From Nesterenkonia halotolerans (GTDB taxonomy: Bacteria > Actinomycetota > Actinomycetes > Actinomycetales > Micrococcaceae), in assembly GCF_014874065.1 (NCBI RefSeq), contig NZ_JADBEE010000001.1:1736001-1800000 (forward strand): DNA of 64,000 nt, in the 5' to 3' direction. Position 1 is the first letter of the stretch. Every line of letters starts with the position of its first letter. Position numbers and translations under genes: made by a program. The notes beneath the pieces are model-generated. The model saw only the letters and a program-made list of their open reading frames with translations, was not told the origin of the DNA and searched no databases. This document shows positions 1 through 64,000 of the stretch, piece by piece.

Positions 1-391
1 GGTCCTTATAGCGGGTGAAGAAGTGCTCGATCTCCTTGCGGGTCCACTCGTCGACGTCCACGAGCTCCTGGATGTGGTCGAAGCGCTTGTCCTTGGGGAC
101 GCACAGCAGCTTGGCGTCCCCTCCCCCGTCATCGGTCATGTTCAGCACGCCCACCGGACGTGACTCGACGACGACGCCGGGGACCAGGTCCACACCGGGG
201 ATCCAGACCATCGCGTCGAGCGGGTCGCCATCCTCACCGAGGGTGTCGTCGAAGTAGCCGTAGTGCGTCGGGTACTGCATGGGGGTGAACAGCACGCGGT
301 CGAGGCGGAGACGATGGGTCTCGTGGTCGATCTCGTACTTCACGCGCGAGCCTTCGGGGATTTCGACGGTGACATCGTGAGTCAGGGCCAT
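1..391 (-). CDS. ppa: Inorganic pyrophosphatase, C-terminus cut by window edge
   Basis: Soluble family I pyrophosphatase, which hydrolyses the PPi released by nucleic acid and tRNA charging reactions. The visible 130 residues begin MALTHDVTVEIPEGS and include the conserved stretch PTHYGY and the acidic metal-binding motif DGDPLDAMV, followed by VPKDKRF. Family members are about 160-175 residues, so only the C-terminal 30 or so are missing. The ATG is preceded by a GAGGAG ribosome binding site. It is read away from the AlkX-like gene's 3' end, with 152 bp between them that hold a small CTGACC/GGTCAG hairpin (442-457). Confidence 0.95.
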   Translation of the reverse strand, partial: MALTHDVTVEIPEGSRVKYEIDHETHRLRLDRVLFTPMQYPTHYGYFDDTLGEDGDPLDAMVWIPGVDLVPGVVVESRPVGVLNMTDDGGGDAKLLCVPKDKRFDHIQELVDVDEWTRKEIEHFFTRYKD

Positions 392-543
392 GGGTTCTCC
401 TCTGATTGTGCGTCAAGGGCAGTGCTGGGTCTCGCGCCTGGCTGACCTCCGGGTCAGGCTCGAGCGCGTCCTTCTCTGGGCCAAGCGTACACATTCCGAC
501 CCGCCGGCAGGCGCGGGGTCCGTCGCGCCGGAGACGTGCTGGT

Positions 544-1734
544 TCACCGCGCGGCCTCGCCCGAGAGCTGCACCCCCAGCTGGGCGGCGAGCGTCTTGGC
601 TCCGGCCCGTGCGCGGGCGTTCACCGATCGCTGGGCATGGCCGGACTCGGTGAAGATCCGGTTGAGCTGCAGCACGCCGGAGACCCGTTGAAGATCGACG
701 CGGCCGAGCATCTCGGTGCCGGAGAGCACCCCCATGACGTAATGCCCGTAGAGCCGCTTGTCCCTGGGGACGTAGGCCTCGAAGGTGTAGTCGAAGCCGA
801 AGATCCGCCGGGCACGGCCTCGGTCGCGAAGCAGCGGGTCGAAGGGGCCGATGAGCCGGGCTGCGGCTGCCGGTCCGGCACCAGGGCCTTGGGGCTCCTC
901 TGCCGGCATGGCGTCGAGGAGTTCCGGAAGGCAGTACGCAGGGTCCTTCCAGCCGGCGACCTGCAGCGGGAGCAGCCCGGCGAGCTCGATGCCCAGCGCG
1001 GCGTCGGCGGCCGAGAGGTGGTAATGGTGGGCGAAGTCCCCCACCGTCATGACTGCCAGCGTGCCCGCCGCGCGGCGAGCGAGCCCTGCGCGCAGCTGCT
1101 CCGGGGGCAGATGTGAGGCTTCACGGACCGGCGCCGGCAGCGCCCGCTCCGGCAGGTCGAAGAGGCGGATGATGCCATTGCGTGCGGTGATCACCAGGTC
1201 CCCGGTGCGCACCATGAGCTCGGCCGTCTTCTTGATCTCAGACCAGTTCCACCCGGTGGTCCGAGATTCCCCCAGTGCCGATTCGATCACCCCGATCTGC
1301 GCGCCCTGCGGCCGCTGCGCGACCACCTCGAGGATCCGCTCACGCATCCCGGGATCGATCTGATCTCCGTAGGTCTCACGCACCCGCTCGCGACGCAGCT
1401 GCAGCAGCGGCCAGTCCTCCAGCGGGAACACGCAGGCGACCTTAGTGAAGGCCTCGAAGGAGACCGGAGGCTCATGCAGCGGCGCCCCAGCTGGCCAGAG
1501 CGAGGAATCGACGTCCTCGGCCCGGGCGCTCCGCGGAAGCCTGGTCAGCGAGGTGAGCCGCTGCGCGGTGGAGACGCGGGTGAGCGGATCCAGCTGGATG
1601 AGTCCGATCCCGCGGAGCACCTCGGCCGCCGTCGCGTAGGAGCTGGGGCCTCCGGGGTCTGGAATCCGCTGGGCGTGGAGGACCGCGGCGCGCACCCACT
1701 CCACGGTCACGGGCTTTGCACTGAGTTCGGCCAT
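544..1734 (-). CDS. Winged-helix DNA glycosylase, AlkX/YcaQ-like (HTH_42 family)
   Basis: A 396-residue member of the HTH_42 (COG3214) family. Family members AlkZ and AlkX/YcaQ are DNA glycosylases that remove bulky alkylated bases and unhook interstrand crosslinks. Residues 44-50 read GLIQLDP, so the catalytic motif is of the Q-x-D type (Q47, D49) that defines AlkX, not the Q-x-Q of AlkZ. The family block LIGPFDPLLRDR followed by FDYTFEAYVP and YGHYVMGVL is present near residues 290-335. Length is normal for the family. The biochemical role is inferred from the motif; the gene could otherwise be called a winged-helix protein of unknown function. Confidence 0.8.
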   Translation of the reverse strand: MAELSAKPVTVEWVRAAVLHAQRIPDPGGPSSYATAAEVLRGIGLIQLDPLTRVSTAQRLTSLTRLPRSARAEDVDSSLWPAGAPLHEPPVSFEAFTKVACVFPLEDWPLLQLRRERVRETYGDQIDPGMRERILEVVAQRPQGAQIGVIESALGESRTTGWNWSEIKKTAELMVRTGDLVITARNGIIRLFDLPERALPAPVREASHLPPEQLRAGLARRAAGTLAVMTVGDFAHHYHLSAADAALGIELAGLLPLQVAGWKDPAYCLPELLDAMPAEEPQGPGAGPAAAARLIGPFDPLLRDRGRARRIFGFDYTFEAYVPRDKRLYGHYVMGVLSGTEMLGRVDLQRVSGVLQLNRIFTESGHAQRSVNARARAGAKTLAAQLGVQLSGEAAR

Positions 1735-1808
1735 CTCGCGATCCTATCGGCGGTCACAGCAGAGCCCGACGCCGAGGAGGTGGCCCGACACCGGAACTCG
1801 CATGTCGA

Positions 1809-1832
1809 CAGTGTGACGAGCACCTCACACTG
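1809..1832 (+). promoter_or_regulatory. CRP/GlxR-like palindrome upstream of cstA
   Basis: CAGTGTGA, eight bases, then TCACACTG: a perfect 8-bp inverted repeat containing the TGTGA/TCACA half-sites of cAMP-receptor-type regulators. The spacer is 8 rather than the usual 6. It lies about 80 bp upstream of the cstA start, and cstA is a classic cAMP-CRP target in enterobacteria. The binding protein is inferred. Confidence 0.5.
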
Positions 1833-1911
1833 CGTACCATGGTGGGAATCACATCACTGCGCCCAATCCGCGCCCGCTCTCGGGCAGGCGCGCCTCAATG
1901 AGGAGGAGAAC

Positions 1912-3627
1912 ATGGACGGGATCAACTCTCTGATCATCGCGATCATCGGTGTGGCCATGATGCTCACCGGCTATTTCTTGTATTCACGCTTCCTGGCACG
2001 GAAGGTCTATAAGCTCAACGCCGAGTTCAAGACCCCCTCCCACCAGTTCAACGACGGCGTGGACTTCGTCCCCACGAATCGTTACGTGCTCTGGGGCCAC
2101 CACTTCACCTCGGTGGCAGGAGCCGCGCCCATCGTGGGACCCGCCGTCGCCGTCATCTGGGGCTGGCTCCCAGCGTTCCTCTGGGTCACCTTCGGCACCG
2201 TGTTCATCGCGGGCATGCATGACCTGGGCGCTCTCTGGGCCTCTCAGCGCAACCGTGGACAGTCCATCGGCACGCTGTCCGGGCGCTATATCAGCGCCCG
2301 CGGCCGCAACCTGTTCCTGGTCGTGGTCTTCCTGCTGCTGCTCATGGTGGTCGCCGCCTTTGCCGTGGTGATCTCGAACCTGCTGGTCTCAGAGCCGGGC
2401 TCGGTCATCCCCACCTGGGGCGCGCTGATCGTGGCGCTGCTGGTCGGTCAGGCGATCTACCGGTTCCGGATGAACCTGTTGGCGGTGACCATCGTCGGCG
2501 TCGTCGCCCTCTATGCGCTGATCGTGGTGGGCAACTCCTATCCCATCGAACTGCCGGAGAGCACGTTCGGCCTGGCCCCCAATGGGGTCTGGATCATCGT
2601 GCTGTTCCTCTACGCCGGCATCGCCTCGCTGCTCCCGGTGTGGGTGCTGCTGCAGCCGCGCGACTACATCAACGGCGTGCAGCTGTTCATCGGTCTGGGC
2701 ATCCTCTACGGGGCCACCCTGATCGCGACGCCGACGATCGTGGCTCCGGCCATCAACACGAACCTTCCCGAAGGAACACCGTCGATGGTGCCGCTGCTCT
2801 TCGTGACCATAGCCTGCGGGGCGATCTCCGGCTTCCACGGCACGGTCGCCACCGGGACCACCTCCAAGCAGCTGGACCGCGAGTCCGATGCGCGGTTCGT
2901 GGGCTACTTCGGAGCCGTGGGTGAGGGGCTGCTCGCGCTGGGCGCGATCATCGCCACAACCGCTGGCTTCCAGTCGCTGGCCCAGTGGGAAGAGGTCTAC
3001 GCCTCCTTCAACGACAACCCGGTCGGGAACTTCGTGGAGGGCGGCGCGACGATCGTCAACGCCGGCCTGGGGATCCCGGAGGGCCTCTCAGCCACCATCC
3101 TGGCCACCATGGCGGTGCTCTTCGCCGCCACCACGATGGACACCGGCGTGCGCCTGATGCGCTTCGTGGTGCAGGAGATCGGCGAGCTGGCCAAGATCAG
3201 GATCCGGATCATCGCCGCGACGCTGATCGTGATCGTGATCGGCGGCGGTCTCACCTTCTCGCAGGGCGCCGACGGTTCAGGCGGCATGCTGATCTGGCCG
3301 CTCTTCGGCACGACCAACCAGCTCCTGGCGGCGCTGACGATGGGCATCATCGTGGTGATGCTGATGAAGAAGAACCGCCCGTTCCTGCCGGTGCTGATCC
3401 CGATGGCCTTCGTGCTGGTGGTGAGCTCCTACGCCGCCGTGGTCCAGGTGTTCAGCTTCTTCAACGAGGGCGAGTGGCTGCTGTTCTCGCTGAACGTGGT
3501 CATCATCTTCGCCGCCGTGTGGGTCCTCACCGAATGCATCATGTCGATGAACCGGGCCTGGCGCGGGGAGAAGGAGCCCGAGGACGACGTGGCGCTGACC
3601 GAGGACGAGAAGCTGCCGCTGCGCTAG
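1912..3627 (+). CDS. cstA: Carbon starvation protein A (CstA), pyruvate/peptide transporter
   Basis: A 571-residue polytopic membrane protein of the CstA family. Enterobacterial CstA/BtsT members import peptides or pyruvate at the onset of carbon starvation. The N-terminal block NRYVLWGHHFTSVAGAAPIVGPA and GALWASQRNRGQSIG are diagnostic, as is SGFHGTVATGTTSKQ in the middle and FGTTNQLLAALT near the C-terminus. At least a dozen hydrophobic segments are visible. It is shorter than E. coli CstA (about 700) but typical of the shorter branch. The open frame extends upstream, but the start was chosen at the ATG behind AGGAGGAGAAC. A TGTGA-type palindrome lies upstream and a strong hairpin follows the stop. 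Confidence 0.93.
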   Translation: MDGINSLIIAIIGVAMMLTGYFLYSRFLARKVYKLNAEFKTPSHQFNDGVDFVPTNRYVLWGHHFTSVAGAAPIVGPAVAVIWGWLPAFLWVTFGTVFIAGMHDLGALWASQRNRGQSIGTLSGRYISARGRNLFLVVVFLLLLMVVAAFAVVISNLLVSEPGSVIPTWGALIVALLVGQAIYRFRMNLLAVTIVGVVALYALIVVGNSYPIELPESTFGLAPNGVWIIVLFLYAGIASLLPVWVLLQPRDYINGVQLFIGLGILYGATLIATPTIVAPAINTNLPEGTPSMVPLLFVTIACGAISGFHGTVATGTTSKQLDRESDARFVGYFGAVGEGLLALGAIIATTAGFQSLAQWEEVYASFNDNPVGNFVEGGATIVNAGLGIPEGLSATILATMAVLFAATTMDTGVRLMRFVVQEIGELAKIRIRIIAATLIVIVIGGGLTFSQGADGSGGMLIWPLFGTTNQLLAALTMGIIVVMLMKKNRPFLPVLIPMAFVLVVSSYAAVVQVFSFFNEGEWLLFSLNVVIIFAAVWVLTECIMSMNRAWRGEKEPEDDVALTEDEKLPLR

Positions 3628-3638
3628 TCCGCAGGTGA

Positions 3639-3670
3639 GCGGCGCGCCCCGAGGGAATGGGGCGCGCCGC
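3639..3670 (+). terminator. GC-rich hairpin after cstA
   Basis: Perfect 12-bp inverted repeat (3639-3650 with 3659-3670) around an 8-base loop, starting 12 bp after the cstA stop. There is no T-tract, as is common in high-GC actinobacteria. It contains an upstream in-frame ATG of the next gene, which argues that translation of that gene starts later, at 3690. Confidence 0.75.
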
Positions 3671-3689
3671 GGCGCGGTTGTTGATCGCC

Positions 3690-4067
3690 ATGAGCGAGAA
3701 GACGGTTCTCCAGCCTGGTCCGGATCATCCCATCAGCGTCACCGCGAGCGCCGAGCGTGTGCGCGTCACGGCCGCGGGTGTCACTCTTGCAGACACCCGC
3801 GCCGCGCTGGTGCTGCGTGAGCATGGGTATCCGCCCGCCTACTATCTCCCGCGTGCCGACGTGCAGATGGCGGCGCTTCAGCGCACCGAGCATGGGACCT
3901 ACTGCCCCTATAAGGGCGAGGCGAGCTACTTCACGGTGCTTGCCGGGGGCGCGGAGCTCGGCGATGTGGTCTGGAGCTACGAGCGCCCGCATGCCGCGGT
4001 GGCCGAGATCAGGGATCACCTGGCGTTCTATCCCGACCGGGTCGACGTCGAGGTGACGGCAGCCTGA
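3690..4067 (+). CDS. DUF427 domain protein
   Basis: A 125-residue single-domain protein of the DUF427 family, whose function is not established. Visible family motifs are YLPRADVQM, the conserved YCPYKGEASYF block and VVWSYERP followed by IRDHLAFYP near the C-terminus. An ATG at 3657 is in frame but lies inside the terminator hairpin loop, so the ATG at 3690 (MSEKTVLQPGP) was preferred. No obvious ribosome binding site precedes either start. It converges on the HAD phosphatase gene 29 bp away. Confidence 0.8.
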   Translation: MSEKTVLQPGPDHPISVTASAERVRVTAAGVTLADTRAALVLREHGYPPAYYLPRADVQMAALQRTEHGTYCPYKGEASYFTVLAGGAELGDVVWSYERPHAAVAEIRDHLAFYPDRVDVEVTAA

Positions 4068-4071
4068 AGAG

Positions 4072-4088
4072 CCCCGCCGTCGACGGGG
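4072..4088. terminator. Possible bidirectional hairpin between convergent genes
   Basis: CCCCG and CGGGG arms of 5 bp around 7 bases in the 29-bp gap between two convergent genes. It is weak and there is no T-tract. Confidence 0.35.
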
Positions 4089-4096
4089 AGCTGGCC

Positions 4097-4981
4097 TCAG
4101 CTCTCGAGCACCCGCCGCAGCACGGAGACCAGTCCATCTTCTTCCACCGGGGCGGTGAGCTCGTCGGCGGCGTCGATGACCTCCTGAGGCGCCTGCCCCA
4201 TGGCCACACCGAGCGTGGCCCAGCGCAGCATCTCGATGTCGTTGCGACCGTCGCCCACGGCGACCGTGTCTTCGACCGGCACCTGGAGGCGTTCGCGCAG
4301 CGTCTCCAGCGATGAGCCCTTGGTGACTCCGGCCGCAGCGATGTCCAGCCAGGCCGACCAGCCCACCGAGTAGGTGACGCCGTGCAGGCCGATGCCTTCG
4401 ACGGCGGCGGTGAAGTCTTCGGCCGTGGAGTCGGTGGAGTTCACGACGAGACGCACGGCCTCGGTGCTCTTCATCTCCTGGAAGCTGACGCCGCGAGCGT
4501 CCAGGCCGAAGGACATGTCCTCGAAGCGCTCGGTGGAGAGGAAGTCTCCCACCGAGGTCTCGATGGCGTAGCGCGCGTTCGGGAGGCGCTCCATGAGTGC
4601 GTCCAGTGCCGGGGCTGGATCGAAGATCCGCCGGTCCAGCACCTCATAGCCGTCCTCGAGCGAGGCATCGACGCGCACAGTGACACCGCCGTTGCTGCAG
4701 ACCGCGTAGCCGTGCTCGATGCCGAAGGTCTCGACCACCGGCAGAGTGGCAGGCAGGGAGCGGCCCGTGGAGACCACCACAGTGTGCCCCTCAGCCACGA
4801 GGGAACGTCCGATCTCCTTCACGGCATCGGACATCCGGCCGTCGTGGTGGACGATCGTGCCGTCCACGTCGAGGCAGACCATCTTCTTGCCCTGGACGTG
4901 GGAGAAGCTGCCACCGGAGCCGGCCGCCGGGATGGAGAATTCTTCAGAGGCTGTCATTGCAGATGTATTCATTGTCATCAC
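4097..4981 (-). CDS. HAD-superfamily IIB (Cof-type) phosphatase
   Basis: A 294-residue cytoplasmic hydrolase. All four HAD motifs are visible: LDVDGTI (nucleophile Asp and acid/base Asp), VVSTGR (motif II Thr), the Lys in GVTKGSSL, and VGDGRNDIEML (motif IV metal site). The large C2B-type cap between motifs II and III places it in the Cof group, which dephosphorylates sugar phosphates or cofactors such as FMN/PLP. The substrate cannot be told from sequence. Several closely spaced ATGs occur at the N-terminus and the first 25 residues are low-complexity, so the start may lie as far downstream as the ATG at 4957. A second Cof-type paralogue is at 58924. Confidence 0.88.
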   Translation of the reverse strand: MMTMNTSAMTASEEFSIPAAGSGGSFSHVQGKKMVCLDVDGTIVHHDGRMSDAVKEIGRSLVAEGHTVVVSTGRSLPATLPVVETFGIEHGYAVCSNGGVTVRVDASLEDGYEVLDRRIFDPAPALDALMERLPNARYAIETSVGDFLSTERFEDMSFGLDARGVSFQEMKSTEAVRLVVNSTDSTAEDFTAAVEGIGLHGVTYSVGWSAWLDIAAAGVTKGSSLETLRERLQVPVEDTVAVGDGRNDIEMLRWATLGVAMGQAPQEVIDAADELTAPVEEDGLVSVLRRVLES

Positions 4982-5202
4982 ACTCGTTCGAAAGGGTAAC
5001 GGACCATTATGCCTTATCGGTCAGTCTCACACCGTCACCGCGCCGCCGATGCCCAGGAATAGGCCGGACTATAGCCTTTTGGGTACTGTTGACCTACATG
5101 TCACTTTGCGTTTCATTGCTACCGTCCGCCTGGTCTTCAGCTTGGCCGGGGCAGTGTCAGGGAGACGCACGGTTTTGCGACGCTTCGTAGGAGGCACCAT
5201 AT

Positions 5203-6330
5203 ATGGACGCGACGAACTCGGTATCCATCAACGGCGGCGGATACTCGGCACAGATCAGCCTCCTCGGCGGTCAGCTGCTGCGCCTCAAGCATCACGAGGA
5301 CGAGCTCGTCGTTCCGGCAGGCGATTCCACTGACGGCGCCTTCCCCGGTGCCGTCCTGGCACCCTGGCCCAACCGCACGCAGGGCGGCATGTACTCCTAC
5401 GCAGGTCAGGACTACGCGCTCCCGGTCAACGAAGAGGCCACCGGCGCCGCGCTGCATGGTCTGATGGTGGACCTCCCGCTGCACGTGCAGGCCCATAAGG
5501 ACACCGAGGTGCAGCTGCAGGGCTTCCTGGAGCCCACGGAGGGCTATCCCTTCGGACTCGACATCGCGCTGATCTACCGCGTCTCCGCCGACATCGGACT
5601 CTCCGCCACACTGATGGCCCGCTACCGCCCGCAGGTGGAGCCCGAGCTCACCGCCGACGAGCTGGCTGAAGCCACCGACGCCCCTGCGGCGGAGGACCTC
5701 CCGCTGTCCGAGCCGCTGGAACCCGAGACCTCCCCTGACGCTGACTCAGGCACTGACGCTGGCACCGCCGCTGACGCTGACGAAGCATCCGTGGAGACCG
5801 ATGAGGAGCCCGCCGCCGAGCAGGATCAGGCGGAGCCAGATCTGGCACAGGACGACGACGTCGCAGCTGCCGCCCCGCAGACGGCTCCCTTCGGCGCTGG
5901 CTTCCACCCGTACCTGACCGCGGGCGGCGCCTCGCTGACGGAGTGCCGCCTTCGACTGCCCGCTCGCACGGTGCTCAAGACCTCGCCCGATGGCGCGGTG
6001 ACCGGACGTGAGACCGTCTCCGGGGACTTCGATCTGACCAACGGACCGCTGCTGGCCGGGCGACGCATCGACCATGCCTTCACCGACCTCCCCCCGGAAG
6101 GCTGGACGGCCGAGCTCGTGCACGGCCCGTCCGGGTTCGTGGTGCGCATGATCGCCGACTCGCCCTGGGTGCAGGTCTACACCGGCGAACGCATTGATCG
6201 CGCGGGAGTGGCCATCGAGCCGATGAGCTGCCCGCCCGACGCGCTGAACTCCGGAGAGGACCTGGTCCATCTGGCCCCCGGCGAATGGTTCCGCATGGGC
6301 TACAGCATCGAAGCCATCCGCGTCGACTGA
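5203..6330 (+). CDS. Aldose 1-epimerase family protein with acidic insertion
   Basis: Galactose-mutarotase-fold protein of 375 residues that interconverts alpha and beta anomers of aldoses. Expected active-site residues are visible: Arg58 in PNRTQGG, His85 in ALHGL, His235 in GFHPYL, Asp290 in RRIDHAF and the catalytic Glu339 in AIEPM. Residues 144-226 are an Ala/Asp/Glu/Pro-rich, presumably disordered insertion carrying almost no basic residues, placed just before the GFHPYL strand. Without it the protein is near the usual 290-300 residues. The ATG has an AGGAGG ribosome binding site at 5189-5194. The gene converges on the ROK regulator and stands beside the xylose genes, which suggests a role in pentose/hexose entry. 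Confidence 0.85.
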   Translation: MDATNSVSINGGGYSAQISLLGGQLLRLKHHEDELVVPAGDSTDGAFPGAVLAPWPNRTQGGMYSYAGQDYALPVNEEATGAALHGLMVDLPLHVQAHKDTEVQLQGFLEPTEGYPFGLDIALIYRVSADIGLSATLMARYRPQVEPELTADELAEATDAPAAEDLPLSEPLEPETSPDADSGTDAGTAADADEASVETDEEPAAEQDQAEPDLAQDDDVAAAAPQTAPFGAGFHPYLTAGGASLTECRLRLPARTVLKTSPDGAVTGRETVSGDFDLTNGPLLAGRRIDHAFTDLPPEGWTAELVHGPSGFVVRMIADSPWVQVYTGERIDRAGVAIEPMSCPPDALNSGEDLVHLAPGEWFRMGYSIEAIRVD

Positions 6331-6344
6331 GCGCAGTCACAGCT

Positions 6345-6359
6345 CGGACGAACGGTCCG
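6345..6359. terminator. Small hairpin between convergent genes
   Basis: CGGAC, five bases, GTCCG, in the 32-bp gap between the epimerase and the ROK regulator. It is short but suitably placed for a bidirectional terminator. Confidence 0.35.
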
Positions 6360-6362
6360 GCT

Positions 6363-7742
6363 CTAGAGCGGCAGCGGCACCCACTGCAGCGGGGCGTCGA
6401 CCACGCAGCGCATGGCGCGCAGCGCCCCGCCGGTGGCGGCCGGTGCGGGCTGCCCTGAGGCGGTGCGCACCCGGAAAGTGCTCCACTGCGCGGAGAGCAC
6501 CCGCGAGTTGAGCTCCTCCTCGATCCGGGGGCTCAGCATCTCTGCCAGCGGTCCGTAGACCCCTCCGAGCACGATGTCGTGGACGTCCAGCAGGTTCATC
6601 GCCCCGGCCAGGGCCACACCCAGCGCCCATCCGGCACGGTCGATCGCCGCGCAGGCCTTCCGGCCGTCGTCGTCGTCGCGCTGGCTCAGCTCCACCAGCT
6701 CCTGGGCAGTGGCGGTGCGGGGCATCCCGGCGGCCGCGAGCAGCGAACGCTTGCCGGCGTAGGTCTCCAGGCAGCCCAGGGCGCCACAGCCGCACTGCGG
6801 TCCGTTCGGCTCCACTGAGATGTGTCCGATCTCCCCGGCCCAGCCGTGCTGTCCGACGTCGACCACGGATTCGATCACCACCGCGGCGCCGATGCCCATC
6901 TGCGCCGAGACGTAGAGGAAGGTCTGTTCCTGCTGGTCTGCGGCGGCCAGCTCCTGGGCCACGGCGAGCGCGGCGAGCTTGGCCTCATTGGCGGCGTGGA
7001 TGAAGCCGCCGAAGACCTCTCGCTCCTCGCCGACCAGCAGCGAGACCGCGTCCACTCCGCGCCAGCCCAGGTTCGGCGCGAGCACCAGCGAGTGCTCGTC
7101 CGCGCCGACCAGACCGGGCAGGGCGAGCACCGTGCCGACGATCGTGGCGCCCCGCGCCGCGGCCGTGCGCGCCACTCGGATGGCCATCGCCCCGGCCTGG
7201 GGAAGCACCGCCTCCGGATCGGAGCCGCGGAAGTCTCCATCGAGGATCTCCTCGGCAAGGATCTCCCCGGTCAGGTCCAGCGCTCGAGCTGCCATGAAGT
7301 CCACGCTGATCTCCACGCCGAGACCTGCCAGGGTCGCGCGCGCAGGATGCAGCGGCACCGCGGGACGACCGCGGGCGCCGCCGCCGACCGCGGGGGATCC
7401 CTCGCGGATGATGCGGGCCGCCAACAGGTCATCGACCAGACGGGAGACGGTGGAGCGCGTCATGCCGGTGCGCAGCGCGAGGTCTGCCCGGGAGAGCGCC
7501 ACCCCTGCGGAGAAGATCTCTTCGGTCAGCAGCACCAGGTTCGTCTCGCGCAGCGTCTCCTGGCGGGCGCCGGGGCGCGGGCTGTGCGCCGAGGCCGATC
7601 CCTCGCTGCGCGGAGATCGGGCGTAGTCCGCATGGTCGGCCCCTGAACTGCGGCCGAGGCGTGCCAAAGAGCCGCGAGAGGTCACACCGAAGCCGGTGCT
7701 GGGTCTCGGTCCCGCCGTCTTGCTGGAAGTGTCTTGGGTCAC
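6363..7742 (-). CDS. ROK-family transcriptional repressor, probable XylR
   Basis: A 459-residue regulator with a winged helix-turn-helix around residues 75-115 (VALSRADLALRTGMTRSTVS) and a C-terminal ROK sugar-binding domain. The ROK zinc signature CGCGALGCLE is intact, preceded by GWAGEIGHISVEP. Divergent placement 108 bp from xylA argues for a xylose-responsive repressor of xylAB. The first 60 or so residues are a Ser/Arg-rich extension not seen in typical 390-400 residue XylR proteins; a start nearer the Arg59-Gln60 region is possible but I see no better ribosome binding site. The inducer is inferred from context. Confidence 0.85.
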   Translation of the reverse strand: MTQDTSSKTAGPRPSTGFGVTSRGSLARLGRSSGADHADYARSPRSEGSASAHSPRPGARQETLRETNLVLLTEEIFSAGVALSRADLALRTGMTRSTVSRLVDDLLAARIIREGSPAVGGGARGRPAVPLHPARATLAGLGVEISVDFMAARALDLTGEILAEEILDGDFRGSDPEAVLPQAGAMAIRVARTAAARGATIVGTVLALPGLVGADEHSLVLAPNLGWRGVDAVSLLVGEEREVFGGFIHAANEAKLAALAVAQELAAADQQEQTFLYVSAQMGIGAAVVIESVVDVGQHGWAGEIGHISVEPNGPQCGCGALGCLETYAGKRSLLAAAGMPRTATAQELVELSQRDDDDGRKACAAIDRAGWALGVALAGAMNLLDVHDIVLGGVYGPLAEMLSPRIEEELNSRVLSAQWSTFRVRTASGQPAPAATGGALRAMRCVVDAPLQWVPLPL

Positions 7743-7768
7743 GGACTTGATCTTAGCCCCAATTCGAT

Positions 7769-7791
7769 TTAGGTTTCATCTAGAAACAAAA
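7769..7791. promoter_or_regulatory. Candidate XylR operator between xylR and xylA
   Basis: GTTTC-ATCTA-GAAAC inverted repeat (7773-7787), extended by a TT/AA pair at each end, in an AT-rich patch within the divergent promoter region. Position and symmetry suit an operator for the adjacent ROK repressor. The half GAAACAAA recurs upstream of the GH3 gene on the opposite strand (TTTGTTTC, 13247-13254). Confidence 0.5.
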
Positions 7792-7850
7792 TGAGTGCCG
7801 GGTCACAGCTTCCCGGTGCACCCCGGAACTATCCCTTGCAGGAGGCCCCC

Positions 7851-9032
7851 ATGGCATCGACGCCAGCATCTGACTACAAGCTCTCCTTCGGTCTCTGGAC
7901 CGTCGGTTGGACCGCCCAGGACCAGTTCGGTTCGGCCTCGCGCCCCGCGTTCGAGCCATGGGAGTACCTGCCCAAGATCAAGGAAGCCGGCGCATCGGGC
8001 GTCACCTTCCACGACGACGACGTCGCCCCCTTCGGCACCGATGACTCCGAGCGCGAGAAGTACTTCACCCGCTTCAAGGAGGTCGCAGACGAGGTCGGCC
8101 TGAAGGTCGAGATGGTCACCACCAACACCTTCTCCCACCCGGTCTTCAAGGACGGCGGCCTCACCTCCAACGATCGCTCCGTGCGCCGCTTCGGCCTGCG
8201 GAAGCTGCTGCGCAACGTCGACCGCGCCGCTGAGTTCGGCGCCGAGACCTTCGTGATGTGGGGCGGCCGTGAAGGCGCTGAGTACGACGGCTCCAAGGAC
8301 CTCTTCGCAGCCCACGAGCGCTACGCCGAAGGCGTGGACACCATCGCCAGCTACATCAAGGACAAGGGCTACGACCTGCGCATCGCGCTGGAGCCCAAGC
8401 CCAACGAGCCGCGCGGCGACATCTTCCTGCCGACCATCGGTCACGCACTGGGCTTCATCGCGAAGCTCGAGCACGGCGACATCGTCGGACTGAACCCGGA
8501 GACCGGCCACGAGCAGATGGCCGGCCTGAACTTCACCCACGGGATCGCCCAGGCGCTGTGGGCAGGCAAGCTCTTCCACATCGACCTCAACGGTCAGCGC
8601 TCGATCAAGTACGACCAGGACCTGGTCTTCGGTCACGGCGAGCTGGCTTCCGCGTTCTTCACCATCGACCTGCTGGTCAATGGCTTCCCCGGTGGCGGAG
8701 CGAAGTACGACGGATGGCTGCACTTCGACTACAAGCCCTCCCGCACCGACTACGTCCAGGGCATCTGGGACTCCGCGAAGGCCAACGTCGAGATGGTCAC
8801 CATGCTCGCCGACAAGTCCAAGGCCTTCCGTGCGGACCCAGAGGTGCAGGCTGCACTGAAGGCCTCCGGCGTCTACGAGCTGGGCGAGACCACCCTCGCC
8901 GCCGGCGAGTCGCTCAGCGACTTCCTCGCCGACACCTCCACCTACGAGAAGTTCGACGTGGACAAGGCGGCCGAGCGTGAATACGGCTTCGTGAACCTGA
9001 ACCAGCTGGCGATGAAGCACCTGATCGGCTGA
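7851..9032 (+). CDS. xylA: Xylose isomerase
   Basis: A 393-residue metal-dependent isomerase converting D-xylose to D-xylulose, of the short actinobacterial class. Visible hallmarks are FGLWTVGW at the N-terminus, FHDDDVAPF (catalytic His and Asp), VMWGGREG, the metal-binding [33 protein letters not shown] and the C-terminal [10 protein letters not shown]. The frame is open further upstream, but the ATG at 7851 directly follows GCAGGAGG and matches the usual N-terminus. It forms a module with xylB downstream and the divergent ROK repressor. Confidence 0.96.
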
Positions 9033-9053
9033 TTCTCAGCTGAGCTTCGTGAT

Positions 9054-9091
9054 GTGGCCGGTCGCCCCAGTGTTCTGGGGCGGCCGGCCAC
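9054..9091 (+). other. Long intergenic hairpin between xylA and xylB
   Basis: Two 8-bp perfect stem blocks (9054-9061 with 9084-9091, and 9063-9070 with 9075-9082) separated by a single mismatch, closed by a 4-base loop. It could protect xylA mRNA from 3' decay or partly terminate before xylB. Confidence 0.65.
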
Positions 9092-9092
9092 C

Positions 9093-9114
9093 GCTGTGAG
9101 ATCCTGATCACAGC
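9093..9114 (+). promoter_or_regulatory. CRP/GlxR-like palindrome before xylB
   Basis: GCTGTGA, eight bases, TCACAGC: 7-bp perfect arms with TGTGA/TCACA cores, directly after the xylA-xylB hairpin and 55 bp before xylB. Same 8-base spacing as the element upstream of cstA. Confidence 0.45.
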
Positions 9115-9168
9115 TCTTCACCCACCCCGAAGCGGCCCTGACCGGCGGCTTCAAGAAAGGAGACTGCG

Positions 9169-10614
9169 GTGCCCACACTCGTCGCAGGAATAGATTCCTC
9201 CACCCAGTCCTGCAAGGTCGTCATCCGCGACGCCGAGACCGGCGCCCTGGTGCGCACCGGCTCCGCCAAGCATCCGGAGGGCACCGAGGTCGCCCCCGCG
9301 GCCTGGTGGGACGCCCTGCTCAGCGCCATCGAGTCCGCCGGCGGGCTCGCCGATGTCTCTGCCGCATCCGTCGGCGGTCAGCAGCATGGGATGGTCGCCT
9401 TGGATGCCCACGGCGAGGTCATCCGCGCCGCGCTGCTGTGGAACGACACCCGTTCCGCCGATGCCGCGGCAGAACTGATCAACGAATTCGGCGGCGGGTC
9501 CGAGGGCGCGGCCGCGTGGACCTCCATGACCGGCTCCGTGCCGGTGGCCTCACTGACTGTGACGAAGCTGCGCTGGCTGGCCGACGCCGAGCCGGAGAAC
9601 GCTGGACGCGTGGCCGCCGTCGCACTCCCCCATGACTGGCTGACCTGGAAGCTCTCGGGCTCGACAGACCTCAAGGACCTGGCCACCGACCGCTCGGACG
9701 CCTCCGGCACCGGGTACTTCGACACCGCCGCCGGCACCTATCGCTATGACCTGCTGGCCCGCGCCCTGCGGATCAGCGAGGAAGCGGCGAAGGCGATCAT
9801 CCTCCCCCGGGTCTGCGGCCCGCGCGAGCAGGTCGGCACCGGAGACGATGCGCAGGGCTGGGGCCACCTGTTCCTCGGACCGGGGGCGGGCGACAACGCC
9901 GCTGCCGCGCTGGGCCTGGGCATGAGCACCGGCGACGTCGCGATCTCCATCGGCACCTCGGGCGTGGTCTCCGCGGTCTCGCCCGAGCCGATCCAGGACC
10001 CCTCCGGAATGGTCACCGGCTTCGCTGACGCGACTGGTCAGTTCCTGCCGCTGGCGGTCACACTCAACGGCTCCCGCGTCATGGACGGCGCCGCCCGGAT
10101 GCTCGGCGTGGATCACGCCGGACTGGCCGAGCTGGCACTGGCGGCCGAGCCCGGCGCCCATGGGCTGACCCTGGTGCCCTACCTCGAGGGCGAGCGCACG
10201 CCGAACCTGCCCTATGCCACCGGTTCCTTCATCGGGCTCACCCTGGCCTCGATGAACCCGCAGGATGTGGCACGTGCCGCCGTGGAGGGTCTGCTCTGCG
10301 GACTCGCCGACGGACTGGAGGCGATGACCTCGCTGGGCGTGCCGGTCCAGTCCATCAAGCTCATCGGTGGGGCTGCCCGCTCCGCAGCCGTGCAGCAGAT
10401 CGCACCCGCGATCTTCGGCCGCGAAGTCCAGGTGCCCGCCCCCGGCGAGTATGTGGCCGATGGTGCCGCCCGACAGGCAGCATGGGTGCTCTCCGGCGAC
10501 GCCGAGGCGCCGTCCTGGACCACCGTGGAGTCTGAGACCATCAGCGGCACACCCACTCCCGAGGTGCGCGAGGCCTATGCCGCCCGACGGTCGCTGATCG
10601 CCGAGAAGCACTGA
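9169..10614 (+). CDS. xylB: Xylulokinase
   Basis: A 481-residue FGGY-family carbohydrate kinase that phosphorylates D-xylulose to xylulose-5-phosphate for the pentose phosphate pathway. N-terminal ATPase-fold motif [12 protein letters not shown], substrate region [11 protein letters not shown] and LLWNDTRS, and the C-terminal nucleotide-binding blocks [10 protein letters not shown] and GGAARS are all present, with the catalytic Asp in [10 protein letters not shown]. The start is GTG at 9169, six bases after GAAAGGAG. It lies 136 bp after xylA with a hairpin and a TGTGA palindrome in the gap, so it may be both co-transcribed and separately started. Confidence 0.95.
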
Positions 10615-10670
10615 GCTTCACCAGGCCCTGAAGCGAGCGAAGCCCCTTCACCCGGACACCTCCCGGCGCG

Positions 10671-10740
10671 GTCGCATCCCTGTGCCGTGTCCCACGGCTT
10701 TGAACAGAAATAACGATGGGACATGGCATAGGGATGCGAC
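10671..10740. repeat. Large imperfect inverted repeat downstream of xylB
   Basis: Two 23-base arms (10671-10693 and 10718-10740) match at 21 positions; the other two would be G-U pairs in RNA. The loop is 24 bases. A further 14-bp inverted pair (10633-10646 with 10802-10815) encloses it together with a terminator-like hairpin at 10777. It may be a structured 3' untranslated region or small RNA. Confidence 0.6.
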
Positions 10741-10776
10741 ACTCGGAGGAACGTGAACACGACTGACCAGGACTGA

Positions 10777-10810
10777 CGAAGCCCCCGACGCTGCTGCGTC
10801 GGGGGCTTCG
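10777..10810 (+). terminator. Strong terminator after xylB
   Basis: Perfect 15-bp stem (10777-10791 with 10796-10810) and 4-base loop TGCT. It lies 160 bp after the xylB stop, between convergent xylB and GH3 transcripts, so it could serve both strands. Confidence 0.8.
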
Positions 10811-10864
10811 CTCGCTTGGTGGTCTCGTGGCCGTGGGTGGACCAGGGTGCAGTCCAGCAGCGAG

Positions 10865-13231
10865 TCAGTTCACGGTGGCCGGAGTGATCAGCACGCGGTG
10901 GCCCTGGATCTCCCGGACCGCCCCGGTGAGGTGCAGCTCAGCCTGCAGCGGCAGCTCACCCACCGAGGGACCGGCGTAGAGATCGATCGCGCCGGGCTCC
11001 ACGATCCGGCGGTAGTCCACTCCGGTGAAGGAGAACCGGTCGGCGTGGACCTCGAAGGTCACGGTGCGGCTCTGGCCCGGGGCCAGCTCCACCTTGGTGT
11101 AGCCGAGCAGCTGCCGGACCGGGCGGGCCACGGAGGCGACGCGATCACCGAAGTAGAGCTGCACGACCTCCTCCGTGGGCCGAGCCCCGGTGTTGGTCAC
11201 CGTCACGCTCACGTGGGCCGTACCGTCCACGGCAAGCTCCGCCGCAGAGACCGAGAGCTCGGAGTACTCCACGGTGGTGTAGCTGAGACCGTGCCCGAAG
11301 GGGTACAGCGGCGTGGGATCCAGGTTGGAGACGCCCTGGCTGTTCTGTCCGAGCGGCGCGGCGATATAGCCGACAGGCTGGCCGCCCGGCAGGGCCGGAA
11401 CGCCGATGGGCAGCCGACCGGTGGGCTCGATGGCTCCGCTGAGCAGATCCACGATGGCGGGCCCGCCCTCTTCGCCGGGGAAGAAGCCCTGCACCACGGC
11501 GGCACAGCGCTCAGCCAGGCCTCCCAGTGCATAGGGACGCCCGGAGATGACCACGAGCACCACGGGCGTGCCGGTGTCCAGGACGGCCTCCACAAGCTCA
11601 TGCTGGGCTCCGGGGAGCCTCAGGTCCTCGACGTCGCAGCCCTCACCGGAGGTGCCCGCGCCGAACATGCCGGCCAGGTCACCCACGGTGACCACCGCAA
11701 TGTCGGCGGCCGCGGCAGACTCGGCTGCGGCAGCGATCTGGCTGTCGTCGTGGGTCACGATCGGGGAGCCATAGCTGTAGGTGACCTCGGCGTCGGCGTA
11801 GGTCTCGCGCAGCGACTCCAGGACCGACGGCATCGGCACGCCGATGCCCTTGTGCGGGAAGGTCCCTGCCGGGTACTTCGCGAGCACGTGGTTGGGGAAG
11901 GAGTAGCAGCCCATCATGGTGCGCGGCTCATCGGCCGAGGGGCCCACCACGGCGACGCGCTTGGCGGCCTGGGAGTCCGGGGCGAGCGGCAGCACGCCGT
12001 CGTTCTTCAGCAGCACCAGTGACTTTGCGGCCACGGTGCGGGCGAGCGTGCGGTTCTCGGGGGAGTCCAGGTTCACCGACTCATCGATGGTGGGCTCCCA
12101 GTCGGCGTCGTCGTCGCCGCGGTCGAGCAGACCGAGCTCGGCCTTCTGCCGCAGCACACGGCGCACCGAGGCGTCCAGCACGGACTCCTCGAGCAGTCCG
12201 TCGCGGACCTGCTGAGCCAGGGTGCGGTAGCCGCCGGTGTGGGGCAGCTCCACGTCGAGACCCGCGGAGATGGCGAGCCGCGCGGCCTCGGCCTGATCGG
12301 CGGCCACGTGGTGCATCTTCTCCAGGAAGGCCACGGACCAGTAGTCGGCGACCACGGTGCCCTCGAAGCCCCACTGTTCGCGCAGCACCTCGGTGAGCAG
12401 CCAGTGCGAGGCGGCCGGGGCCTCGCCGTCGATGTCGGCGTAGGAGTTCATCACCGAGCCAACCTTGCCCTCACGGACTGCGAGCTCGAAGGGGTAGAAG
12501 ATCATGTCGATCAGCTCGCGCTTGCCCATGTGAACCGGCGCGTGGTTCCGCGCGGCACGGGAGGCGGCATAGCCGGCGAAGTGCTTGAGCGTGGCGATGA
12601 TGCCGCTGGACTGCAGGCCTTTGACGTAGGCGGTGGCCAGCGTGCCGATCACGTAGGGGTCCTCGCCTATGGTCTCCTCCACGCGGCCCCAGCGGGCATC
12701 ACGGACGACGTCGAGCACCGGGGAGAGTCCCTGCTGGACGCCGGTGGCGGCCATGTCGGCGCCGATCGCGGCGGCCATCTCCTCGACGAGCTCCGGATCG
12801 AATGTGGCGCCCCAGGCGAGCGAGGTCGGGTAGACCGTGGCCTGGTAGGCGGTGTAGCCGGTGAGGCACTCCTCGTGGGCGATCGCGGGGATGCCGAAGC
12901 GGTTCGCGGCGACCACGGCGGCCTGGCGCTGACGCAGATCCGCGGCACCTTCGGGCACTGACAGGGCCACCGTGCCGTAGGTGCGGGTCAGGTGGCCCTC
13001 GCCGTCGAGGATCTCGGATTCGAAGGGCAGCTTGCCCGCAGACATGGCGTCCTCCATCGGAGCGACCTCACCCTGGGTGTCCGGGTCTTCGCGCATCTCC
13101 CAGTGGGAGCCGAGCTGAGAGACCTTCTCCTCGAGCGTCATCTCTGCCAGCAGCGCATCTGCGCGCTGCTCAGCGGAGAGGGAGGGGTCGTTCCAGGGGC
13201 CGGTGATTCGTTCGGGGGTCTGTTTGCTCAC
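10865..13231 (-). CDS. Glycoside hydrolase family 3 (beta-xylosidase/beta-glucosidase type)
   Basis: A 788-residue retaining glycosidase without a signal peptide, hence probably cytoplasmic and acting on imported oligosaccharides. The N-terminal TIM-barrel domain has the GH3 blocks SPVLDVVRDARWGRVEE, KHFAGY (216-221) and the nucleophile Asp296 in VVADYWSV. The alpha/beta sandwich domain follows (VAVVGPSA, about residue 420), then a fibronectin-III-like domain (residues 690-760, VTVTNTGARPTEEVVQLY). Proximity to xylAB and the sugar ABC operon suggests xylo-oligosaccharide cleavage, but specificity is inference. The GTG start is preceded by AAGGAG. Confidence 0.9.
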   Translation of the reverse strand: MSKQTPERITGPWNDPSLSAEQRADALLAEMTLEEKVSQLGSHWEMREDPDTQGEVAPMEDAMSAGKLPFESEILDGEGHLTRTYGTVALSVPEGAADLRQRQAAVVAANRFGIPAIAHEECLTGYTAYQATVYPTSLAWGATFDPELVEEMAAAIGADMAATGVQQGLSPVLDVVRDARWGRVEETIGEDPYVIGTLATAYVKGLQSSGIIATLKHFAGYAASRAARNHAPVHMGKRELIDMIFYPFELAVREGKVGSVMNSYADIDGEAPAASHWLLTEVLREQWGFEGTVVADYWSVAFLEKMHHVAADQAEAARLAISAGLDVELPHTGGYRTLAQQVRDGLLEESVLDASVRRVLRQKAELGLLDRGDDDADWEPTIDESVNLDSPENRTLARTVAAKSLVLLKNDGVLPLAPDSQAAKRVAVVGPSADEPRTMMGCYSFPNHVLAKYPAGTFPHKGIGVPMPSVLESLRETYADAEVTYSYGSPIVTHDDSQIAAAAESAAAADIAVVTVGDLAGMFGAGTSGEGCDVEDLRLPGAQHELVEAVLDTGTPVVLVVISGRPYALGGLAERCAAVVQGFFPGEEGGPAIVDLLSGAIEPTGRLPIGVPALPGGQPVGYIAAPLGQNSQGVSNLDPTPLYPFGHGLSYTTVEYSELSVSAAELAVDGTAHVSVTVTNTGARPTEEVVQLYFGDRVASVARPVRQLLGYTKVELAPGQSRTVTFEVHADRFSFTGVDYRRIVEPGAIDLYAGPSVGELPLQAELHLTGAVREIQGHRVLITPATVN

Positions 13232-13246
13232 GGATGAACTCCTTGG

Positions 13247-13254
13247 TTTGTTTC
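13247..13254 (-). promoter_or_regulatory. Possible XylR half-site upstream of GH3 gene
   Basis: TTTGTTTC, read on the minus strand as GAAACAAA, matches the right half of the candidate operator between xylR and xylA. It sits 16 bp before the GH3 start. It is a single 8-bp match, so weak. Confidence 0.25.
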
Positions 13255-13283
13255 AGCGACGATGAGGCATCGGCATGGCAAAA

Positions 13284-13322
13284 CCGCCGCATCGATGCTG
13301 GTGGGCAGCATCGATGCGGCGG
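13284..13322 (-). terminator. Intrinsic terminator of the sugar ABC operon
   Basis: Perfect 17-bp stem (13284-13300 with 13306-13322), 5-base loop. On the minus strand it is followed by TTTT, the classic intrinsic form. It ends the permease transcript 30 bp past the stop codon and isolates the GH3 gene. Confidence 0.88.
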
Positions 13323-13351
13323 CGTCGAGGGTCAGGCGTTGACGCCGATTC

Positions 13352-14299
13352 TCACTTGCCGAAGCCGGCGGTCAGACCCGCCACGATGTGGCGGCGGGCA
13401 AAGATATAGGCGATCAGCAGCGGCAGAGCCGAGAGCACGACGGCTGCCAGCGTGGCCGGCACGTCGATGCCAAACTGACCGCTGTACTCCCAGAGCGAGA
13501 GCGGCAGCACGCGCACTTCGCTGCTCTGCGTGAGCACCAGCGGGAACAGGAAGCTGTTCCAGACCTGCAGGGCCTGGTAGATGCCCACGGTCATCAGCGC
13601 CGGCTTCGCCATCGGGAGCACCAGCGAGGTGAGGATCCGCCACTCCCCTGCGCCGTCGACCTTCATGGATTCGAAGAGCTCGGCCGGGATGTCGCGCACG
13701 AAGTTCACGATGATGAGCACGCTCAGCGGTATCGCGAACGCGATCTGCGGCAGGATCAGCGCCCAGAGGGTGTCATAGAGGCCCAGCTGCTGGATCAGGT
13801 AGTACACCGGGATGATCGTCGCCTGCACCGGAATCGCGATGCCGAGCAGGATGATCTGGAACAGGCGCTTGCCGCCCAGAGTGGTCGAACGCGTGATGTA
13901 GTACGCCGCCATCACCGAGGCCGAGAGGACCACTGCCACGGTGGAGAGCGTGACGATCAGCGAGTTGGTGAAGTAGTGCAGGAAGTCGTTCTCCAGCACC
14001 TTGATGAACGGCGCGATCGTCGGGTTCGTGGAGGGCAGCAGCTGGTTGTTCGCCCGGAGGTCCTCACTCGTGCGGAACGAGGTGATGACGATGTAGTAGA
14101 TCGGGAGGATGATCACTGCCAGCCAGAGCCAGCCGCCGATTCCACCGAGGATGTTCAGCTTCTCACCCGGAGCGCCGGTGCGCCGGACCTTGTTCTGCTT
14201 GATGTTGCCGCGGTCCCCGCCGGCAGTCTCGGGGGTGATCGCCTTCTGCGTCTTGGCGTCAGGAGTCGCCGGTTCGCTGCTTGTGGTGTGTGTCATCAT
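13352..14299 (-). CDS. Carbohydrate ABC transporter permease, MalG type
   Basis: A 315-residue inner-membrane permease of the binding-protein-dependent CUT1 family. After a 60-residue polar N-terminus there are six hydrophobic segments, and the EAA loop (ELFESMKVDGAGEWRILTSLVLPMAKPAL) that docks the ATPase is around residues 210-240. It overlaps the MalF-type gene by four bases (ATGA), so the two are translationally coupled. With the upstream lipoprotein they form an importer lacking its own ATPase. Confidence 0.92.
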   Translation of the reverse strand: MMTHTTSSEPATPDAKTQKAITPETAGGDRGNIKQNKVRRTGAPGEKLNILGGIGGWLWLAVIILPIYYIVITSFRTSEDLRANNQLLPSTNPTIAPFIKVLENDFLHYFTNSLIVTLSTVAVVLSASVMAAYYITRSTTLGGKRLFQIILLGIAIPVQATIIPVYYLIQQLGLYDTLWALILPQIAFAIPLSVLIIVNFVRDIPAELFESMKVDGAGEWRILTSLVLPMAKPALMTVGIYQALQVWNSFLFPLVLTQSSEVRVLPLSLWEYSGQFGIDVPATLAAVVLSALPLLIAYIFARRHIVAGLTAGFGK

Positions 14300-15207
14300 G
14301 CGCCTGCCTTGTCGCTGTCCATCTTGGAGGAGCCCGAAAGGACGTTCAGCAAGAGAGAGAGGGTCAGTCCGATTGCTACGAGGATCACCGCGATGACCGA
14401 GGCGTAGCCGAGGTTGTATGAGGCGAATCCGGTCACGTACATGTCCAGCGGAAGGATGCGCACTGCGTCTGCAGGCTGCCCGCCGGTGAGCACGTAGATC
14501 AGGTCGAAGTAGGTGAGGGAGCCGACCAGCATCAGCGTGGAGGAGGTGATGATGGTGTAGCGCAGCTGGGGCAGCGTGATGGAGAAGAACTGCCGCAGGC
14601 GACCGGCACCGTCGATGGTGGCGGCTTCATACATGGACGCGGGGATCTGGCGCACGCCTGCCTGGTAGAGCAGACCGTGGAACGGCACGAAGCACCAGCC
14701 GACCACGAAGATCATGACCCACATGACCAGGTCGGAGTTCGCCAGCCAGTCGTTGGGCAGCCACTCGAAGGGCAGCGCCGCCGAGAGGCCGTAGTTCGGG
14801 GAGAACAGCGACTGGAAGGTCAGACCGACGGCCACCGAGGAGAAGAGCAGCGGAAGGAAGTACAGGACCGCAAGCAGGGCGCGGTAGCGCTGCTGGCCCG
14901 CCATGAAGACGCCGAGGAGCAGCGCCACAGGGGCCTGGAAGAGGTACGAGCCGATGACGAACGTGACCGTCAGACCGAGGGCCGTCCAGGTGAAGGGGCG
15001 ATCGAAGAGCACCGCCTCCCAGTTGGTCAGGCCCACCCACTCGGGGGAACCCAGCACGTTCCACTCCATGAAGGAGATCACGACCACTCCGATGAGCGGG
15101 ATCAGGGCGAATATTCCGAAGAACGCGACAGCGGGCAGCGCCATCAGGAACGAGGGTCCCTTTTGACCAAGCCCGGTCGTCTTGCTTCGAGAAGCGGTTT
15201 CAGTCAT
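14296..15207 (-). CDS. Carbohydrate ABC transporter permease, MalF type
   Basis: A 303-residue permease with six predicted membrane spans and an EAA loop (YEAATIDGAGRLRQFFSITLPQL, about residues 190-215). It is the partner of the overlapping MalG-type protein. It lies 87 bp after the lipoprotein gene, with an attenuating hairpin in between, a common arrangement that keeps binding protein in excess over permease. The substrate is unknown; oligosaccharides from xylan are plausible given the neighbours. Confidence 0.92.
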   Translation of the reverse strand: MTETASRSKTTGLGQKGPSFLMALPAVAFFGIFALIPLIGVVVISFMEWNVLGSPEWVGLTNWEAVLFDRPFTWTALGLTVTFVIGSYLFQAPVALLLGVFMAGQQRYRALLAVLYFLPLLFSSVAVGLTFQSLFSPNYGLSAALPFEWLPNDWLANSDLVMWVMIFVVGWCFVPFHGLLYQAGVRQIPASMYEAATIDGAGRLRQFFSITLPQLRYTIITSSTLMLVGSLTYFDLIYVLTGGQPADAVRILPLDMYVTGFASYNLGYASVIAVILVAIGLTLSLLLNVLSGSSKMDSDKAGA

Positions 15208-15245
15208 GAGCTCGATTCAGATTCTTGTTGTCGGTGCAAGGCAAA

Positions 15246-15281
15246 CGGTTCGGGGCGACCCGTCAGGGCCGCCCCGAACCG
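15246..15281 (-). other. Hairpin between binding-protein and permease genes
   Basis: 12-bp perfect arms (15246-15257 with 15270-15281) plus an inner CCC/GGG. There is no T-tract. It probably gives partial termination or protects the binding-protein mRNA. Confidence 0.65.
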
Positions 15282-15294
15282 ATTGTGGGATTCG

Positions 15295-16587
15295 TCAGAG
15301 CGCGTTCATCGCGTCGACGAACTCCTGCGGAGTCATCTCCCCGCGGAGGATTCCGGACAGGTTGTCGGTCAGCGGCTGAGCCACCTCAGGAGCAACAGCC
15401 TGGTCCCAGGAGAGCTGGAAGTTGTTGGCGTCACCGACCAGCTGGCTGGAGAACTCGAGGAAGTCCGCGTCCTCGGTGGCAGCGATCTCCTCTTCGATGT
15501 CATTGAGCGGCGGCAGCGAACCGGCCTCGAGCATCGCATCCACGGTCTCCTCGTTGTAGAGGTTCTCGCTGATGTAGTCCATGGCGATCTGCTGCTCTTC
15601 TTCCGAAGCATCAGCCGAGACCGACCAGAAGTTGGCTGGGTTGCCCACGATGTTCGAGGGGTCTCCCGCTCCGTCTTCCAGTGTGGGGAAGGAGGTGAAG
15701 CCGAAGTTGCCCGAATCAGCGAACTCTGGGAAGTCGTTGTTGATGGTGGCATAGACCCAGGAGCCCTGCAGCAGCATGGCGGCCTGACCGTCAGCCAGCA
15801 GCTGGGCATCCTCGTTCTGATCCGCGGTCACGGAGTTGTAGGAGTCGATGAAGCCACCGTTCTCGCCCAGGTCCTGCATGGTCTCCAGTGCGAAGAGGAT
15901 GGACTCGTTGTCCCATGCTCCCTCTTCACCCTCGACCACTGCCTGGAAGACCTCTTCGCCGCCATGGCGGTCGGTGAGGTACTGCAGCCACATCAGAGCG
16001 GGCCAGACGGAGCCGCCGGCGAGTGAGAACGGCGCAACATCGTTCTCGTTGAAGGTCTCGATGGCCGCCTCGACGTCTTCCCAGGTCTCAGGGATCTCGA
16101 CACCGGCCTCGTCGAAGACCTCCTGGTTGTAGTACATGACCACTGGCTGCACATCGTTCAGCGGGACGGCGTAGGTGCTGTCCTCGACCTGGCCGTTCTG
16201 CCAGACCGAGTCGAAGACGCGCTCTTCGAGGTCACCGGTCTCGCCGGTGAGGTCCACGACCGCATCCTGCTCGGCGTATTCCAGCAGCGCGCCACCGGTC
16301 CAGGACATGATCAGCGTGGGGGCCTCGCCGGAGCCGACCGCGGTGCGGATCTGGCCCTTGTACGAGTCATTCTCGATGCCCTCGACGTCGATCTGAGCGT
16401 CTTCGTTGGATTCGTTCCAACGGTTGAAGTCTTCTTCGATGGCGGGCCAGCCGCCGCCGGTCAGGATCCATGCGTTGGCGTCTGCGTCTCCGCCGCCGCC
16501 GTTGTCTCCGCCGCCGCCGCAGGCGGAGATCGCCATCAGGGAGGTGACTCCGAGGCCTGCTGCTGCCATGCGAGTTGCTTTACGCAT
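15295..16587 (-). CDS. Sugar-binding lipoprotein of ABC importer (copy 1)
   Basis: Extracellular solute-binding protein family 1, 430 residues. The signal peptide MRKATRMAAAGLGVTSLMA leads to a lipobox ISAC with the lipidated Cys23, followed by a Gly/Asp-rich linker, so it is membrane-anchored. The open frame extends upstream, but the start at 16587 is preceded by GAAAGGA at the right spacing, within codons that an upstream ATG would have to translate. It is very acidic. It is a clear paralogue of the next lipoprotein: NPANFWSVSA, VLQGSWVY or LLQGSWVY, NFQLSWDQAV and FSLAGGS occur in both. It is first in an operon with the MalF/MalG permeases. Confidence 0.93.
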   Translation of the reverse strand: MRKATRMAAAGLGVTSLMAISACGGGGDNGGGGDADANAWILTGGGWPAIEEDFNRWNESNEDAQIDVEGIENDSYKGQIRTAVGSGEAPTLIMSWTGGALLEYAEQDAVVDLTGETGDLEERVFDSVWQNGQVEDSTYAVPLNDVQPVVMYYNQEVFDEAGVEIPETWEDVEAAIETFNENDVAPFSLAGGSVWPALMWLQYLTDRHGGEEVFQAVVEGEEGAWDNESILFALETMQDLGENGGFIDSYNSVTADQNEDAQLLADGQAAMLLQGSWVYATINNDFPEFADSGNFGFTSFPTLEDGAGDPSNIVGNPANFWSVSADASEEEQQIAMDYISENLYNEETVDAMLEAGSLPPLNDIEEEIAATEDADFLEFSSQLVGDANNFQLSWDQAVAPEVAQPLTDNLSGILRGEMTPQEFVDAMNAL

Positions 16588-16774
16588 CGTTGCGTCCTTT
16601 CTCATCAGTGCGAGCTCCAGCTCTGTACCGGTACATGGCCAAGGTCTCCCCAGTGCTCCGGATCGGCCGGATGGGATGCTCAGCAGCACAGAGCCGCAGT
16701 CCGAACCAGATCCGGGTCTGAAGCCCGAATGGACCTGAGAACAGACTGTGATCTGGATTTCGTCTTGCCGTAAG

Positions 16775-16827
16775 ACTAAATAGTCTGATCAGTGTGTGTC
16801 AAGACACAACCCATGACCTACGTCACA
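16775..16827 (-). promoter_or_regulatory. Promoter of ABC operon with two overlapping operators and a CRP-like site
   Basis: On the minus strand a consensus -35 TTGACA (16797-16802) and a 4/6 -10 TTTAGT (16775-16780) are 16 bp apart. Palindrome TGTGTC-TT-GACACA (16795-16808) covers the -35 and palindrome AGACTA-TT-TAGTCT (16773-16786) covers the -10. Upstream, TGTGA-CGTAGG-TCATG (16812-16827) matches the CRP/GlxR consensus at 8 of 10 core positions. The layout implies activation plus double repression. Confidence 0.6.
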
Positions 16828-16883
16828 CTTGCGTCTTATGGTGAAACTTAACTCGCCGCGGGTCCTCGCGGGCCGGTCCGCAC

Positions 16884-16944
16884 CACAGACGTAAGGCCTG
16901 GTCACCAGCGATCCTCTGCCGGTGCCCAGGCCTCACAGTCTGTG
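16884..16944 (-). terminator. Terminator after second lipoprotein gene
   Basis: Two-part stem, CACAGAC/GTCTGTG (16884-16890 with 16938-16944) and AGGCCTGG/CCAGGCCT (16894-16901 with 16926-16933), interrupted by a small internal loop. It begins 13 bp past the stop codon. Confidence 0.7.
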
Positions 16945-16956
16945 AAGAGCCAGCGA

Positions 16957-18258
16957 TTACTCGCTGGGCTGAGTCTCGTTCATGTTCTCCGCGAACTCCT
17001 CGGGAGTGATGTCCCCTGCGAAGATCTGCCCCAGGTTCTCCAGCAGCGGACGCTCCTGGCTAGGGTCGACGGCCTGGTCCCAGGAGAGCTGGAAGTTCGG
17101 AGCTTCCTGGACCATGTCATAGGCGAAGCTCAGGAACTCGGGGGCCTCCGTGTCCTGGATCTTGTCCTCAAGGCCCTTCAGCGGCGGGATGTTTCCCGTC
17201 TCGAGCATGCCGTCCACGTAGTCATCGTTGAAGAGCCATTCGGAGAGGTAGTCCACGCCGGCCTGCTGCTCCTCCTCGGTGGCGTTCGCAGAGACCGACC
17301 AGAAGTTCGCCGGGTTGCCGACGATGCTGTTCGGGTCGCCCTCCCCTCCCTCGATCTCCGGGAAGGTGGTGACGCCGAGGTTGCCGGTCTCCATGAACTC
17401 GGGGCTCTCTTCGAGCAGCCGGGAGTAGACCCAGGAGCCCTGCAGGACCATGGCGGAGAGGCCATCTGCCACGAGGTGCGCATCCTCGTTGTTGTCCGCC
17501 ACGACCGAGGCGAAGCCGGGGTCGAAGGCTCCCGCTTCCACCAGTTCCTGGCAGCGCTCCATCGCTTCGATGATCGCCGGATGCGACCAGGCGTCCGGCT
17601 CTCCTGCCACGACTGCCTCGAAGGCCTCGGGTCCGCCGATGCGATCGGTCAGGTACGAGGCCCACATCAGCATGGGCCAGAGTGAACCGCCAGCCAGCGA
17701 GAAGGGGTGGACGCCCTGCTCCTGGAAGACCTCGACGGCCTCGAGCAGCTCGTCCCAGGTGGTGGGCACCTCGATGCCGGCCTCGTCGAAGACCTCCTGG
17801 TTGTAATACATCATGACCGGCTGCACGTTGTTCATCGGCACGGCGTAGGTGGAGCCGTCGACTTCACCGTTGGCCACCACTGACTCGATGAGGCCCTCGC
17901 GCAGCTCCTCGGTCTCCTCGGTGATGTCGGTGACGTAATCACCCTCCACGTACTCCAGCAGTCCGCCGCCGGTCCAGCCCACGATCAGCGTCGGAGCCTC
18001 ACCGGAACCCACTGCGGTGCGGATGCGGTCCTTATAGATGTCGTTGGCGAAGCTCTCCACCGTGAAGGACTGGTCCGGGTTCTCCTCGTTCCAGGCCGCG
18101 AAGTCCTCTTCCACGACGTTCCAGACACCACCGTTGAGCACCCAGGCGTCCGGCTCGCCCGAAGACTCGGAGTCGCCTCCCCCGCCGCAGGCGGAGAGCC
18201 CGAACATTGCGCCTGCCGCGAGGACCGCGGTGCTCAGCTTGGTCTTCTTACCCCACAT
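16957..18258 (-). CDS. Sugar-binding lipoprotein of ABC importer (copy 2)
   Basis: A 433-residue solute-binding lipoprotein, paralogous along its whole length to the gene at 15295 by eye. The signal peptide beginning MWGKKTKLSTAVLAAGAMFG ends in lipobox LSAC (Cys24). In-frame ATGs at 18267 and 18282 are alternatives; the one chosen gives AGGA nine bases upstream and a normal signal peptide. No permease or ATPase is paired with it. It lies 68 bp after the GntP permease gene, on the same strand, so it may be the last gene of that operon, yet its family suggests it feeds the MalF/MalG pair downstream. Confidence 0.9.
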   Translation of the reverse strand: MWGKKTKLSTAVLAAGAMFGLSACGGGGDSESSGEPDAWVLNGGVWNVVEEDFAAWNEENPDQSFTVESFANDIYKDRIRTAVGSGEAPTLIVGWTGGGLLEYVEGDYVTDITEETEELREGLIESVVANGEVDGSTYAVPMNNVQPVMMYYNQEVFDEAGIEVPTTWDELLEAVEVFQEQGVHPFSLAGGSLWPMLMWASYLTDRIGGPEAFEAVVAGEPDAWSHPAIIEAMERCQELVEAGAFDPGFASVVADNNEDAHLVADGLSAMVLQGSWVYSRLLEESPEFMETGNLGVTTFPEIEGGEGDPNSIVGNPANFWSVSANATEEEQQAGVDYLSEWLFNDDYVDGMLETGNIPPLKGLEDKIQDTEAPEFLSFAYDMVQEAPNFQLSWDQAVDPSQERPLLENLGQIFAGDITPEEFAENMNETQPSE

Positions 18259-18326
18259 AGAAATCATTCCTATCCTCATCAATAGCGATGTGCTTGCGGT
18301 ACGAGTGTCGTGCGGTACTGGGGTCC

Positions 18327-19730
18327 TCAGGCGGCGATGGCGTAGACGCCCCAGCTGAGGAAGAAGGCCATGAAGCCGATGGCGGTCGCCATGACGGACC
18401 AGGTCTTCAAGGTGGTGATCGTGTCGAAGCCGCAGAAGCGACCCACGAGCCAGAAGCCGGAGTCATTGAAGTGCGAGAAGGTGATCGAACCCGCCACGAT
18501 GGCGACCACGAGGGACGCCAGGGCGAAGCCGTCGAGTCCCAGCTCCATGACACCGGGGGCCATGATGCCGCCCGCAGTGGTCGCGGCCACGGTGGCCGAG
18601 CCCTGGGCGACGCGGATGACCACGGCGACGAGGAATCCCGCGAGGATGACCGGCAGACCCAGCGCATCCAGCCCCTCGGCGATGGATCCGCCGATCCCAG
18701 TGGCCGTGAGCACGGCGCCGAAGGCACCGCCCGCACCCGTGATCAGAATGATCGAGCAGACCGGAGCCAGCGCGTTGTCGATCAGGTCAGACATCGCCTC
18801 GCCGAGTCCGCCCGAGCCCCTGCGCGGCTTGATGAACAGCAGGTACATCGCGGCCAGAGTCGCGATCAGCAGCGCCACGGGAGTGGGGCCGATGAGCTGG
18901 GAGAGCGCGTAGCCGAAGCTGTCCTCGCTGATGCGGCCATCGGCCTCCAGCGTGTTGGACAGTGCGTTGTAGAAGATCAGCGCCAGCGGCAGGAGCAGCA
19001 CGAAGATGACGGTGCCGAAGGCGGGCCGCGCATACTCCTCGGTGACCCGGGACTCGCCGAAGAGGTTCGGGACCGGGAAGTTCGGGTAGCCCTTGGCCAT
19101 CACCAGTCCGAGCCGGTAGCCCGCCAGGTACCAGGTGGGGATGCCCACCATCATGGCGACGATCAGCACCAGCCCGATGTCCGCGCCCATGACCGTGGCG
19201 GCCGCCGTCGGCCCGGGGTGGGGCGGGGTGAGCGCATGCATCATCAGGAATGCGCCGATGGAGGGCAGCACGTAGAGCATGAAGCTGCCGCCGAGCCTGC
19301 GCGCCACGGTGTAGATCACCGGGAGCATGACGATGAAGCCCGCGTCGAGGAAGATCGGGAAGGCGTAGAACAGCGAGGCCACGGCGAGGGCCAGGGGCGC
19401 TCGCTTCTCCCCGAAGGTGGCGAGCATCTTGTCCGCCAGCACCTGCGCGCCGCCGGAGATCTCGACCAGGCGTCCGAGCACGGCGCCGAAGCCGATGAGC
19501 AGCGCAACATTGCCCACCGTGGTGGAGAACCCGTCGACCACGACGGAGAGGACGTCGCCGACGGCGATGCCGGCGGCCAGTGCGGTGATCAGCGAGACGA
19601 TGATCAGCGAGAAGAAGGCGTGGAGCTTCACCTTCACGATCAGCACCAGCAGCAGAATGATGGAGGCCAGTGCCAGGCCGAGCAGGGCCGGGGTGGGGAG
19701 CTCGAAGGCGAGCGTCAGATCATCGGTCAT
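18327..19730 (-). CDS. GntP-family acid-sugar permease
   Basis: A 467-residue polytopic membrane protein of the gluconate:H+ symporter family, whose members import gluconate, idonate, threonate and similar hydroxy acids. Recognisable blocks are LVEISGGAQVLADKML, HALTPPHPGPTAAA, the GAGGAFGAVL loop and ITFSHFNDSGFWLVG. The C-terminal RVAQGSATVAATTAGG is also typical. It overlaps the dehydrogenase gene by four bases (ATGA), so transport and oxidation are coupled genetically. The substrate is inferred to be a short acid sugar (see findings). Confidence 0.9.
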   Translation of the reverse strand: MTDDLTLAFELPTPALLGLALASIILLLVLIVKVKLHAFFSLIIVSLITALAAGIAVGDVLSVVVDGFSTTVGNVALLIGFGAVLGRLVEISGGAQVLADKMLATFGEKRAPLALAVASLFYAFPIFLDAGFIVMLPVIYTVARRLGGSFMLYVLPSIGAFLMMHALTPPHPGPTAAATVMGADIGLVLIVAMMVGIPTWYLAGYRLGLVMAKGYPNFPVPNLFGESRVTEEYARPAFGTVIFVLLLPLALIFYNALSNTLEADGRISEDSFGYALSQLIGPTPVALLIATLAAMYLLFIKPRRGSGGLGEAMSDLIDNALAPVCSIILITGAGGAFGAVLTATGIGGSIAEGLDALGLPVILAGFLVAVVIRVAQGSATVAATTAGGIMAPGVMELGLDGFALASLVVAIVAGSITFSHFNDSGFWLVGRFCGFDTITTLKTWSVMATAIGFMAFFLSWGVYAIAA

Positions 19731-20695
19731 TTCTTGCCCTTCGGTGCTGGGCCGAGCTCACGCAGCAGGTCTCCCATGCGGGCATAGGCCTTGTTGCGGT
19801 AGGCGATGACCTCAGCCTTGGTCTCGTCGTCGAAGTCTCCGGTCCAACCCTTGCCGTTCTTGACGCCGTGCCGGCCGGCCGCGACGTTCTCCTCGAGCAG
19901 CTTCGGCGGGGCGAGACGCTCGCCGTAGGCCTCGGAGAGCGTGTTGAACCCATTGGCGTAGACATCGAGGCCTGCCTGGTCCGCGATGGCGAAGGGCCCG
20001 AAGAAGCCGAGTCGGAAGCCGAAGGTGGTGCGCACCACCGTGTCGACGTCTTCTGCTGTCGCGATGCCCTCCTCCACCACCGAGGCAGCCTCTTTGAGCA
20101 GCGCATACTGCAGCCGGTTCAGCACCATGCCGGGAGTGTCAGCGACCTCTGCACCCTCGCGGCCAGCGCGGGCCAGCAGATCTTTGACGGCGTCCACCAC
20201 ATCCGGAGTGGTGGCCACGCCGGAGACCAGCTCGACGCCGGGGATGAAGGGGGCCGGGTTGGAGAAGTGCACGGTGAGGAACCGCTCAGGGTGCTTCACC
20301 GCCGAGACGAGCACGTGGACCGGGATGGTGGAGGTGTTCGTGCCGATGATGGCGTCTTCGCGAGCATGCTCGGAGATCTTTCCCAGCACCTCCCGCTTGA
20401 CCTCGGGGGACTCGAAGACGGCTTCCTCGATGAAATCGGACTCGGCGACTGCTGCTTCCAGCGTGCGGCCCGCCGTCAGGTTTGCCTTGATGGTCTCGGT
20501 GGATCCAGCGGCATAGAGCCCCTGGTCCTCAAACTCCTGTGCCTCCTGGAGCAGCCGCTCCAGTCCCTTCTTGGCCGCCTCGACGTCGACGTCGACGATC
20601 TCGACTTTCAGGTCCGCCAGGGCCAGGGATTGGGCGATGCCACCGCCCATGTATCCGGCGCCGACGACTGTCACGGTGTTGATGGTCTTAGCCAT
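19727..20695 (-). CDS. 3-hydroxyacyl-CoA-dehydrogenase-type oxidoreductase, probable acid-sugar dehydrogenase
   Basis: A 322-residue NAD-dependent dehydrogenase of the 3-hydroxyacyl-CoA dehydrogenase/lambda-crystallin fold. The Rossmann motif is VVGAGYMGGGIA (residues 9-20) with acidic EIVDVD ending strand two, so NAD rather than NADP is expected. Family blocks NTSTIPV, VHFSNPAP (catalytic His region) and the C-terminal helical domain with MVLNRLQYALLKEA follow. L-gulonate 3-dehydrogenase belongs to the same fold, and the GntP partner makes oxidation of a sugar acid at C3 more likely than a fatty-acid role. ATG at 20695 was preferred over TTG at 20704. Confidence 0.82.
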   Translation of the reverse strand: MAKTINTVTVVGAGYMGGGIAQSLALADLKVEIVDVDVEAAKKGLERLLQEAQEFEDQGLYAAGSTETIKANLTAGRTLEAAVAESDFIEEAVFESPEVKREVLGKISEHAREDAIIGTNTSTIPVHVLVSAVKHPERFLTVHFSNPAPFIPGVELVSGVATTPDVVDAVKDLLARAGREGAEVADTPGMVLNRLQYALLKEAASVVEEGIATAEDVDTVVRTTFGFRLGFFGPFAIADQAGLDVYANGFNTLSEAYGERLAPPKLLEENVAAGRHGVKNGKGWTGDFDDETKAEVIAYRNKAYARMGDLLRELGPAPKGKK

Positions 20696-20760
20696 GGTTC
20701 TCAAGTCTCTTTCGTCATGTTGCGCTGTCTGTGGATGGTCATGCCGCGATGGCTGCCGCC

Positions 20761-21717
20761 TCAGCTGGTGGCTGGGCGTGCGGCACCGAGCAGCGGGCTG
20801 TTCTCTGCCGAGGTCAGGATCTGGGCGATGTACTCGCGGTTCTCGGCGCAGACTCCGATGGAGTCGGAGCCGTAGTGCTCGCAGCAGAACGGCCCCTCAT
20901 AACCGAGCTCGAGTGCCCGGCGGATGATCTTGCGGTAGTTGATCTGGCCGTACTTCAGCGGCATCGGCGCCGAGGAGTAGCCGCCCGTCGCCGGGTCTTC
21001 ATCCCGTGTGTAGTTCTTGATGTGCCAGAAGTTCGCGTGCGGGAGCACCTTCTCGAACATCTCCTCATACGCCGGCATCGGCCGGTGCAGTCGGATGAAG
21101 TTGCCGAGATCGGGGTTCAGGCCCACGGCGGGGTGGTCGACCTCGGCGTGGAACGCCACGGCCTCATCGGCAGTGCCCAGGAACGTGTCCTCATACATCT
21201 CCAGGCTCAGCTCGATGCTGTTCGCCTGGGCGTGGTCACCGAGTTCGCGGATTCGCTCCACCGCCAGCGGGCGCAGTGCAGGATCGTCATGGTGGCCCTC
21301 CTCGAGCCAGAACCAGAGCGCCTGCTGCTGGACTGGGGTCAGTGCCTGCATGAATCCGGTGTTGACGATGGTCGCACCGAACTCGGGGGCGATGTCGATG
21401 AGCCGATGGGCATCGGCGAGGTTGCGTTCGCCGTGCTCGCGGTCCACCACAGAATTCCGCGTCATGGAGATCGAGGAGATCTTGAGCCCCTCATCCGCGA
21501 GGACCTTCTTGAACTCTTCGAGCCGGGACGGGGAGAGCTTCTGGAGGGGAAGCCAGGCGTCCGTGGGATCGATGTGATCGAAGCCGAGTTCGCGCATCTG
21601 GCGGAGGCAGTCGGACCAATAGGTCGTCGACGCCTCCCAGACCGGGACGCCCTCGGAGGTCTTGCCTCCGAAGGCGAGCATATTTCCTGCAATGGGCCAC
21701 GTGGCTGCTGTGAACAT
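20761..21717 (-). CDS. Xylose-isomerase-like TIM-barrel protein (AP_endonuc_2 family)
   Basis: A 318-residue sugar phosphate isomerase/epimerase-type TIM barrel. Likely metal ligands are visible in order: Glu in LSLEMYED, Asp in GLNPDLGN, His in FWHIKNY and Glu in CCEHYG. Its operon partners are an acid-sugar dehydrogenase and GntP permease, so a role on a keto-acid sugar (isomerisation or decarboxylation) is likely. The exact reaction cannot be read from sequence. The ATG has AAAGGA five bases upstream. It heads the three- to four-gene operon, with its own TTGACA promoter. Confidence 0.75.
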   Translation of the reverse strand: MFTAATWPIAGNMLAFGGKTSEGVPVWEASTTYWSDCLRQMRELGFDHIDPTDAWLPLQKLSPSRLEEFKKVLADEGLKISSISMTRNSVVDREHGERNLADAHRLIDIAPEFGATIVNTGFMQALTPVQQQALWFWLEEGHHDDPALRPLAVERIRELGDHAQANSIELSLEMYEDTFLGTADEAVAFHAEVDHPAVGLNPDLGNFIRLHRPMPAYEEMFEKVLPHANFWHIKNYTRDEDPATGGYSSAPMPLKYGQINYRKIIRRALELGYEGPFCCEHYGSDSIGVCAENREYIAQILTSAENSPLLGAARPATS

Positions 21718-21746
21718 CTGTTCCTTTCAAACGTGCATGCGGGTTC

Positions 21747-21795
21747 ATCTTTGAGTACTTGGGTGCGTGTGTCAAGCGTCACACGTGACATGTGC
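21747..21795 (-). promoter_or_regulatory. Promoter and operator region of the acid-sugar operon
   Basis: Minus-strand -35 TTGACA (21770-21775) with 17-bp spacing to a weak -10 AAAGAT (21747-21752). The -35 lies inside inverted repeat CGTGTG-N8-CACACG (21766-21785), which overlaps GTCAC-AC-GTGAC (21778-21789). ATGTGC follows at 21790-21795, shared with the dhaKL/regulator intergenic region. Confidence 0.5.
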
Positions 21796-21824
21796 GCGCC
21801 GCGGTGAGCCGAAAGCGGCGGAAT

Positions 21825-22610
21825 CTAGGCGTCGGAAGGCCGGGCGGCAAGCTGGAGAAGTTCCAGATATCCCTGCAGGGACCAGGCGGCGCGCCCGATG
21901 AACAGTCCCTCCACTCCGGGGATGGCCAGCAGCTCAGGGGCATTGGCGGGCGTGACGGAACCGCCATAGAGCAGCGCCTCGACTCGGTCTCCGTACTCCC
22001 GGTGCAGCACGTCGAAGGGTTCGAGCAGCTCATCGACCTCGGCCGGGCGCCCCTGCGCGCCGATCGCCCAGATGGGCTCGTAGGCGATGAGGACCCGGCT
22101 CAGCTGTTCCTCGGTGAGCCCCTGAAGTGCACCGCGCGCCTGATCCAGCAGGAAGCCCGCCGCGCCGCCCTCCTGCCGGACCTGGGCGGATTCGCCGATG
22201 CACAGCAGCGGGATCAGCCCGTGTCGAAGCGCTGCCTCGACCTTGAAGCGTGTGGTCTCGACGGTCTCCCCGAAGTGTTCACGGCGCTCGGAGTGGCCGA
22301 TCTCGACCAGCGACGCACCGGCATCGGCGACCTGCGGAACCGAGACCTCCCCCGTCCAGGCCCCGCTGTCCTCCCAGTGCGCGTTCTGCGCTCCGAGGAG
22401 GACTCCGGGGGCGGAGCCGGGGCTCGAGGAACTCGGACCGATCTCGGCGGCCACGGCGGCCAACGCCGTGTGTGGAGGAATGATGAACGGCTGCACCCCC
22501 TCCGTGAGCTCCGGTCGGCTGCTGAGCGCCTCGCGGAGTCCCCGGGCGTAGGTGCGCGCCTCTGCCAGGGTCTTGTTCATCTTCCAGCTGGTCCCGATCC
22601 AGCGTGTCAT
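21825..22610 (-). CDS. Triosephosphate isomerase paralogue, probable L-erythrulose-1-phosphate isomerase (LerI/EryH-like)
   Basis: A 261-residue TIM barrel with the full catalytic set: Lys10 in TSWKMNK, His106 in EIGHSERR and Glu178 in AYEPIWAIG. Canonical glycolytic enzymes have NWKMN, whereas this one has SWKMN within WIGTSWKMN, as I recall for tetrulose-phosphate isomerases of erythritol catabolism (EryH, LerI), which convert L-erythrulose-1-phosphate to D-erythrulose-4-phosphate. Overlap of four bases with a DhaK-DhaL kinase, and a nearby RpiB paralogue, support that role over glycolysis. Confidence 0.85.
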   Translation of the reverse strand: MTRWIGTSWKMNKTLAEARTYARGLREALSSRPELTEGVQPFIIPPHTALAAVAAEIGPSSSSPGSAPGVLLGAQNAHWEDSGAWTGEVSVPQVADAGASLVEIGHSERREHFGETVETTRFKVEAALRHGLIPLLCIGESAQVRQEGGAAGFLLDQARGALQGLTEEQLSRVLIAYEPIWAIGAQGRPAEVDELLEPFDVLHREYGDRVEALLYGGSVTPANAPELLAIPGVEGLFIGRAAWSLQGYLELLQLAARPSDA

Positions 22611-24337
22611 CCGCGATCCTTCTTCAGATGATCCGCCAGAGCCTCCATGAGCAGGGCGAAGGACGTGGCCCCCGGGTCGGGGGTGCCCAGCGATTTGTCC
22701 CCGAGCACCCTCGAGCGGCCCAGCCGCGCCTTGAGCTCTGCGGTGTCGGCGGCCGCCTCGGTGGCAATGGCAGCTGCGGAGGACAGCGCGGAGCCCAGAT
22801 CCTCTCCGGCCTGCGACTGCTTCTGCAGATCCGCGGCGAAGGGAGCTGCTGCGTCGACCATGGTCTTGTCCCCCGGCTGAGCGCCTCCGAGCCGGCGGAC
22901 GGCTTCGACCCCACTGAGCAGCGCCTGCACCGCGGCATCCGGGTCAGCCTTGGTCTCATCCGAGAGAGCGCCGCCCGCTGCGGTGAGCGCCGAACCCCAG
23001 AGGGCTCCGGAGGTGCCGCCCGCCGATTCGGCCCAGGCCGTTCCCGCGTGGAGCAGCACCGTCCTGGCGCCGGCGCCTCTCTCGAGCGCCGCACGGCCCG
23101 CGTCGACCGCGCCGCGGCTGCCCAGCACCATGCCCTGGCCGTGGTCGCCGTCCCCGGCCACGGCATCGAGGCGGCCGAGCTCGCCCTCGTTCTCGGCGCA
23201 GACCCGTGCGAAGAGCTCGATGACCTCCTGCACGGACGCCGCGGTGGCTTGGGACTCCGAGCTGGCCTCGGGAACCTTCTCCTCACCGGGAGTGTAGAAC
23301 TCGGTGCGGGGAGCGCGGTCCTGCATCGACGGAAGATCGCGCAGCTCGCCTCGACGATAGGCGGGAGTGTCGGCGGCGGCGACCCAGTGCCGTTCGAGCT
23401 CCTCGTCCAGGAACACCACGGTCAGCGAAAGTCCTGCCATGTCCAGACTGGTGACGAACTCCCCGACCTCGGGCTGCACGGCGGTGAGACCGGCCTCTGC
23501 GAGGCGCTCAGAGATCCGCCCGTAGACCACAAAGAGCTCCTCGTACTTGACCCGGCCCAGGCCGTTGAGGACGACGGCGACGCGCCCGCTCGCCTCCTGC
23601 GGCACCTCCTCGAGGATGCCTTCGAAGAGCAGATCGGCGACTTCGCTGGCCGTGCCCATCGGGATGTCACGGATGCCGGGTTCGCCGTGGATGCCGAGCC
23701 CGACCCCCATGGTGGACTCGGGGACGTGGAACAGCGGCTCGTCGGCGCCCGGCAGGGTGCACCCGTCGAAGGCCAGACCGAAGGAGCGCGTTGCGTCGTT
23801 GGCCTTCCAGGCGATGCGCTCGGCCTCATCGAGATCGACACCCGCCTCGATCACGGCCCCGGCGATCTTGAACACCGGAAGGTCACCGGCGATGCCGCGA
23901 CGATCACGGTGGTTCTTGCGGCTGTTCGAGGCGATGTCGTCGCTGACTCGAATGATCCGCACATCGATCCCCTCGGCGCGCAGCTTCTCCGCGGCCGCTC
24001 CGAAGTGCAGGACGTCTCCGGCGTAGTTTCCGAATCCCATGAGGACTCCGCCGCCGTTCTCGGCGTTGCGGGCCACGGAGTAGACCTGGGAGGCCGAGGG
24101 TGAGGAGAAGATGTTTCCACACGGAGCACCGTGACCCATTCCCGGGCCGACCCAGCCGGCGAACGCGGGATAGTGTCCTGAGCCGCCGCCGATCACCAGT
24201 GCAGGCTGGCCGGCAGGGGTCTGTGTGGAGCGAACCACTCCCCCGTGCACGGCGGTCACGTACTGCGAGTTGGCGGCGGCGAAGCCGAGCACCGCCTCGT
24301 GGGAGAAATCAGATGCAGAGTTGAGCAGGTAGGTCAT
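22607..24337 (-). CDS. DhaK-DhaL fusion kinase, probable L-erythrulose/dihydroxyacetone kinase (LerK-like)
   Basis: A 576-residue ATP-dependent ketose kinase. The DhaK domain (residues 1-340) carries the His217 in GIHGEP that binds the ketone covalently, and the GGGSGHYPAFAGW block. The DhaL domain (from about 365) has the Mg-ATP site AGDGDHGQGM (Asp396, Asp398) and GGTSGALWG. A fused DhaK-DhaL uses ATP rather than a phosphotransferase protein. Start ATG 24337 is preceded by GAGGAC. Position with the SWKMN isomerase and RpiB paralogue matches the tetrulose kinase LerK/DerK of mycobacteria; dihydroxyacetone is an alternative substrate. Confidence 0.87.
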   Translation of the reverse strand: MTYLLNSASDFSHEAVLGFAAANSQYVTAVHGGVVRSTQTPAGQPALVIGGGSGHYPAFAGWVGPGMGHGAPCGNIFSSPSASQVYSVARNAENGGGVLMGFGNYAGDVLHFGAAAEKLRAEGIDVRIIRVSDDIASNSRKNHRDRRGIAGDLPVFKIAGAVIEAGVDLDEAERIAWKANDATRSFGLAFDGCTLPGADEPLFHVPESTMGVGLGIHGEPGIRDIPMGTASEVADLLFEGILEEVPQEASGRVAVVLNGLGRVKYEELFVVYGRISERLAEAGLTAVQPEVGEFVTSLDMAGLSLTVVFLDEELERHWVAAADTPAYRRGELRDLPSMQDRAPRTEFYTPGEEKVPEASSESQATAASVQEVIELFARVCAENEGELGRLDAVAGDGDHGQGMVLGSRGAVDAGRAALERGAGARTVLLHAGTAWAESAGGTSGALWGSALTAAGGALSDETKADPDAAVQALLSGVEAVRRLGGAQPGDKTMVDAAAPFAADLQKQSQAGEDLGSALSSAAAIATEAAADTAELKARLGRSRVLGDKSLGTPDPGATSFALLMEALADHLKKDRG

Positions 24338-24369
24338 GACTGTCCTCGTGGTCCCGGATCGGTACACCC

Positions 24370-24405
24370 TTGACGGGTGGTACAGATGTGCGCTGACATA
24401 TGTGC
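24370..24405. promoter_or_regulatory. Divergent control region between dhaKL and sorC-type regulator
   Basis: Plus-strand TTGACG (24370-24375) is a possible -35 for the regulator gene. Between and after the promoter elements are ATGTGC at 24386-24391 and 24400-24405 (14 bp apart) and the palindrome ACATATGT (24396-24403). ACAGATGT (24382-24389) recurs at the rpiB promoter. A likely operator for the SorC protein. Confidence 0.45.
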
Positions 24406-24481
24406 TGAGGCCACCCTAGAGCAGATAGCGTGACCAGCACCACTTTCCGCGCGGAGTCAGCTGGACGGATACGATGTCCCG

Positions 24482-25441
24482 ATGGAGGCAACAGAGGTCA
24501 TGAAGGACGCCGACGCGGGCACATCTGAGCTGGAACGCCTGTATCGCGCTGCCCAGCTCTACTACGAGCAGGGAGCGACTCAGGCGGAGGTTGCAGAGCA
24601 GCTGAAGGTCTCCCGGCCCTCGGTCAGCCGCATGCTCGCAGAAGCGCGTGCGCAGGGAATCGTGGAGATTCGAGTCCACCGCCCCGCGGCCTCCGGCATG
24701 GACGAGCTCAGCGCGCGGTTGACCCAGAAGCTGGGCGTGGAGGCAGTGCACCTGGCGCCGGGAGATCAGTCTCAGCGCGTCGGGCTGGGCCTGGGCCCCG
24801 TGACGCGGCAGGCCCTGGCGGGCACGAATCTGCGCGCCGGTGACGTGCTGCTGCTGGCCTCAGGGGAGACGACCTACGCATTGGCCCAGCAGCGCCTGGG
24901 TGACTTCTCCGGAGTGGTCATCGCGCCGACCGTGGGCGGCCAGGCAGAGCCCGATCCCTGGCACCAGACCAATGAGGTGGTGCGAGCCTTCGCCGCCACC
25001 TCCGGGGGATACCCCCACTATCTCTTCGCGCCGTCGATGCCGTCGCCGGCCCTGCTCTCGGCGCTGCAGGACGACCCGGGCTATCGCCAGGTGGTCGCCG
25101 ATTGGAACACCGCAAAGGTGGCACTGGTGGGCATAGGCGCGGCACCGCTGTCACGCAATTCGATCGCTCAGTCAGTGCCTCGCCATCATCCGAATCTCGC
25201 GAAGTCGATCGGCGACGTCTGCCTCGCGTTCTACGATCCGCAGGGCCATGAGGTCACGTTCCCCGGCAGCGAGCGGATGGTGCGGGTTCCCGGCGAGACG
25301 CTGCGTGCCGTTCCCACGCGCATCGCGGTGGCAGTCGGGGTCCACAAGGCGCCGAGCATCATTGCCGCGGCCAACGCAGGGTGGTTCAACATCCTGGTGA
25401 CCGACGAGTCAACGGCTCGCGCGGTGGACCGCCAGCTCTAG
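24482..25441 (+). CDS. SorC/DeoR-type transcriptional regulator of the tetrulose cluster
   Basis: A 319-residue sugar-responsive regulator. The N-terminal helix-turn-helix is at about residues 30-58 ([25 protein letters not shown]), followed by the sugar-phosphate-binding domain (residues 75-315) typical of SorC and EryD. It is divergent from the dhaKL-isomerase pair and convergent with the rpiB paralogue, its stop codon overlapping that gene's by four bases. This is the usual setting for a local regulator responding to a phosphorylated pathway intermediate. The start could instead be the ATG at 24500; neither has a strong ribosome binding site. Confidence 0.88.
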
Positions 25442-25914
25442 CTGCAGCTACCGGTGTCCTCGTAGCGGGTGATGGCCCCGACCTTTTCTGCGGAGGCGCT
25501 TGAGGGGTCGAACTCATGCTTGAGCCACTCATCGACGAGCTTGCGGGCAAGCTCCCGGCCGATCACGCGCTGTCCCATGCACAGGACCTGCGCGTTGTTC
25601 GAGAGCACGCCACGCTCCACGGAGTAGGCATCGTGGGCGGTGACTGCGCGAATGCCCTTGACCTTGTTGGCCGAGATGGCCACGCCGAGACCAGTGCCGC
25701 AGAGCAGCAGGGCTCGGTCAGCCTCGCCCGCGACGATCTTCTCCGCGGCGGACACTCCGACATTCGGATAGGGAGTCTTATCGGCGTCATCGCCGACCCC
25801 GACGTCGAGGACCGAGGCCACCCGAGGATCGGCCTCCAAGTCAGCTTTCAGGACCTCTTTATAGGCGAAACCGGCTTCATCGCTGCCGATGACGATGCGA
25901 AACTGACTGCTCAT
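25438..25914 (-). CDS. RpiB/LacAB-family isomerase, probable D-erythrulose-4-phosphate isomerase (EryI/DerI-like)
   Basis: A 158-residue ribose-5-phosphate isomerase B family protein. The signature [14 protein letters not shown] carries the catalytic Cys72, and [21 protein letters not shown] follows. The N-terminus [16 protein letters not shown] retains the substrate-binding Asp. EryI and DerI of erythritol/threitol catabolism belong to this branch and make D-erythrose-4-phosphate, which enters the pentose phosphate pathway. The frame extends to 25950, but the ATG at 25914 follows GGAGGAG. It has its own promoter. Confidence 0.87.
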
Positions 25915-25948
25915 GATGGCTCCTCCACTCGTACCAGGGTCTTCCTCC

Positions 25949-25986
25949 ATGCTACGTCGCGCAGAACAAACGTCAAATACATCTGT
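25949..25986 (-). promoter_or_regulatory. Promoter and possible operator of the rpiB paralogue
   Basis: Minus-strand -35 TTGACG (25971-25976), 16-bp spacer, -10 TAGCAT (25949-25954). ACAGATGT (25979-25986, minus strand) lies immediately upstream of the -35 and also occurs in the regulator/dhaKL control region. Confidence 0.5.
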
Positions 25987-26020
25987 TCAGAGCGAAGCCT
26001 GGGAGCGAGCACCCCAGCCG

Positions 26021-26073
26021 CACAGAGGCCCGACGTCGGCGCGCACATCTTGCGCCGTCGTCGGGCCTCTGTG
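26021..26073 (-). terminator. Long terminator after dps
   Basis: 22-base arms (26021-26042 with 26052-26073) with a single mismatch and a 9-base loop, about 20 bp past the dps stop. Confidence 0.85.
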
Positions 26074-26093
26074 AAGAACCAAGCCTCAGCAGG

Positions 26094-26597
26094 TCAGGAA
26101 GTGGCTCCAGCCTTGTCCAGGTGGGAGCGGATGAACCACTGGAAGAGCTCGAGCTCCTTGGCCTGCCCGATGAGCAGGTCCTCGGTGATCGGATCGAGCT
26201 CGCCGACCTTGTTCAGCACATCGCGGTGGTCGCCGATGACGCCGTCGTAGACCTTTTCGAGCTCGGCCAGATGGGTGGTCCCGTCAGCCTTGAACAGCGG
26301 GTAGTCCTCCCAGTGGCGCTTGGAGACCAGCTCGCCGCTCAGTCCGGAGGGTGATCCACCCAGGGTGGCGATGCGCTCGGCGACCTCATCGGCGAATCCA
26401 CGCACGACCTCGGTCTGCGGGTCGAGCATCTCGTGGATGGCGATGAAGTTCGGGCCCACCACGTTCCAATGGACGTGCTTGAGGACCAGGTGAAGATCGT
26501 TCAGGGCGTACAGGCGGCTCTGCAGCAGACCGGCAATCTCGTGGCCGTTCTCCTGCGCCAGACCTGGCGCGGTGTAGTCGGAGTACTTTTCAGTCAT
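26094..26597 (-). CDS. dps: Dps-family ferritin-like DNA-protection protein
   Basis: A 167-residue mini-ferritin that forms a dodecameric shell, oxidises Fe(II) with peroxide and may bind DNA. The intersubunit ferroxidase ligands are visible in HVHWNVVGPNF (His) and the helix containing EVVRGFADEVAERIATLG (Asp/Glu). The ATG at 26597 follows GAGGAG with 7-bp spacing; an in-frame upstream start would ignore that site. It is a single-gene unit with its own strong terminator. Confidence 0.93.
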   Translation of the reverse strand: MTEKYSDYTAPGLAQENGHEIAGLLQSRLYALNDLHLVLKHVHWNVVGPNFIAIHEMLDPQTEVVRGFADEVAERIATLGGSPSGLSGELVSKRHWEDYPLFKADGTTHLAELEKVYDGVIGDHRDVLNKVGELDPITEDLLIGQAKELELFQWFIRSHLDKAGATS

Positions 26598-26709
26598 GTC
26601 ACACTCCTCGTGCTGTTGATGCATGAGCGCTGTTCGGCGCGGACACTGTTGATACTAGTGATTCATAAAAGGGACCGCTAGGCAGTTGAGCCTATCCTCA
26701 GTCGCCGGT

Positions 26710-27999
26710 TCAGGCCGGCGGGGTCATCACTTCCATGCCACCGAGGTAGGGCCGCAGCGCCTCGGGCACGCGCACGGTGCCATCGGCCTGCTGGTGATTC
26801 TCCAGGATCGCGACCAGCCAGCGAGTGGTCGCCAGCGTTCCGTTCAGCGTGGCCACGGGCCGTGTGGGGCCCTTGGAGCCGTCCTCCTTCACCGTGCGTT
26901 CCCGGATGTTGAGCCGGCGCGCCTGGAAGGTGGTGCAGTCCGAGGTGGAGGTCAGCTCGCGGTAGGTGGACTGGGAGGGGACCCACGCTTCGCAGTCGAA
27001 CTTTCGGGCCGCGGAGAGACCAAGATCACCGGCGGCGATGTCCACCACCCGGTAGGGCAGCTCCATCTTCTGGAGCATCTTCTCCTCCCAGGCCAGGAGC
27101 TTCGCATGCTCCGCAGCGGAGTCTTCGGCCGAGCAGTAGATGAACATCTCGAGCTTGTTGAACTGGTGCACGCGCAGGATGCCGCGGGTGTCACGACCGT
27201 GGGAGCCGGCCTCGCGCCGGTAGCAGGTGGACCATCCGGCGATGCGCTCCGGTCCCTTGTCGAGGTCGAGGATCTCATCGGAGTGGTATCCGGCGATGGC
27301 CACCTCTGAGGTGCCGACCAGATAGAGGTCGTCACGCTCGAGGCGGTAGATCTCGTCGTCGTGCTCCACGTCGAATCCGGTGCCCGCCATGGTCTCGGGG
27401 CGCACCAGAGTGGGAGTGATCATCGGCGTGAAGCCGGCCTCCACGGCCTGGTCCAGGCCCATCTGCATCATGGCCAGCTCCAGCCGGGCCCCGATCCCCT
27501 TGAGGAAGTAGAACCGCGCGCCGGAGACCTTGGCCCCACGCTCCATGTCCACGGCGGCCAGGTGTTCGGCCAGTTCCAGGTGATCCTTGGGGGTGAACCC
27601 TTCGGCCTGGAAATCCCGCGCCGCGCCTTCTTCGCGCAGCACGACGAAGTCCTCTTCGCCACCGGAGGGGACGCCCTCGTGGATGAGGTTCGGGAAGGCA
27701 CCCTGGAGCCGGCGCAGCATTTCCTCGGCCTCACCGGAGGCGGTCTCGGCGGCCTTCACCTGGTGCGAGAGCTCCTTGACCTCGGCGAGCAGCTGCTGCT
27801 TCTCTTCGCCGCTGGCCTGGGCGACCTTCTTGCCGAAGGCCTTCTGCTCTGCACGCAGCGTCTCGAAACGGGTGATGGCGGCGTTGCGCGACTCCTGGGC
27901 GGAGATCAGCGCATCCACTGCGGCTTCGTCCGCCTGGCGTGCGCGCTGGCTGGCCCGGTAGGTCTCGGGATTCTCGATGAGGTCCTTGATGTCGATCAC
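26710..27999 (-). CDS. serS: Seryl-tRNA synthetase
   Basis: Class II aminoacyl-tRNA synthetase of 429 residues charging tRNA-Ser. It has the N-terminal antiparallel coiled-coil arm (residues 30-110) that grips the long variable arm of the tRNA. Motif 2 is in [20 protein letters not shown], followed by QFNKLEMF, and motif 3 is in [16 protein letters not shown]. Start is GTG at 27999. It is divergent from a lipid kinase with only 53 bp between start codons. Essential housekeeping gene of normal length. Confidence 0.97.
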
Positions 28000-28052
28000 G
28001 ACACCAGCCTATCGCCACACTGCCGCCAGGCACCGCCAGTAGACTGCCTCTG

Positions 28053-29273
28053 ATGACTAACGACGCGCTCAGCACACTTCTCTGGTTCGCCCTCGCCGCG
28101 GCAGCACTGCTGCTCATTGCGGTGATCTGGCTGAGCGTCTCGCACCACAGACTTCGCCGGAGCAACGCCGCGCTCGAGAGGGAGCGCGAGCGCAGCAACA
28201 CTCACTATTCGCCGAGCGAGCACGCTCCGGGTCGCCTGGTGGCGGTGGTGGTCAACACGACCAAGGACTCCTCCGACGACGTCGTGCGGCAGATCCACTC
28301 CACCTGTTCCCGTGCCGGCATGCCGGCACCGCTGGTCATGGCCTCCAGCGCTGAGGATCCAGGCCATGTGATGACCCGCCGGGCGCTCGAGGCGGGCGCC
28401 GCCGTCGTCGTCGCGGCTGGTGGCGACGGCACCGTCCGCGCTGTGGCAGCGGAACTCGCCGGAACCGAGACCGCCCTGGGGATCGTGCCGCTGGGCACCG
28501 GAAACCTCTTCGCGCGCAACATCGGCCTGCCCTATCAGGACCTCCACGCCTGCGTGGATGAGGCCATCCACGGCCGCAGCCACCGCGTGGACACGCTCGA
28601 CCTGGTGCTCGAGCGTGTGGGCGGTCGCACCGAAGAAGAGATCTCCCTGGTCATCGCCGGCGGCGGGCTGGACGCTGAAGTCATGGGCGACACCCGCGAG
28701 GCGCTCAAGCAGCGCGCGGGCTGGCTGGCCTATGGCGAGGCCGGACTGCGCCACATCATGGGCGCGCGCTCCAGCGTCACCGTCCAGCTCGACGACGGCG
28801 AGGCGCAGACCCACAAGGTCCGCTCGGTCCTGCTGGCGAACTGCGGCTCACTCCAGGCCGGCATGCTGCTGGTCCCCTCCGCCGAGTTCGACGACGGGCA
28901 CATGGACGCGGTGCTGTTCACTCCGCGCCACGCGCTGGACTGGGTGCGGATCATGGCCAAGACCGTCACTCGCTTCGCGGCTGACATTCCGGTGATGACC
29001 GTGCGTCAGGCCAAGCAGGCACGGATCACGATGGCCGAGCCGATGCCCTTCCAGATCGACGGCGACGCGGTCGGCGAGGTGATCAGCGTCTCCGGGACCG
29101 TCCACGCCCATGCGCTGAAGGTCAATGGAGTGACGGTCCGGGGCGTCCAGGAGCTCCACGACGAGAACACCGAGGCTGAGGACGAAGTCTCCATCGAGTC
29201 CAGCACGACAGAGGAAGCCGCCGGCGACTCCGGGCTCACCGAGGCCAAGGTCACCAAGGAGCCGACGAGCTGA
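28053..29273 (+). CDS. Diacylglycerol/lipid kinase family protein (DagK/YegS type)
   Basis: A 406-residue lipid kinase with the DAGK catalytic domain. The ATP-binding motif is AAGGDGTVRAVA with PLGTGNLFARNIGLP downstream. A single membrane segment (LLWFALAAAALLLIAVIWL, residues 7-25) tethers it to the cytoplasmic membrane, where it would phosphorylate diacylglycerol or a related lipid for phospholipid recycling. The last 45 residues are acidic and low-complexity. The C-terminal beta domain with QIDGDAVGE is present. Confidence 0.88.
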   Translation: MTNDALSTLLWFALAAAALLLIAVIWLSVSHHRLRRSNAALERERERSNTHYSPSEHAPGRLVAVVVNTTKDSSDDVVRQIHSTCSRAGMPAPLVMASSAEDPGHVMTRRALEAGAAVVVAAGGDGTVRAVAAELAGTETALGIVPLGTGNLFARNIGLPYQDLHACVDEAIHGRSHRVDTLDLVLERVGGRTEEEISLVIAGGGLDAEVMGDTREALKQRAGWLAYGEAGLRHIMGARSSVTVQLDDGEAQTHKVRSVLLANCGSLQAGMLLVPSAEFDDGHMDAVLFTPRHALDWVRIMAKTVTRFAADIPVMTVRQAKQARITMAEPMPFQIDGDAVGEVISVSGTVHAHALKVNGVTVRGVQELHDENTEAEDEVSIESSTTEEAAGDSGLTEAKVTKEPTS

Positions 29274-29292
29274 TCCCGTTCTCCGGGCTCTC

Positions 29293-30243
29293 TTACGCGT
29301 GTCTCAGCGAGCTGATCCACGCGGCAGCGGCGGTGAAGGCTTCGTCGGAGACTTCGGCGGTCGTCTGCTGCGGCTTCTCGTCGGCGCGCGGATAGGACCC
29401 CAAGAAGCGAATCCCCGGTGCGATGCGATGAATTCCCGCGAGCGCATCGGCCACCCGCGCCTCGGCGATATGACCTTCGAGGTCGATCGAGAAGTAGTAC
29501 TCCCCCAGCCCGTTGCCGGTCGGCCGTGACTCGATCCGGCAGAGGTTGACCCCTCGGGTCGCGAAATGCTCGAGCAGCTCCATCAGTGCGCCGGCCCGGT
29601 CCTGTGGAAGCGGGATCATGATCGTGGTCTTGTCCGCCCCGGTGATCGAGGGAATCTCACCTGGCCGCGCCACGAGCACGAACCTCGTCACCGCCCCGGC
29701 CACGTCCTCGATGCCGCTGGCCACCACGTGCAGACCCAGCTGGGCCGCCACCAGCGGGGAGCACACCGCGGCATCGGCGCTCGGCTCCTCCTCCAGAAGC
29801 CCACGAGCAGCAGCCGCGGTGGAGGAGGCAGGAACGAACTCCGCTGCCGGAATCGTGGACTCCGCCCAGCGCCGGACCTGCGCCCAGCCATGAGTGTGCG
29901 TGGAGATCGTTCGAATCTGCTCGGTCGCGAGGGGCGCGGCAGAGGCCAGCACGAAGCTGATCGGCACAAGCGCCTCCCGGACGATGTGCAGTCGATGCGC
30001 CACAGAGATCGCGTCCAGGGTCGCGGTGACTCCGCCCTCCACCGAATTCTCGATGGGCACCATGGCGGCGTCGACCTCTCCGGCCTCGACCATGTTCAAG
30101 GCGGTCAGCACCGAGCCCGCTGGCACGCGCACCGCCTGCTCCACTCCGGGAACCTGCAGCAGTGCCGCCTCGGTGAAGGTGCCTGCGGGGCCCAGAAAGG
30201 AGTAGCGCAGAGACTCTGCCTCATCGCGGCTGCCAGCGCTCAT
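29293..30243 (-). CDS. pheA: Prephenate dehydratase
   Basis: A 316-residue monofunctional enzyme converting prephenate to phenylpyruvate in phenylalanine synthesis. The catalytic domain starts with SFLGPAGTFTEAAL and contains VPIENSVEGGV and the SSTAAAARG loop with the catalytic Thr. A C-terminal ACT domain (about residues 200-280) carries the ESRPT motif for allosteric phenylalanine binding. The start overlaps the rhodanese stop by four bases. About 25 residues past the ACT domain are extra. Confidence 0.94.
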   Translation of the reverse strand: MSAGSRDEAESLRYSFLGPAGTFTEAALLQVPGVEQAVRVPAGSVLTALNMVEAGEVDAAMVPIENSVEGGVTATLDAISVAHRLHIVREALVPISFVLASAAPLATEQIRTISTHTHGWAQVRRWAESTIPAAEFVPASSTAAAARGLLEEEPSADAAVCSPLVAAQLGLHVVASGIEDVAGAVTRFVLVARPGEIPSITGADKTTIMIPLPQDRAGALMELLEHFATRGVNLCRIESRPTGNGLGEYYFSIDLEGHIAEARVADALAGIHRIAPGIRFLGSYPRADEKPQQTTAEVSDEAFTAAAAWISSLRHA

Positions 30244-30569
30244 CGGACCTTGGGCTCCTCACCGGTGGACGACTCCAGCGGCCGCCCGGCCACGAGCCAG
30301 CCGTCCATGCCGTCTGCGACGAAGATCGCCGCATACCCTTTGCCGGTCAGCCAGGTCGTGATCTGCACCGAACGCCCACCGGTCCGGCAGATCACGTAAT
30401 AGTCCTCGTCGGGGTCCAGCTCCGCCTCAAACCGGGCCGGGATCTCGCCCACAGGAATGTGCAGCGCCCCCGGGGCGTGGCCCTCGGCGAACTCATAGTC
30501 CTCCCGGACATCGAGCAGCGCGGCATCGGCGGGGACATCTGCGGCACGAACAGTCTCGAAGTCCGACAT
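30240..30569 (-). CDS. Single-domain rhodanese-like protein
   Basis: A 109-residue sulfurtransferase-type domain with the catalytic Cys in the loop VICRTGGRS and the CH2A-type DVREDYEFAEGHAPGALHIP. Such proteins carry persulfide sulfur, but the physiological acceptor is unknown. It is translationally coupled to pheA by a four-base overlap, an association I cannot explain functionally. Confidence 0.88.
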   Translation of the reverse strand: MSDFETVRAADVPADAALLDVREDYEFAEGHAPGALHIPVGEIPARFEAELDPDEDYYVICRTGGRSVQITTWLTGKGYAAIFVADGMDGWLVAGRPLESSTGEEPKVR

Positions 30570-30655
30570 TTCAGCCTCCTTCAGGGCAGGGCGAACAGGC
30601 CTGGTGCGCCCTCAACACTAGCGCGTGCGGAGAACGCCACGCATAGAGTGAGCCC

Positions 30656-32125
30656 ATGGAGCAGAACACCGATCCAGCCGCACCGTCCACCGCCGTCCAG
30701 CTGCGCCGCGACTTCTTCCACGGCGAGGTCTCCGCGGTGGAGCTGGCCACGGCCGCACTGACCGCCGCCGCGGTTCAGGCTGAGCTGGGCGCCTTCATCC
30801 ACCTCGACGCGGAATACGCGCTGCGCCGCGCAGAGGAGGTCGACCAGGTGTGCCGTGCCGTGCTGGACTCACGCAGCGAAGATTCCCGTGCGGCAGCCAT
30901 GGCAGAGCTCTCCGCCCGAGCGCCCCTGCTGGGGCTGCCCGCCGCGTTCAAGGATCTCGTCCAGGTGGCGGGGATGCCCACCACAATGGGCACCGCAGCG
31001 ATGCCTGCGGTCATCCCGGGCCGCGATGACCCGCTCGCCCGACGTGTCCACGCCGCCGGCGCGATCAGTCTCGGCAAGACCCAGGTCCCCGAGTTCGGGC
31101 TTCCCTGCTACTCGGAGAACGACATCGCCTCCCCGGCGCGCAACCCCTTGGACCCGGACCGCACGGCGGGAGGCTCGACCGGTGGCGGGGCCGCCGCCGT
31201 GGCATCCGGCATGCTCCCGATGGCTCCGGGCAACGACGGCGGAGGCTCCGTCCGCATCCCAGCCGCAGCCTGTGGGCTGATCGGGTTGAAGCCCGGCCGG
31301 GCGCGCCTGCCCGATGACCAGCAGGACCCGAGCGTGCGCAACCTCGCGGTCTCCGGCCCCCTCGCCACCACAGCCGAGGACGCTGCGCTGCTCTTCGACG
31401 TGATGGCCGGGCATCGCTTCTCCGAGAGCGCCTCGGGGCTGGCGGAAGGCCCCGCCATGCGAACGGTCCGTCAGGCGCTGCAAGACGGCCTCCCCCCGCT
31501 GCGCATCGGCGTGACCACAGAGTCCCCGTTCTCCCCGGATCTGGACATCGTGCTCGCCGAGTCCGCCGTGACGGCGCTGGAAGACGGCCTCAATGCACTG
31601 GAACGGCTGGGGCACATCATCCAGGGGAGCAGCCACTGCACCGGGGTGGACGCGTTCTGGCCGGATGGTTATCACCACAACTTCCAGGCACTCTGGACCT
31701 CCCGGCTGGGTCAGCTCGAGTTCTCCGCTGAAGAGCGGGCGAAGCTGGCCCCGCTGACCCGGTACTTCATCGACCTGGCAGCCCAGCGACCCGAGGCCCA
31801 GACGCAGGAGGCGATCGCCGCACTGGAATCCTTTTCCGCCGATGCGGAGGCTTTCATGGGGCCATGGGACATCCTGGTCACACCGATGCTCGCCTTCGCC
31901 CCGCCGAGCATCGGATGGTTCACCTCGCTGACGCCCGAGGAGAACTACCGAGAGCAGTGCCGCTTCACCCCGTACAGTTCGGTGATCAATGTGATGGGAC
32001 TGCCGGCGATCAACGTTCCCACCCATATCGACTCCGACGGGTTGAGCTGGTCCCTCCAGCTGATCGGCCGCCGCGGCTCGGAAGAGACGCTGCTGGCGCT
32101 CGCCGCCACCATGACAGAAGCCTGA
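30656..32125 (+). CDS. Amidase (amidase-signature family)
   Basis: A 489-residue hydrolase of carbon-nitrogen amide bonds. The Ser-cisSer-Lys triad is readable: Lys in AAFKDLVQV, the cis-Ser in GGSTGGGAAAVASG and nucleophile Ser in GGGSVRIPA. Length matches secondary amide or 6-aminohexanoate-type amidases. GatA is unlikely because no gatB or gatC is adjacent. The substrate is not predictable. It is divergent from the rhodanese-pheA pair. Confidence 0.9.
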   Translation: MEQNTDPAAPSTAVQLRRDFFHGEVSAVELATAALTAAAVQAELGAFIHLDAEYALRRAEEVDQVCRAVLDSRSEDSRAAAMAELSARAPLLGLPAAFKDLVQVAGMPTTMGTAAMPAVIPGRDDPLARRVHAAGAISLGKTQVPEFGLPCYSENDIASPARNPLDPDRTAGGSTGGGAAAVASGMLPMAPGNDGGGSVRIPAAACGLIGLKPGRARLPDDQQDPSVRNLAVSGPLATTAEDAALLFDVMAGHRFSESASGLAEGPAMRTVRQALQDGLPPLRIGVTTESPFSPDLDIVLAESAVTALEDGLNALERLGHIIQGSSHCTGVDAFWPDGYHHNFQALWTSRLGQLEFSAEERAKLAPLTRYFIDLAAQRPEAQTQEAIAALESFSADAEAFMGPWDILVTPMLAFAPPSIGWFTSLTPEENYREQCRFTPYSSVINVMGLPAINVPTHIDSDGLSWSLQLIGRRGSEETLLALAATMTEA

Positions 32126-32193
32126 GACACCATGGGACAGGCCTGAGACCTGACGACGCGGGTCACAGCTCAGAGAACCCTGGGTGGACACAG

Positions 32194-32228
32194 CAGCGCC
32201 GGGCCCGATGTTCTCGGACCCGGCGCTG
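32194..32228 (+). terminator. Terminator between amidase and CsbD genes
   Basis: 10-bp outer stem (32194-32203 with 32219-32228) plus CCGA/TCGG across one mismatch, 5-base loop. It is placed between convergent genes and may serve both. Confidence 0.7.
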
Positions 32229-32296
32229 AGTCGTATGCAACCGCTCACCTGGCGGAATGTCTCACCCGGTGGGCGAGCGTGAAGGCTTGAGCCAGA

Positions 32297-32491
32297 TTAC
32301 TTCTTCAGGCCCTGGACGAAGCCCTTGACGCTGTCCTTCGCGTCCTGCGCTGCGTCTGCGGCCTTGGCCTGGGTCTTCTGGCTGTTGCCTTCAGCCTCGG
32401 TCTCCTTGTCGCCGGTCAGCTTGCCGAAGCCTTCCTTGGCGGAGCCGGTTGCCTGCTCGGTCTTGTTGTTAGTCTTGTCATCGAGTCCCAT
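32297..32491 (-). CDS. CsbD-family general stress protein
   Basis: A 64-residue, highly charged, Lys/Ala/Asp-rich protein of the CsbD family. The core GSAKEGFGKLTGDKETEAEG is followed by a helical Ala-rich tail. Homologues are induced by general stress and are thought to be largely disordered; no catalytic role is known. AAGGGG lies 7 bases before the ATG. Confidence 0.88.
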   Translation of the reverse strand: MGLDDKTNNKTEQATGSAKEGFGKLTGDKETEAEGNSQKTQAKAADAAQDAKDSVKGFVQGLKK

Positions 32492-32604
32492 AGGTGACCC
32501 CTTTCGTCGGCGGACAAGTCCCTTGTCACGCTACAGATCGCGCCGCCGCCTGTCACTCAGAACCGTCTTTTCCCAGCGAACTCACAGTGAACTCCCTCGG
32601 CGGC

Positions 32605-33978
32605 TCAAGGCCTGCGCGGGTCATCCTCCTCGCGACGCGAGAGGTCACTCTCGTTGACCGGGGTGGCCAGCGCCTCGTCGTCGGTCCCGAAGCCAACATC
32701 GGTGCCGCGGAACCGCGCGATCGCGCTGAGCACGTGGTGGATCGCCAGTGCGGCAAAGCTGCCCAGGGCGATGCCTTCGAAGACGACCTCCCCGAAGACC
32801 ATGGTGAAGTTGGCGATGGCGATCACCAGCGGCACGCCCGCGACCGCCAGGTTGATCGGATTGGCGAAGTCCACCCGGTTCTGCACCCAGATGCGCACGC
32901 CCAGCACGCCGATCATCCCGTAGAGCACCGTGCCGGCACCTCCGAGTACCCCCACAGGCACCGTGGCGATCAAGGCTCCGAACTTCGGCAGCAGGGCCAG
33001 CAGGATGGCGAAGAGACCCGCCACCCAGTAGGCAGCGGTGGAGTACACCCGGGACGAGGCCATGACCCCGATGTTCTCGGCGTAGGTCGTCGTCCCCGAG
33101 CCGCCGCCGGTGCCGGCGAGCATGGTCGCCGCGCCGTCGGCGATCAGCGCCCGCCCGGTCAGCGGGTCCAGGTCCTGCTTCGTCATCAGCGCCACGGACT
33201 TCACGTGTCCGACGTTCTCGGCCACGAGCACCAGCACCACCGGGATGAACAGCCCCAGCACCCCGATGTGGAAGCTGGGTGCCGTGAACTCCGGCAGGCC
33301 GAACCAGCCCGCGGACCCGATGGCGGAGAAGTCCACCTCTCCGCGCAGCACAGCCACCACATAGCCGGTGACCACTCCCACCAGGATCGAGAGGCGCCCG
33401 AGCAGTCCCTTGAACAACACGCTGGCCAGCAGGATCGACGCGATCGTCACGGTGGCGGTGATCGGCGCCTCATTGACGTTGTTCCACGCCGCAGGCGCGA
33501 GGTTCAGCCCGATCAGCGCGACGATCGCGCCGGTGACCACGGGCGGCATGATGCGCTGGATCCAGTGGCTGCCGGCAAAGTGGACGACGACGCCGACCAC
33601 CACCAGTCCCAGCCCGGCCAGGAAGATCCCACCGAGCGCGCCGGACATGCCGTACTGCGCCGTGGCCGCACCCACGGGGGCGAGGAAGGCGAAGGAGGAC
33701 CCCAGGTAGCTGGGGATGCGGCCGGCGGTGATGATCAGGAACAGCACGGTGCCGATGCCGGAGAACAGCAGCGTGGTGGACGGCGGGAAGCCGGTGATCA
33801 GCGGCACCAGGAACGTGGCGCCGAACATCGCGACCACGTGCTGCATGCCCACCCCGGTGGTCTGGAACCAGCCGAGACGCTCTCCGGGAGTCACCACCGC
33901 GCCGGGTCTGACAGTTCGGCCGTCACCATGCAGCGTCCACCCGAATCCGGGGAACCGGTTCTTCTTCTGCGTCTCCAT
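32605..33978 (-). CDS. NCS2 nucleobase:cation symporter (uracil/xanthine permease)
   Basis: A 457-residue transporter with about 14 membrane segments. Conserved NCS2 motifs are visible: GMQHVVAMFGATFLVP at the N-terminus, LVAENVGHVKSVA in the middle (substrate-contact Glu) and the GGGSGTTTYAENIGVMASSRVYS block. This pattern resembles UraA/PyrP uracil permeases, though xanthine cannot be excluded. The frame runs upstream to 34161, but the ATG at 33978 gives the usual N-terminus. The C-terminal 30 residues are charged and cytoplasmic. Confidence 0.9.
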   Translation of the reverse strand: METQKKNRFPGFGWTLHGDGRTVRPGAVVTPGERLGWFQTTGVGMQHVVAMFGATFLVPLITGFPPSTTLLFSGIGTVLFLIITAGRIPSYLGSSFAFLAPVGAATAQYGMSGALGGIFLAGLGLVVVGVVVHFAGSHWIQRIMPPVVTGAIVALIGLNLAPAAWNNVNEAPITATVTIASILLASVLFKGLLGRLSILVGVVTGYVVAVLRGEVDFSAIGSAGWFGLPEFTAPSFHIGVLGLFIPVVLVLVAENVGHVKSVALMTKQDLDPLTGRALIADGAATMLAGTGGGSGTTTYAENIGVMASSRVYSTAAYWVAGLFAILLALLPKFGALIATVPVGVLGGAGTVLYGMIGVLGVRIWVQNRVDFANPINLAVAGVPLVIAIANFTMVFGEVVFEGIALGSFAALAIHHVLSAIARFRGTDVGFGTDDEALATPVNESDLSRREEDDPRRP

Positions 33979-34265
33979 CACACACACATTAGCGGCACCT
34001 GGGCGTCGGCATGCCAGGTCCTGGGCAGCCGAAGGATCGTCGTTCAGCTTTTTCCCTATCTTGAACGCCATCACATGATGATTACATTCGATGCAATTCT
34101 CGGAGTTGATCGGCAGGATCCGCGCATTCCCCCGGCACACCTGGGCTCTGGCGCCGCGCATATCGCTGAGGCTAAACTCCAGAACGTGTCCTGAACCCCT
34201 GTTTCACCGGGTATTCACCCGATCCGCGGTTGAATCTACGAACCAGCTCACTACTGTGGAGACCG

Positions 34266-34823
34266 ATGCCTCATACCGCAGATACCCCTGCCCAGAACTC
34301 CACCGGGTCCTCCACGGCCTCGGAGCGAGTTGAGATCCGCACGCCCACGGTGGAAGACGGCACGTCGCTCTGGCGACTCGCCGCCGGCACGGGCGTCCTG
34401 GACGTGAACACCCCCTATGCCTACATCCTGTGGACCCGGGACTTCGCCGAGACATCGGTGATCGCCGAGGTCGACGGAGAGCCCGCGGGATTCATCTCCG
34501 GGTACCGCCGCCCCGGTGCCCCGGAGACGCTGTTCATCTGGCAGGTGGCAGTGGACTCGCGCTTCCGCGGACGCCGCCTGGCCTCACGGATGCTCACCAC
34601 ACTCGTGGAGTCGGTCGCACCAGAGCGCCTGGAGACCACGATCACCGCGGACAATGCTGCGTCGATCGCGCTGTTCACCGGCCTCGCCCGCGATCAGGAT
34701 GCCGAGATCACCACCACGTCCTTCTTCACCGAGAAGCACTTCCCCTCAGCTCAGGAATCCGGGGAGGAGCACGCCCCCGAGGACCTCTACACGGTGGCCC
34801 CGCTGGGCTCCCGCACCGACTGA
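34266..34823 (+). CDS. ectA: L-2,4-diaminobutyrate acetyltransferase
   Basis: A 185-residue GNAT-family enzyme, second step of ectoine synthesis, acetylating L-2,4-diaminobutyrate. Family features are the substrate block LDVNTPYAYILWTRDFAETS and the acetyl-CoA loop FIWQVAVDSRFRGRRLASRML. Start ATG 34266 with GGAG close upstream. It heads ectABC, with 60 bp to ectB. The 287 bp upstream, shared with the divergent permease, include TTGAAT (34234-34239) as a possible -35 but no convincing -10. Confidence 0.95.
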   Translation: MPHTADTPAQNSTGSSTASERVEIRTPTVEDGTSLWRLAAGTGVLDVNTPYAYILWTRDFAETSVIAEVDGEPAGFISGYRRPGAPETLFIWQVAVDSRFRGRRLASRMLTTLVESVAPERLETTITADNAASIALFTGLARDQDAEITTTSFFTEKHFPSAQESGEEHAPEDLYTVAPLGSRTD

Positions 34824-34883
34824 GCGTCACCCCCGCGAACTTCCAGCACGACTTCCCCGAAATCTAAGGAATCGATAAGCACC

Positions 34884-36170
34884 ATGGCTACAGACATCTT
34901 TGAAACTCGCGAATCCCAGGTCCGCAGCTACTGCAAGAACTGGCCCGCGACCTTCGCCAAGGCATCGGGTCCCTACCAGTGGACCGAGGACGGCACCCGC
35001 TACCTGGACTTCTTCTCCGGGGCCGGCGCGCTGAACTACGGGCACAACCACCCCGAACTGCGCGATCTGATCGTCGACTACGTGGCCAACGACGGCGTCA
35101 CGCACTCAATGGACATGAAGACTCCGGCCAAGCGCCACTTCCTGGAGACCTTCGAGCGCGTCATCCTGGAGCCTCGCAAGCTGGACTACAAGGTCATGTT
35201 CCCCGGGCCGACAGGCACCAACACCGTGGAGGCCGCGCTGAAGCTGGCCCGCAAGGTCACCGGTCGGCAGCACATCCTGTCCTTCACCAACGCCTTCCAC
35301 GGCATGACCCTGGGCGCACTGTCCGTCACGGGCAACTCGATGAAGCGTCGCGGTGCCGGCATTCCGCTGACGAACTCCTCGAAGATCCCCTATGACGACT
35401 ACTTCGACGGCGATATGCCCGACTTCCTGTGGCTGGAGAAGATCCTTGAGGACTCCGGCTCCGGCGTGGACAAGCCTGCCGCGGTGATCGTGGAGACGGT
35501 CCAGGGCGAGGGCGGCCTCAATGCCGCACGCATGGACTGGCTGAAGTCCCTGGCGTCCCTGCTGCGCAAGCACAAGATCCTGCTGATCGTCGACGACGTC
35601 CAGGCAGGCTGCGGACGCACCGGCAAGTTCTTCTCCTTCGAAGAGGCCGGGCTCTACCCGGACATCGTCTGCGTCTCCAAGTCGATCTCCGGCTACGGCC
35701 TCGCCATGGCGCTGACCCTCTTCAAGCCCGAGCTGGACGTCTGGGAGGGCGGCGAGCACAACGGCACGTTCCGCGGAAACAACCTCGCCTTCGTGACCGC
35801 AGCCCGCGCACTGGAGATCTTCTGGGCCGATGACAGCTTCGAGAACCAGCTCGCCGAGCGCATCACCGAACTCCACGACGGCCTGGCGAAGATCGCCGAA
35901 CATGTCCCCGGCGCCTCGATCCGCGGACGCGGCTTCCTCACCGGCATCCACTTCCCCAACCCGGACACCGCCGGCAAGACCGCGGCAGAGGCCTATAAGC
36001 GCAACCTGCTGGTGGAGACCTCCGGTCCGCAGGACGAGGTCCTCAAGCTCATGCCAGCGCTGAACATCGAATCCGAGGACATGCAGAAGGGCCTCGCGAT
36101 CGTCGAGGAGTCCGTCCTGGCAGCCACCGGAAATCTCGGTGAGCCCTCCCGGCTGCGCGCACCCCGCTGA
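34884..36170 (+). CDS. ectB: Diaminobutyrate--2-oxoglutarate transaminase
   Basis: A 428-residue class III aminotransferase that makes L-2,4-diaminobutyrate from aspartate semialdehyde and glutamate, committing carbon to ectoine. Hallmarks are [15 protein letters not shown], the PLP phosphate site [16 protein letters not shown], the [12 protein letters not shown] loop with PLP-ring Asp, and the Schiff-base Lys in [10 protein letters not shown]. Length is standard. Ectoine is a compatible solute for salt and heat stress, so the organism is at least halotolerant. Confidence 0.97.
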
Positions 36171-36226
36171 ACCTGCTCCCGGGCGCTACGCCCCACATTA
36201 TTGACAGCCACTGATCGGAGATCTGC

Positions 36227-36625
36227 GTGTACACGATGAACATCGACACCCTCAACGGCACGGACCGCGACATCCAGCAGGAGAACTGGCGCTCGCGCCG
36301 CATGGTCCTGGCCAAGGAGAAGGTGGGCTTCTCCCTGCATGAGACCACCCTCTACACCGGCACCACCAATGAATTCTGGTATGCCAACCATGTGGAGGCC
36401 GTCTACTGCGTGGGCGGCAAGGGGACCCTGACCGACCTCGAGACCGGAGAGAAGTACGCCATCACCGACGGCTTCCTCTACATGCTCGACGGCCAGGAGA
36501 AGCACCGCGTCGAGGTCGAAGAAGAGATCCGCGTGGTCTGCGTCTTCAATCCCCCGGTCACCGGCCGCGAGGTCCACGACGAGAACGGCGTGTACCCGCT
36601 GATCATCGAGGACGAGACCGCCTGA
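36227..36625 (+). CDS. ectC: Ectoine synthase
   Basis: A 132-residue cupin enzyme that cyclises N-gamma-acetyl-diaminobutyrate to ectoine. Visible signatures are [42 protein letters not shown] and [10 protein letters not shown], which supply the metal site. The start is GTG at 36227, with GGAG seven bases upstream. No ectD hydroxylase follows; a long terminator does, so this strand would produce ectoine rather than 5-hydroxyectoine unless ectD is elsewhere. Confidence 0.97.
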
Positions 36626-36668
36626 TCTGTTGAACAGCTGAGCCCTCGCTGCACTGATTCGCAGCGTC

Positions 36669-36730
36669 CGACGGCGCCCGCTCACCTTCACCACGGAAGA
36701 CACCGTGGACGAGGTGAGCGGGCGCCGTCG
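36669..36730 (+). terminator. Terminator of ectABC
   Basis: Perfect 19-bp outer stem (36669-36687 with 36712-36730) enclosing a second hairpin CCACGG/CCGTGG (36691-36708). It starts 44 bp past the ectC stop. Confidence 0.85.
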
Positions 36731-36788
36731 TCGTCTCTGCTGGCAACTGGAAGCCGGGTCCGGTTTGGACTTCTGCGACCGGCTGTGA

Positions 36789-36804
36789 TGTGATCTAGCT
36801 GACA
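36789..36804 (+). promoter_or_regulatory. CRP/GlxR-like site upstream of msiK
   Basis: TGTGA-TCTAGC-TGACA matches the TGTGA-N6-TCACA consensus at 9 of 10 core bases, 91 bp before the msiK start. An extra TGTGA starts at 36784. Confidence 0.5.
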
Positions 36805-36894
36805 TGTGACCCACAGCACGCGGGGAACTGTCACACCATCACCTTCACAACGGATCGTCGGGCACGTACCTGCCCGTGAAAGGGACATGCCACC

Positions 36895-38043
<1,149 letters not shown>

Positions 38044-38044
38044 A

Positions 38045-38060
38045 CCCCGCATTCTCGGGG
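38045..38060 (+). terminator. Short hairpin after msiK
   Basis: CCCCG-CATTCT-CGGGG immediately after the stop codon; only 5 bp of stem, so a weak terminator at best. Confidence 0.4.
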
Positions 38061-38242
38061 ACAGCGGCGGAGCAGGTCAACGCCTGTCAGGCGGCTGCGG
38101 AACTCGAATGGCACGCTTTCGTCCAGGAAGTGCCCAGCAAAACCCCCGTAGAGTGAAGAACATCGCTCACGGGGCTGTCATTGACTGACGGACTCAGTAC
38201 CTTTGCGACATCGACGTCAACGACAGAAAGGAACGGGTAATT

Positions 38243-38317
38243 ATGCATAAGTCAGTTCTGCCAATCAGCTTGACTACAATCCTGCTCATCGTGATCATCG
38301 TCATCCTGGTGACCTGA
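38243..38317 (+). CDS. 24-residue hydrophobic microprotein
   Basis: Starts MHKSVLPISLTT and continues as a nearly pure Ile/Leu/Val helix ending ILVT, long enough for one membrane span. It is preceded by GAAAGGAACG about ten bases before the ATG and followed 20 bp later by a strong terminator, so it has the outline of a full transcription unit. One positive residue precedes the hydrophobic stretch. No function or family is recognised. It might be a small membrane regulator, a type I toxin-like peptide, or chance. Confidence 0.5.
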   Translation: MHKSVLPISLTTILLIVIIVILVT

Positions 38318-38337
38318 TCCTGAGACACCAGCAGCAT

Positions 38338-38377
38338 CAAGAGGGCGTGATCCGAGCATTCGGGTCACGCCCTCTTG
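38338..38377 (+). terminator. Terminator after the microprotein ORF
   Basis: 13-bp stem (38338-38350 with 38365-38377) extended by CCG/CGG across one mismatch, 6-base loop. Cyd transcription converges from the right, so it may serve both strands. Confidence 0.8.
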
Positions 38378-38407
38378 CTATGCCCGCTGTTGCCATGCCC
38401 GGTGGTG

Positions 38408-40186
38408 TCACGCCGGGCGAAGCTGCAGCGATGCATTGATCAGTCGTTCCGGCACGGGGGTGTGCGAGAACAGCACCACGCTCCGCTCGGGGCCGGTGGC
38501 GCCCAGCAGCTCCTCGAGCATCTGCACGGCGGTCTCCGGGTCCACATGGGCGGTCGGCTCATCCAGGATCAGGATGCGCGCCCCCGAGAGCAGTCCACGG
38601 GCGACTGCGATGCGCTGCGCCTGACCTCCCGAGATCAAGGCTCCGAACATGCCCACCGGGGTCTCCAGACCCCCACGGGTCTGGGCCCAGTCCCAGAGTC
38701 CGACGGCGCGCAGCGCCTGCTCGAGCTCCTCATCCTGCACCGCCTGAGGACCATCGGGATGGGCGAGCGCCAGATTCGCGCGCAGACTTGAGTCAAAGAT
38801 ATGCGCCTGCTGCTCGATCAGACAGACCTCTCGGCGGAGCTCTTCGGGACTCCAGTCCGCCACGTCCTCACCTGCCACCAGGTACTGGCCCTTGTGGGGC
38901 AGGAATCCGGTGAGCCCGAGGGCCAGCGCGGTCTTGCCCACTCCGCTGGGCCCGGTGATGAGCAGGTTCTGCCCGGGAAGCAGCCGCGCCGAGATGGGCG
39001 TCCCCACGGCCGCTACACTCTCGGGCCACCGCACGGTGACGTCGCGCAGCTCCAGGGCGGGCACCAACTCGGCCGCGAAGGATGACGGAACTCGGAGCCC
39101 CGCCGTGGACCCCGCCAGCAGCTGTGCCTGCTGCGTCCCCGTTGCAGTCCGGGCCTGAGACTCTCGCTCCGGCTCTGGCGCGATCTCCGCGATCCTGCGC
39201 GCGTGGGTGAGCACACGCCGGCGCGCGCTCCAGGCCAGCGGCACCGCGGCGGCGAGTTCGAAGACCGCGAGCGGGATCAGCGCCAGCGTCACCAGTACGG
39301 CCGGGTCCACCTCACCGAAGCCCAGTGCCATATCGGGGCCCAGGGGCACCGCAGCCTGCAGGGAGGGGGCGGCGATCAGCAGCGCGGCCATCACCGCCGC
39401 GCCCGTCCCGCCGGCGAAGACCGCTGCGAGGAGTCCGGCACCGCGCGCACCGAGCAGCGCCTCCCGACGCAGCCTGGTGTCGAGCTCCGCGACCTTCTGA
39501 AGCTGAGCCTCCACGGCGTCGTAGGCGATCAGCACATCGAGTTCGCCGACGAGATCCACGACCTCATCGGCGAGGTCTCCGCGCAGCTGTGCGGTGCGCC
39601 GCTCGGCACGCACGGTCAGCGTCTCGGTCACCAGGGTTCCCAGCACGAGGGTGAGCAGCAGCAGTCCCGCGAGCGCCAGCGCGAGGATCGGCGAGAACCA
39701 GAGCACTGCGAGCAGCGTCAGTCCGACCACGGTCAGGGAGGACACCAGCGGCTGGATGACGCGGGTGGGAAGATCCACCAGGCCATCGACATCACGGATC
39801 ACCCGGGTGAGCAGATCTCCGCGCCGTCGTGGACCCAGCTTCACCGGGGCGAGCGGCTCGAGCCGGGAGAACGCGTCCACCCGGACCTCGCCCAGCGCCC
39901 GAAAGGCGGCGTCGTGGGTGCTCAGCCGTTCGAGGTAGCGGAAGAAGCCACGCGAGAGGGCGAAGGCGCGCACCCCGACCACGAGCAGGCCGAGGTAGAG
40001 GATCGGTGGCTGTTCGGATGCTCGGGTGATCAGGTACGCGGAGCTTCCCAGCAGCAGCACCGCGCTGAGCCCGGAGAGAATGCCGAAGATCAGTCCCGGG
40101 GCCATGGCTCGCCAGGAGGGTCGTGATGCCACCAGCAGACTGCGTGCCTGGCGCTGTGCATTCTGCTCGGCTGTTCCGGTGTTCAT
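38408..40186 (-). CDS. cydC: Thiol reductant ABC exporter subunit CydC
   Basis: A 592-residue half-transporter with six membrane segments (residues 25-320) and a C-terminal ATPase: Walker A GPSGVGKTA, signature ISGGQAQRIAVARG, Walker B ILILDEPTAH. With CydD it exports cysteine/glutathione across the membrane, which is needed to assemble cytochrome bd. It overlaps cydD by four bases and is last in cydABDC. The H-loop is VLFSHTPVP. Confidence 0.93.
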   Translation of the reverse strand: MNTGTAEQNAQRQARSLLVASRPSWRAMAPGLIFGILSGLSAVLLLGSSAYLITRASEQPPILYLGLLVVGVRAFALSRGFFRYLERLSTHDAAFRALGEVRVDAFSRLEPLAPVKLGPRRRGDLLTRVIRDVDGLVDLPTRVIQPLVSSLTVVGLTLLAVLWFSPILALALAGLLLLTLVLGTLVTETLTVRAERRTAQLRGDLADEVVDLVGELDVLIAYDAVEAQLQKVAELDTRLRREALLGARGAGLLAAVFAGGTGAAVMAALLIAAPSLQAAVPLGPDMALGFGEVDPAVLVTLALIPLAVFELAAAVPLAWSARRRVLTHARRIAEIAPEPERESQARTATGTQQAQLLAGSTAGLRVPSSFAAELVPALELRDVTVRWPESVAAVGTPISARLLPGQNLLITGPSGVGKTALALGLTGFLPHKGQYLVAGEDVADWSPEELRREVCLIEQQAHIFDSSLRANLALAHPDGPQAVQDEELEQALRAVGLWDWAQTRGGLETPVGMFGALISGGQAQRIAVARGLLSGARILILDEPTAHVDPETAVQMLEELLGATGPERSVVLFSHTPVPERLINASLQLRPA

Positions 40187-41904
40187 CCCAGCACCCCAGC
40201 ATTCGCTGTGCGCAGCTCCACGAGGTGATCCGCGGCCTGGCGCATGGTCTCGTGGTGGCTGATCACCAGGACCGTGCGGCCGGCGGCGGCCTCGTCCCGC
40301 AGAGTGTGGATGAGCTGCTCCTCGGTTCGTGCGTCCAGGGCGGCGCTGGGCTCGTCCAGCAGCAGAAGGGGACAGTCCAGGCTGCGAACGCGGAACAGTG
40401 CCCGAGCGATCGCTGCTCGATGCGCCTGGCCGCCGGAGAGCCCCGCCCCGCGCACCCCGAGTCGGTGATCAAGCTGGACGTGGAGTCCGACGTCCTCGAG
40501 CACCTCTCGGGCGAGATGTGGGTCCCTTGGCTGGTCCATCGCGATGTTCTCCTCAACCGTCCCGCTGCGCAGGCCATGTCGCTGACCGCTCCAGGCGATG
40601 AGCTCGCGTCGCTGCGGGCCGGTGAGCTGCGAAGTCGCGCCGGCGGTGCTGGTCGGCTGGAGAAGGATCTCTCCGCGGCTGGGAAGAAACCCCATGATCG
40701 CCTCGAACAGGGAGGTCTTCCCGCTCCCGCTGGGCCCGGTGATCACAGTGAGCTCCCCGGCACGTGCCCGCAGGTCCACTCCTCGGAGCACCTCGGTCTC
40801 CCCGCGACGCACCTGAAGTCCGGTGATCACCAGATCCAGGGGTTCTCCGCGCAGCGCCGCCCCCGTGAGCGAACTCTGCTCCGCTGGGGGGCCCTGGTGA
40901 CCAGCAGCGTCGTCGAGGATCTCGAAGACGTCCTCGGCGGCCGCCACACCCTCGGCGGCCGCGTGGTAGTTCGCTCCCACCTGACGCAGCGGAGCGTAGG
41001 CCTCCGGAACGATGAGCAGCACGAAGAGCCCGACGGCGAGCTCCATCTGCCCGTCGATCAGTCGGATGCCCACGGAGACGGCCACCAGAGCCACTGACAG
41101 GCTCGCCGCGAGTTCAAGCACGAATCCGGAGAGGAAGCTGACCCGCAGGACCTTCATCGTGCTGCGGCGGTGCTGTTCAGAGATCTCGCGCAGGTTCTCT
41201 CGCTGGCGATGCGCTCGGTTGAAGACCTTCAGTGTGGACAGCCCCTCGACGAGGTCCAGGTAGGTGCGGGAGAGCCGATCCAGACGCCTCCACTGCTGCT
41301 GCTGGGCCGCCTGGGTGGAGAAGCCGATGAGCGCCATGAACACCGGGATCAGCGGCAGGGTCAGCGCGACGATCACCGCGGTGGTCAGGTCCTGGGTGGC
41401 CAGCACTCCGAGGTGAAGCGGGATGGCAAGACCAGTGAGCACCAGCTGGGGCAGATAGCGAGAGAAGTAGGAGTCCAGCGCGTCGAGCCCGGAGCCCAGG
41501 ACCGTGACGGCATGCGCGCTGTCGCGGGAACGCGAGGAGGCGGCACCGGTGGCCACGGAATCCGCGAGTGCCCGGGTGGCGCGCCGGCGCAGCTGGCTCT
41601 TGGCCTTCACTGCTGCCCGGGCTGCCGCGAACTCCACCGCCCAGGCCAGGGCGGCACGCCCGAGGACCACGCCAGCCAGACCGAGCAGGGCCGGTATGAG
41701 CTCAGGGAGCAGAGCGCCGCTGCCGGTGCCGGACACCTCCCCGACGATCCCCACCCAGGCTGCAGCGCGCGCAAGGATCGAGGCCAGCAGCCAGCTGAAG
41801 AGGATCACCAGTGTCACCTGGCCCAGCCCGAGCAGCGCCGCCAGGAGGAGGAAGCTGCGTGAGGCCGCCGCGTAGCGCAGCAGACGCGGATCAAGGGGTT
41901 TCAT
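40183..41904 (-). CDS. cydD: Thiol reductant ABC exporter subunit CydD
   Basis: A 573-residue ABC half-transporter, partner of CydC. Six membrane segments (residues 15-280), then an ATPase domain with Walker A GPSGSGKTS, signature LSGGQAHRAAIARAL and Walker B LLLLDEPSAALD; the H-loop His is in VISHHE. It starts 14 bp after the cydB stop. Here cydC and cydD are separate, as opposed to the fused form in some actinobacteria. Confidence 0.93.
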   Translation of the reverse strand: MKPLDPRLLRYAAASRSFLLLAALLGLGQVTLVILFSWLLASILARAAAWVGIVGEVSGTGSGALLPELIPALLGLAGVVLGRAALAWAVEFAAARAAVKAKSQLRRRATRALADSVATGAASSRSRDSAHAVTVLGSGLDALDSYFSRYLPQLVLTGLAIPLHLGVLATQDLTTAVIVALTLPLIPVFMALIGFSTQAAQQQQWRRLDRLSRTYLDLVEGLSTLKVFNRAHRQRENLREISEQHRRSTMKVLRVSFLSGFVLELAASLSVALVAVSVGIRLIDGQMELAVGLFVLLIVPEAYAPLRQVGANYHAAAEGVAAAEDVFEILDDAAGHQGPPAEQSSLTGAALRGEPLDLVITGLQVRRGETEVLRGVDLRARAGELTVITGPSGSGKTSLFEAIMGFLPSRGEILLQPTSTAGATSQLTGPQRRELIAWSGQRHGLRSGTVEENIAMDQPRDPHLAREVLEDVGLHVQLDHRLGVRGAGLSGGQAHRAAIARALFRVRSLDCPLLLLDEPSAALDARTEEQLIHTLRDEAAAGRTVLVISHHETMRQAADHLVELRTANAGVLG

Positions 41905-41918
41905 GGCGACCGCCGGGC

Positions 41919-42935
41919 TCAGTGCGCTGCCGCGGGGATGTGATCACGGCTGAGCCTGCGGCGGAAGACCCAGTAGGTCCAGGCCTGGTACCCGATGACC
42001 AGCGGGGTGGTGATCAGCGCGACCCAGAGCATGACCCCGAGCGTGTACTCCGAGGAGCTCGCATTGACGATGGTGAGCGTTCCGGCCGGCGTCGTCGTCG
42101 AGGGCATGACATTGGGGAAGAGCGAGACGAACAGCGTCGCGACGGCGGCCGCGATGGTCAATGCCATGGCGGTGAAGGCGAACCCCTCGCGGCCACGCAG
42201 GCTGAACAGTCCGGCCGCGATGAGTGAGGCGGCGGCGAGCCCGGCGAGTGTGATGATCCAGGTCAGATGCGGCACCTGGGTGTGCATCAGCACCGTCCAG
42301 AAGAGGAAGCTCGCGGCGACCGCGATGGTGGGGAGCATGAAGCGCAGGATCATGGCGCGTGCCCGGGCGCGGATGTCTCCCTCGGTCTTCAATGCGATGA
42401 AGATCATCCCGTGCACCAGGCAGAGCAGCACCAGGGTGATCCCACCCAGCAGGCCATAGGGGTTGAGCAGGCCGAACAGCGAGATCGAGACCTGGTGATC
42501 AGCGTCCATGGGGACCCCGCGCACGATGTTCGCGAAGGCCACTCCCCAGAGGAACGCCGGCAGGAAGGACCCGATGATGATCATCAGGTCGAACCGTGCG
42601 GCCCACTGGGGCTCTCTGCGCTGGTGCCGGTATTCGAAGCTCACGCCGCGCAGGATCAGTGCCAGCAGGATGAGCAGCAGCGGAAGGTAGAAGCCCGAGA
42701 AGAGGCTGGCGTACCACTCGGGGAAGGCGGCGAAGAGCACGGCGCCGGCGACGATGACCCAGGTCTCGTTGAGGTCCCAGACCGGGCCGATGGTGTTGAT
42801 CATGACGCGGCGGTCGGTGTCATCGCGGCCGAGCAGCGGCAGCGCCATCCCCACGCCGAAGTCGAATCCGTCGAGCACGAAGTAGCCGATGAAGAAGAAG
42901 GCCACCAGGGCGAACCAGATCTGTTCGATGTCCAT
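41919..42935 (-). CDS. cydB: Cytochrome bd ubiquinol/menaquinol oxidase subunit II
   Basis: A 338-residue membrane protein that pairs with CydA. The N-terminus MDIEQIWFALVAFFFIGYF with VLDGFDFGVGM is the standard CydB beginning, and WDLNETWVIVAGAVLFAAFPEWYA follows. Eight hydrophobic segments are visible. It is 36 bp after cydA. The complex reduces O2 to water with high affinity, giving respiration at low oxygen. Confidence 0.96.
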   Translation of the reverse strand: MDIEQIWFALVAFFFIGYFVLDGFDFGVGMALPLLGRDDTDRRVMINTIGPVWDLNETWVIVAGAVLFAAFPEWYASLFSGFYLPLLLILLALILRGVSFEYRHQRREPQWAARFDLMIIIGSFLPAFLWGVAFANIVRGVPMDADHQVSISLFGLLNPYGLLGGITLVLLCLVHGMIFIALKTEGDIRARARAMILRFMLPTIAVAASFLFWTVLMHTQVPHLTWIITLAGLAAASLIAAGLFSLRGREGFAFTAMALTIAAAVATLFVSLFPNVMPSTTTPAGTLTIVNASSSEYTLGVMLWVALITTPLVIGYQAWTYWVFRRRLSRDHIPAAAH

Positions 42936-42971
42936 CAGAAGGTCCTCGATTCCAAGACGTCACGCGGCGGC

Positions 42972-44390
42972 TCAGTAGACGATGGCAAGTGAGTCGGGCT
43001 CGGCATTGTCGTCCTCTCCCTGCGAGATCTCGGGTGGGCCCTCCTGGGCCGCCTTGCGGATGAGCTTGAACTCGACGACCGCGAGGACGCCGTAGATCAC
43101 GGTGAAGGCCGCCAGCGAGAGCGCCACCTGCCAGCCGGCGACGTTCGGGGAGACCGCGGCCTCGGTCTTCATCAGACCGAAGACGATCCATGGCTGCCTG
43201 CCCATCTCGGTGAAGACCCAGCCGACCAGCGAGGCCATCATGGGCAGCGGAGCGGTCCAGATGAGAACCCTCCAGAGCCGGTCCTGCACCAGCGCCGAGC
43301 GCTGCGGGGCCTTGGCACGGGTCATCCACAGCATCACCAGGGACACCAGCGCGGAGAACACCCCCAGGCCGATCATCCAGCGGAAGGCCCAATAGGTGAT
43401 CCAGATGATGGGTGAATAGTCGCCCGGGCCGAACTGCGTGACGTACTGCGCCTGCAGGTTGTTGATCCCTTCCACCTCGCCGTCCATGGTGTGCGTGGAC
43501 AGCAGCGAGAGCAGGTGCGGGATCCGGATCGAGAAGAGCTCGCTGGCACCGTCGGGGGTCCCCAGCGTGAAGATGGAGAAGCTGGCAGCGTTCGTGGTCT
43601 CGTAGAGGCCCTCGGCAGCGGCCATCTTCATCGGCTGGGCATCCACCATCGCCAGCGAGAGCTGATCTCCGGAGAGTCCCACGCCCATGAAGGCCAGCAC
43701 GTTGGTCCAGAGTCCGGCCTTCAGCGCGGTGCGCATGGTCTCGAGATGTTGGTTGCGGCGCAGGTGCCAGGCGGCGACGGCGATCATCACGGTGGCGGCG
43801 AACATGATCGCGGCCAGGATGGTGTGCGGGAAGGCCGCGAGCACCACTGGGTTGCTCAGCACCTCCCACAGGCTGGTCAGCTCTGCGCGTCCGCGCTCGG
43901 CATTCATGGAGTAACCCACCGGGTTCTGCATGAATGCATTTGCGGCCAGGATGAAGTAGGCCGACATTGCACTGGCGAAGAACACCATCCAGATGCACAG
44001 CAGATGTGCCAGCCGCGGGAGCTTGTCCCAGCCGAAGATCCACAGACCGATGAAGGTGGCTTCCAGGAAGAAGGCGGCGAGGCCCTCGATTGCCAGCGGT
44101 GCTCCGAAGACGTCTCCGACGAAGCGCGAGTATTCCGACCAGTTCATGCCGAACTGGAACTCCTGGACGATTCCGGTGACCACACCCATGGCGAAGTTGA
44201 TCAGGAAGATCTTGCCGAAGAGTCGGGTCAGCCGCAGGTACTTCACATCTCTGGTCCGGTACCAGGCGGTCTGCATGATGGCCGCCATCAGCGCCATGCC
44301 GATGGTGAGTGGGACGAAGATGAAGTGATAGAGCGTGGTCAGGCCGAACTGCCACCGGGCCAGGGCCAGCGGGTCGAAGAACTCTTCCAT
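42972..44390 (-). CDS. cydA: Cytochrome bd oxidase subunit I
   Basis: A 472-residue haem-bearing subunit. His22 in TTLYHF and His189 in FPHTILA correspond to axial haem ligands, and the GRQPW motif and THTMDGEVEGINNLQ block are present. The extracellular Q-loop lacks the C-terminal insertion of enterobacterial CydA, as usual in actinobacteria. The start ATG 44390 follows GAGGTGAG; an in-frame GTG two codons upstream is less likely. The promoter region contains a 40-bp palindrome. Confidence 0.96.
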   Translation of the reverse strand: MEEFFDPLALARWQFGLTTLYHFIFVPLTIGMALMAAIMQTAWYRTRDVKYLRLTRLFGKIFLINFAMGVVTGIVQEFQFGMNWSEYSRFVGDVFGAPLAIEGLAAFFLEATFIGLWIFGWDKLPRLAHLLCIWMVFFASAMSAYFILAANAFMQNPVGYSMNAERGRAELTSLWEVLSNPVVLAAFPHTILAAIMFAATVMIAVAAWHLRRNQHLETMRTALKAGLWTNVLAFMGVGLSGDQLSLAMVDAQPMKMAAAEGLYETTNAASFSIFTLGTPDGASELFSIRIPHLLSLLSTHTMDGEVEGINNLQAQYVTQFGPGDYSPIIWITYWAFRWMIGLGVFSALVSLVMLWMTRAKAPQRSALVQDRLWRVLIWTAPLPMMASLVGWVFTEMGRQPWIVFGLMKTEAAVSPNVAGWQVALSLAAFTVIYGVLAVVEFKLIRKAAQEGPPEISQGEDDNAEPDSLAIVY

Positions 44391-44531
44391 GCACACTCAC
44401 CTCAACAGCACGGGCGGGCATCCGCTGATGGGCGCCAGACCTGCTCCGGAGGCTCTGCGTGCATGTCCCCCGGTGATGCTGGCCGTCCACGGATGGTGTC
44501 GCGCTGGGTGCGACGTCCGCTGTGCTTTGAA

Positions 44532-44571
44532 TTCTACGTCGTGTAGAAGAGTTCTTCTACACGATGTAGAA
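44532..44571. promoter_or_regulatory. 40-bp near-perfect palindrome in the cydA promoter region
   Basis: Arms of 20 bases with one mismatched pair. It is built from two TTCTAC-N5-GTAGAA dyads (44532-44548 and 44555-44571) facing each other 23 bp apart. The dyad nearer cydA overlaps TAGAAT, a 5/6 match to a -10 box on the minus strand, so binding there should repress cydABDC. Confidence 0.7.
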
Positions 44572-44593
44572 AAGTGTGTCCAAGCACTCAGCG

Positions 44594-44629
44594 AGCCGGC
44601 GCGGGAGCCGCTGGAGCCCCGCGCCGGCT
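44594..44629 (-). terminator. Terminator of the FtsX-type exporter operon
   Basis: Perfect 12-bp stem (44594-44605 with 44618-44629) with a 12-base loop, 14 bp past the permease stop codon. Confidence 0.75.
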
Positions 44630-44643
44630 TCGCTGCAGCTGGC

Positions 44644-47277
44644 TCAGTCCTCGCTGAGCCCCGCCGCCGGCTCCACCTTGGACAGTGCCCGAGCCGGAAG
44701 CATAGCCGCGAGGCCGGCGGCCAGCAGGGTCACCGCCCAAAGCCCTGCGATCCGCAGCCACGGCATCTCCAGGACCACGCTCCAGTCCTCTCTCGCCACC
44801 ATGGACGCCACGCCGGCCCAGCCGAGGAAGGCCCCCAGGGCGGTGCCGATCAGCAGCGCCACCCCGGCAAGCAGCAAGGCCTCGATCGTGATCATCTGCC
44901 CCACGGAACGTCGATTCATGCCGACGGCTCGGAGCAGGGCCGCCTCGCGGCGCCGCTCCAGGACCGAGAGCGAGAGCGTGTTGCTGACACCGATCACTGC
45001 CACCAGCACCGAGGCGCCGAGCAGCACGAGCACGATCAGCAGCACCATGTCGATGCTCTGCGAGTAGCTGGCTCGCATCACCGCGCCCTCGTCGTTGAAC
45101 TGCTCCGAGTGATCCTCCATCAGCGACGCCAGACCGTAGGACTCATCGGGGCTCACGCCCTCGGCGACGCGGATGAGCGTGATGCCCTGCGCATCGCTGA
45201 AGGTCCAGGGAGACCCTTCCTCGGCCAGCGCCTCTTCAGGCAGAGACTCCGCGGTGATCAGCACCGTGTCCCCAGGCAGCCAGGACGCGATGGACGCCTC
45301 GACGGTGATCGCCTGCTCCTCGGCGCCGGAGGACGCCGTGCCGTAGGGCATGAGTTCCAGTTCAGCACCACTGCCGGAGTACACCTCGCCGTTGAGCTGC
45401 CCGGCGACGAGCGCCTGGCCAGGTGCGGGAGCGAGGCCCCCGACACGAGCCACCCCAGCGAAGGTCTCCTCGTCCACCAGGACCACACGACCTTCTGCGC
45501 TGCCCAGTTCCCCAGTCAGCGTGGCGGAGGTTCCCTGCGCGCTGGTGAAGGACTCGACGAGATCACTCTCGGTGAGATCCGCTTGAAGATCCTCACCCAC
45601 GGCGGCGACCGAAGCCTCCACCGGGTAGCGCTCGGCGAGCTCGTCATAGAGCACGGTCTGTGCCGTGGAGGCCCCCACCATCATGGTGCCCACCAGGGTG
45701 ACGCCCACCAGCAGGGCCGAGGCGGTCGCCGTCGTGCGTCCTGGCACCTGCCGTGCGTTCTGACCGGCGAGCCGCGCGTTGACGCGCAGCCCCGGGATCC
45801 GTGCGAGCAGGCGGCCCCCTTGGGCCACCAACCCGGGCACTGCGATTCGCGCCAGCACGAGCACCCCGGAGAAGCCCAGCGCAGCACCGGCGACGCCGAG
45901 AAGCGGGGCAGGCACCGGGAGCGAGCCCTCGGGCCCACCGAGCAGGGCGGCGGCCAGGACCGCACCGAAGCCTCCAAGAGTCAGGACCAGTCCGATGCTC
46001 ACCCGCAGGATCGAGATCTTCGGCATGGCGGCACCGAGCCCTGCTGGGCGCAGAGCCGCCATCGGAGAGACCCGTCCGGCCTTCAGCGCCGGGAGCAGGG
46101 CGGAGAACACGGTGACGAGCAGACCCAGCCCGAGTCCCACCACCGTGGCCAGCAGCGTGGGTCCGGCGAGGGGAAGGTCCGGCGCGAACGTCGCCCGGGC
46201 GATGGCGGAGAAGCCCAGTGCCGCTGTGGTGCCGAGCACCACACCGGCAGCGCCGCCCAGAAGCCCGAGCACGGCCCCCTCCATCAGCGTGGCGCGCTTG
46301 AGCTGCGCCGAGGTGGCGCCGACCGCGCGCAGCAGCGCGAGCGTGCGCTGACGCGAGGCCACCAGCACCTGGAAGGTGTTGGAGATGACCAGGGCGGAGA
46401 CGAACACCGAGATGCCTCCGAAGCCGAGGGCGAAATAGCCCAGGGCATCGCCGCTGCCCGTCTGCTCCGCCATGCGAGTCTCGACGATCTCCTCAATGGT
46501 CCTCACCTCGAGGGACCCGAGGTCCGCGGCCCGGGTGGACTCCAGACCTGCGACCGCTTCGTCGATGAGCCCACGGATCTGCTCCTGCACCTCGGTCGCT
46601 TCACCCTCGGGACTCAGCTTCACGCGGATCTCGACCGGGCTCCCGCCGGCGGGGACGCGTTCCATCCCTTCGGGGGTGACGAATCCGCGCGGCGAGCCCT
46701 GGGTGTCCATCACGCCCACCACGGTGTAGTCCTCTTCGATCACGGTGGGCTCGGCATCCTCTGCGGCACCCTCCTCGTAGACGAACTCCTGCGCGGTCAG
46801 CGTGGTGCCGAGTTCGATTCCCTGGCCCTCGGCCGCGGCAGAGCTGACCACGACCTCATCCTGGGCCTGAGCCTCGCGTCCCGCGCTGATCTCACCCTCC
46901 CGCGTCTCGGACTGCTCGGTCACCGGAAGCCCTATGGTGGCGGAGCCGTCCTCTTCCACGTCGCTGAGGTAGGCACCGCTGACCGCGTCGGCGACGTCCA
47001 CGCCGTCGAGCTCGTCGATCTCCTCGGCCAACGGCACGTCGTCGCGCAGATAGTCTTCGGTGTCCTCATCCCAGGTCATGGCCATGGCAGTGTCGATGAT
47101 CAGGTCGCTGCCGGCGGCCTCGGCCTCAATCTGCTGGGTCAGGCCGCGGTTGAAGGAGTCCACCATGAGCATCCCGGCCACGATGAACGCCACCGAGATG
47201 GCGACGGCGGCCCCCGCGGCGAACAGCTTCTTCCCGGCTGAGCGAAGATTGACCTGCAGCACGGGGTTGCGCCTCAT
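44644..47277 (-). CDS. FtsX/MacB-type ABC transporter permease
   Basis: An 877-residue permease with two FtsX domains: a membrane segment near residues 20-40, a large extracellular domain, three segments around 280-430, then a second set with another extracellular domain and three segments near the C-terminus (LLIVLVLLGASVLVAVIGV onward). SRQRTLALLRAVGAT and ERRREAALLRAVGMN mark the duplicated FtsX loops. The extracellular domains are very acidic. It overlaps its ATPase gene by four bases. Such transporters export peptides or lipoproteins or act as mechanotransmitters; the substrate is unknown. Confidence 0.9.
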   Translation of the reverse strand: MRRNPVLQVNLRSAGKKLFAAGAAVAISVAFIVAGMLMVDSFNRGLTQQIEAEAAGSDLIIDTAMAMTWDEDTEDYLRDDVPLAEEIDELDGVDVADAVSGAYLSDVEEDGSATIGLPVTEQSETREGEISAGREAQAQDEVVVSSAAAEGQGIELGTTLTAQEFVYEEGAAEDAEPTVIEEDYTVVGVMDTQGSPRGFVTPEGMERVPAGGSPVEIRVKLSPEGEATEVQEQIRGLIDEAVAGLESTRAADLGSLEVRTIEEIVETRMAEQTGSGDALGYFALGFGGISVFVSALVISNTFQVLVASRQRTLALLRAVGATSAQLKRATLMEGAVLGLLGGAAGVVLGTTAALGFSAIARATFAPDLPLAGPTLLATVVGLGLGLLVTVFSALLPALKAGRVSPMAALRPAGLGAAMPKISILRVSIGLVLTLGGFGAVLAAALLGGPEGSLPVPAPLLGVAGAALGFSGVLVLARIAVPGLVAQGGRLLARIPGLRVNARLAGQNARQVPGRTTATASALLVGVTLVGTMMVGASTAQTVLYDELAERYPVEASVAAVGEDLQADLTESDLVESFTSAQGTSATLTGELGSAEGRVVLVDEETFAGVARVGGLAPAPGQALVAGQLNGEVYSGSGAELELMPYGTASSGAEEQAITVEASIASWLPGDTVLITAESLPEEALAEEGSPWTFSDAQGITLIRVAEGVSPDESYGLASLMEDHSEQFNDEGAVMRASYSQSIDMVLLIVLVLLGASVLVAVIGVSNTLSLSVLERRREAALLRAVGMNRRSVGQMITIEALLLAGVALLIGTALGAFLGWAGVASMVAREDWSVVLEMPWLRIAGLWAVTLLAAGLAAMLPARALSKVEPAAGLSED

Positions 47278-48023
47278 GAGCCGGCCTCGACGAGTGCTGC
47301 GGCAAGCTGGGCGGCCGTGGGGTTCTCCAGGGTGCCTGCGACGCGGCCGTCGGCCAGCAGCACCGTGCGGTCCGCCTGGGCGGCGGCATTGGCGTCGTGG
47401 GTCACCATGATGACGGTCTGGCTGAACTCGTCGACGGCGGTGCGCAGCAGTCCCAGCACCTCTGCGCCGGTGGCCTGGTCCAGGTTGCCGGTGGGCTCGT
47501 CGGCGAAGATCACTGCGGGCTTCGAGACCAGAGCGCGGGCCACGGCGACGCGCTGCTGCTGCCCGCCGGAGAGCTCGAAGGGGCGGTGCCCCAGTCGGTC
47601 CTTCAGCCCCAGCCGCTCGATGACCTGCGCGTAGAACGCCTTGTCCACGGCGTTGCCGCCCAGGTTGGTGGGCAGCAGGATGTTCTCCTCGGCGGTCATC
47701 GCCGGGACCAGGTTGTAGGCCTGGAAGATGAAGCCGATGGACTCGCGGCGGACGCGGGTGAGCTGCTTCTCGTTGAGCCCGCTCAGCGTGGTCTCGCCGC
47801 GCGAGGAGGAGAGGATGACCTCGCCGTCGTCGGCGGTGTCCAGTCCCGCCAGCACATGCAGCAGGGTGGACTTCCCGGAGCCCGAGGGTCCCATCACCGC
47901 GGTGAAGCGCGCGGCGGGGAAGTCGATGTTCAGTGAGCGCAGCGGATGGACGGCCGCGTCTCCGGAGCCGTAGGTCTTGTTCAGGTCCCTGGCGCGCAGC
48001 GCGGGGATCAGTGCAGTCATCAT
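47274..48023 (-). CDS. ABC transporter ATPase, LolD/MacB type
   Basis: A 249-residue ATPase with Walker A GPSGSGKST, Q-loop FIFQAYNLVP, signature LSGGQQQRVAVARAL, Walker B VIFADEPTGNLD and H-loop VTHD. The DEPTGNLD form is typical of FtsE/LolD/MacB-like subunits. The ATG at 48023 is preceded by AGGGTGA; the frame is open a little further upstream. An 18-bp palindrome lies 60 bp upstream of the start. Confidence 0.92.
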   Translation of the reverse strand: MMTALIPALRARDLNKTYGSGDAAVHPLRSLNIDFPAARFTAVMGPSGSGKSTLLHVLAGLDTADDGEVILSSSRGETTLSGLNEKQLTRVRRESIGFIFQAYNLVPAMTAEENILLPTNLGGNAVDKAFYAQVIERLGLKDRLGHRPFELSGGQQQRVAVARALVSKPAVIFADEPTGNLDQATGAEVLGLLRTAVDEFSQTVIMVTHDANAAAQADRTVLLADGRVAGTLENPTAAQLAAALVEAGS

Positions 48024-48082
48024 GCTGTTCACCCTACGAACCACCCAGGGTCTTCCACATCGGACTACAGGCCGGTCTGCAC

Positions 48083-48100
48083 CTCATCCTGCAGGATGAG
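48083..48100. promoter_or_regulatory. 18-bp perfect palindrome upstream of the exporter operon
   Basis: CTCATCCTG/CAGGATGAG, self-complementary, 60 bp before the ATPase start. It is a plausible binding site for the NarL/LuxR-type response regulator encoded about 1 kb away, since such regulators bind short dyads upstream of exporter genes. Confidence 0.5.
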
Positions 48101-48132
48101 CTGGGACCATCGCGGCGGGGCTCAGTCCGCCC

Positions 48133-48162
48133 GGTCTCAGCCCTGCGCGGTCTCAGCCCTGC
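48133..48162. repeat. Two tandem copies of a 14-16 bp unit at a gene end
   Basis: GGTCTCAGCCCTGC occurs at 48133-48146 and 48149-48162. The second copy contains the stop codon of the cyclodeaminase gene, so the duplication is probably replication slippage in the 3' region. Confidence 0.6.
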
Positions 48163-48815
48163 ACGTCGGTGGGCGCGGCTCGATCGTCCACGGCGTTCGT
48201 CGCCGCGTCGATGCGGTCAAGGGCGGTGTCCAGCGCTTCGACGCTGGCCCAGAGCTTCGGATGCTGCTCACGGACCTGTTCGAGCGAGGAGCCGGAGGAC
48301 TTCAGTGCCGCAAGGTCGAAGCTGGCGTTGGTGCGGGCACCAGTCACGGCGGCGCGGAGCGCACCGAAGGCGACGACGACGTCGGCGATCAGTGCGGAGT
48401 TGCCGTGCTCGGCGAGCCAGGAGAGGTCATCGATCGCATCGGCTGCGTGCTCGCCGAGGATCACCGAGGAGCGCGCGGCACCCAGGGAAGCCTCGCGGAT
48501 CGCCTTCTTGCGCTCGGCCCCGCGTTCCATGGCGAAGGCCTTGCCGAATGCCTCCGAGGCTTCGGCGTCCTCATCGGCGAGCTGCAGAGCCACCTGCCGA
48601 AGCTTCTGCGCTCTGGCGATGACGGCGTCGAGCTCGTCCCGCTGCTCGTCGGCGGGCTCGGTGTACCCGGCGACCATGGAGGTCAGCGAGGCGGCGATCG
48701 CGAGCATCACCCCGGCGCCGGCGCCACCCCCGGGCGAGCCGACGGGTTCTGCGAGCGCACTTGTCCACTTCTCGAGCGTGGAATTTTCGGTGGTGATCTC
48801 TGCTGCGTCGGCCAT
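48153..48815 (-). CDS. Cyclodeaminase/cyclohydrolase-family protein (FTCD_C)
   Basis: A 220-residue all-helical protein of the formiminotransferase-cyclodeaminase C-terminal family. The signature is EPVGSPGGGAGAGVMLAIAASL at the N-terminus. The domain releases ammonia from 5-formiminotetrahydrofolate, or acts as methenyl-tetrahydrofolate cyclohydrolase (FchA) in clostridia. It stands alone here, with no histidine-degradation or glycine-reductase genes near. Start chosen at MADAAEI (48815); a longer frame is open but runs over the response regulator gene. Confidence 0.85.
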   Translation of the reverse strand: MADAAEITTENSTLEKWTSALAEPVGSPGGGAGAGVMLAIAASLTSMVAGYTEPADEQRDELDAVIARAQKLRQVALQLADEDAEASEAFGKAFAMERGAERKKAIREASLGAARSSVILGEHAADAIDDLSWLAEHGNSALIADVVVAFGALRAAVTGARTNASFDLAALKSSGSSLEQVREQHPKLWASVEALDTALDRIDAATNAVDDRAAPTDVQG

Positions 48816-48912
48816 AGGCCAAGTCTGCCCTGCTCCGGCGCACATGCCCACCTCCCCGGCAGGCCCGGGGCTTTTCAGCACGCTGGCAGTCTGTCTCTCG
48901 AAGCTCTGTCTT

Positions 48913-49602
48913 TCAGTACACGAGCCCGGTCTCATAGGCGAAGACCACGGCCTGCACGCGATCCCGCACCTCGAGCTTCGCCAACACCTGTCCCACGTGG
49001 GTCTTGATCGTGGCCTCGGAGAGGAAGAGTCGCGCCGCGATCTCGCCGTTGGAGTCTCCGGTGGCGAGCTCGAGCAGGATCTCCTGCTCCCGATTGGTGA
49101 GTCGATCAAGCTTGCCCTGCTGGTGGACATCCGGGGTCCGTCGCCGCGCCTGAGCGCCGCTGCCCAGCGTGGCATCGAGCAGCCGCCGGGTGGTGGTGGG
49201 CGCGATGACCGCGCCCCCGGTGGTCACCGTGCGGATGGAGTCGAGCAGGGTCTCGGGCTTCACATCCTTGAGCAGAAAGCCGGCGGCCCCCGCGCGCAGC
49301 GCCTGGAGGGCGTACTCATCGGTGTCGAAGGTGGTCAGCACGATCACGCGGGTGGCGCCCAGCGTGGGGTCCTCGGTGATCAGCCGGGTGGCCTCCAGCC
49401 CGTCCATGACCGGCATCCGGATGTCCATGAGCACCACATCGGGACGGTGCACCCTGGCGGCGGTGAGCGCGTCCTGTCCGTTGCCCGCCTGATCGACCAC
49501 ACGCAGGTCCGGCTGGGAATCGATGACCATGGCGAAGCCCGCACGCAGCAGGGCCTGGTCGTCGGCGAGCAGGATGCGCAGCGGGGTCTGCTCGGTGCTC
49601 AT
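48913..49602 (-). CDS. NarL/LuxR-family response regulator
   Basis: A 229-residue two-component regulator. The receiver domain has acidic Asp14-Asp15, phospho-acceptor Asp60 in VLMDIRMP and Lys in FLLKDV. The LuxR-type helix-turn-helix near the C-terminus reads LTNREQEILLELATG with ATIKTHVGQVLAKL. It overlaps the kinase gene by four bases and is its obvious partner. The nearby FtsX-type exporter, with a palindrome in its promoter region, is a likely target. Confidence 0.95.
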   Translation of the reverse strand: MSTEQTPLRILLADDQALLRAGFAMVIDSQPDLRVVDQAGNGQDALTAARVHRPDVVLMDIRMPVMDGLEATRLITEDPTLGATRVIVLTTFDTDEYALQALRAGAAGFLLKDVKPETLLDSIRTVTTGGAVIAPTTTRRLLDATLGSGAQARRRTPDVHQQGKLDRLTNREQEILLELATGDSNGEIAARLFLSEATIKTHVGQVLAKLEVRDRVQAVVFAYETGLVY

Positions 49603-51011
49603 CCTGCGTCCTCCTGGTGGGGGTGGGGTTCGGGGTGCTGGACAGGCGCGGCCCGGGTCGCCGGAGGTTCGGAAGCAAGTACGGCTGGGGACTCTGGTCC
49701 GCTCTCAGGTCTCACGTCCGGCCTGCTCGCGAAAGTGCGCGCGTCCAGCGGGAACCGGGCCAGCACATCGAATCCTGACTCATGGGCGCGGGTCTGCACG
49801 GTCCCGCCGTAGAGCCGGGCGCGCTCCGCCATCCCCAGCAGGCCGGAGCCGCCGCCGTCGCTCTCTGCCGCTGCTCCGCGTCCGGTGTCGCGGACCTCCA
49901 GCATCAGGGCCGGGTCCGGTTCACTGGCTACCGCGACCCAGACCTCGGCGCTCGCCCCTGGTCCGGCATGCTTGAGCGTGTTGGTCAGCGCCTCCTGGAC
50001 GATCCGATAGGCCGCGAGTCCCACACCTTCGGGCAGCCGCGGAATGGAATCGCTGAGCATGTTCAGGCGTGCGTCGAGCCCCGAGGCGCTCACATCCTCG
50101 ATGAGCTGCTGCAGATCCTGTACGCCCGGTGCCGGTCGCTTCTGCAGCGCGCCGTCGTCCTCGCGCAGCACTCCGAGCATCCGGCGCATCTCGGTGAGCG
50201 CCTCGCGACCGGTCTCACCGATGGTTTCGAAGGCCTGAGCCGCGCGATCCGGGCTCTGCTGCAGGACGTAGCGCCCGCCGTCGGCCTGGGCGATCATGAC
50301 CGACATGGAGTGGGAGACCACGTCGTGCATCTCGCGGGCGATGCGCATGCGTTCGGCATCGGCGGCCAGCCGCGCCTCCTGGTCGCGCTCCCGCATGAGC
50401 ATCTGATTGCGTTCGAAAACCGCACTGAGCTCACGACGACGGCGCCCCGCCAGATGCCCGGCAAGCCACAGGACCAGGACGACGGCGGCGGCGAAACCTC
50501 CGGTGAACCCGGCACTGCCCCAGGTGCGCACAGGCACGCCCCAGAGGGTGCTCTCAACAAGGCCCGCGTCCGGATACTGGTTGGCGTAGGAGAGGTCGAG
50601 GAGCACGTAGTACACGCCAAGCGCAAGAGCACCTAGCAGCGCCACCACCAGGTAGGCCCGGGAGACGCGCGACGTGCCGTACTTCGCGCAGGCGTAGACC
50701 ATCAGCGGCACGGCGAAGCCCGAAACGCCCGGCGCCGTGCCCGTGATCAGCTGTGCGACGCAGAGGGCTGCCATCGTGCCGGCGGCAGGCCCCGGGTTGG
50801 TCCGCGAGAAGGCCAGCGGCAACACGGTGAGGAGCTCGAGGAGGACGCTCGCCGACCACGGGATGGTCAGTCCGATGCCCGACATAGACCCACCCCCACT
50901 GACCTGGGAGAAGAGCACCAGCGCCAGCAGTGGAAGGACCTTGACCAACGCGTCGATCAGCCGTTGGCGATGGCGACTCCTAGCTTCGTGAGTATCCGTG
51001 AGCAGAGTCAT
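49599..51011 (-). CDS. DesK/NarX-type sensor histidine kinase
   Basis: A 470-residue membrane kinase. Five or six hydrophobic segments fill residues 25-190, so sensing is probably within or at the membrane. The HisKA_3 dimerisation helix has the phosphorylated His229 in EMHDVVSHSMSVM, and the HATPase domain carries AAYRIVQEALTNTLKHAG (N box) and GSGLLGMAERARLYGG (G box). A Pro-rich tail of 45 residues ends the protein. Such actinobacterial systems often sense cell-envelope stress, which fits the adjacent exporter. Confidence 0.93.
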   Translation of the reverse strand: MTLLTDTHEARSRHRQRLIDALVKVLPLLALVLFSQVSGGGSMSGIGLTIPWSASVLLELLTVLPLAFSRTNPGPAAGTMAALCVAQLITGTAPGVSGFAVPLMVYACAKYGTSRVSRAYLVVALLGALALGVYYVLLDLSYANQYPDAGLVESTLWGVPVRTWGSAGFTGGFAAAVVLVLWLAGHLAGRRRRELSAVFERNQMLMRERDQEARLAADAERMRIAREMHDVVSHSMSVMIAQADGGRYVLQQSPDRAAQAFETIGETGREALTEMRRMLGVLREDDGALQKRPAPGVQDLQQLIEDVSASGLDARLNMLSDSIPRLPEGVGLAAYRIVQEALTNTLKHAGPGASAEVWVAVASEPDPALMLEVRDTGRGAAAESDGGGSGLLGMAERARLYGGTVQTRAHESGFDVLARFPLDARTFASRPDVRPESGPESPAVLASEPPATRAAPVQHPEPHPHQEDAG

Positions 51012-51014
51012 CGC

Positions 51015-51386
51015 TCAGCCCGACTGGTGCGGGCGGTCCGGCTGGTCCGCCTCCCGGGCGCCCTGTTGATTGCGCTCGGCGGTCTCTCTGCGCTGCGCCA
51101 CCTCTTCCGGTGCGTATTTCTCCACCGGGCCCTTCTCGTCGCGGCCGTGTTCACTGCGGAACCGGATGGTCTCCCAGCCCAGATAGGCGGCAGGTCCGAA
51201 GATCGGCAGGGCGAAGATCACGACGGCCCAGATGGCACCCTTGTGCGGCGGCAGCGCCTTGTCCTGGAGAAGCACCATCAGCGCGGCGATCAGCAGTCCG
51301 ACGGCCGCCACGGCGATCGCCCAGGCCCAGACGGAGTTCCCGTCCGAGAGCAGGCGACCGATGGCGGAGAGAACTGGAGGATTCAC
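51015..51386 (-). CDS. Small membrane protein with PLDc_N domain
   Basis: A 123-residue protein with two membrane segments (WAIAVAAVGLLIAALMVLL and AIWAVVIFALPIFGPAAYLGW, residues 20-75) in the arrangement of the phospholipase-D-nuclease N-terminal domain, and a charged C-terminal tail. There is no catalytic HKD motif. It ends four bases before the histidine kinase start, so it is the first gene of that operon and may modulate the sensor, by analogy with small membrane partners of envelope-stress kinases. Confidence 0.8.
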   Translation of the reverse strand: MNPPVLSAIGRLLSDGNSVWAWAIAVAAVGLLIAALMVLLQDKALPPHKGAIWAVVIFALPIFGPAAYLGWETIRFRSEHGRDEKGPVEKYAPEEVAQRRETAERNQQGAREADQPDRPHQSG

Positions 51387-51514
51387 ACCTCCAGTCTAGA
51401 AGCAGGCACCAGGGGGTGTCCTCATACCGTGGGACCAGATCAGCACGGGGGAATACACTTCGGTCATCGTGCACAGGCACGACGGTCACCATCGAGTCGA
51501 AAGATCACCAGCAC

Positions 51515-53260
51515 GTGGAGCTCGTACAGGGCAGAGTCCCCCTTCTCAGGGTGCACGCGGTGAATCTGCTGTGTGCTCTGGCGCTGGCCTCGATCGCGCT
51601 GACTCCGTCTCTGGTGCCTCGTCCCACAGTGTTCCAAGGATTCCTTGCGGGTCTGTGGTTCATGATCGGATTCCAGCTCGGCTTCCTGCTCAGATGGGCC
51701 GCACAAGCAGCCTGCGAGGGCATCCGTGCACTGGCTCAGCGGAGAGGACTTATTCGCCCCAGGAGCGAGGCGAAGACCGGACGCGCCCGGCGGCGGCCCC
51801 AGAGTGCGGCCGGTCCCATTGTTCTGGGAATCGCCCTTGTGGCCTACGTGGTCGGATACGGAGCGCTGGTCGTCTCATGGCAGAACGAGGTCAGACGTCT
51901 CGTGGAGATGGAACCGGTAGACGGCGCCGGGCATGCGGCCTTCCTGCTGAGCATGTTCACGACGATGATTCTCTTCTACGGGATCGCCGGAGGAATCGGG
52001 GCTCTCCGCTCGGCAATAGCTCGGAGCGTTGAACGTGGCGGCGGATCGGCAGTCCTGGCGCGTTCCGCCGGGCAGGCTTCCTCCGTGGCTGCTGTCTTGA
52101 TTCTGGTGGTCGGGTTCCTCGGGGCGGGTCTTGCAGCCGTGAACACGCTCTACGAGGACCGAGACGCCGACACGCCGGCAGGGATATCCCGACCCTTTCT
52201 TTCCGAGCGGTCGGGCGGGCCCGGTTCCACGCTCACGTGGGAGGGGCTCGGCCGCCATGGGCGGGCCTTCAGCAGCGGGGGTCCCAGCGGAGCCCAGATC
52301 GCGAATGTCACCGGCACCCCCGCCCTCGAGCCGATCCGCGTGTACGCCGGCCTGTCCCAAGCGCCGGACGCCGCGTCCCGCGCGGCCGCGGTGGTCGATG
52401 AACTTGAGCGCACCGGCGCCTTCGAGCGCGAAGTGCTGCTGGTCGCCACTCCTACAGGCTCCGGATGGCTCGAACCGCAGGCCATCGCCTCTTTCGAATA
52501 CCTCTACGGCGGTGACACCGCGACGGCGTCGATGCAGTACTCCACCCAGCCAAGCTGGGTCTCGTTTCTCTTCCGCCCGGGACTCGCAGTGGATTCCAGC
52601 GAGGCGCTCTTTGACGCCGTCCATGACCGCTGGCGAGCCATCCCAGAGGAAGATAGACCTCGGTTGGCCGTCTACGGACTGAGCCTCGGCGCCCAGGGCA
52701 TGGCAGGAAGCTTCGAGGGCCTCGATGATCTGCTCACCCGGACAGACGCGGCACTCTTCACAGGACCTCCCGCCAACTCACAGCCCTGGCGCGGACTGCA
52801 GGCAGCTCGCGACGCCGAAAGTCCCGTGTGGCAGCCGGTCTACCAGGCCGGCGAGCAGGTTCGGTGGCAGTCAAAACCTGGTGATTTCGCCGAGCTTCCC
52901 GGACCGTGGCGGCAACCCCGCATCGGCTATCTCCAACACGCCACGGACCCCATCACCTGGCTCGAGCCCGCTGTGCTGTTCCAGCGTCCCGCGTGGCTGG
53001 CGGGCCCCGCGGCCGCCGGCGGACGCGGGGCGGATGTGAGCGATGCGATGCAGTGGATCCCGGGGGTGACCTTCCTGCACCTGGTCACCGACATGCTCAT
53101 GAGCGAAGCGGTGCCGCCGAGCCATGGCCATAATTTCGGGGATGTCGCGGTCGACGGCTGGGCACAGGTGCTGCCCGGTCATGATCGCGATGGCGCGCAG
53201 CTGGCCGCCATTCAGAGCATCATCGAACAGATCGACAGTCAGGACCCCGCCTGGGAATGA
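51515..53260 (+). CDS. Membrane alpha/beta-hydrolase (Abhydrolase_9 family)
   Basis: About 581 residues. The N-terminal half has four hydrophobic segments (LLCALALASIALTPSLVPR, GLWFMIGFQLGFLL, IVLGIALVAYVVGYGALVV, SVAAVLILVVGFLGAGLA), the C-terminal half a hydrolase domain with nucleophile elbow YGLSLGAQG (Ser390) and a late GHNFGD His. This matches the paired Abhydrolase_9_N and Abhydrolase_9 domains of uncharacterised actinobacterial membrane esterases. The start is uncertain: GTG 51515 or GTG 51551, neither with a clear ribosome binding site. The end faces the stress-protein gene. Confidence 0.82.
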   Translation: MELVQGRVPLLRVHAVNLLCALALASIALTPSLVPRPTVFQGFLAGLWFMIGFQLGFLLRWAAQAACEGIRALAQRRGLIRPRSEAKTGRARRRPQSAAGPIVLGIALVAYVVGYGALVVSWQNEVRRLVEMEPVDGAGHAAFLLSMFTTMILFYGIAGGIGALRSAIARSVERGGGSAVLARSAGQASSVAAVLILVVGFLGAGLAAVNTLYEDRDADTPAGISRPFLSERSGGPGSTLTWEGLGRHGRAFSSGGPSGAQIANVTGTPALEPIRVYAGLSQAPDAASRAAAVVDELERTGAFEREVLLVATPTGSGWLEPQAIASFEYLYGGDTATASMQYSTQPSWVSFLFRPGLAVDSSEALFDAVHDRWRAIPEEDRPRLAVYGLSLGAQGMAGSFEGLDDLLTRTDAALFTGPPANSQPWRGLQAARDAESPVWQPVYQAGEQVRWQSKPGDFAELPGPWRQPRIGYLQHATDPITWLEPAVLFQRPAWLAGPAAAGGRGADVSDAMQWIPGVTFLHLVTDMLMSEAVPPSHGHNFGDVAVDGWAQVLPGHDRDGAQLAAIQSIIEQIDSQDPAWE

Positions 53261-53267
53261 TTGGGCT

Positions 53268-53633
53268 CTAGAACGGGGAGGTCCCTGGCTTCACGCAGAT
53301 GACCGGCGTATTGGCCTGCAGGATGATCTGCTGCGCGGCCGAACCCATGATGAACTTGCTCGCCGGAGTGCGGTGGCGGATGCCGATCACGATCGCGGAG
53401 GCGTCAATGCGCTCGGCCATGTCCAGGAGATCGCCCACACCGTCTTTGCCGCGCGAATCCGGCTCCGCGTAGGTCTCGGTCACCCCGGCGTCCGCTGCGG
53501 TCTTCGGCGACGGACGGTCCCCGCTGAGCACGAAGTAGAGCAGCTCCTCACCACGACGTGCGGCCTCAGCAAGTGCGTAGGCGTAGGCCGCCTGTCCTTC
53601 GGCGGAGTCGGTACCTGCAATAAGGACTGTCAT
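53268..53633 (-). CDS. Universal stress protein (UspA family)
   Basis: A 121-residue single Usp domain. It begins MTVLIAGTDSAEGQAAYAYA and ends with the nucleotide-loop pattern FIMGSAAQQIILQANTPVICV. Slightly shorter than the usual 140-150. Usp proteins bind ATP or AMP and improve survival under stasis; the specific role is not known. TACAAT at 53704-53709 on the minus strand could be its -10. It converges on the hydrolase gene, only 7 bp away. Confidence 0.9.
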   Translation of the reverse strand: MTVLIAGTDSAEGQAAYAYALAEAARRGEELLYFVLSGDRPSPKTAADAGVTETYAEPDSRGKDGVGDLLDMAERIDASAIVIGIRHRTPASKFIMGSAAQQIILQANTPVICVKPGTSPF

Positions 53634-53721
53634 AGGTGGGTTCCTTGCGATCGGCTCTTGCGCAGCGCCAGGACGACGGTGCCGAGGGTGAAGTCTCTGA
53701 CATATTGTAGGATAAGCGCGA

Positions 53722-53756
53722 CCCGGGTGACGCTGATCACGAACGTCTCACCCGGG
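53722..53756. other. Inverted repeat upstream of tctC
   Basis: CCCGGGTGA (53722-53730) and TCACCCGGG (53748-53756) around 17 bases, about 60 bp before the tctC start. It could be an operator or a leader hairpin. Confidence 0.4.
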
Positions 53757-53816
53757 ACCGCCATGTCTACGCCAAGCCCGAGACGCAACGATGCGCTTCG
53801 GCCCCGAAGGGATCTG

Positions 53817-54833
53817 ATGAGTCATCCGGTGAACGCCGACTCCACCTCGCGCTCCACGTTCAGGAAGATCTCGACCATCATCTTCGCCGTGGTTGCGGTG
53901 ATATGCATCGGCTCGGCGTCATTCTTCTCGGTCCAGTCGGCCTCCGGCGGCACAGACGTGCGCAGCAACATGACGCTGGTCGCACCGGCAGCAGCAGGCG
54001 GCGGGTGGGACACGTTCCAGCGCGAGCTGCAGCAGAGTCTGCAGACCAACGACCTGGTGAGCAATGTTCAGGTGATCAACGTCCCCGGGGCCGGTGGCAC
54101 GATCGCGATCGGAAATGTGGCCTCGCTCCCGGACGCGAATAATCTGATGGTCGGCGGAACCGGGCAGATCGCAGCCCAGATCCAGTTCGGCACAGAATCT
54201 CAGCTGCAGGACGTGTTGCCGGTCGCGAAGGTGCTCGAGGAGTACGACATCATCGTCGTGCCTGCTGATTCGCCCTACGAGACCATGGACGAGCTGGTCG
54301 AGGCGTGGCGCGAGGACCCGAGCGGCACGCCATGGACCGGAGGCGGGTCCTTCGATCAGCTGGTGATCACCGAGACCGCCCTGGAATCCGACATCAGCCC
54401 CAGCGAGATGACCTACATCCCCTCCGACGGCGGCGGCGAGGCGATCCAGGCGCTGCTCAACGGAACCGCAGAAGCCTCGGCGGGCGGCTTCGCCGACATG
54501 TACCCACAGGTCGAGTCCGGGCGGCTGCGCGTCCTGGGCGTCGTGGCCGAGGAACGGCTCGAAGGCGTGGATGACATCCCGACGCTGGCCGAACAGGGTT
54601 ACGACGTCACGCTGACGAATTGGAGAGCCCTCTTCGCGCCACCCAGCGCCACGGAGGAAGAGATCGCCGAACTGGCCCAGGTGGTGGACGAGGCAGTGGT
54701 GACCCCCGAATGGGAGGCCACCGTGGAACAGAACTACTGGCGAGAAGCCCCCCTGCAGGGCGAGGAGCTGGATGACTACATCGCCGAGGAGACCGAGCGC
54801 ATCGCCGGCCTGTTCGAGGAGATGGGACAGTGA
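53817..54833 (+). CDS. tctC: Tripartite tricarboxylate transporter substrate-binding protein
   Basis: A 338-residue extracytoplasmic receptor of a TTT-family transporter for carboxylates. A hydrophobic segment (IIFAVVAVICIGSASFFSV, residues 20-40) exports or anchors it. The conserved binding loops are VAPAAAGGGWDTFQRE, VPGAGGTIAIGNVA and GGFADMYPQVESGRLRVLGV. The ATG at 53817 is preceded by GAAGGGA; an in-frame ATG at 53763 is an alternative. It is first in tctCBA, overlapping tctB by four bases. Confidence 0.9.
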   Translation: MSHPVNADSTSRSTFRKISTIIFAVVAVICIGSASFFSVQSASGGTDVRSNMTLVAPAAAGGGWDTFQRELQQSLQTNDLVSNVQVINVPGAGGTIAIGNVASLPDANNLMVGGTGQIAAQIQFGTESQLQDVLPVAKVLEEYDIIVVPADSPYETMDELVEAWREDPSGTPWTGGGSFDQLVITETALESDISPSEMTYIPSDGGGEAIQALLNGTAEASAGGFADMYPQVESGRLRVLGVVAEERLEGVDDIPTLAEQGYDVTLTNWRALFAPPSATEEEIAELAQVVDEAVVTPEWEATVEQNYWREAPLQGEELDDYIAEETERIAGLFEEMGQ

Positions 54834-55426
54834 CGACACCGATGAACCCCTCACCTGACACTCACACCGACTCTCCACCCCCGGTGAGCTCCACCGAGAC
54901 GACGCCGCAGAGCTCGCTTCCCGGTCCCGCTCCCGCCGGGGAAGGGACGTTCTGGCATGGGCGCTCGGGACTGATCATGCCTGGCGTGATCGCCGCCTTC
55001 AGCCTCTACATCCTCATCGGCGTGCTCACCATGGATGTGGGAGAGGCAGACTTCCCGGGACCGCGGTTCTTCCCGACCATCCTCGCCGTGCTGGGCCTCA
55101 TCCTGGCGGCGATCATCGCCGCGGGAATCCTGCGTCACCCGGAACACCCGGAGAACCAGTCCGGCAGGACGTGGCGGTTCCATTCTGACTTCCAGGCCCT
55201 GGGCTGGACCGTGGGCGGGTTCCTCGCGTTCGCGGTGCTCCTGCCCTGGCTCGGCTGGATCCTCGCCGGCGGCGTGGCCTTCTGGTGTGCCGCCCGCGGC
55301 TTCGGCTCCCGCCGCCCCGTGTTCGACATCCTCGTCAGCCTCTTCATGAGCTCAGTGGTCTATCTCGCGTTCAGCGTCGCACTTGGACTGAACCTGCCCT
55401 CGGGCATCCTTGGAGGTGGTTTCTGA
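54830..55426 (+). CDS. tctB: Tripartite tricarboxylate transporter small membrane subunit
   Basis: A 198-residue protein with four membrane segments after a Pro/Thr/Ser-rich cytoplasmic N-terminus of 45 residues. The conserved DFPGPRFFPTILAVLGLIL motif is typical of TctB. Start is GTG, overlapping the tctC stop (GTGA). It is required with TctA for cation-driven uptake. Confidence 0.88.
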   Translation: MTTPMNPSPDTHTDSPPPVSSTETTPQSSLPGPAPAGEGTFWHGRSGLIMPGVIAAFSLYILIGVLTMDVGEADFPGPRFFPTILAVLGLILAAIIAAGILRHPEHPENQSGRTWRFHSDFQALGWTVGGFLAFAVLLPWLGWILAGGVAFWCAARGFGSRRPVFDILVSLFMSSVVYLAFSVALGLNLPSGILGGGF

Positions 55427-55427
55427 C

Positions 55428-56933
55428 ATGGAGTCTCTCTCCCTGTTGATGGAAGGATTCGGCGGCGCGCTGACCCCGATCAACCTCCTCTGGGTCGTCG
55501 TGGGGTGTCTGCTGGGCACCGCCGTCGGCGTCATGCCGGGCCTGGGTTCCTCCATGGCTGTGGCCCTGCTGCTGCCCATGACCTTTGCCCTGGACCCGAC
55601 GGCCGCGTTCATCCTGTTCGCCGGTGTGTACTTCGGTGGACTCTTCGGCGACTCCACCATGGCGATCCTGATGAACACCCCCGGCCAGGCCTCGGCCATC
55701 GCCTCCACCTTCGAGGGCCACAAGATGGCCCTGGACGGCAGGGCACCCCAGGCATTGGCGACGGCGGCGATCGGCGCGTTCATCGGCGGCATCATCGCCT
55801 CCACGATCGTCGTCTTCTTCGCCCCCACGCTGGCCGAGCTCTCCCGCTACTTCGGTCCGGCCGAGTACTTCGCGCTGGCGGTCTTCGCGTTCATCGCCAC
55901 CTCCTCGGTGGTCTCGGAGTCCGTGCCGAAGGGCCTGGCGGCCCTGGTGCTGGGTCTGGGCTTCTCCACCGTGGGCATCGACTCCGTCACCGGAACGCAG
56001 CGCTTCACCCTGGGCGCGCCGCAGCTCTTCGAGGGCATCTCGCTGATCACGGTCACCGTGGCCATCCTGGCTCTCGGTGAGGTGTTCTACGTGGCATCGC
56101 GAGCGCGCCGGGACAAGCGCGACCTGAAGACACGCTCTGCCGGACGCCCCTGGCTGAAGTGGGCAGAGTTCAAGGAAGCAGCCCCGGCCTGGGGCCGCGG
56201 CACCGTGATCGGACTGCCCTTCGGCGTGATCCCGGTGGGCGGATCCGAGGTGCCCACCTTCATGGCGTTCGATGTGGAGCGGCGCCTGGACCGTCGTCGT
56301 CGTTTCCCGAAGTTCGGCAAGGGCGCCATCCGTGGTCTGGCGGCCCCGGAAGCAGCCGGCAACTCCACCACAGGCATGGCCATGGGCGCGCTGCTCGCGC
56401 TGGGACTGCCGGTCTCCGCGACGGCGGCCATCATGTTGGCGGCGTTCCGCCAGTATGGGCTGCAGCCGGGTCCGCTGCTGTTCGACCGCAATCCGGATCT
56501 GGTCTGGGCGCTGCTGGCGAGCTTCTTCATCGCCATGGTCGTCCTGCTCATCATCAACCTGCCGTTCGCCCAGCTGTGGTCCAAGCTGCTGCTGATCCCG
56601 CAGCCCTACCTCTACGCCGGCATCACCGTGTTCTGCGGGCTCGGTGTCTATGCCACCTCCGGTCGGGTCTTCGACCTGCTGCTGCTCCTGGGGATCGGCG
56701 TGCTGGGCTTCCTGATGCGGCGCTACGGCTACCCGCTGGCGCCGCTGATGATCGGCATGGTGCTTGGACCGCTGGCGGAGACCTCGGTGCGCGATGCGCT
56801 GCTGTCCTCCGACGGTGACTACTCCGCGCTGATCGACAGCCCCATCACCTGGTTCATCTATGGACTGCTCGCGCTGGTGCTGGCCTTCACGGTCCGCGCA
56901 GCGGTGGTGAAGCGGAGCCGCCAGGACATCTGA
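55428..56933 (+). CDS. tctA: Tripartite tricarboxylate transporter large membrane subunit
   Basis: A 501-residue protein with about a dozen membrane segments that forms the translocation path. Family signatures are GVMPGLGSSMAVALLLP, YFGGLFGDSTMAILMNTPG and the cytoplasmic PEAAGNSTTGMAMGALLALGLPVSATAA repeat. ATG 55428 starts one base after the tctB stop, with GGAGG upstream. The substrate could be citrate or another organic acid and is not predictable here. Confidence 0.94.
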   Translation: MESLSLLMEGFGGALTPINLLWVVVGCLLGTAVGVMPGLGSSMAVALLLPMTFALDPTAAFILFAGVYFGGLFGDSTMAILMNTPGQASAIASTFEGHKMALDGRAPQALATAAIGAFIGGIIASTIVVFFAPTLAELSRYFGPAEYFALAVFAFIATSSVVSESVPKGLAALVLGLGFSTVGIDSVTGTQRFTLGAPQLFEGISLITVTVAILALGEVFYVASRARRDKRDLKTRSAGRPWLKWAEFKEAAPAWGRGTVIGLPFGVIPVGGSEVPTFMAFDVERRLDRRRRFPKFGKGAIRGLAAPEAAGNSTTGMAMGALLALGLPVSATAAIMLAAFRQYGLQPGPLLFDRNPDLVWALLASFFIAMVVLLIINLPFAQLWSKLLLIPQPYLYAGITVFCGLGVYATSGRVFDLLLLLGIGVLGFLMRRYGYPLAPLMIGMVLGPLAETSVRDALLSSDGDYSALIDSPITWFIYGLLALVLAFTVRAAVVKRSRQDI

Positions 56934-56963
56934 TCCCGGGGCATGGCAGTCAGCTGCAAGCGG

Positions 56964-57533
56964 CTAGGCGTCGGGGGTCTCTGGACTGGGAGTCTCTGGG
57001 TCGGGGGTCCCGCGATCGGCGATCCAGCGCCGGTGGATGCTTGCGGCCACCCAGAGCACCAGCGGAAGGCTCAGCAGCACCGTGAACAGGCGCACCATAT
57101 GCGCGCCGATGATCACCGCGCCGTCGAAGCCCAGAGCGACGCCGGCGGTCACCATCTCGGCCACGCCTCCTGGCATCAGCGAGAGCATGGACTCTGCGGG
57201 TTCCAGAATCCCGAGCGCGGCGAAGGCCCAGCCGAAGAGGACGCCCGCCCCCAGGACCGCCCCGACGGCGAGCGCACCCGGGGCGAGGAAGCGCCTGAAC
57301 TGCCGAAACGTGTCCGGGGCGATGGTGGCTCCGATCGCGGTCCCCACCAGCAGCTGGGCCAGCAGGACCACAAGGTTCGGCACCTGCACCGCGAGACCGA
57401 ATCCGAGGTTGACCGCAGCCGCCCCGAGGAGGCCTCCGGTGAGCGGCCACAGCGGCATCCGCCACCACCGAAAGAGCATGGCGGCAGTCGCGGAGCCCGC
57501 CATCACCGCGAGCAGCGGCAGGAGCTCGCTCAT
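56964..57533 (-). CDS. AbrB-family membrane protein, C-terminal half gene
   Basis: A 189-residue hydrophobic protein equal to one AbrB-duplication unit of the PF05145 membrane family (named AbrB but unrelated to the Bacillus DNA-binding regulator). The conserved LSLMPGGVAEMVTAGVALGFDGA with AHMVRLFTVLL is present. Normally two such units form one protein of about 350 residues; here they are separate genes overlapping by ATGA. No clear ribosome binding site is seen, so translation is probably coupled. It converges on tctCBA, a recurring neighbour of this family. Confidence 0.82.
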   Translation of the reverse strand: MSELLPLLAVMAGSATAAMLFRWWRMPLWPLTGGLLGAAAVNLGFGLAVQVPNLVVLLAQLLVGTAIGATIAPDTFRQFRRFLAPGALAVGAVLGAGVLFGWAFAALGILEPAESMLSLMPGGVAEMVTAGVALGFDGAVIIGAHMVRLFTVLLSLPLVLWVAASIHRRWIADRGTPDPETPSPETPDA

Positions 57534-58063
57534 GAGAGCACCAGAAGCAGGATGGGAAGGACGACGAGCACCAGCGAGAACAGCCTCACGGCGTGGACGC
57601 TGAGCACGATTCCGACGTCGGCACCCTTGTCGAGAGCGATCGCGGAGACCTCGGCCAGACCACCTGGGGTCACGGCCAACACCGCCGTGACCGGGTCCAC
57701 TCGATAGCGTGACATCAAGATGGTGATGAACACGAGGTTGAGCGCCGTGAGCGCGAGGTAGGCGAGGACCACGGGAACGGCGATCGCTGCCGTGCTGATG
57801 ATCGAGTCCAGGGTGAGCAGCACCCCGGAGGCCAGTCCTACGGTGGTCAGCCCGATCTGCCGGGCCGCGAGCGGGAGCCTGGCGGGCCTCATGCGACGAG
57901 TCCAGGGCTGGTTCACCAGCGCCGAGCCCAGCACGCTGCCGATCAGCATTCCTGCCGGAACCCCGAGCACCTCGAGCAGCGCGCCGCCGCTTGCGCCGCC
58001 CAGGAGGAGTCGGCCGATGCCGAGCAGTCCCGCTGGGCGCGCGCCCTCGTCGGTGGCTTCCAG
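57530..58063 (-). CDS. AbrB-family membrane protein, N-terminal half gene, probable CTG start
   Basis: A 177-residue AbrB unit with AVTPGGLAEVSAIALDKGADVGI and VHAVRLFSLVLVV. A GTG at 57970 is the first ordinary start, but in-frame sequence upstream of it (GRLLLGGASGGALLEV) is conserved first-helix sequence of the family. Between it and the upstream stop at 58115 there is no ATG, GTG or TTG. A CTG at 58061-58063 follows GGAGGAG with ideal spacing and is taken as the start. Confidence 0.7.
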   Translation of the reverse strand: MEATDEGARPAGLLGIGRLLLGGASGGALLEVLGVPAGMLIGSVLGSALVNQPWTRRMRPARLPLAARQIGLTTVGLASGVLLTLDSIISTAAIAVPVVLAYLALTALNLVFITILMSRYRVDPVTAVLAVTPGGLAEVSAIALDKGADVGIVLSVHAVRLFSLVLVVLPILLLVLS

Positions 58064-58089
58064 TTCGTCTCCTCCCGGATCGGCGCCCT

Positions 58090-58923
58090 TCAGCGCTGCG
58101 GCCAGACCGAGCGTTCACGCATGACGTCGGCGAGCGCCTCGGCGTCGTCGGTCATCAGGCCGTCCACTCCCATGTCCAAAAGCCCATGCATCTGAAGGGG
58201 ATCATCGACCACCCAGACATGGACCTGCAGCCCTGCTCGATGGCAGCGCTGCACGAACCGCGGGGTCACCACGCGGATGCGTCCATGCGAGATCGGGACC
58301 TGCACGCAGTCGATCTCTGCGACCCGCCCGGTCAGCCGGCGCATCATGCCCAGCGGGCCCAGCAGCACGATCATCGCCGTGGCCACCCAGCCTCCCGAGG
58401 TGGCCACCGGGTGGGAGAGCAGTCTGCGCACGCGGTGTCGGCGGGCATCGTTGAAGCTCGCGGCGAGCACGCGATCGTGAGCCTGGTGCTTCTCCACGAT
58501 GCGGGTGAACTCGGGGACGGATTCCGCGTCCTTGAGGTCCACGTTGAGGTGGACATCGTCCCAGGTGGTCAGGAGATCTTCGAAGCGGACCAGTTCTTCG
58601 GCGAACTCGCCCTCGGCCCCGACCCGGAGCTGGGCGAGCTCCTCCCAGGTCTTCTCGCTGAGCTTGCCGGTGCCGGTGGTGGCGCGATCGAGCTCTTCGT
58701 CATGGAAGATCACCAGCGTGCCGTCGGAGGAGGTGCGCACGTCGAGCTCCAGATACCGATACCCGAGATCGACCGCCCGACGGAAGGCGCCCATGGTGTT
58801 CTCACGGCGCGGATCAGCTCCGCGGTGCGCAAAGGCCAGGGGGCTGTGGTGCAGCGGACCCGGCCGGGAGTTCAGCAGATAGGGAACCTCGCGATAGGTG
58901 TGGCGACGGTAGGGTGTGGCCAT
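58090..58923 (-). CDS. Glycerophosphodiester phosphodiesterase
   Basis: A 277-residue TIM-barrel enzyme releasing glycerol-3-phosphate from deacylated phospholipids. Active-site motifs are FAHRGAD with ENTMGAF, ELDVRTSSDGTLVIFHDEEL, and the late LQVHVWVVDD. No signal peptide, so cytoplasmic. A hydrophobic stretch (ATAMIVLLGPLG, about 180) sits in the insertion found in many actinobacterial members. Starts directly after the HAD gene stop. Confidence 0.93.
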   Translation of the reverse strand: MATPYRRHTYREVPYLLNSRPGPLHHSPLAFAHRGADPRRENTMGAFRRAVDLGYRYLELDVRTSSDGTLVIFHDEELDRATTGTGKLSEKTWEELAQLRVGAEGEFAEELVRFEDLLTTWDDVHLNVDLKDAESVPEFTRIVEKHQAHDRVLAASFNDARRHRVRRLLSHPVATSGGWVATAMIVLLGPLGMMRRLTGRVAEIDCVQVPISHGRIRVVTPRFVQRCHRAGLQVHVWVVDDPLQMHGLLDMGVDGLMTDDAEALADVMRERSVWPQR

Positions 58924-59874
58924 CTACAGCTCTCCGGCGAGGAGCTGCTCGATCACCTGAGCGACGCCGTCGTCGTCGCAGGAGGCGGCGGTGTGGTTTG
59001 CGGCGGACCGGGCCAGTGGGTGCGCTGAGCCGACGGCCCAGGACCTTCCCGCCCAGCGCAGCATCTCGATGTCATTGGGCATGTCGCCGAAGGCGATGAC
59101 ACGGTCACGCGCGATCTGCTGGCTGGCGGCATACCGGGCCAGACCGGAGGCCTTGTTCACGCCCTGGGCGGAGAGCTCCAGGAGACTGATCCCGGGAGCC
59201 GAGTGCGTCACGGTGAGCAGGTCCCCCACTTCCGACTGGACCCTGCCGAGGAACTCATCGGGCGCCATGGCCTCGGTCTTGCAGAGCAGCTTCACCACCC
59301 GGTCGGTCACATGGGCGCTGGTGACGTCGCTGTCCGGGGTCTGCGCCGCATGGGTGAGCGCGTCGCGCTCCAGCGTCTCGTCCAGCGGGCCGAGCCGGAG
59401 CTCCTGTTCGGTGACTCCGGCGGCGCGGCGTCGATTCTCTTCGAAGAAGAGCGAGCCGGCGATGAAGGGCTCCTCCATGTGCAGGTGTTCCAGGGTCTCT
59501 GCGGCGAAGGAGGCCTGCGGGTCGATCTCGGAGATCAAGTCCTTCACGGTGAACAGCGCGGCAGCGTCCAGCGCGGTCTCATGCACCACCCGATCGGTGG
59601 CGAGATCGTAGATCACCGCGCCGTTGGAGGCGATGACCGTACCCGGCTGACCGAGGGTCGCACTGATGTGCTTGAGCCAGCGCACCGGTCGGCCGGTCAC
59701 CAGCACCACACGGATCCCGGCGGACTGCGCCGCCTGAAACGCCTCGACGGTCCTGGCGGAGACCGAGCCGGTCTCGGTGTGGGTGTAGCTGAGGATCGTG
59801 CCGTCGATGTCGCTGGCGATCAGCTGCACGTCTCCGAGGGCGGAGGTGGACGCCGGAAGCGAGAGTTCGGTCAC
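58924..59874 (-). CDS. HAD-superfamily IIB (Cof-type) phosphatase
   Basis: A 316-residue sugar- or cofactor-phosphate phosphatase. HAD motifs in order: ASDIDGTIL, VVLVTGRP, Lys in GVNKASGL and AFGDMPNDIEML. The cap domain between residues 95 and 220 is of the Cof type. GTG start at 59874. Four bases separate it from the PfkB kinase stop and none from the GDPD start, so they share a transcript. Only distantly similar to the other Cof protein at 4097. Confidence 0.9.
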   Translation of the reverse strand: MTELSLPASTSALGDVQLIASDIDGTILSYTHTETGSVSARTVEAFQAAQSAGIRVVLVTGRPVRWLKHISATLGQPGTVIASNGAVIYDLATDRVVHETALDAAALFTVKDLISEIDPQASFAAETLEHLHMEEPFIAGSLFFEENRRRAAGVTEQELRLGPLDETLERDALTHAAQTPDSDVTSAHVTDRVVKLLCKTEAMAPDEFLGRVQSEVGDLLTVTHSAPGISLLELSAQGVNKASGLARYAASQQIARDRVIAFGDMPNDIEMLRWAGRSWAVGSAHPLARSAANHTAASCDDDGVAQVIEQLLAGEL

Positions 59875-59878
59875 GGGT

Positions 59879-60895
59879 TCAGCCCCGGAGAGCCTGGTCG
59901 AGCTCCTCAGCGGTCGGCGGCTGAGCCCCGAAGCGTGAGGAGTTGATGGCGGCCGCGCGCGCCGCGGTGCGCAGCACGGTGCTGAGCTGGTCGGTGCTGA
60001 TCTCGCGCAGGGCTGGACGACGGGAGGCGCCGAGGAGATGCATTCCGCGCAGCGTGGAGAGCGTGGCCGCCATGAAGGAGTCGCCCGCCCCCACCGTGTC
60101 AGCGACTTCGATGGAGAAGGCCTCCTGCTCGGCGAAGCCCGCGCGGGTCAGGCCCATCGCACCAGAGGGCCCTCGGGTCACGGTGACCAGGGAGGGGCCC
60201 ATCTGCAGCCAGGCATCCATCGTCTCCCGGTGGCTGCGCTCGGGGTAGAGCAGGTCGAGATCGTCGGTGGAGGCCTGGATGATGTCTGCCCGGGAGATGA
60301 ACTCTTCGGCCTGGCGGCGCGCCTCATCTCGATTGGGCACCAGGGTGGGCCGGTAGTTCGGGTCATAGGAGACCGTGGCGACGGCGTGCGCGCGGTCGAT
60401 CACGTTCTTCACGGTCTCGGCGCCGGGCTGGAGCATCGCCCCGATCGAGCCTGCATGCAGGTGTTCCAGCGGGCCGGAGTCCTGATCTCTGGGGGCCTGG
60501 TCCTGTGAAAGGCCCCCGGCGTGGCCGGCTTGTCCGGCCTCTCCGGCGAGAGTGCAGAACTTTTTCTCCAGCTCATCGGCGCTGGGCAGCGTCCAGTCCA
60601 GGGTGAACTCGTAGCTGGCCTGCCCGGTGGGATCCAGCGTGGCTCGAGCCACGGAGGTCGGGGAAGCGTCGGCCTCGAGCAGGGCGGTGATGCCCTGGGC
60701 CCGGAGACTGCGGGCGATCATGCGTCCGTATTCGTCATCTCCCCGGCGGCCGGCGAAGACGACGTCGTGCTCCAATCGGGCGAGCCCCACTGCGACATTG
60801 AACGGTGAGCCCCCGACGTGCGCCTTGGGGGCAGATGTCTCGGACTGGACGACATCCACCAAGCACTCGCCGATGACCGCTAGGTATGAACTCAC
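59879..60895 (-). CDS. PfkB-family sugar kinase (fructokinase-like)
   Basis: A 338-residue ribokinase-fold kinase. Motif 1 is VGGSPFNVAVGLARL (residues 27-41), and motif 2 with the catalytic Asp is DTVGAGDSFMAATL. The start IGECLVDVV resembles fructokinases. Residues 117-142 are an Ala/Gly/Gln/Asp-rich insertion (AGEAGQAGHAGG onward) not expected in the family, probably a surface loop. It is located 28 bp after the MoeB-like gene; the pathway is not clear from the neighbours. Confidence 0.88.
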   Translation of the reverse strand: MSSYLAVIGECLVDVVQSETSAPKAHVGGSPFNVAVGLARLEHDVVFAGRRGDDEYGRMIARSLRAQGITALLEADASPTSVARATLDPTGQASYEFTLDWTLPSADELEKKFCTLAGEAGQAGHAGGLSQDQAPRDQDSGPLEHLHAGSIGAMLQPGAETVKNVIDRAHAVATVSYDPNYRPTLVPNRDEARRQAEEFISRADIIQASTDDLDLLYPERSHRETMDAWLQMGPSLVTVTRGPSGAMGLTRAGFAEQEAFSIEVADTVGAGDSFMAATLSTLRGMHLLGASRRPALREISTDQLSTVLRTAARAAAINSSRFGAQPPTAEELDQALRG

Positions 60896-60923
60896 CCCAC
60901 TAAACTACCGCACCAGCCCGTGC

Positions 60924-62105
60924 TCAGAGCTGTTTGTAGAGCTCATAGCCACCGATCAGGTTGCGCAGATCCGCCTGCGGGTGCTGCTCGCGCAGGAGTT
61001 CCAGTGCCTGACGGGACCTGACCCCGATCTTGCAGTAGAGCACCACCGGCTTTCCGGCCGCCTGGTCGAGTCCGGAGGCGGCGTCGTCGTCGGCTGTCGC
61101 ACCGCCCATGAGACCGCTCAGCGGCAGGTTCACCGCACCCTCGATGGTGCCCATCTGGTGCTCCCAGGGCTCCCGCACGTCGAGGATGCCGCCGATCTTC
61201 CCGGCATCGATGAGCTCGCGCAGCTGTGCGGGGCTGAGTTCGTCGGCGAGCTTGGGCTCCCCGGTGTAGGGGTTGAACTCGAGGTCCTCGACCTCGGGCT
61301 CGGGGTCTGGATTGAAGCCGCCCAGTCCGGTGACGTCAGCCCCGATGGTGGTCACGGGTTTCCGCGCGGGGTCCGGATGCAGAGTGATCTCGCGAAAGCT
61401 CGAGTTCATCGCGTCATAGGTGAGCACGCGGCCCAGCAGGGTGCGTCCGATCCCGGTGAGGAACTTGATGGTCTCGGTGGCCATGATGGAGCCGATGACT
61501 CCGGGCAGCACGCCGAGCACGCCGGCCTGGGCGCAGGTGGGGACCTCGCCGGCGTCGGGCGCCTCGGGGTAGAGGTCCCGGTAGGTCGGGCCATGGCTTG
61601 CCCAGAAGAGGCTGACCTGCCCGGCGAAGCGCAGGATCGATCCGGAGACCATGGGCTTGTCGGCGATCTCGCAGGCGTCGGCCACCACATAGCGGGTGGC
61701 GAAGTTGTCCGAGCCGTCGACCACGATGTCGGCCTCGGCGATGAGCTCCAGCGCATTGGCCGCGGTGATCGGCTCCCGGTGTTCGTGGATGACGATCTCG
61801 GGGTGCAGGCCGCGCATTACGGCGGCGGCCGAGGCGGTCTTGGGCTGGCCGATGCCAGCCTCGGAGTGGATCACCTGCCGGTGCAGATTGGAGCGGTCCA
61901 CCACGTCATGGTCGATCACGTCGATGGTGCCCACGCCGGCGGCTGCCAGGTAGGTCAGGATCGGCGCGCCGAGCCCGCCGGCGCCGATGACCACGACGCG
62001 AGAGTTCAGCAGCTTGGCCTGGGCCTCGATGCCGAAGCCGTCGAGCGAGAAGTGCCGCTGGAACCGCTCCATCTGGGAGGCGGAGAACTGGGAGAGATCA
62101 TTCAT
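60924..62105 (-). CDS. ThiF/MoeB-type adenylyltransferase with C-terminal rhodanese domain (MoeZ-like)
   Basis: A 393-residue E1-like enzyme. The adenylation domain has the nucleotide loop VIGAGGLGAPILTYLAAAGVG, the RSNLHRQVIH motif and VDGSDNFATRYV; the catalytic Cys region is VPTCAQAGVLG. After a linker (about 270-295) comes a rhodanese domain with active Cys in VLYCKIGVRSR. It activates the C-terminal Gly-Gly of a sulfur carrier and loads sulfur. In this cluster the substrate is ThiS, though MoaD-type or CysO-type carriers are also possible. Confidence 0.92.
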   Translation of the reverse strand: MNDLSQFSASQMERFQRHFSLDGFGIEAQAKLLNSRVVVIGAGGLGAPILTYLAAAGVGTIDVIDHDVVDRSNLHRQVIHSEAGIGQPKTASAAAVMRGLHPEIVIHEHREPITAANALELIAEADIVVDGSDNFATRYVVADACEIADKPMVSGSILRFAGQVSLFWASHGPTYRDLYPEAPDAGEVPTCAQAGVLGVLPGVIGSIMATETIKFLTGIGRTLLGRVLTYDAMNSSFREITLHPDPARKPVTTIGADVTGLGGFNPDPEPEVEDLEFNPYTGEPKLADELSPAQLRELIDAGKIGGILDVREPWEHQMGTIEGAVNLPLSGLMGGATADDDAASGLDQAAGKPVVLYCKIGVRSRQALELLREQHPQADLRNLIGGYELYKQL

Positions 62106-62119
62106 CGGTGCGTGGGTCC

Positions 62120-63185
<1,066 letters not shown>

Positions 63186-63302
63186 GGTTCTCCACGTCGT
63201 CTGGTGCGGGTGGTCTTGGCACAACACGGCACGGGCCGGGTGTGTTCCTGGTCCGATCCAGGCCTCGGGCCAGCGAGTGCGGGCCACGACCAGTCTAGTG
63301 AG

Positions 63303-64000
63303 TCAGGACCTGCCCCGGGTCAGGCTCATGCTGGCCAGCAGCTCCTCGTCGGCTGCGGTCAGCGCAGCCGCCTGTGGTGGTGTGTCGATGCGTGAATGAT
63401 CCAGCAGCGCGGCCCCGAGCCGGGCGGCCAGCGGGGCGAGCAGGATCCCGTGGCGGGAGTATCCGGTGGAGACCACGAGGCCGGGTCGAAGGGTGCCGAG
63501 GTAGGGGCGCTCGTCGGGGGTGCCGGGGCGGGCCCGTGTGGTGATCTCGGTCAGCTCCATGTCCTTGACCCCGGGGAGCACGGCCACGGCGTCGCTGAGC
63601 AGCTCCTGGACGGAGCCGGCGTGGGTGCCGGTGAGGCTGTCCTCCCGGGAGGAGGCGCCGACGACCAGTCCCCCATCGGCGCGGGGGACCAGGTAGACGG
63701 AGCGGCCGTTGACCTTGGCGCGGACCGTGGCGTCGAGGATGTGAGTCTCTCCGGGCATGAGCTGGGCGGGGTTCACGCGCAGCCGCAGCACATCGCCGTG
63801 GATGGGGCGCAGGTCCAGCGGGGAGGTCTCCGGGAGACCACGGATCCCCGCGTAGCCCAGGCCCGGGACCAGGACGACGGCGGAGAACGGGCGGGCGACG
63901 TCGTCGTCGGTGGTGACGGTGAACCCGGATGCGTGACCCGGGGCCTCCGTCGCTTCCTCGACGGCGGTGACCGTCGCGGTGAGCCATTGCGCGGGTTCTC
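63303..64000 (-). CDS. thiO: Glycine oxidase ThiO, N-terminus beyond window
   Basis: The C-terminal 232 or so residues of a FAD-dependent amine oxidase that makes the imine of glycine for thiazole synthesis in aerobes. The visible part includes VVLVPGLGYAGIRGLPE, LRPIHGDVLRLRV, VYLVPRADGGLVVGAS and the flavin-contact block VSTGYSRHGILLAPL. The reading frame continues to the window edge without a stop. It precedes thiS, thiG and moeB/thiF in one run, making a complete aerobic thiazole module. Confidence 0.92.
   Translation of the reverse strand, partial: EPAQWLTATVTAVEEATEAPGHASGFTVTTDDDVARPFSAVVLVPGLGYAGIRGLPETSPLDLRPIHGDVLRLRVNPAQLMPGETHILDATVRAKVNGRSVYLVPRADGGLVVGASSREDSLTGTHAGSVQELLSDAVAVLPGVKDMELTEITTRARPGTPDERPYLGTLRPGLVVSTGYSRHGILLAPLAARLGAALLDHSRIDTPPQAAALTAADEELLASMSLTRGRS

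Follow-up and report, generated by a model that had tools for sequence, protein, structure and literature searches.

The analyzed window, a 64,000-nucleotide stretch of the Nesterenkonia halotolerans genome, contains a self-contained catabolic gene cluster which probably converts a C5 sugar acid via a 3-oxo acid to L-erythrulose and on to D-erythrose 4-phosphate. It looks like an undescribed sister route to the apiose-acid type pathway, present in this bacterium and many relatives. Gene calls combined with Pfam and NCBIfam profiles delineated one minus-strand gene group, consisting of GntP, HCD, APE, TIM, DhaKL and RpiB, together with a SorC regulator on the plus strand.

The GntP-family permease (18327..19730, minus strand; PF02447, 367.9 bits, E-value 8.8e-110), the putative acid-sugar importer, exceeded the cut-off of the gluconate:H+ symporter model TIGR00791 (330.2 bits; cut-off 292.75). 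Its gene overlaps by 4 bases with that of HCD (19727..20704, minus strand; PF02737, 163.4 bits; PF00725, 80 bits), an NAD-dependent 3HCDH-type enzyme and candidate C3 dehydrogenase of the free sugar acid, and adjoins HCD in Nesterenkonia and Mycobacterium loci as well. APE (20761..21717, minus strand; PF01261, 111.5 bits), a metal TIM barrel and putative 3-oxo-acid decarboxylase (or erythrulose 3-epimerase), is separated by 56 bases from HCD and by 107 bases from the SWKMN-type TIM-family isomerase (21825..22610, minus strand; PF00121, 213.7 bits), the predicted L-erythrulose-1-phosphate isomerase. The TIM gene overlaps by 4 bases with that of a DhaK-DhaL fusion kinase (DhaKL; 22607..24367, minus strand; PF02733, 360.5 bits; PF02734, 150.6 bits), which may be an L-erythrulose 1-kinase. 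The RpiB paralogue (25438..25950, ATG at 25914, minus strand; PF02502, 151.6 bits) would be a D-erythrulose-4-phosphate isomerase. Coordinates and Pfam matches agree with the first-pass annotation, which had described tightly packed same-strand genes for a GntP permease, a 3HCDH-type oxidoreductase and a metal TIM barrel. As it had also stated, no polyol dehydrogenase was detected among the cluster genes by gene calls and Pfam; the same searches revealed neither an OtnK-family kinase nor OtnC in the cluster. The gene set was found again in Nesterenkonia, Mycobacterium, Brachybacterium and others, and its recurrence across genera indicates that the cluster is not a chance assembly.

The SorC-type sugar-binding regulator (24482..25441, plus strand; PF04198, E-value 2.3e-34), a cluster member left unnamed in the earlier annotation, lies between DhaKL and RpiB and would control the whole gene set. 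Two ACATNTGT sites (24382..24403, unstranded) between DhaKL and SorC are a candidate operator; a site of this type precedes DhaKL or SorC in 10 of the 13 Nesterenkonia loci examined. Upstream of RpiB lies a ACATCTGT site (25979..25986, plus strand), and loci L004-L007, L052 and L075 have a related site 36-76 bases ahead of their RpiB match.

In the proposed pathway, GntP would import a five-carbon sugar acid and HCD, using NAD+, would oxidize its C3 hydroxyl to give a 3-oxo-pentonate. Decarboxylation, for which the metal enzyme APE is the likeliest catalyst by analogy with OiaC, which decarboxylates 3-oxo-isoapionate, would yield L-erythrulose. DhaKL may then form L-erythrulose 1-phosphate, TIM may shift the carbonyl to give D-erythrulose 4-phosphate, and RpiB may convert this to D-erythrose 4-phosphate, which would enter the pentose phosphate pathway. 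Directly observed are the gene content, the linkage, the close copies of the downstream genes in an apionate-type module and the PdxA-type enzymes standing in for HCD at other loci; every reaction in this scheme, and the identity of the acid, is what we infer. If APE only decarboxylates, the acid would be an L-pentonate, for example L-arabinonate; if APE epimerizes D- to L-erythrulose, it would be a D-pentonate, for example D-xylonate.

The known D-apionate to L-erythrulose route comprises ApnO, OiaC, LerK, LerI and EryI, and LerK of Mycolicibacterium smegmatis is of the DhaKL type. The kinase, SWKMN-type isomerase and RpiB of the window had been read as an erythrulose-to-erythrose-4-phosphate set, and they look so: the genome carries close copies in a separate apionate-type module, ~40 kb from the window cluster, with OiaC-like, ApnO-like and GntP genes. 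The TIM, DhaKL, RpiB and SorC of that module are 75-89% identical to the window copies (86% for DhaKL, 89% for SorC). At this level of similarity, the two feeders are expected to supply a common ketose. The Brachybacterium loci L037 and L039 each combine one DhaKL-TIM-RpiB set with both feeders, ApnO-like/OiaC-like and APE/HCD. In a tree, kinases from loci with either feeder type are intermixed and form joint groups in Nesterenkonia (support 0.91) and Erwinia/Carnimonas (0.95). DhaKL and RpiB occur together with a TIM homologue additional to the NWKMN one of the genome, and the same trio is found in apionate-type modules. The window TIM has TSWKMN, like EryH of L102; another TIM of the genome (C1:653136) has GNWKMN. 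Note that NF000722, the equivalog model for triose-phosphate isomerase, scores the window TIM above its cut-off (340.3 bits; cut-off 293) and RpiB passes the ribose-5-phosphate isomerase model TIGR02133 (198.5 bits; cut-off 168.2). RpiB stayed below the cut-off of the D-erythrulose-4-phosphate isomerase model NF051858, which is named for Rhizobiales-type enzymes (158.7 versus 240 bits). The tetritol pathway of M. smegmatis (EltD, LerK, LerI, DerI) likewise leads from erythrulose to erythrose 4-phosphate by a kinase and two isomerases (available text of PMC10733421; the organism is also named in an excerpt of PMC12780249). In contrast, the window cluster lacks a polyol dehydrogenase and has an acid importer and acid dehydrogenase in its place.

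Of the earlier proposal that an imported C5 acid is oxidized and decarboxylated to L-erythrulose, the acid dehydrogenase/metal TIM-barrel feeder on an erythrulose module is retained, whereas D-apionate as the acid is not. That HCD and APE are analogues of ApnO and OiaC acting on D-apionate, the reading then favored, is very unlikely, because the genome has the separate apionate-type module. By context, we take ApnO to be of the PF16896 type, not 3HCDH. No PF16896 dehydrogenase was found in the window cluster, and the ApnO-like protein sits in the separate module; PF16896 was tested on the ApnO-like protein of L037, and HCD instead is PF02737/PF00725. The ApnO reaction includes a hydroxymethyl migration, which a 3HCDH enzyme leaves unexplained, and an ApnO-like gene adjoins HCD/APE in 4 of 58 HCD loci. 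HCD and APE do fill the architectural slot of the ApnO-like/OiaC-like pair in Erwinia, and there is a remote relationship between the APE family and the OiaC-like one. The Erwinia locus (L101) also shares DhaKL, TIM, a PF01261-type enzyme, an acid dehydrogenase, RpiB and a sugar-binding regulator with the window. However, the window dehydrogenase is 3HCDH rather than PF16896, its PF01261 enzyme belongs to another subfamily, the Erwinia TIM starts VSLKMY rather than TSWKMN, and the substrate is presumably another. HCD and APE seem to be another feeder, distinct from the apionate one, that supplies the same L-erythrulose-to-erythrose-4-phosphate module.

HCD belongs to a family named 3-hydroxybutyryl-CoA or 3-hydroxyacyl-CoA dehydrogenase in the sources. 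The first-pass annotation had held that grouping with genuine 3-hydroxybutyryl-CoA dehydrogenases would speak against its reading; HCD withstands this check only in part. By score, the top PDB and NCBIfam matches are indeed CoA-type enzymes (PDB 3mog, 158.5 bits), but none of 21 NCBIfam matches reached its own cut-off (best 218.5 bits; cut-off 427). Beside the catalytic His, HCD has HFSNP, resembling 4om8 (HWSNP), an enzyme named for a free pyridine carboxylate as substrate, and not the CoA-type HFFNP; H[FYW]SNP was present in 68 of 68 relatives tested. With its linkage to APE and the kinase in addition, it is extremely improbable that HCD is an ordinary 3-hydroxybutyryl-CoA dehydrogenase lying by chance in a DHA/erythrulose kinase locus. 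Lambda-crystallin entries, compared for kinship with L-gulonate 3-dehydrogenase, scored 96.8-99.5 bits, below the CoA-type enzymes. In animals, L-gulonate 3-dehydrogenase is followed by a dedicated metal decarboxylase of 3-dehydro-L-gulonate (accessible part of PMC12435205). There, as in the proposed route, a 3HCDH-domain-linked dehydrogenase oxidizes a free sugar acid at C3 and a metal decarboxylase yields a ketose one carbon shorter; the animal route differs in leading from C6 to C5 and in its decarboxylase, which is DUF1907 and unrelated to PF01261.

HCD and APE were both present in 12 of 394 genomes, where independent occurrence would predict 0.8 (19 x 17/394), and were ≤2.4 kb apart in all 12 of these sampled genomes. 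Full flanks were available for 86 APE loci, of which 58 contained HCD, 14 a PdxA-type dehydrogenase, none both and 14 neither. PdxA-type enzymes are beta-hydroxy-acid dehydrogenases as well; if they decarboxylate their own product, APE is not needed as decarboxylase. A wider reading, of which a PdxA-based second version of the route in rhizobia and other bacteria is one part, is put forward tentatively as a whole.

The 58 HCD loci contained DhaKL in 55, RpiB in 49 (absent in 9) and TIM in 43 (not seen in 15). In a weaker rival to the C5-acid reading, HCD would oxidize a C4 acid (tetronate) at C3, decarboxylation would give dihydroxyacetone, and DhaKL would form DHAP and TIM glyceraldehyde 3-phosphate, RpiB being incidental. 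The PdxA-type enzymes, the triose-phosphate isomerase match of the window TIM, the markers OtnK (8/58) and LtnD (9/58), OtnK and OtnC-like genes adjoining APE-DhaKL in Paracoccus, and alphaproteobacterial PdxA loci with APE and DhaKL and no TIM or RpiB nearby (L083, L088-L091, L104) would fit such a route. We nevertheless consider it improbable, given the frequency of RpiB, the recurrence of kinase, TIM, regulator and RpiB as close copies within the apionate-type module, the NWKMN-type TIM elsewhere in the genome, and OtnC and OtnI markers in 0 of 58 HCD loci. Moreover, the four-carbon acid sugar kinase family is not C4-specific, since a member also adjoins OiaX in an apiose-type locus. E. coli ygbJKLMN (LtnD, OtnK, OtnC, OtnI, YgbN) resembles the window in its TIM-barrel isomerase and in YgbN, presumably a GntP-type transporter, and differs in having OtnK and OtnC; profile comparison of APE with one sequence each of OtnI (probability 7.1) and Hyi (1.8) gave no match.

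PDB 5tnv is a close relative of APE in sequence (E 4.2e-157) and the structure closest to the APE model (73% identity, TM 0.97 by target length). Next in fold come mostly epimerases and isomerases, with UlaE, Art22 (an isomerase) and ketose 3-epimerases the nearest. Residues E173, D203, H232 and E280, invariant across 16 aligned sequences, were equated by eye with the metal ligands E152, D185, H211 and E246 of ketose 3-epimerases (excerpt of PMC8167858). As modeled, APE has the metal-dependent PF01261 isomerase/epimerase fold with all four ligands (E, D, H, E). Its profile matched the OiaC-like family and the 3-epimerase UlaE with probabilities of 97.2 and 96.9, respectively, and APE weakly matches the OiaC-like gene of its own genome (E 3.4e-4, 25% identity). 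APE as an OiaC orthologue was rejected: it belongs with 5tnv, and its relation to the OiaC-like protein of the other module is remote and by profile only.

The fold neighbors, and a best NCBIfam match to L-ribulose-5-phosphate 3-epimerase (42.6 bits; cut-off 200), would suit a variant of the C5-acid route in which CO2 is lost spontaneously or on the dehydrogenase and a D-pentonate such as D-xylonate gives D-erythrulose. APE would then be a metal-dependent 3-epimerase that acts on D-erythrulose (or on D-erythrulose 1-phosphate) and so provides DhaKL and TIM with the L form. This would make it an analogue of EryC, a D-erythrulose 1-phosphate 3-epimerase acting ahead of LerI (PMC10733421, available text). 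APE is also kept where PdxA-type enzymes replace HCD, and occurs with DhaKL and RpiB and neither dehydrogenase in, for example, L062 (which has an HCD remnant), L064 and L071. Pentosidases of the GH3, GH39 and GH51 types lie near some loci, and D-xylose would be in keeping with the beta-xylosidases that GH3 and GH39 matched. Against this variant, which we regard as rather unlikely, these fold neighbors are shared by the model of the OiaC-like protein, whose context points to a decarboxylase, so that the fold does not discriminate decarboxylase from epimerase, and APE did not match the single EryC sequence compared by profile (probability 0.8). The erythritol ery locus (EryC, EryH, EryI; read from L102) combines a TIM-barrel protein, a TIM and RpiB as the window does; there, however, a kinase and glycerol-3-phosphate-dehydrogenase-type genes act first. 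Note that the genome also carries xylA, an FGGY kinase beside xylA, and araA. Ordinary pentose routes therefore exist, to which the GH3 and ABC genes of the window may belong.

For decarboxylation of a C5 acid to L-erythrulose we count the copies of the downstream genes in the apionate-type module, the Brachybacterium loci with both feeders, the frequency of DhaKL, RpiB and TIM in HCD loci, the HCD/APE linkage, the HFSNP signature, the PdxA replacement, the kinase tree, the pentosidases and the L-gulonate precedent. Counting against it are the better fit of the general TIM and RpiB models, the HCD loci in which TIM or RpiB is not seen, the 14 of 86 APE loci with neither dehydrogenase, the PdxA loci with no TIM or RpiB nearby, the OtnK and LtnD occurrences, and the ordinary pentose routes of the genome; the near-equal UlaE and OiaC-like probabilities and the fold neighbors speak against APE as the decarboxylase.

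If correct, this reading would extend the inputs of the erythrulose module, so far polyols and apionate, by another kind of feeder. It would assign a function to the protein family of 5tnv, whose structure is solved but whose name is generic, and to a dehydrogenase family labeled 3-hydroxybutyryl-CoA/3-hydroxyacyl-CoA dehydrogenase. With so few genes, the set lends itself to direct testing, and growth on a sugar acid would be predicted for many Actinobacteria and, with the PdxA version, for Sinorhizobium. The case also illustrates how one genome can hold two copies of the downstream part of a catabolic operon, each joined to a different upstream part.

Five genes run on the minus strand of the window (G000:C1:1736001-1800000): a DhaK-DhaL kinase (DhaKL; 22607-24367), a TIM-family isomerase (TIM; 21825-22610), a PF01261 TIM-barrel protein (APE; 20761-21717), a 3HCDH-type dehydrogenase (HCD; 19727-20704) and a GntP permease (18327-19730), with 4-base overlaps between TIM and DhaKL and between HCD and GntP. 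An RpiB paralogue (25438-25950, with an ATG at 25914) lies upstream of this run on the minus strand, and between it and DhaKL a SorC-type regulator is encoded on the plus strand. DhaKL, TIM, APE, HCD, GntP and RpiB were thus located as the first-pass annotation had claimed, and the pathway it saw in them is real and conserved. The general chemistry that it proposed is also the best explanation: HCD would oxidize a C5 acid to a 3-oxo acid, APE would lead on to erythrulose, and DhaKL, TIM and RpiB would produce erythrose 4-phosphate. The nearest loci found were from Nesterenkonia (APE in L004 is 98% identical). The motif SWKMN was rejected as a general mark of APE loci: it was present in 26 of 62 TIM stretches, with GWKMN in 1 and the pattern not shown by 35. 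No paper describing the gene set was found in the open-licence literature, judged by title and abstract opening, which is a weak statement of absence.

To what extent HCD and APE belong together was assessed in 394 genomes of the class (APE at E <= 1e-40, HCD at E <= 1e-60). APE occurred in 19 genomes and HCD in 17; both were present in 12, versus 0.8 expected under independence, with APE only in 7 and HCD only in 5. Copies of the two genes lay no more than 2.4 kb apart in 12 of the 12 genomes with both, while G002 and G336 carry a second HCD copy distant from APE. We also surveyed 104 loci, all found via APE. These are interrelated, so that counts are not independent events: L108, with a contig of equal length, appears to be the contig of L036, L004 and L052 are near-identical, and L063 and L064 belong to a single genome. 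Genera were assigned by hand, and L088-L091, L104 and L105 were hand-picked additions, L105 being dropped for flank length. Counting was restricted to the 86 loci whose flanks reach 7.6 kb or more in each direction, with 18 loci set aside. HCD was found in 58 loci, a PdxA-type dehydrogenase in 14, both in 0 and neither in 14. DhaKL was present in 55 of the 58 HCD loci and 12 of the 14 PdxA loci, RpiB in 49/58 and 5/14, TIM in 43/58 and 5/14, and all three together in 38/58 and 5/14. The PdxA loci carry a tripartite tricarboxylate transporter (TctA in 13/14). Among the 14 loci with neither dehydrogenase, DhaKL was found in 6 and an SDR marker in 10. In the rhizobial version (Sinorhizobium L088, Shinella L091, Pararhizobium L104), PdxA, TctCBA, APE and DhaKL lie next to a GntR regulator. 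No TIM or RpiB was found near the rhizobial version or that of Paracoccus (L083, L089, L090), which counts against a strict need for TIM and RpiB in the cluster.

Individual loci showed further arrangements. At L109:7182-9106, an HCD-APE pair was observed with no DhaKL, TIM or RpiB marker within the 17 kb examined. Promicromonospora panici L062, a locus without full-length HCD, contains 68 residues matching the HCD start (62%; 13280-13483) downstream of APE-DhaKL-RpiB. The protein at L113:6098-7195 begins by eye like an isocitrate/isopropylmalate dehydrogenase; it lies close to APE and TctA/TctC, in a genome where HCD had no match at E 1e-60, and may be a third type of partner dehydrogenase. 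Four Brachybacterium loci (L035, L041, L043, L055) have paired FMN-dependent and D-specific 2-hydroxy-acid dehydrogenases and SDRs downstream of APE, and no HCD. Psychromicrobium L054:6058-13630, which may be a C5-ketose version, has no DhaKL marker; its APE is accompanied by an AraD/UlaF-like protein, an FGGY kinase, a Hyi-like PF01261 protein and a zinc alcohol dehydrogenase.

A separate cluster in the same genome, the apionate-type module, encodes an OiaC-like protein, an ApnO-like protein, GntP, SorC, DhaKL and TIM just beyond the window end (L086:4410-11815, G000:C1; L086 is G000:C1:1797001-1816000), with its RpiB at the end of L001. The module starts near 65,400 in window numbering, ~40 kb from the HCD/APE cluster, and its proteins are 75-76% (TIM), 86% (DhaKL), 89% (SorC) and 85% (RpiB) identical to the window copies. 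From their context, we take the remaining two proteins to be putative ApnO and OiaC, presumably with the reactions known for these enzymes from the apiose literature. The ApnO-like protein is 63% identical to its relative in Brachybacterium L037, a PF16896 protein, and the OiaC-like protein 53% to that of Erwinia. Neither had an NCBIfam match at the limits used (E 1e-10, 1e-20), and a PDB sequence search with the OiaC-like protein at E 0.01 gave no match. Rhizobium bangladeshense L093 contains a 'phosphogluconate dehydrogenase C-terminal domain' protein near an annotated OiaX, a four-carbon acid sugar kinase family protein, TIM and RpiB. A protein of the same name shares one cluster in Erwinia L101 with a sugar phosphate isomerase/epimerase family protein, DhaKL, TIM, RpiB and a sugar-binding regulator. 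D-apionate, whose breakdown via 3-oxo-isoapionate the first pass had named as the closest known chemistry, fits this neighboring module better than the window cluster and is an unlikely substrate of the latter. Another unexplained use of an OiaC-like TIM barrel was seen on a Paracoccus marcusii plasmid (L103:2322-10568), together with a TRAP transporter, an SDR, a split transketolase and a DhaKL-size kinase.

Whether HCD groups with genuine 3-hydroxybutyryl-CoA dehydrogenases, which the first-pass annotation had regarded as decisive against its pathway, received a divided answer: the best scores are of the CoA type, whereas the active-site motif resembles that of 4om8. The top PDB scores were obtained with the CoA-type enzymes 3mog (158.5 bits) and 6aa8 (146.5), with 4om8, named as the dehydrogenase of a free pyridine carboxylate, close behind (145.2). 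In pairwise alignments, the catalytic-His motif reads HFFNP in 3mog and 6aa8, HWSNP in 4om8 and HFSNP in HCD. H[FYW]SNP was present in 68 of 68 HCD relatives examined; the genome's two other strong 3HCDH matches have HFFNP. Moreover, 3mog and 6aa8 require a gap before GP that is needed by neither HCD nor 4om8 (FGFRLGFFGP vs GYKIAVIGP). The HFSNP-type motif and the gapless alignment with 4om8 favor, without proving, a free acid as the probable HCD substrate. The Pro of the HCD motif IPGVE was rejected as a separator from CoA-type enzymes, as the L127 protein of the same genome reads AMPLVE; only the Ser of HFSNP was therefore used as discriminator. Protein searches, considered for the best 120 of 3213 and the best 120 of 1390 proteins, returned generic names; P0030, among the best 120 of 3213, is an L-gulonate 3-dehydrogenase by source name, which we took as automatic and set aside.

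APE matched 5tnv (E 4.2e-157, 73% identity), a Mycobacterium smegmatis structure with magnesium and a generic name only, and had no NCBIfam match above cut-off. In a rough profile comparison (the OiaC-like profile with repeated members; UlaE, EryC, Hyi, OtnI and FrlC as single sequences), APE was related to the OiaC-like family (probability 97.2) and UlaE (96.9), with no relation to EryC, Hyi or OtnI (one sequence each). One unassigned Rhizobium TIM-barrel protein also matched both APE (89.2) and the OiaC-like set (95.7). Predicted models of the OiaC-like protein (pLDDT 82.2) and APE (pLDDT 90.8) both fall on ketose 3-epimerase folds, and the former also matched D-tagatose 3-epimerase; thus, the fold cannot separate decarboxylase from epimerase. 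A decarboxylase role of APE is favored by the parallel with the ApnO-OiaC pair. An epimerase role is favored by two kinds of locus that retain APE: those with a PdxA-type enzyme, which may itself carry out the decarboxylation, and those that have neither HCD nor PdxA. Ketose 3-epimerases have four metal ligands (PMC8167858), with which E173, D203, H232 and E280 of APE, invariant in 16 of 16 aligned sequences, were equated by eye. A precedent for the order of C3 dehydrogenase and dedicated metal decarboxylase is the L-gulonate route of animals (PMC12435205).

The sequence ACATNTGT occurs at four places in the window (5 matches, the palindrome being counted twice), with 2.5 expected and 5 reached in 11 of 100 shuffles. 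The count is not striking but the positions are: two sites lie between DhaKL and SorC and one upstream of RpiB. The fourth overlaps the start codon of APE and was not counted as evidence. Using a pattern picked after viewing the alignment, a related site was found before DhaKL or SorC in 10 of 13 Nesterenkonia loci and before RpiB in 6 of 13 (the L008 and L009 stretches do not reach the RpiB start, and RpiB follows DhaKL in L010 and L013). L011, L012 and L042 had no site before DhaKL, which the L042 stretch does not reach. The candidate sites would fit co-regulation of RpiB and the kinase operon, no more.

A C5 acid is the substrate with good probability, taking the decarboxylase and epimerase versions of APE together. 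Counted in its favor were the erythrulose module shared with the apionate-type cluster, the presence of RpiB, and the pentose glycosidases that accompany some clusters. The window GH3 protein (10865-13231) scored 1010.7 bits on a beta-xylosidase/alpha-L-arabinosidase model, just under the cut-off of 1050, and matches beta-xylosidase 7zb3. A GH39 protein with beta-xylosidase matches lies ahead of APE in Promicromonospora L063, and similar-looking proteins were picked out by eye in L069 and L077. L015 and L120 encode proteins with alpha-L-arabinofuranosidase C-terminal domains, and Microbacterium L080 has a 780-residue member of the Nesterenkonia GH3 family (F13) that stops a few bases short of APE. 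The genome also has araA and, inside the window, xylA (C1:1743863), adjoined by an FGGY kinase (9169-10614) read as xylB, so the GH3 protein may simply serve ordinary xylose use. Window positions 6363-18282 form, partly by eye, a xylose block of ROK-type regulator, xylose isomerase, FGGY kinase, beta-xylosidase-like GH3, two permeases and two tandem solute-binding proteins; the latter lead into GntP without a change of strand. That the substrate is instead a C4 acid we consider improbable; pointing that way are the markers OtnK (8/58) and LtnD (9/58) in HCD loci, the proximity of OtnK and OtnC-like genes to APE in Paracoccus, and APE loci without TIM or RpiB.

Curated models count against L-erythrulose as the product of HCD and APE: TIM exceeded the triose-phosphate isomerase model NF000722 (340.3 vs cut-off 293) and RpiB the ribose-5-phosphate isomerase model TIGR02133 (198.5 vs 168.2), with RpiB falling under the erythrulose-phosphate model NF051858 (158.7 vs 240). 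Our weighting was left unchanged by these models, by araA and by the loci with neither HCD nor PdxA, since a general model should also recognize close relatives whose substrates have shifted. In Brachybacterium L037 and L039, one DhaKL-TIM-RpiB set lies in the locus stretch beside both feeders, the upstream acid-processing halves. In a tree of 35 kinases, the HCD-cluster kinase of N. sandarakina groups with the apionate-type kinase of the genome that contains the window (support 0.91), and the apionate-type kinase of Erwinia with the HCD-cluster kinase of Carnimonas (0.95). The presence of two kinase/isomerase/RpiB/regulator sets with two different upstream halves suggests that the window and apionate-type halves deliver the same ketose. 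The two module copies, the Brachybacterium loci and the kinase tree argue that HCD and APE would deliver L-erythrulose and not dihydroxyacetone.
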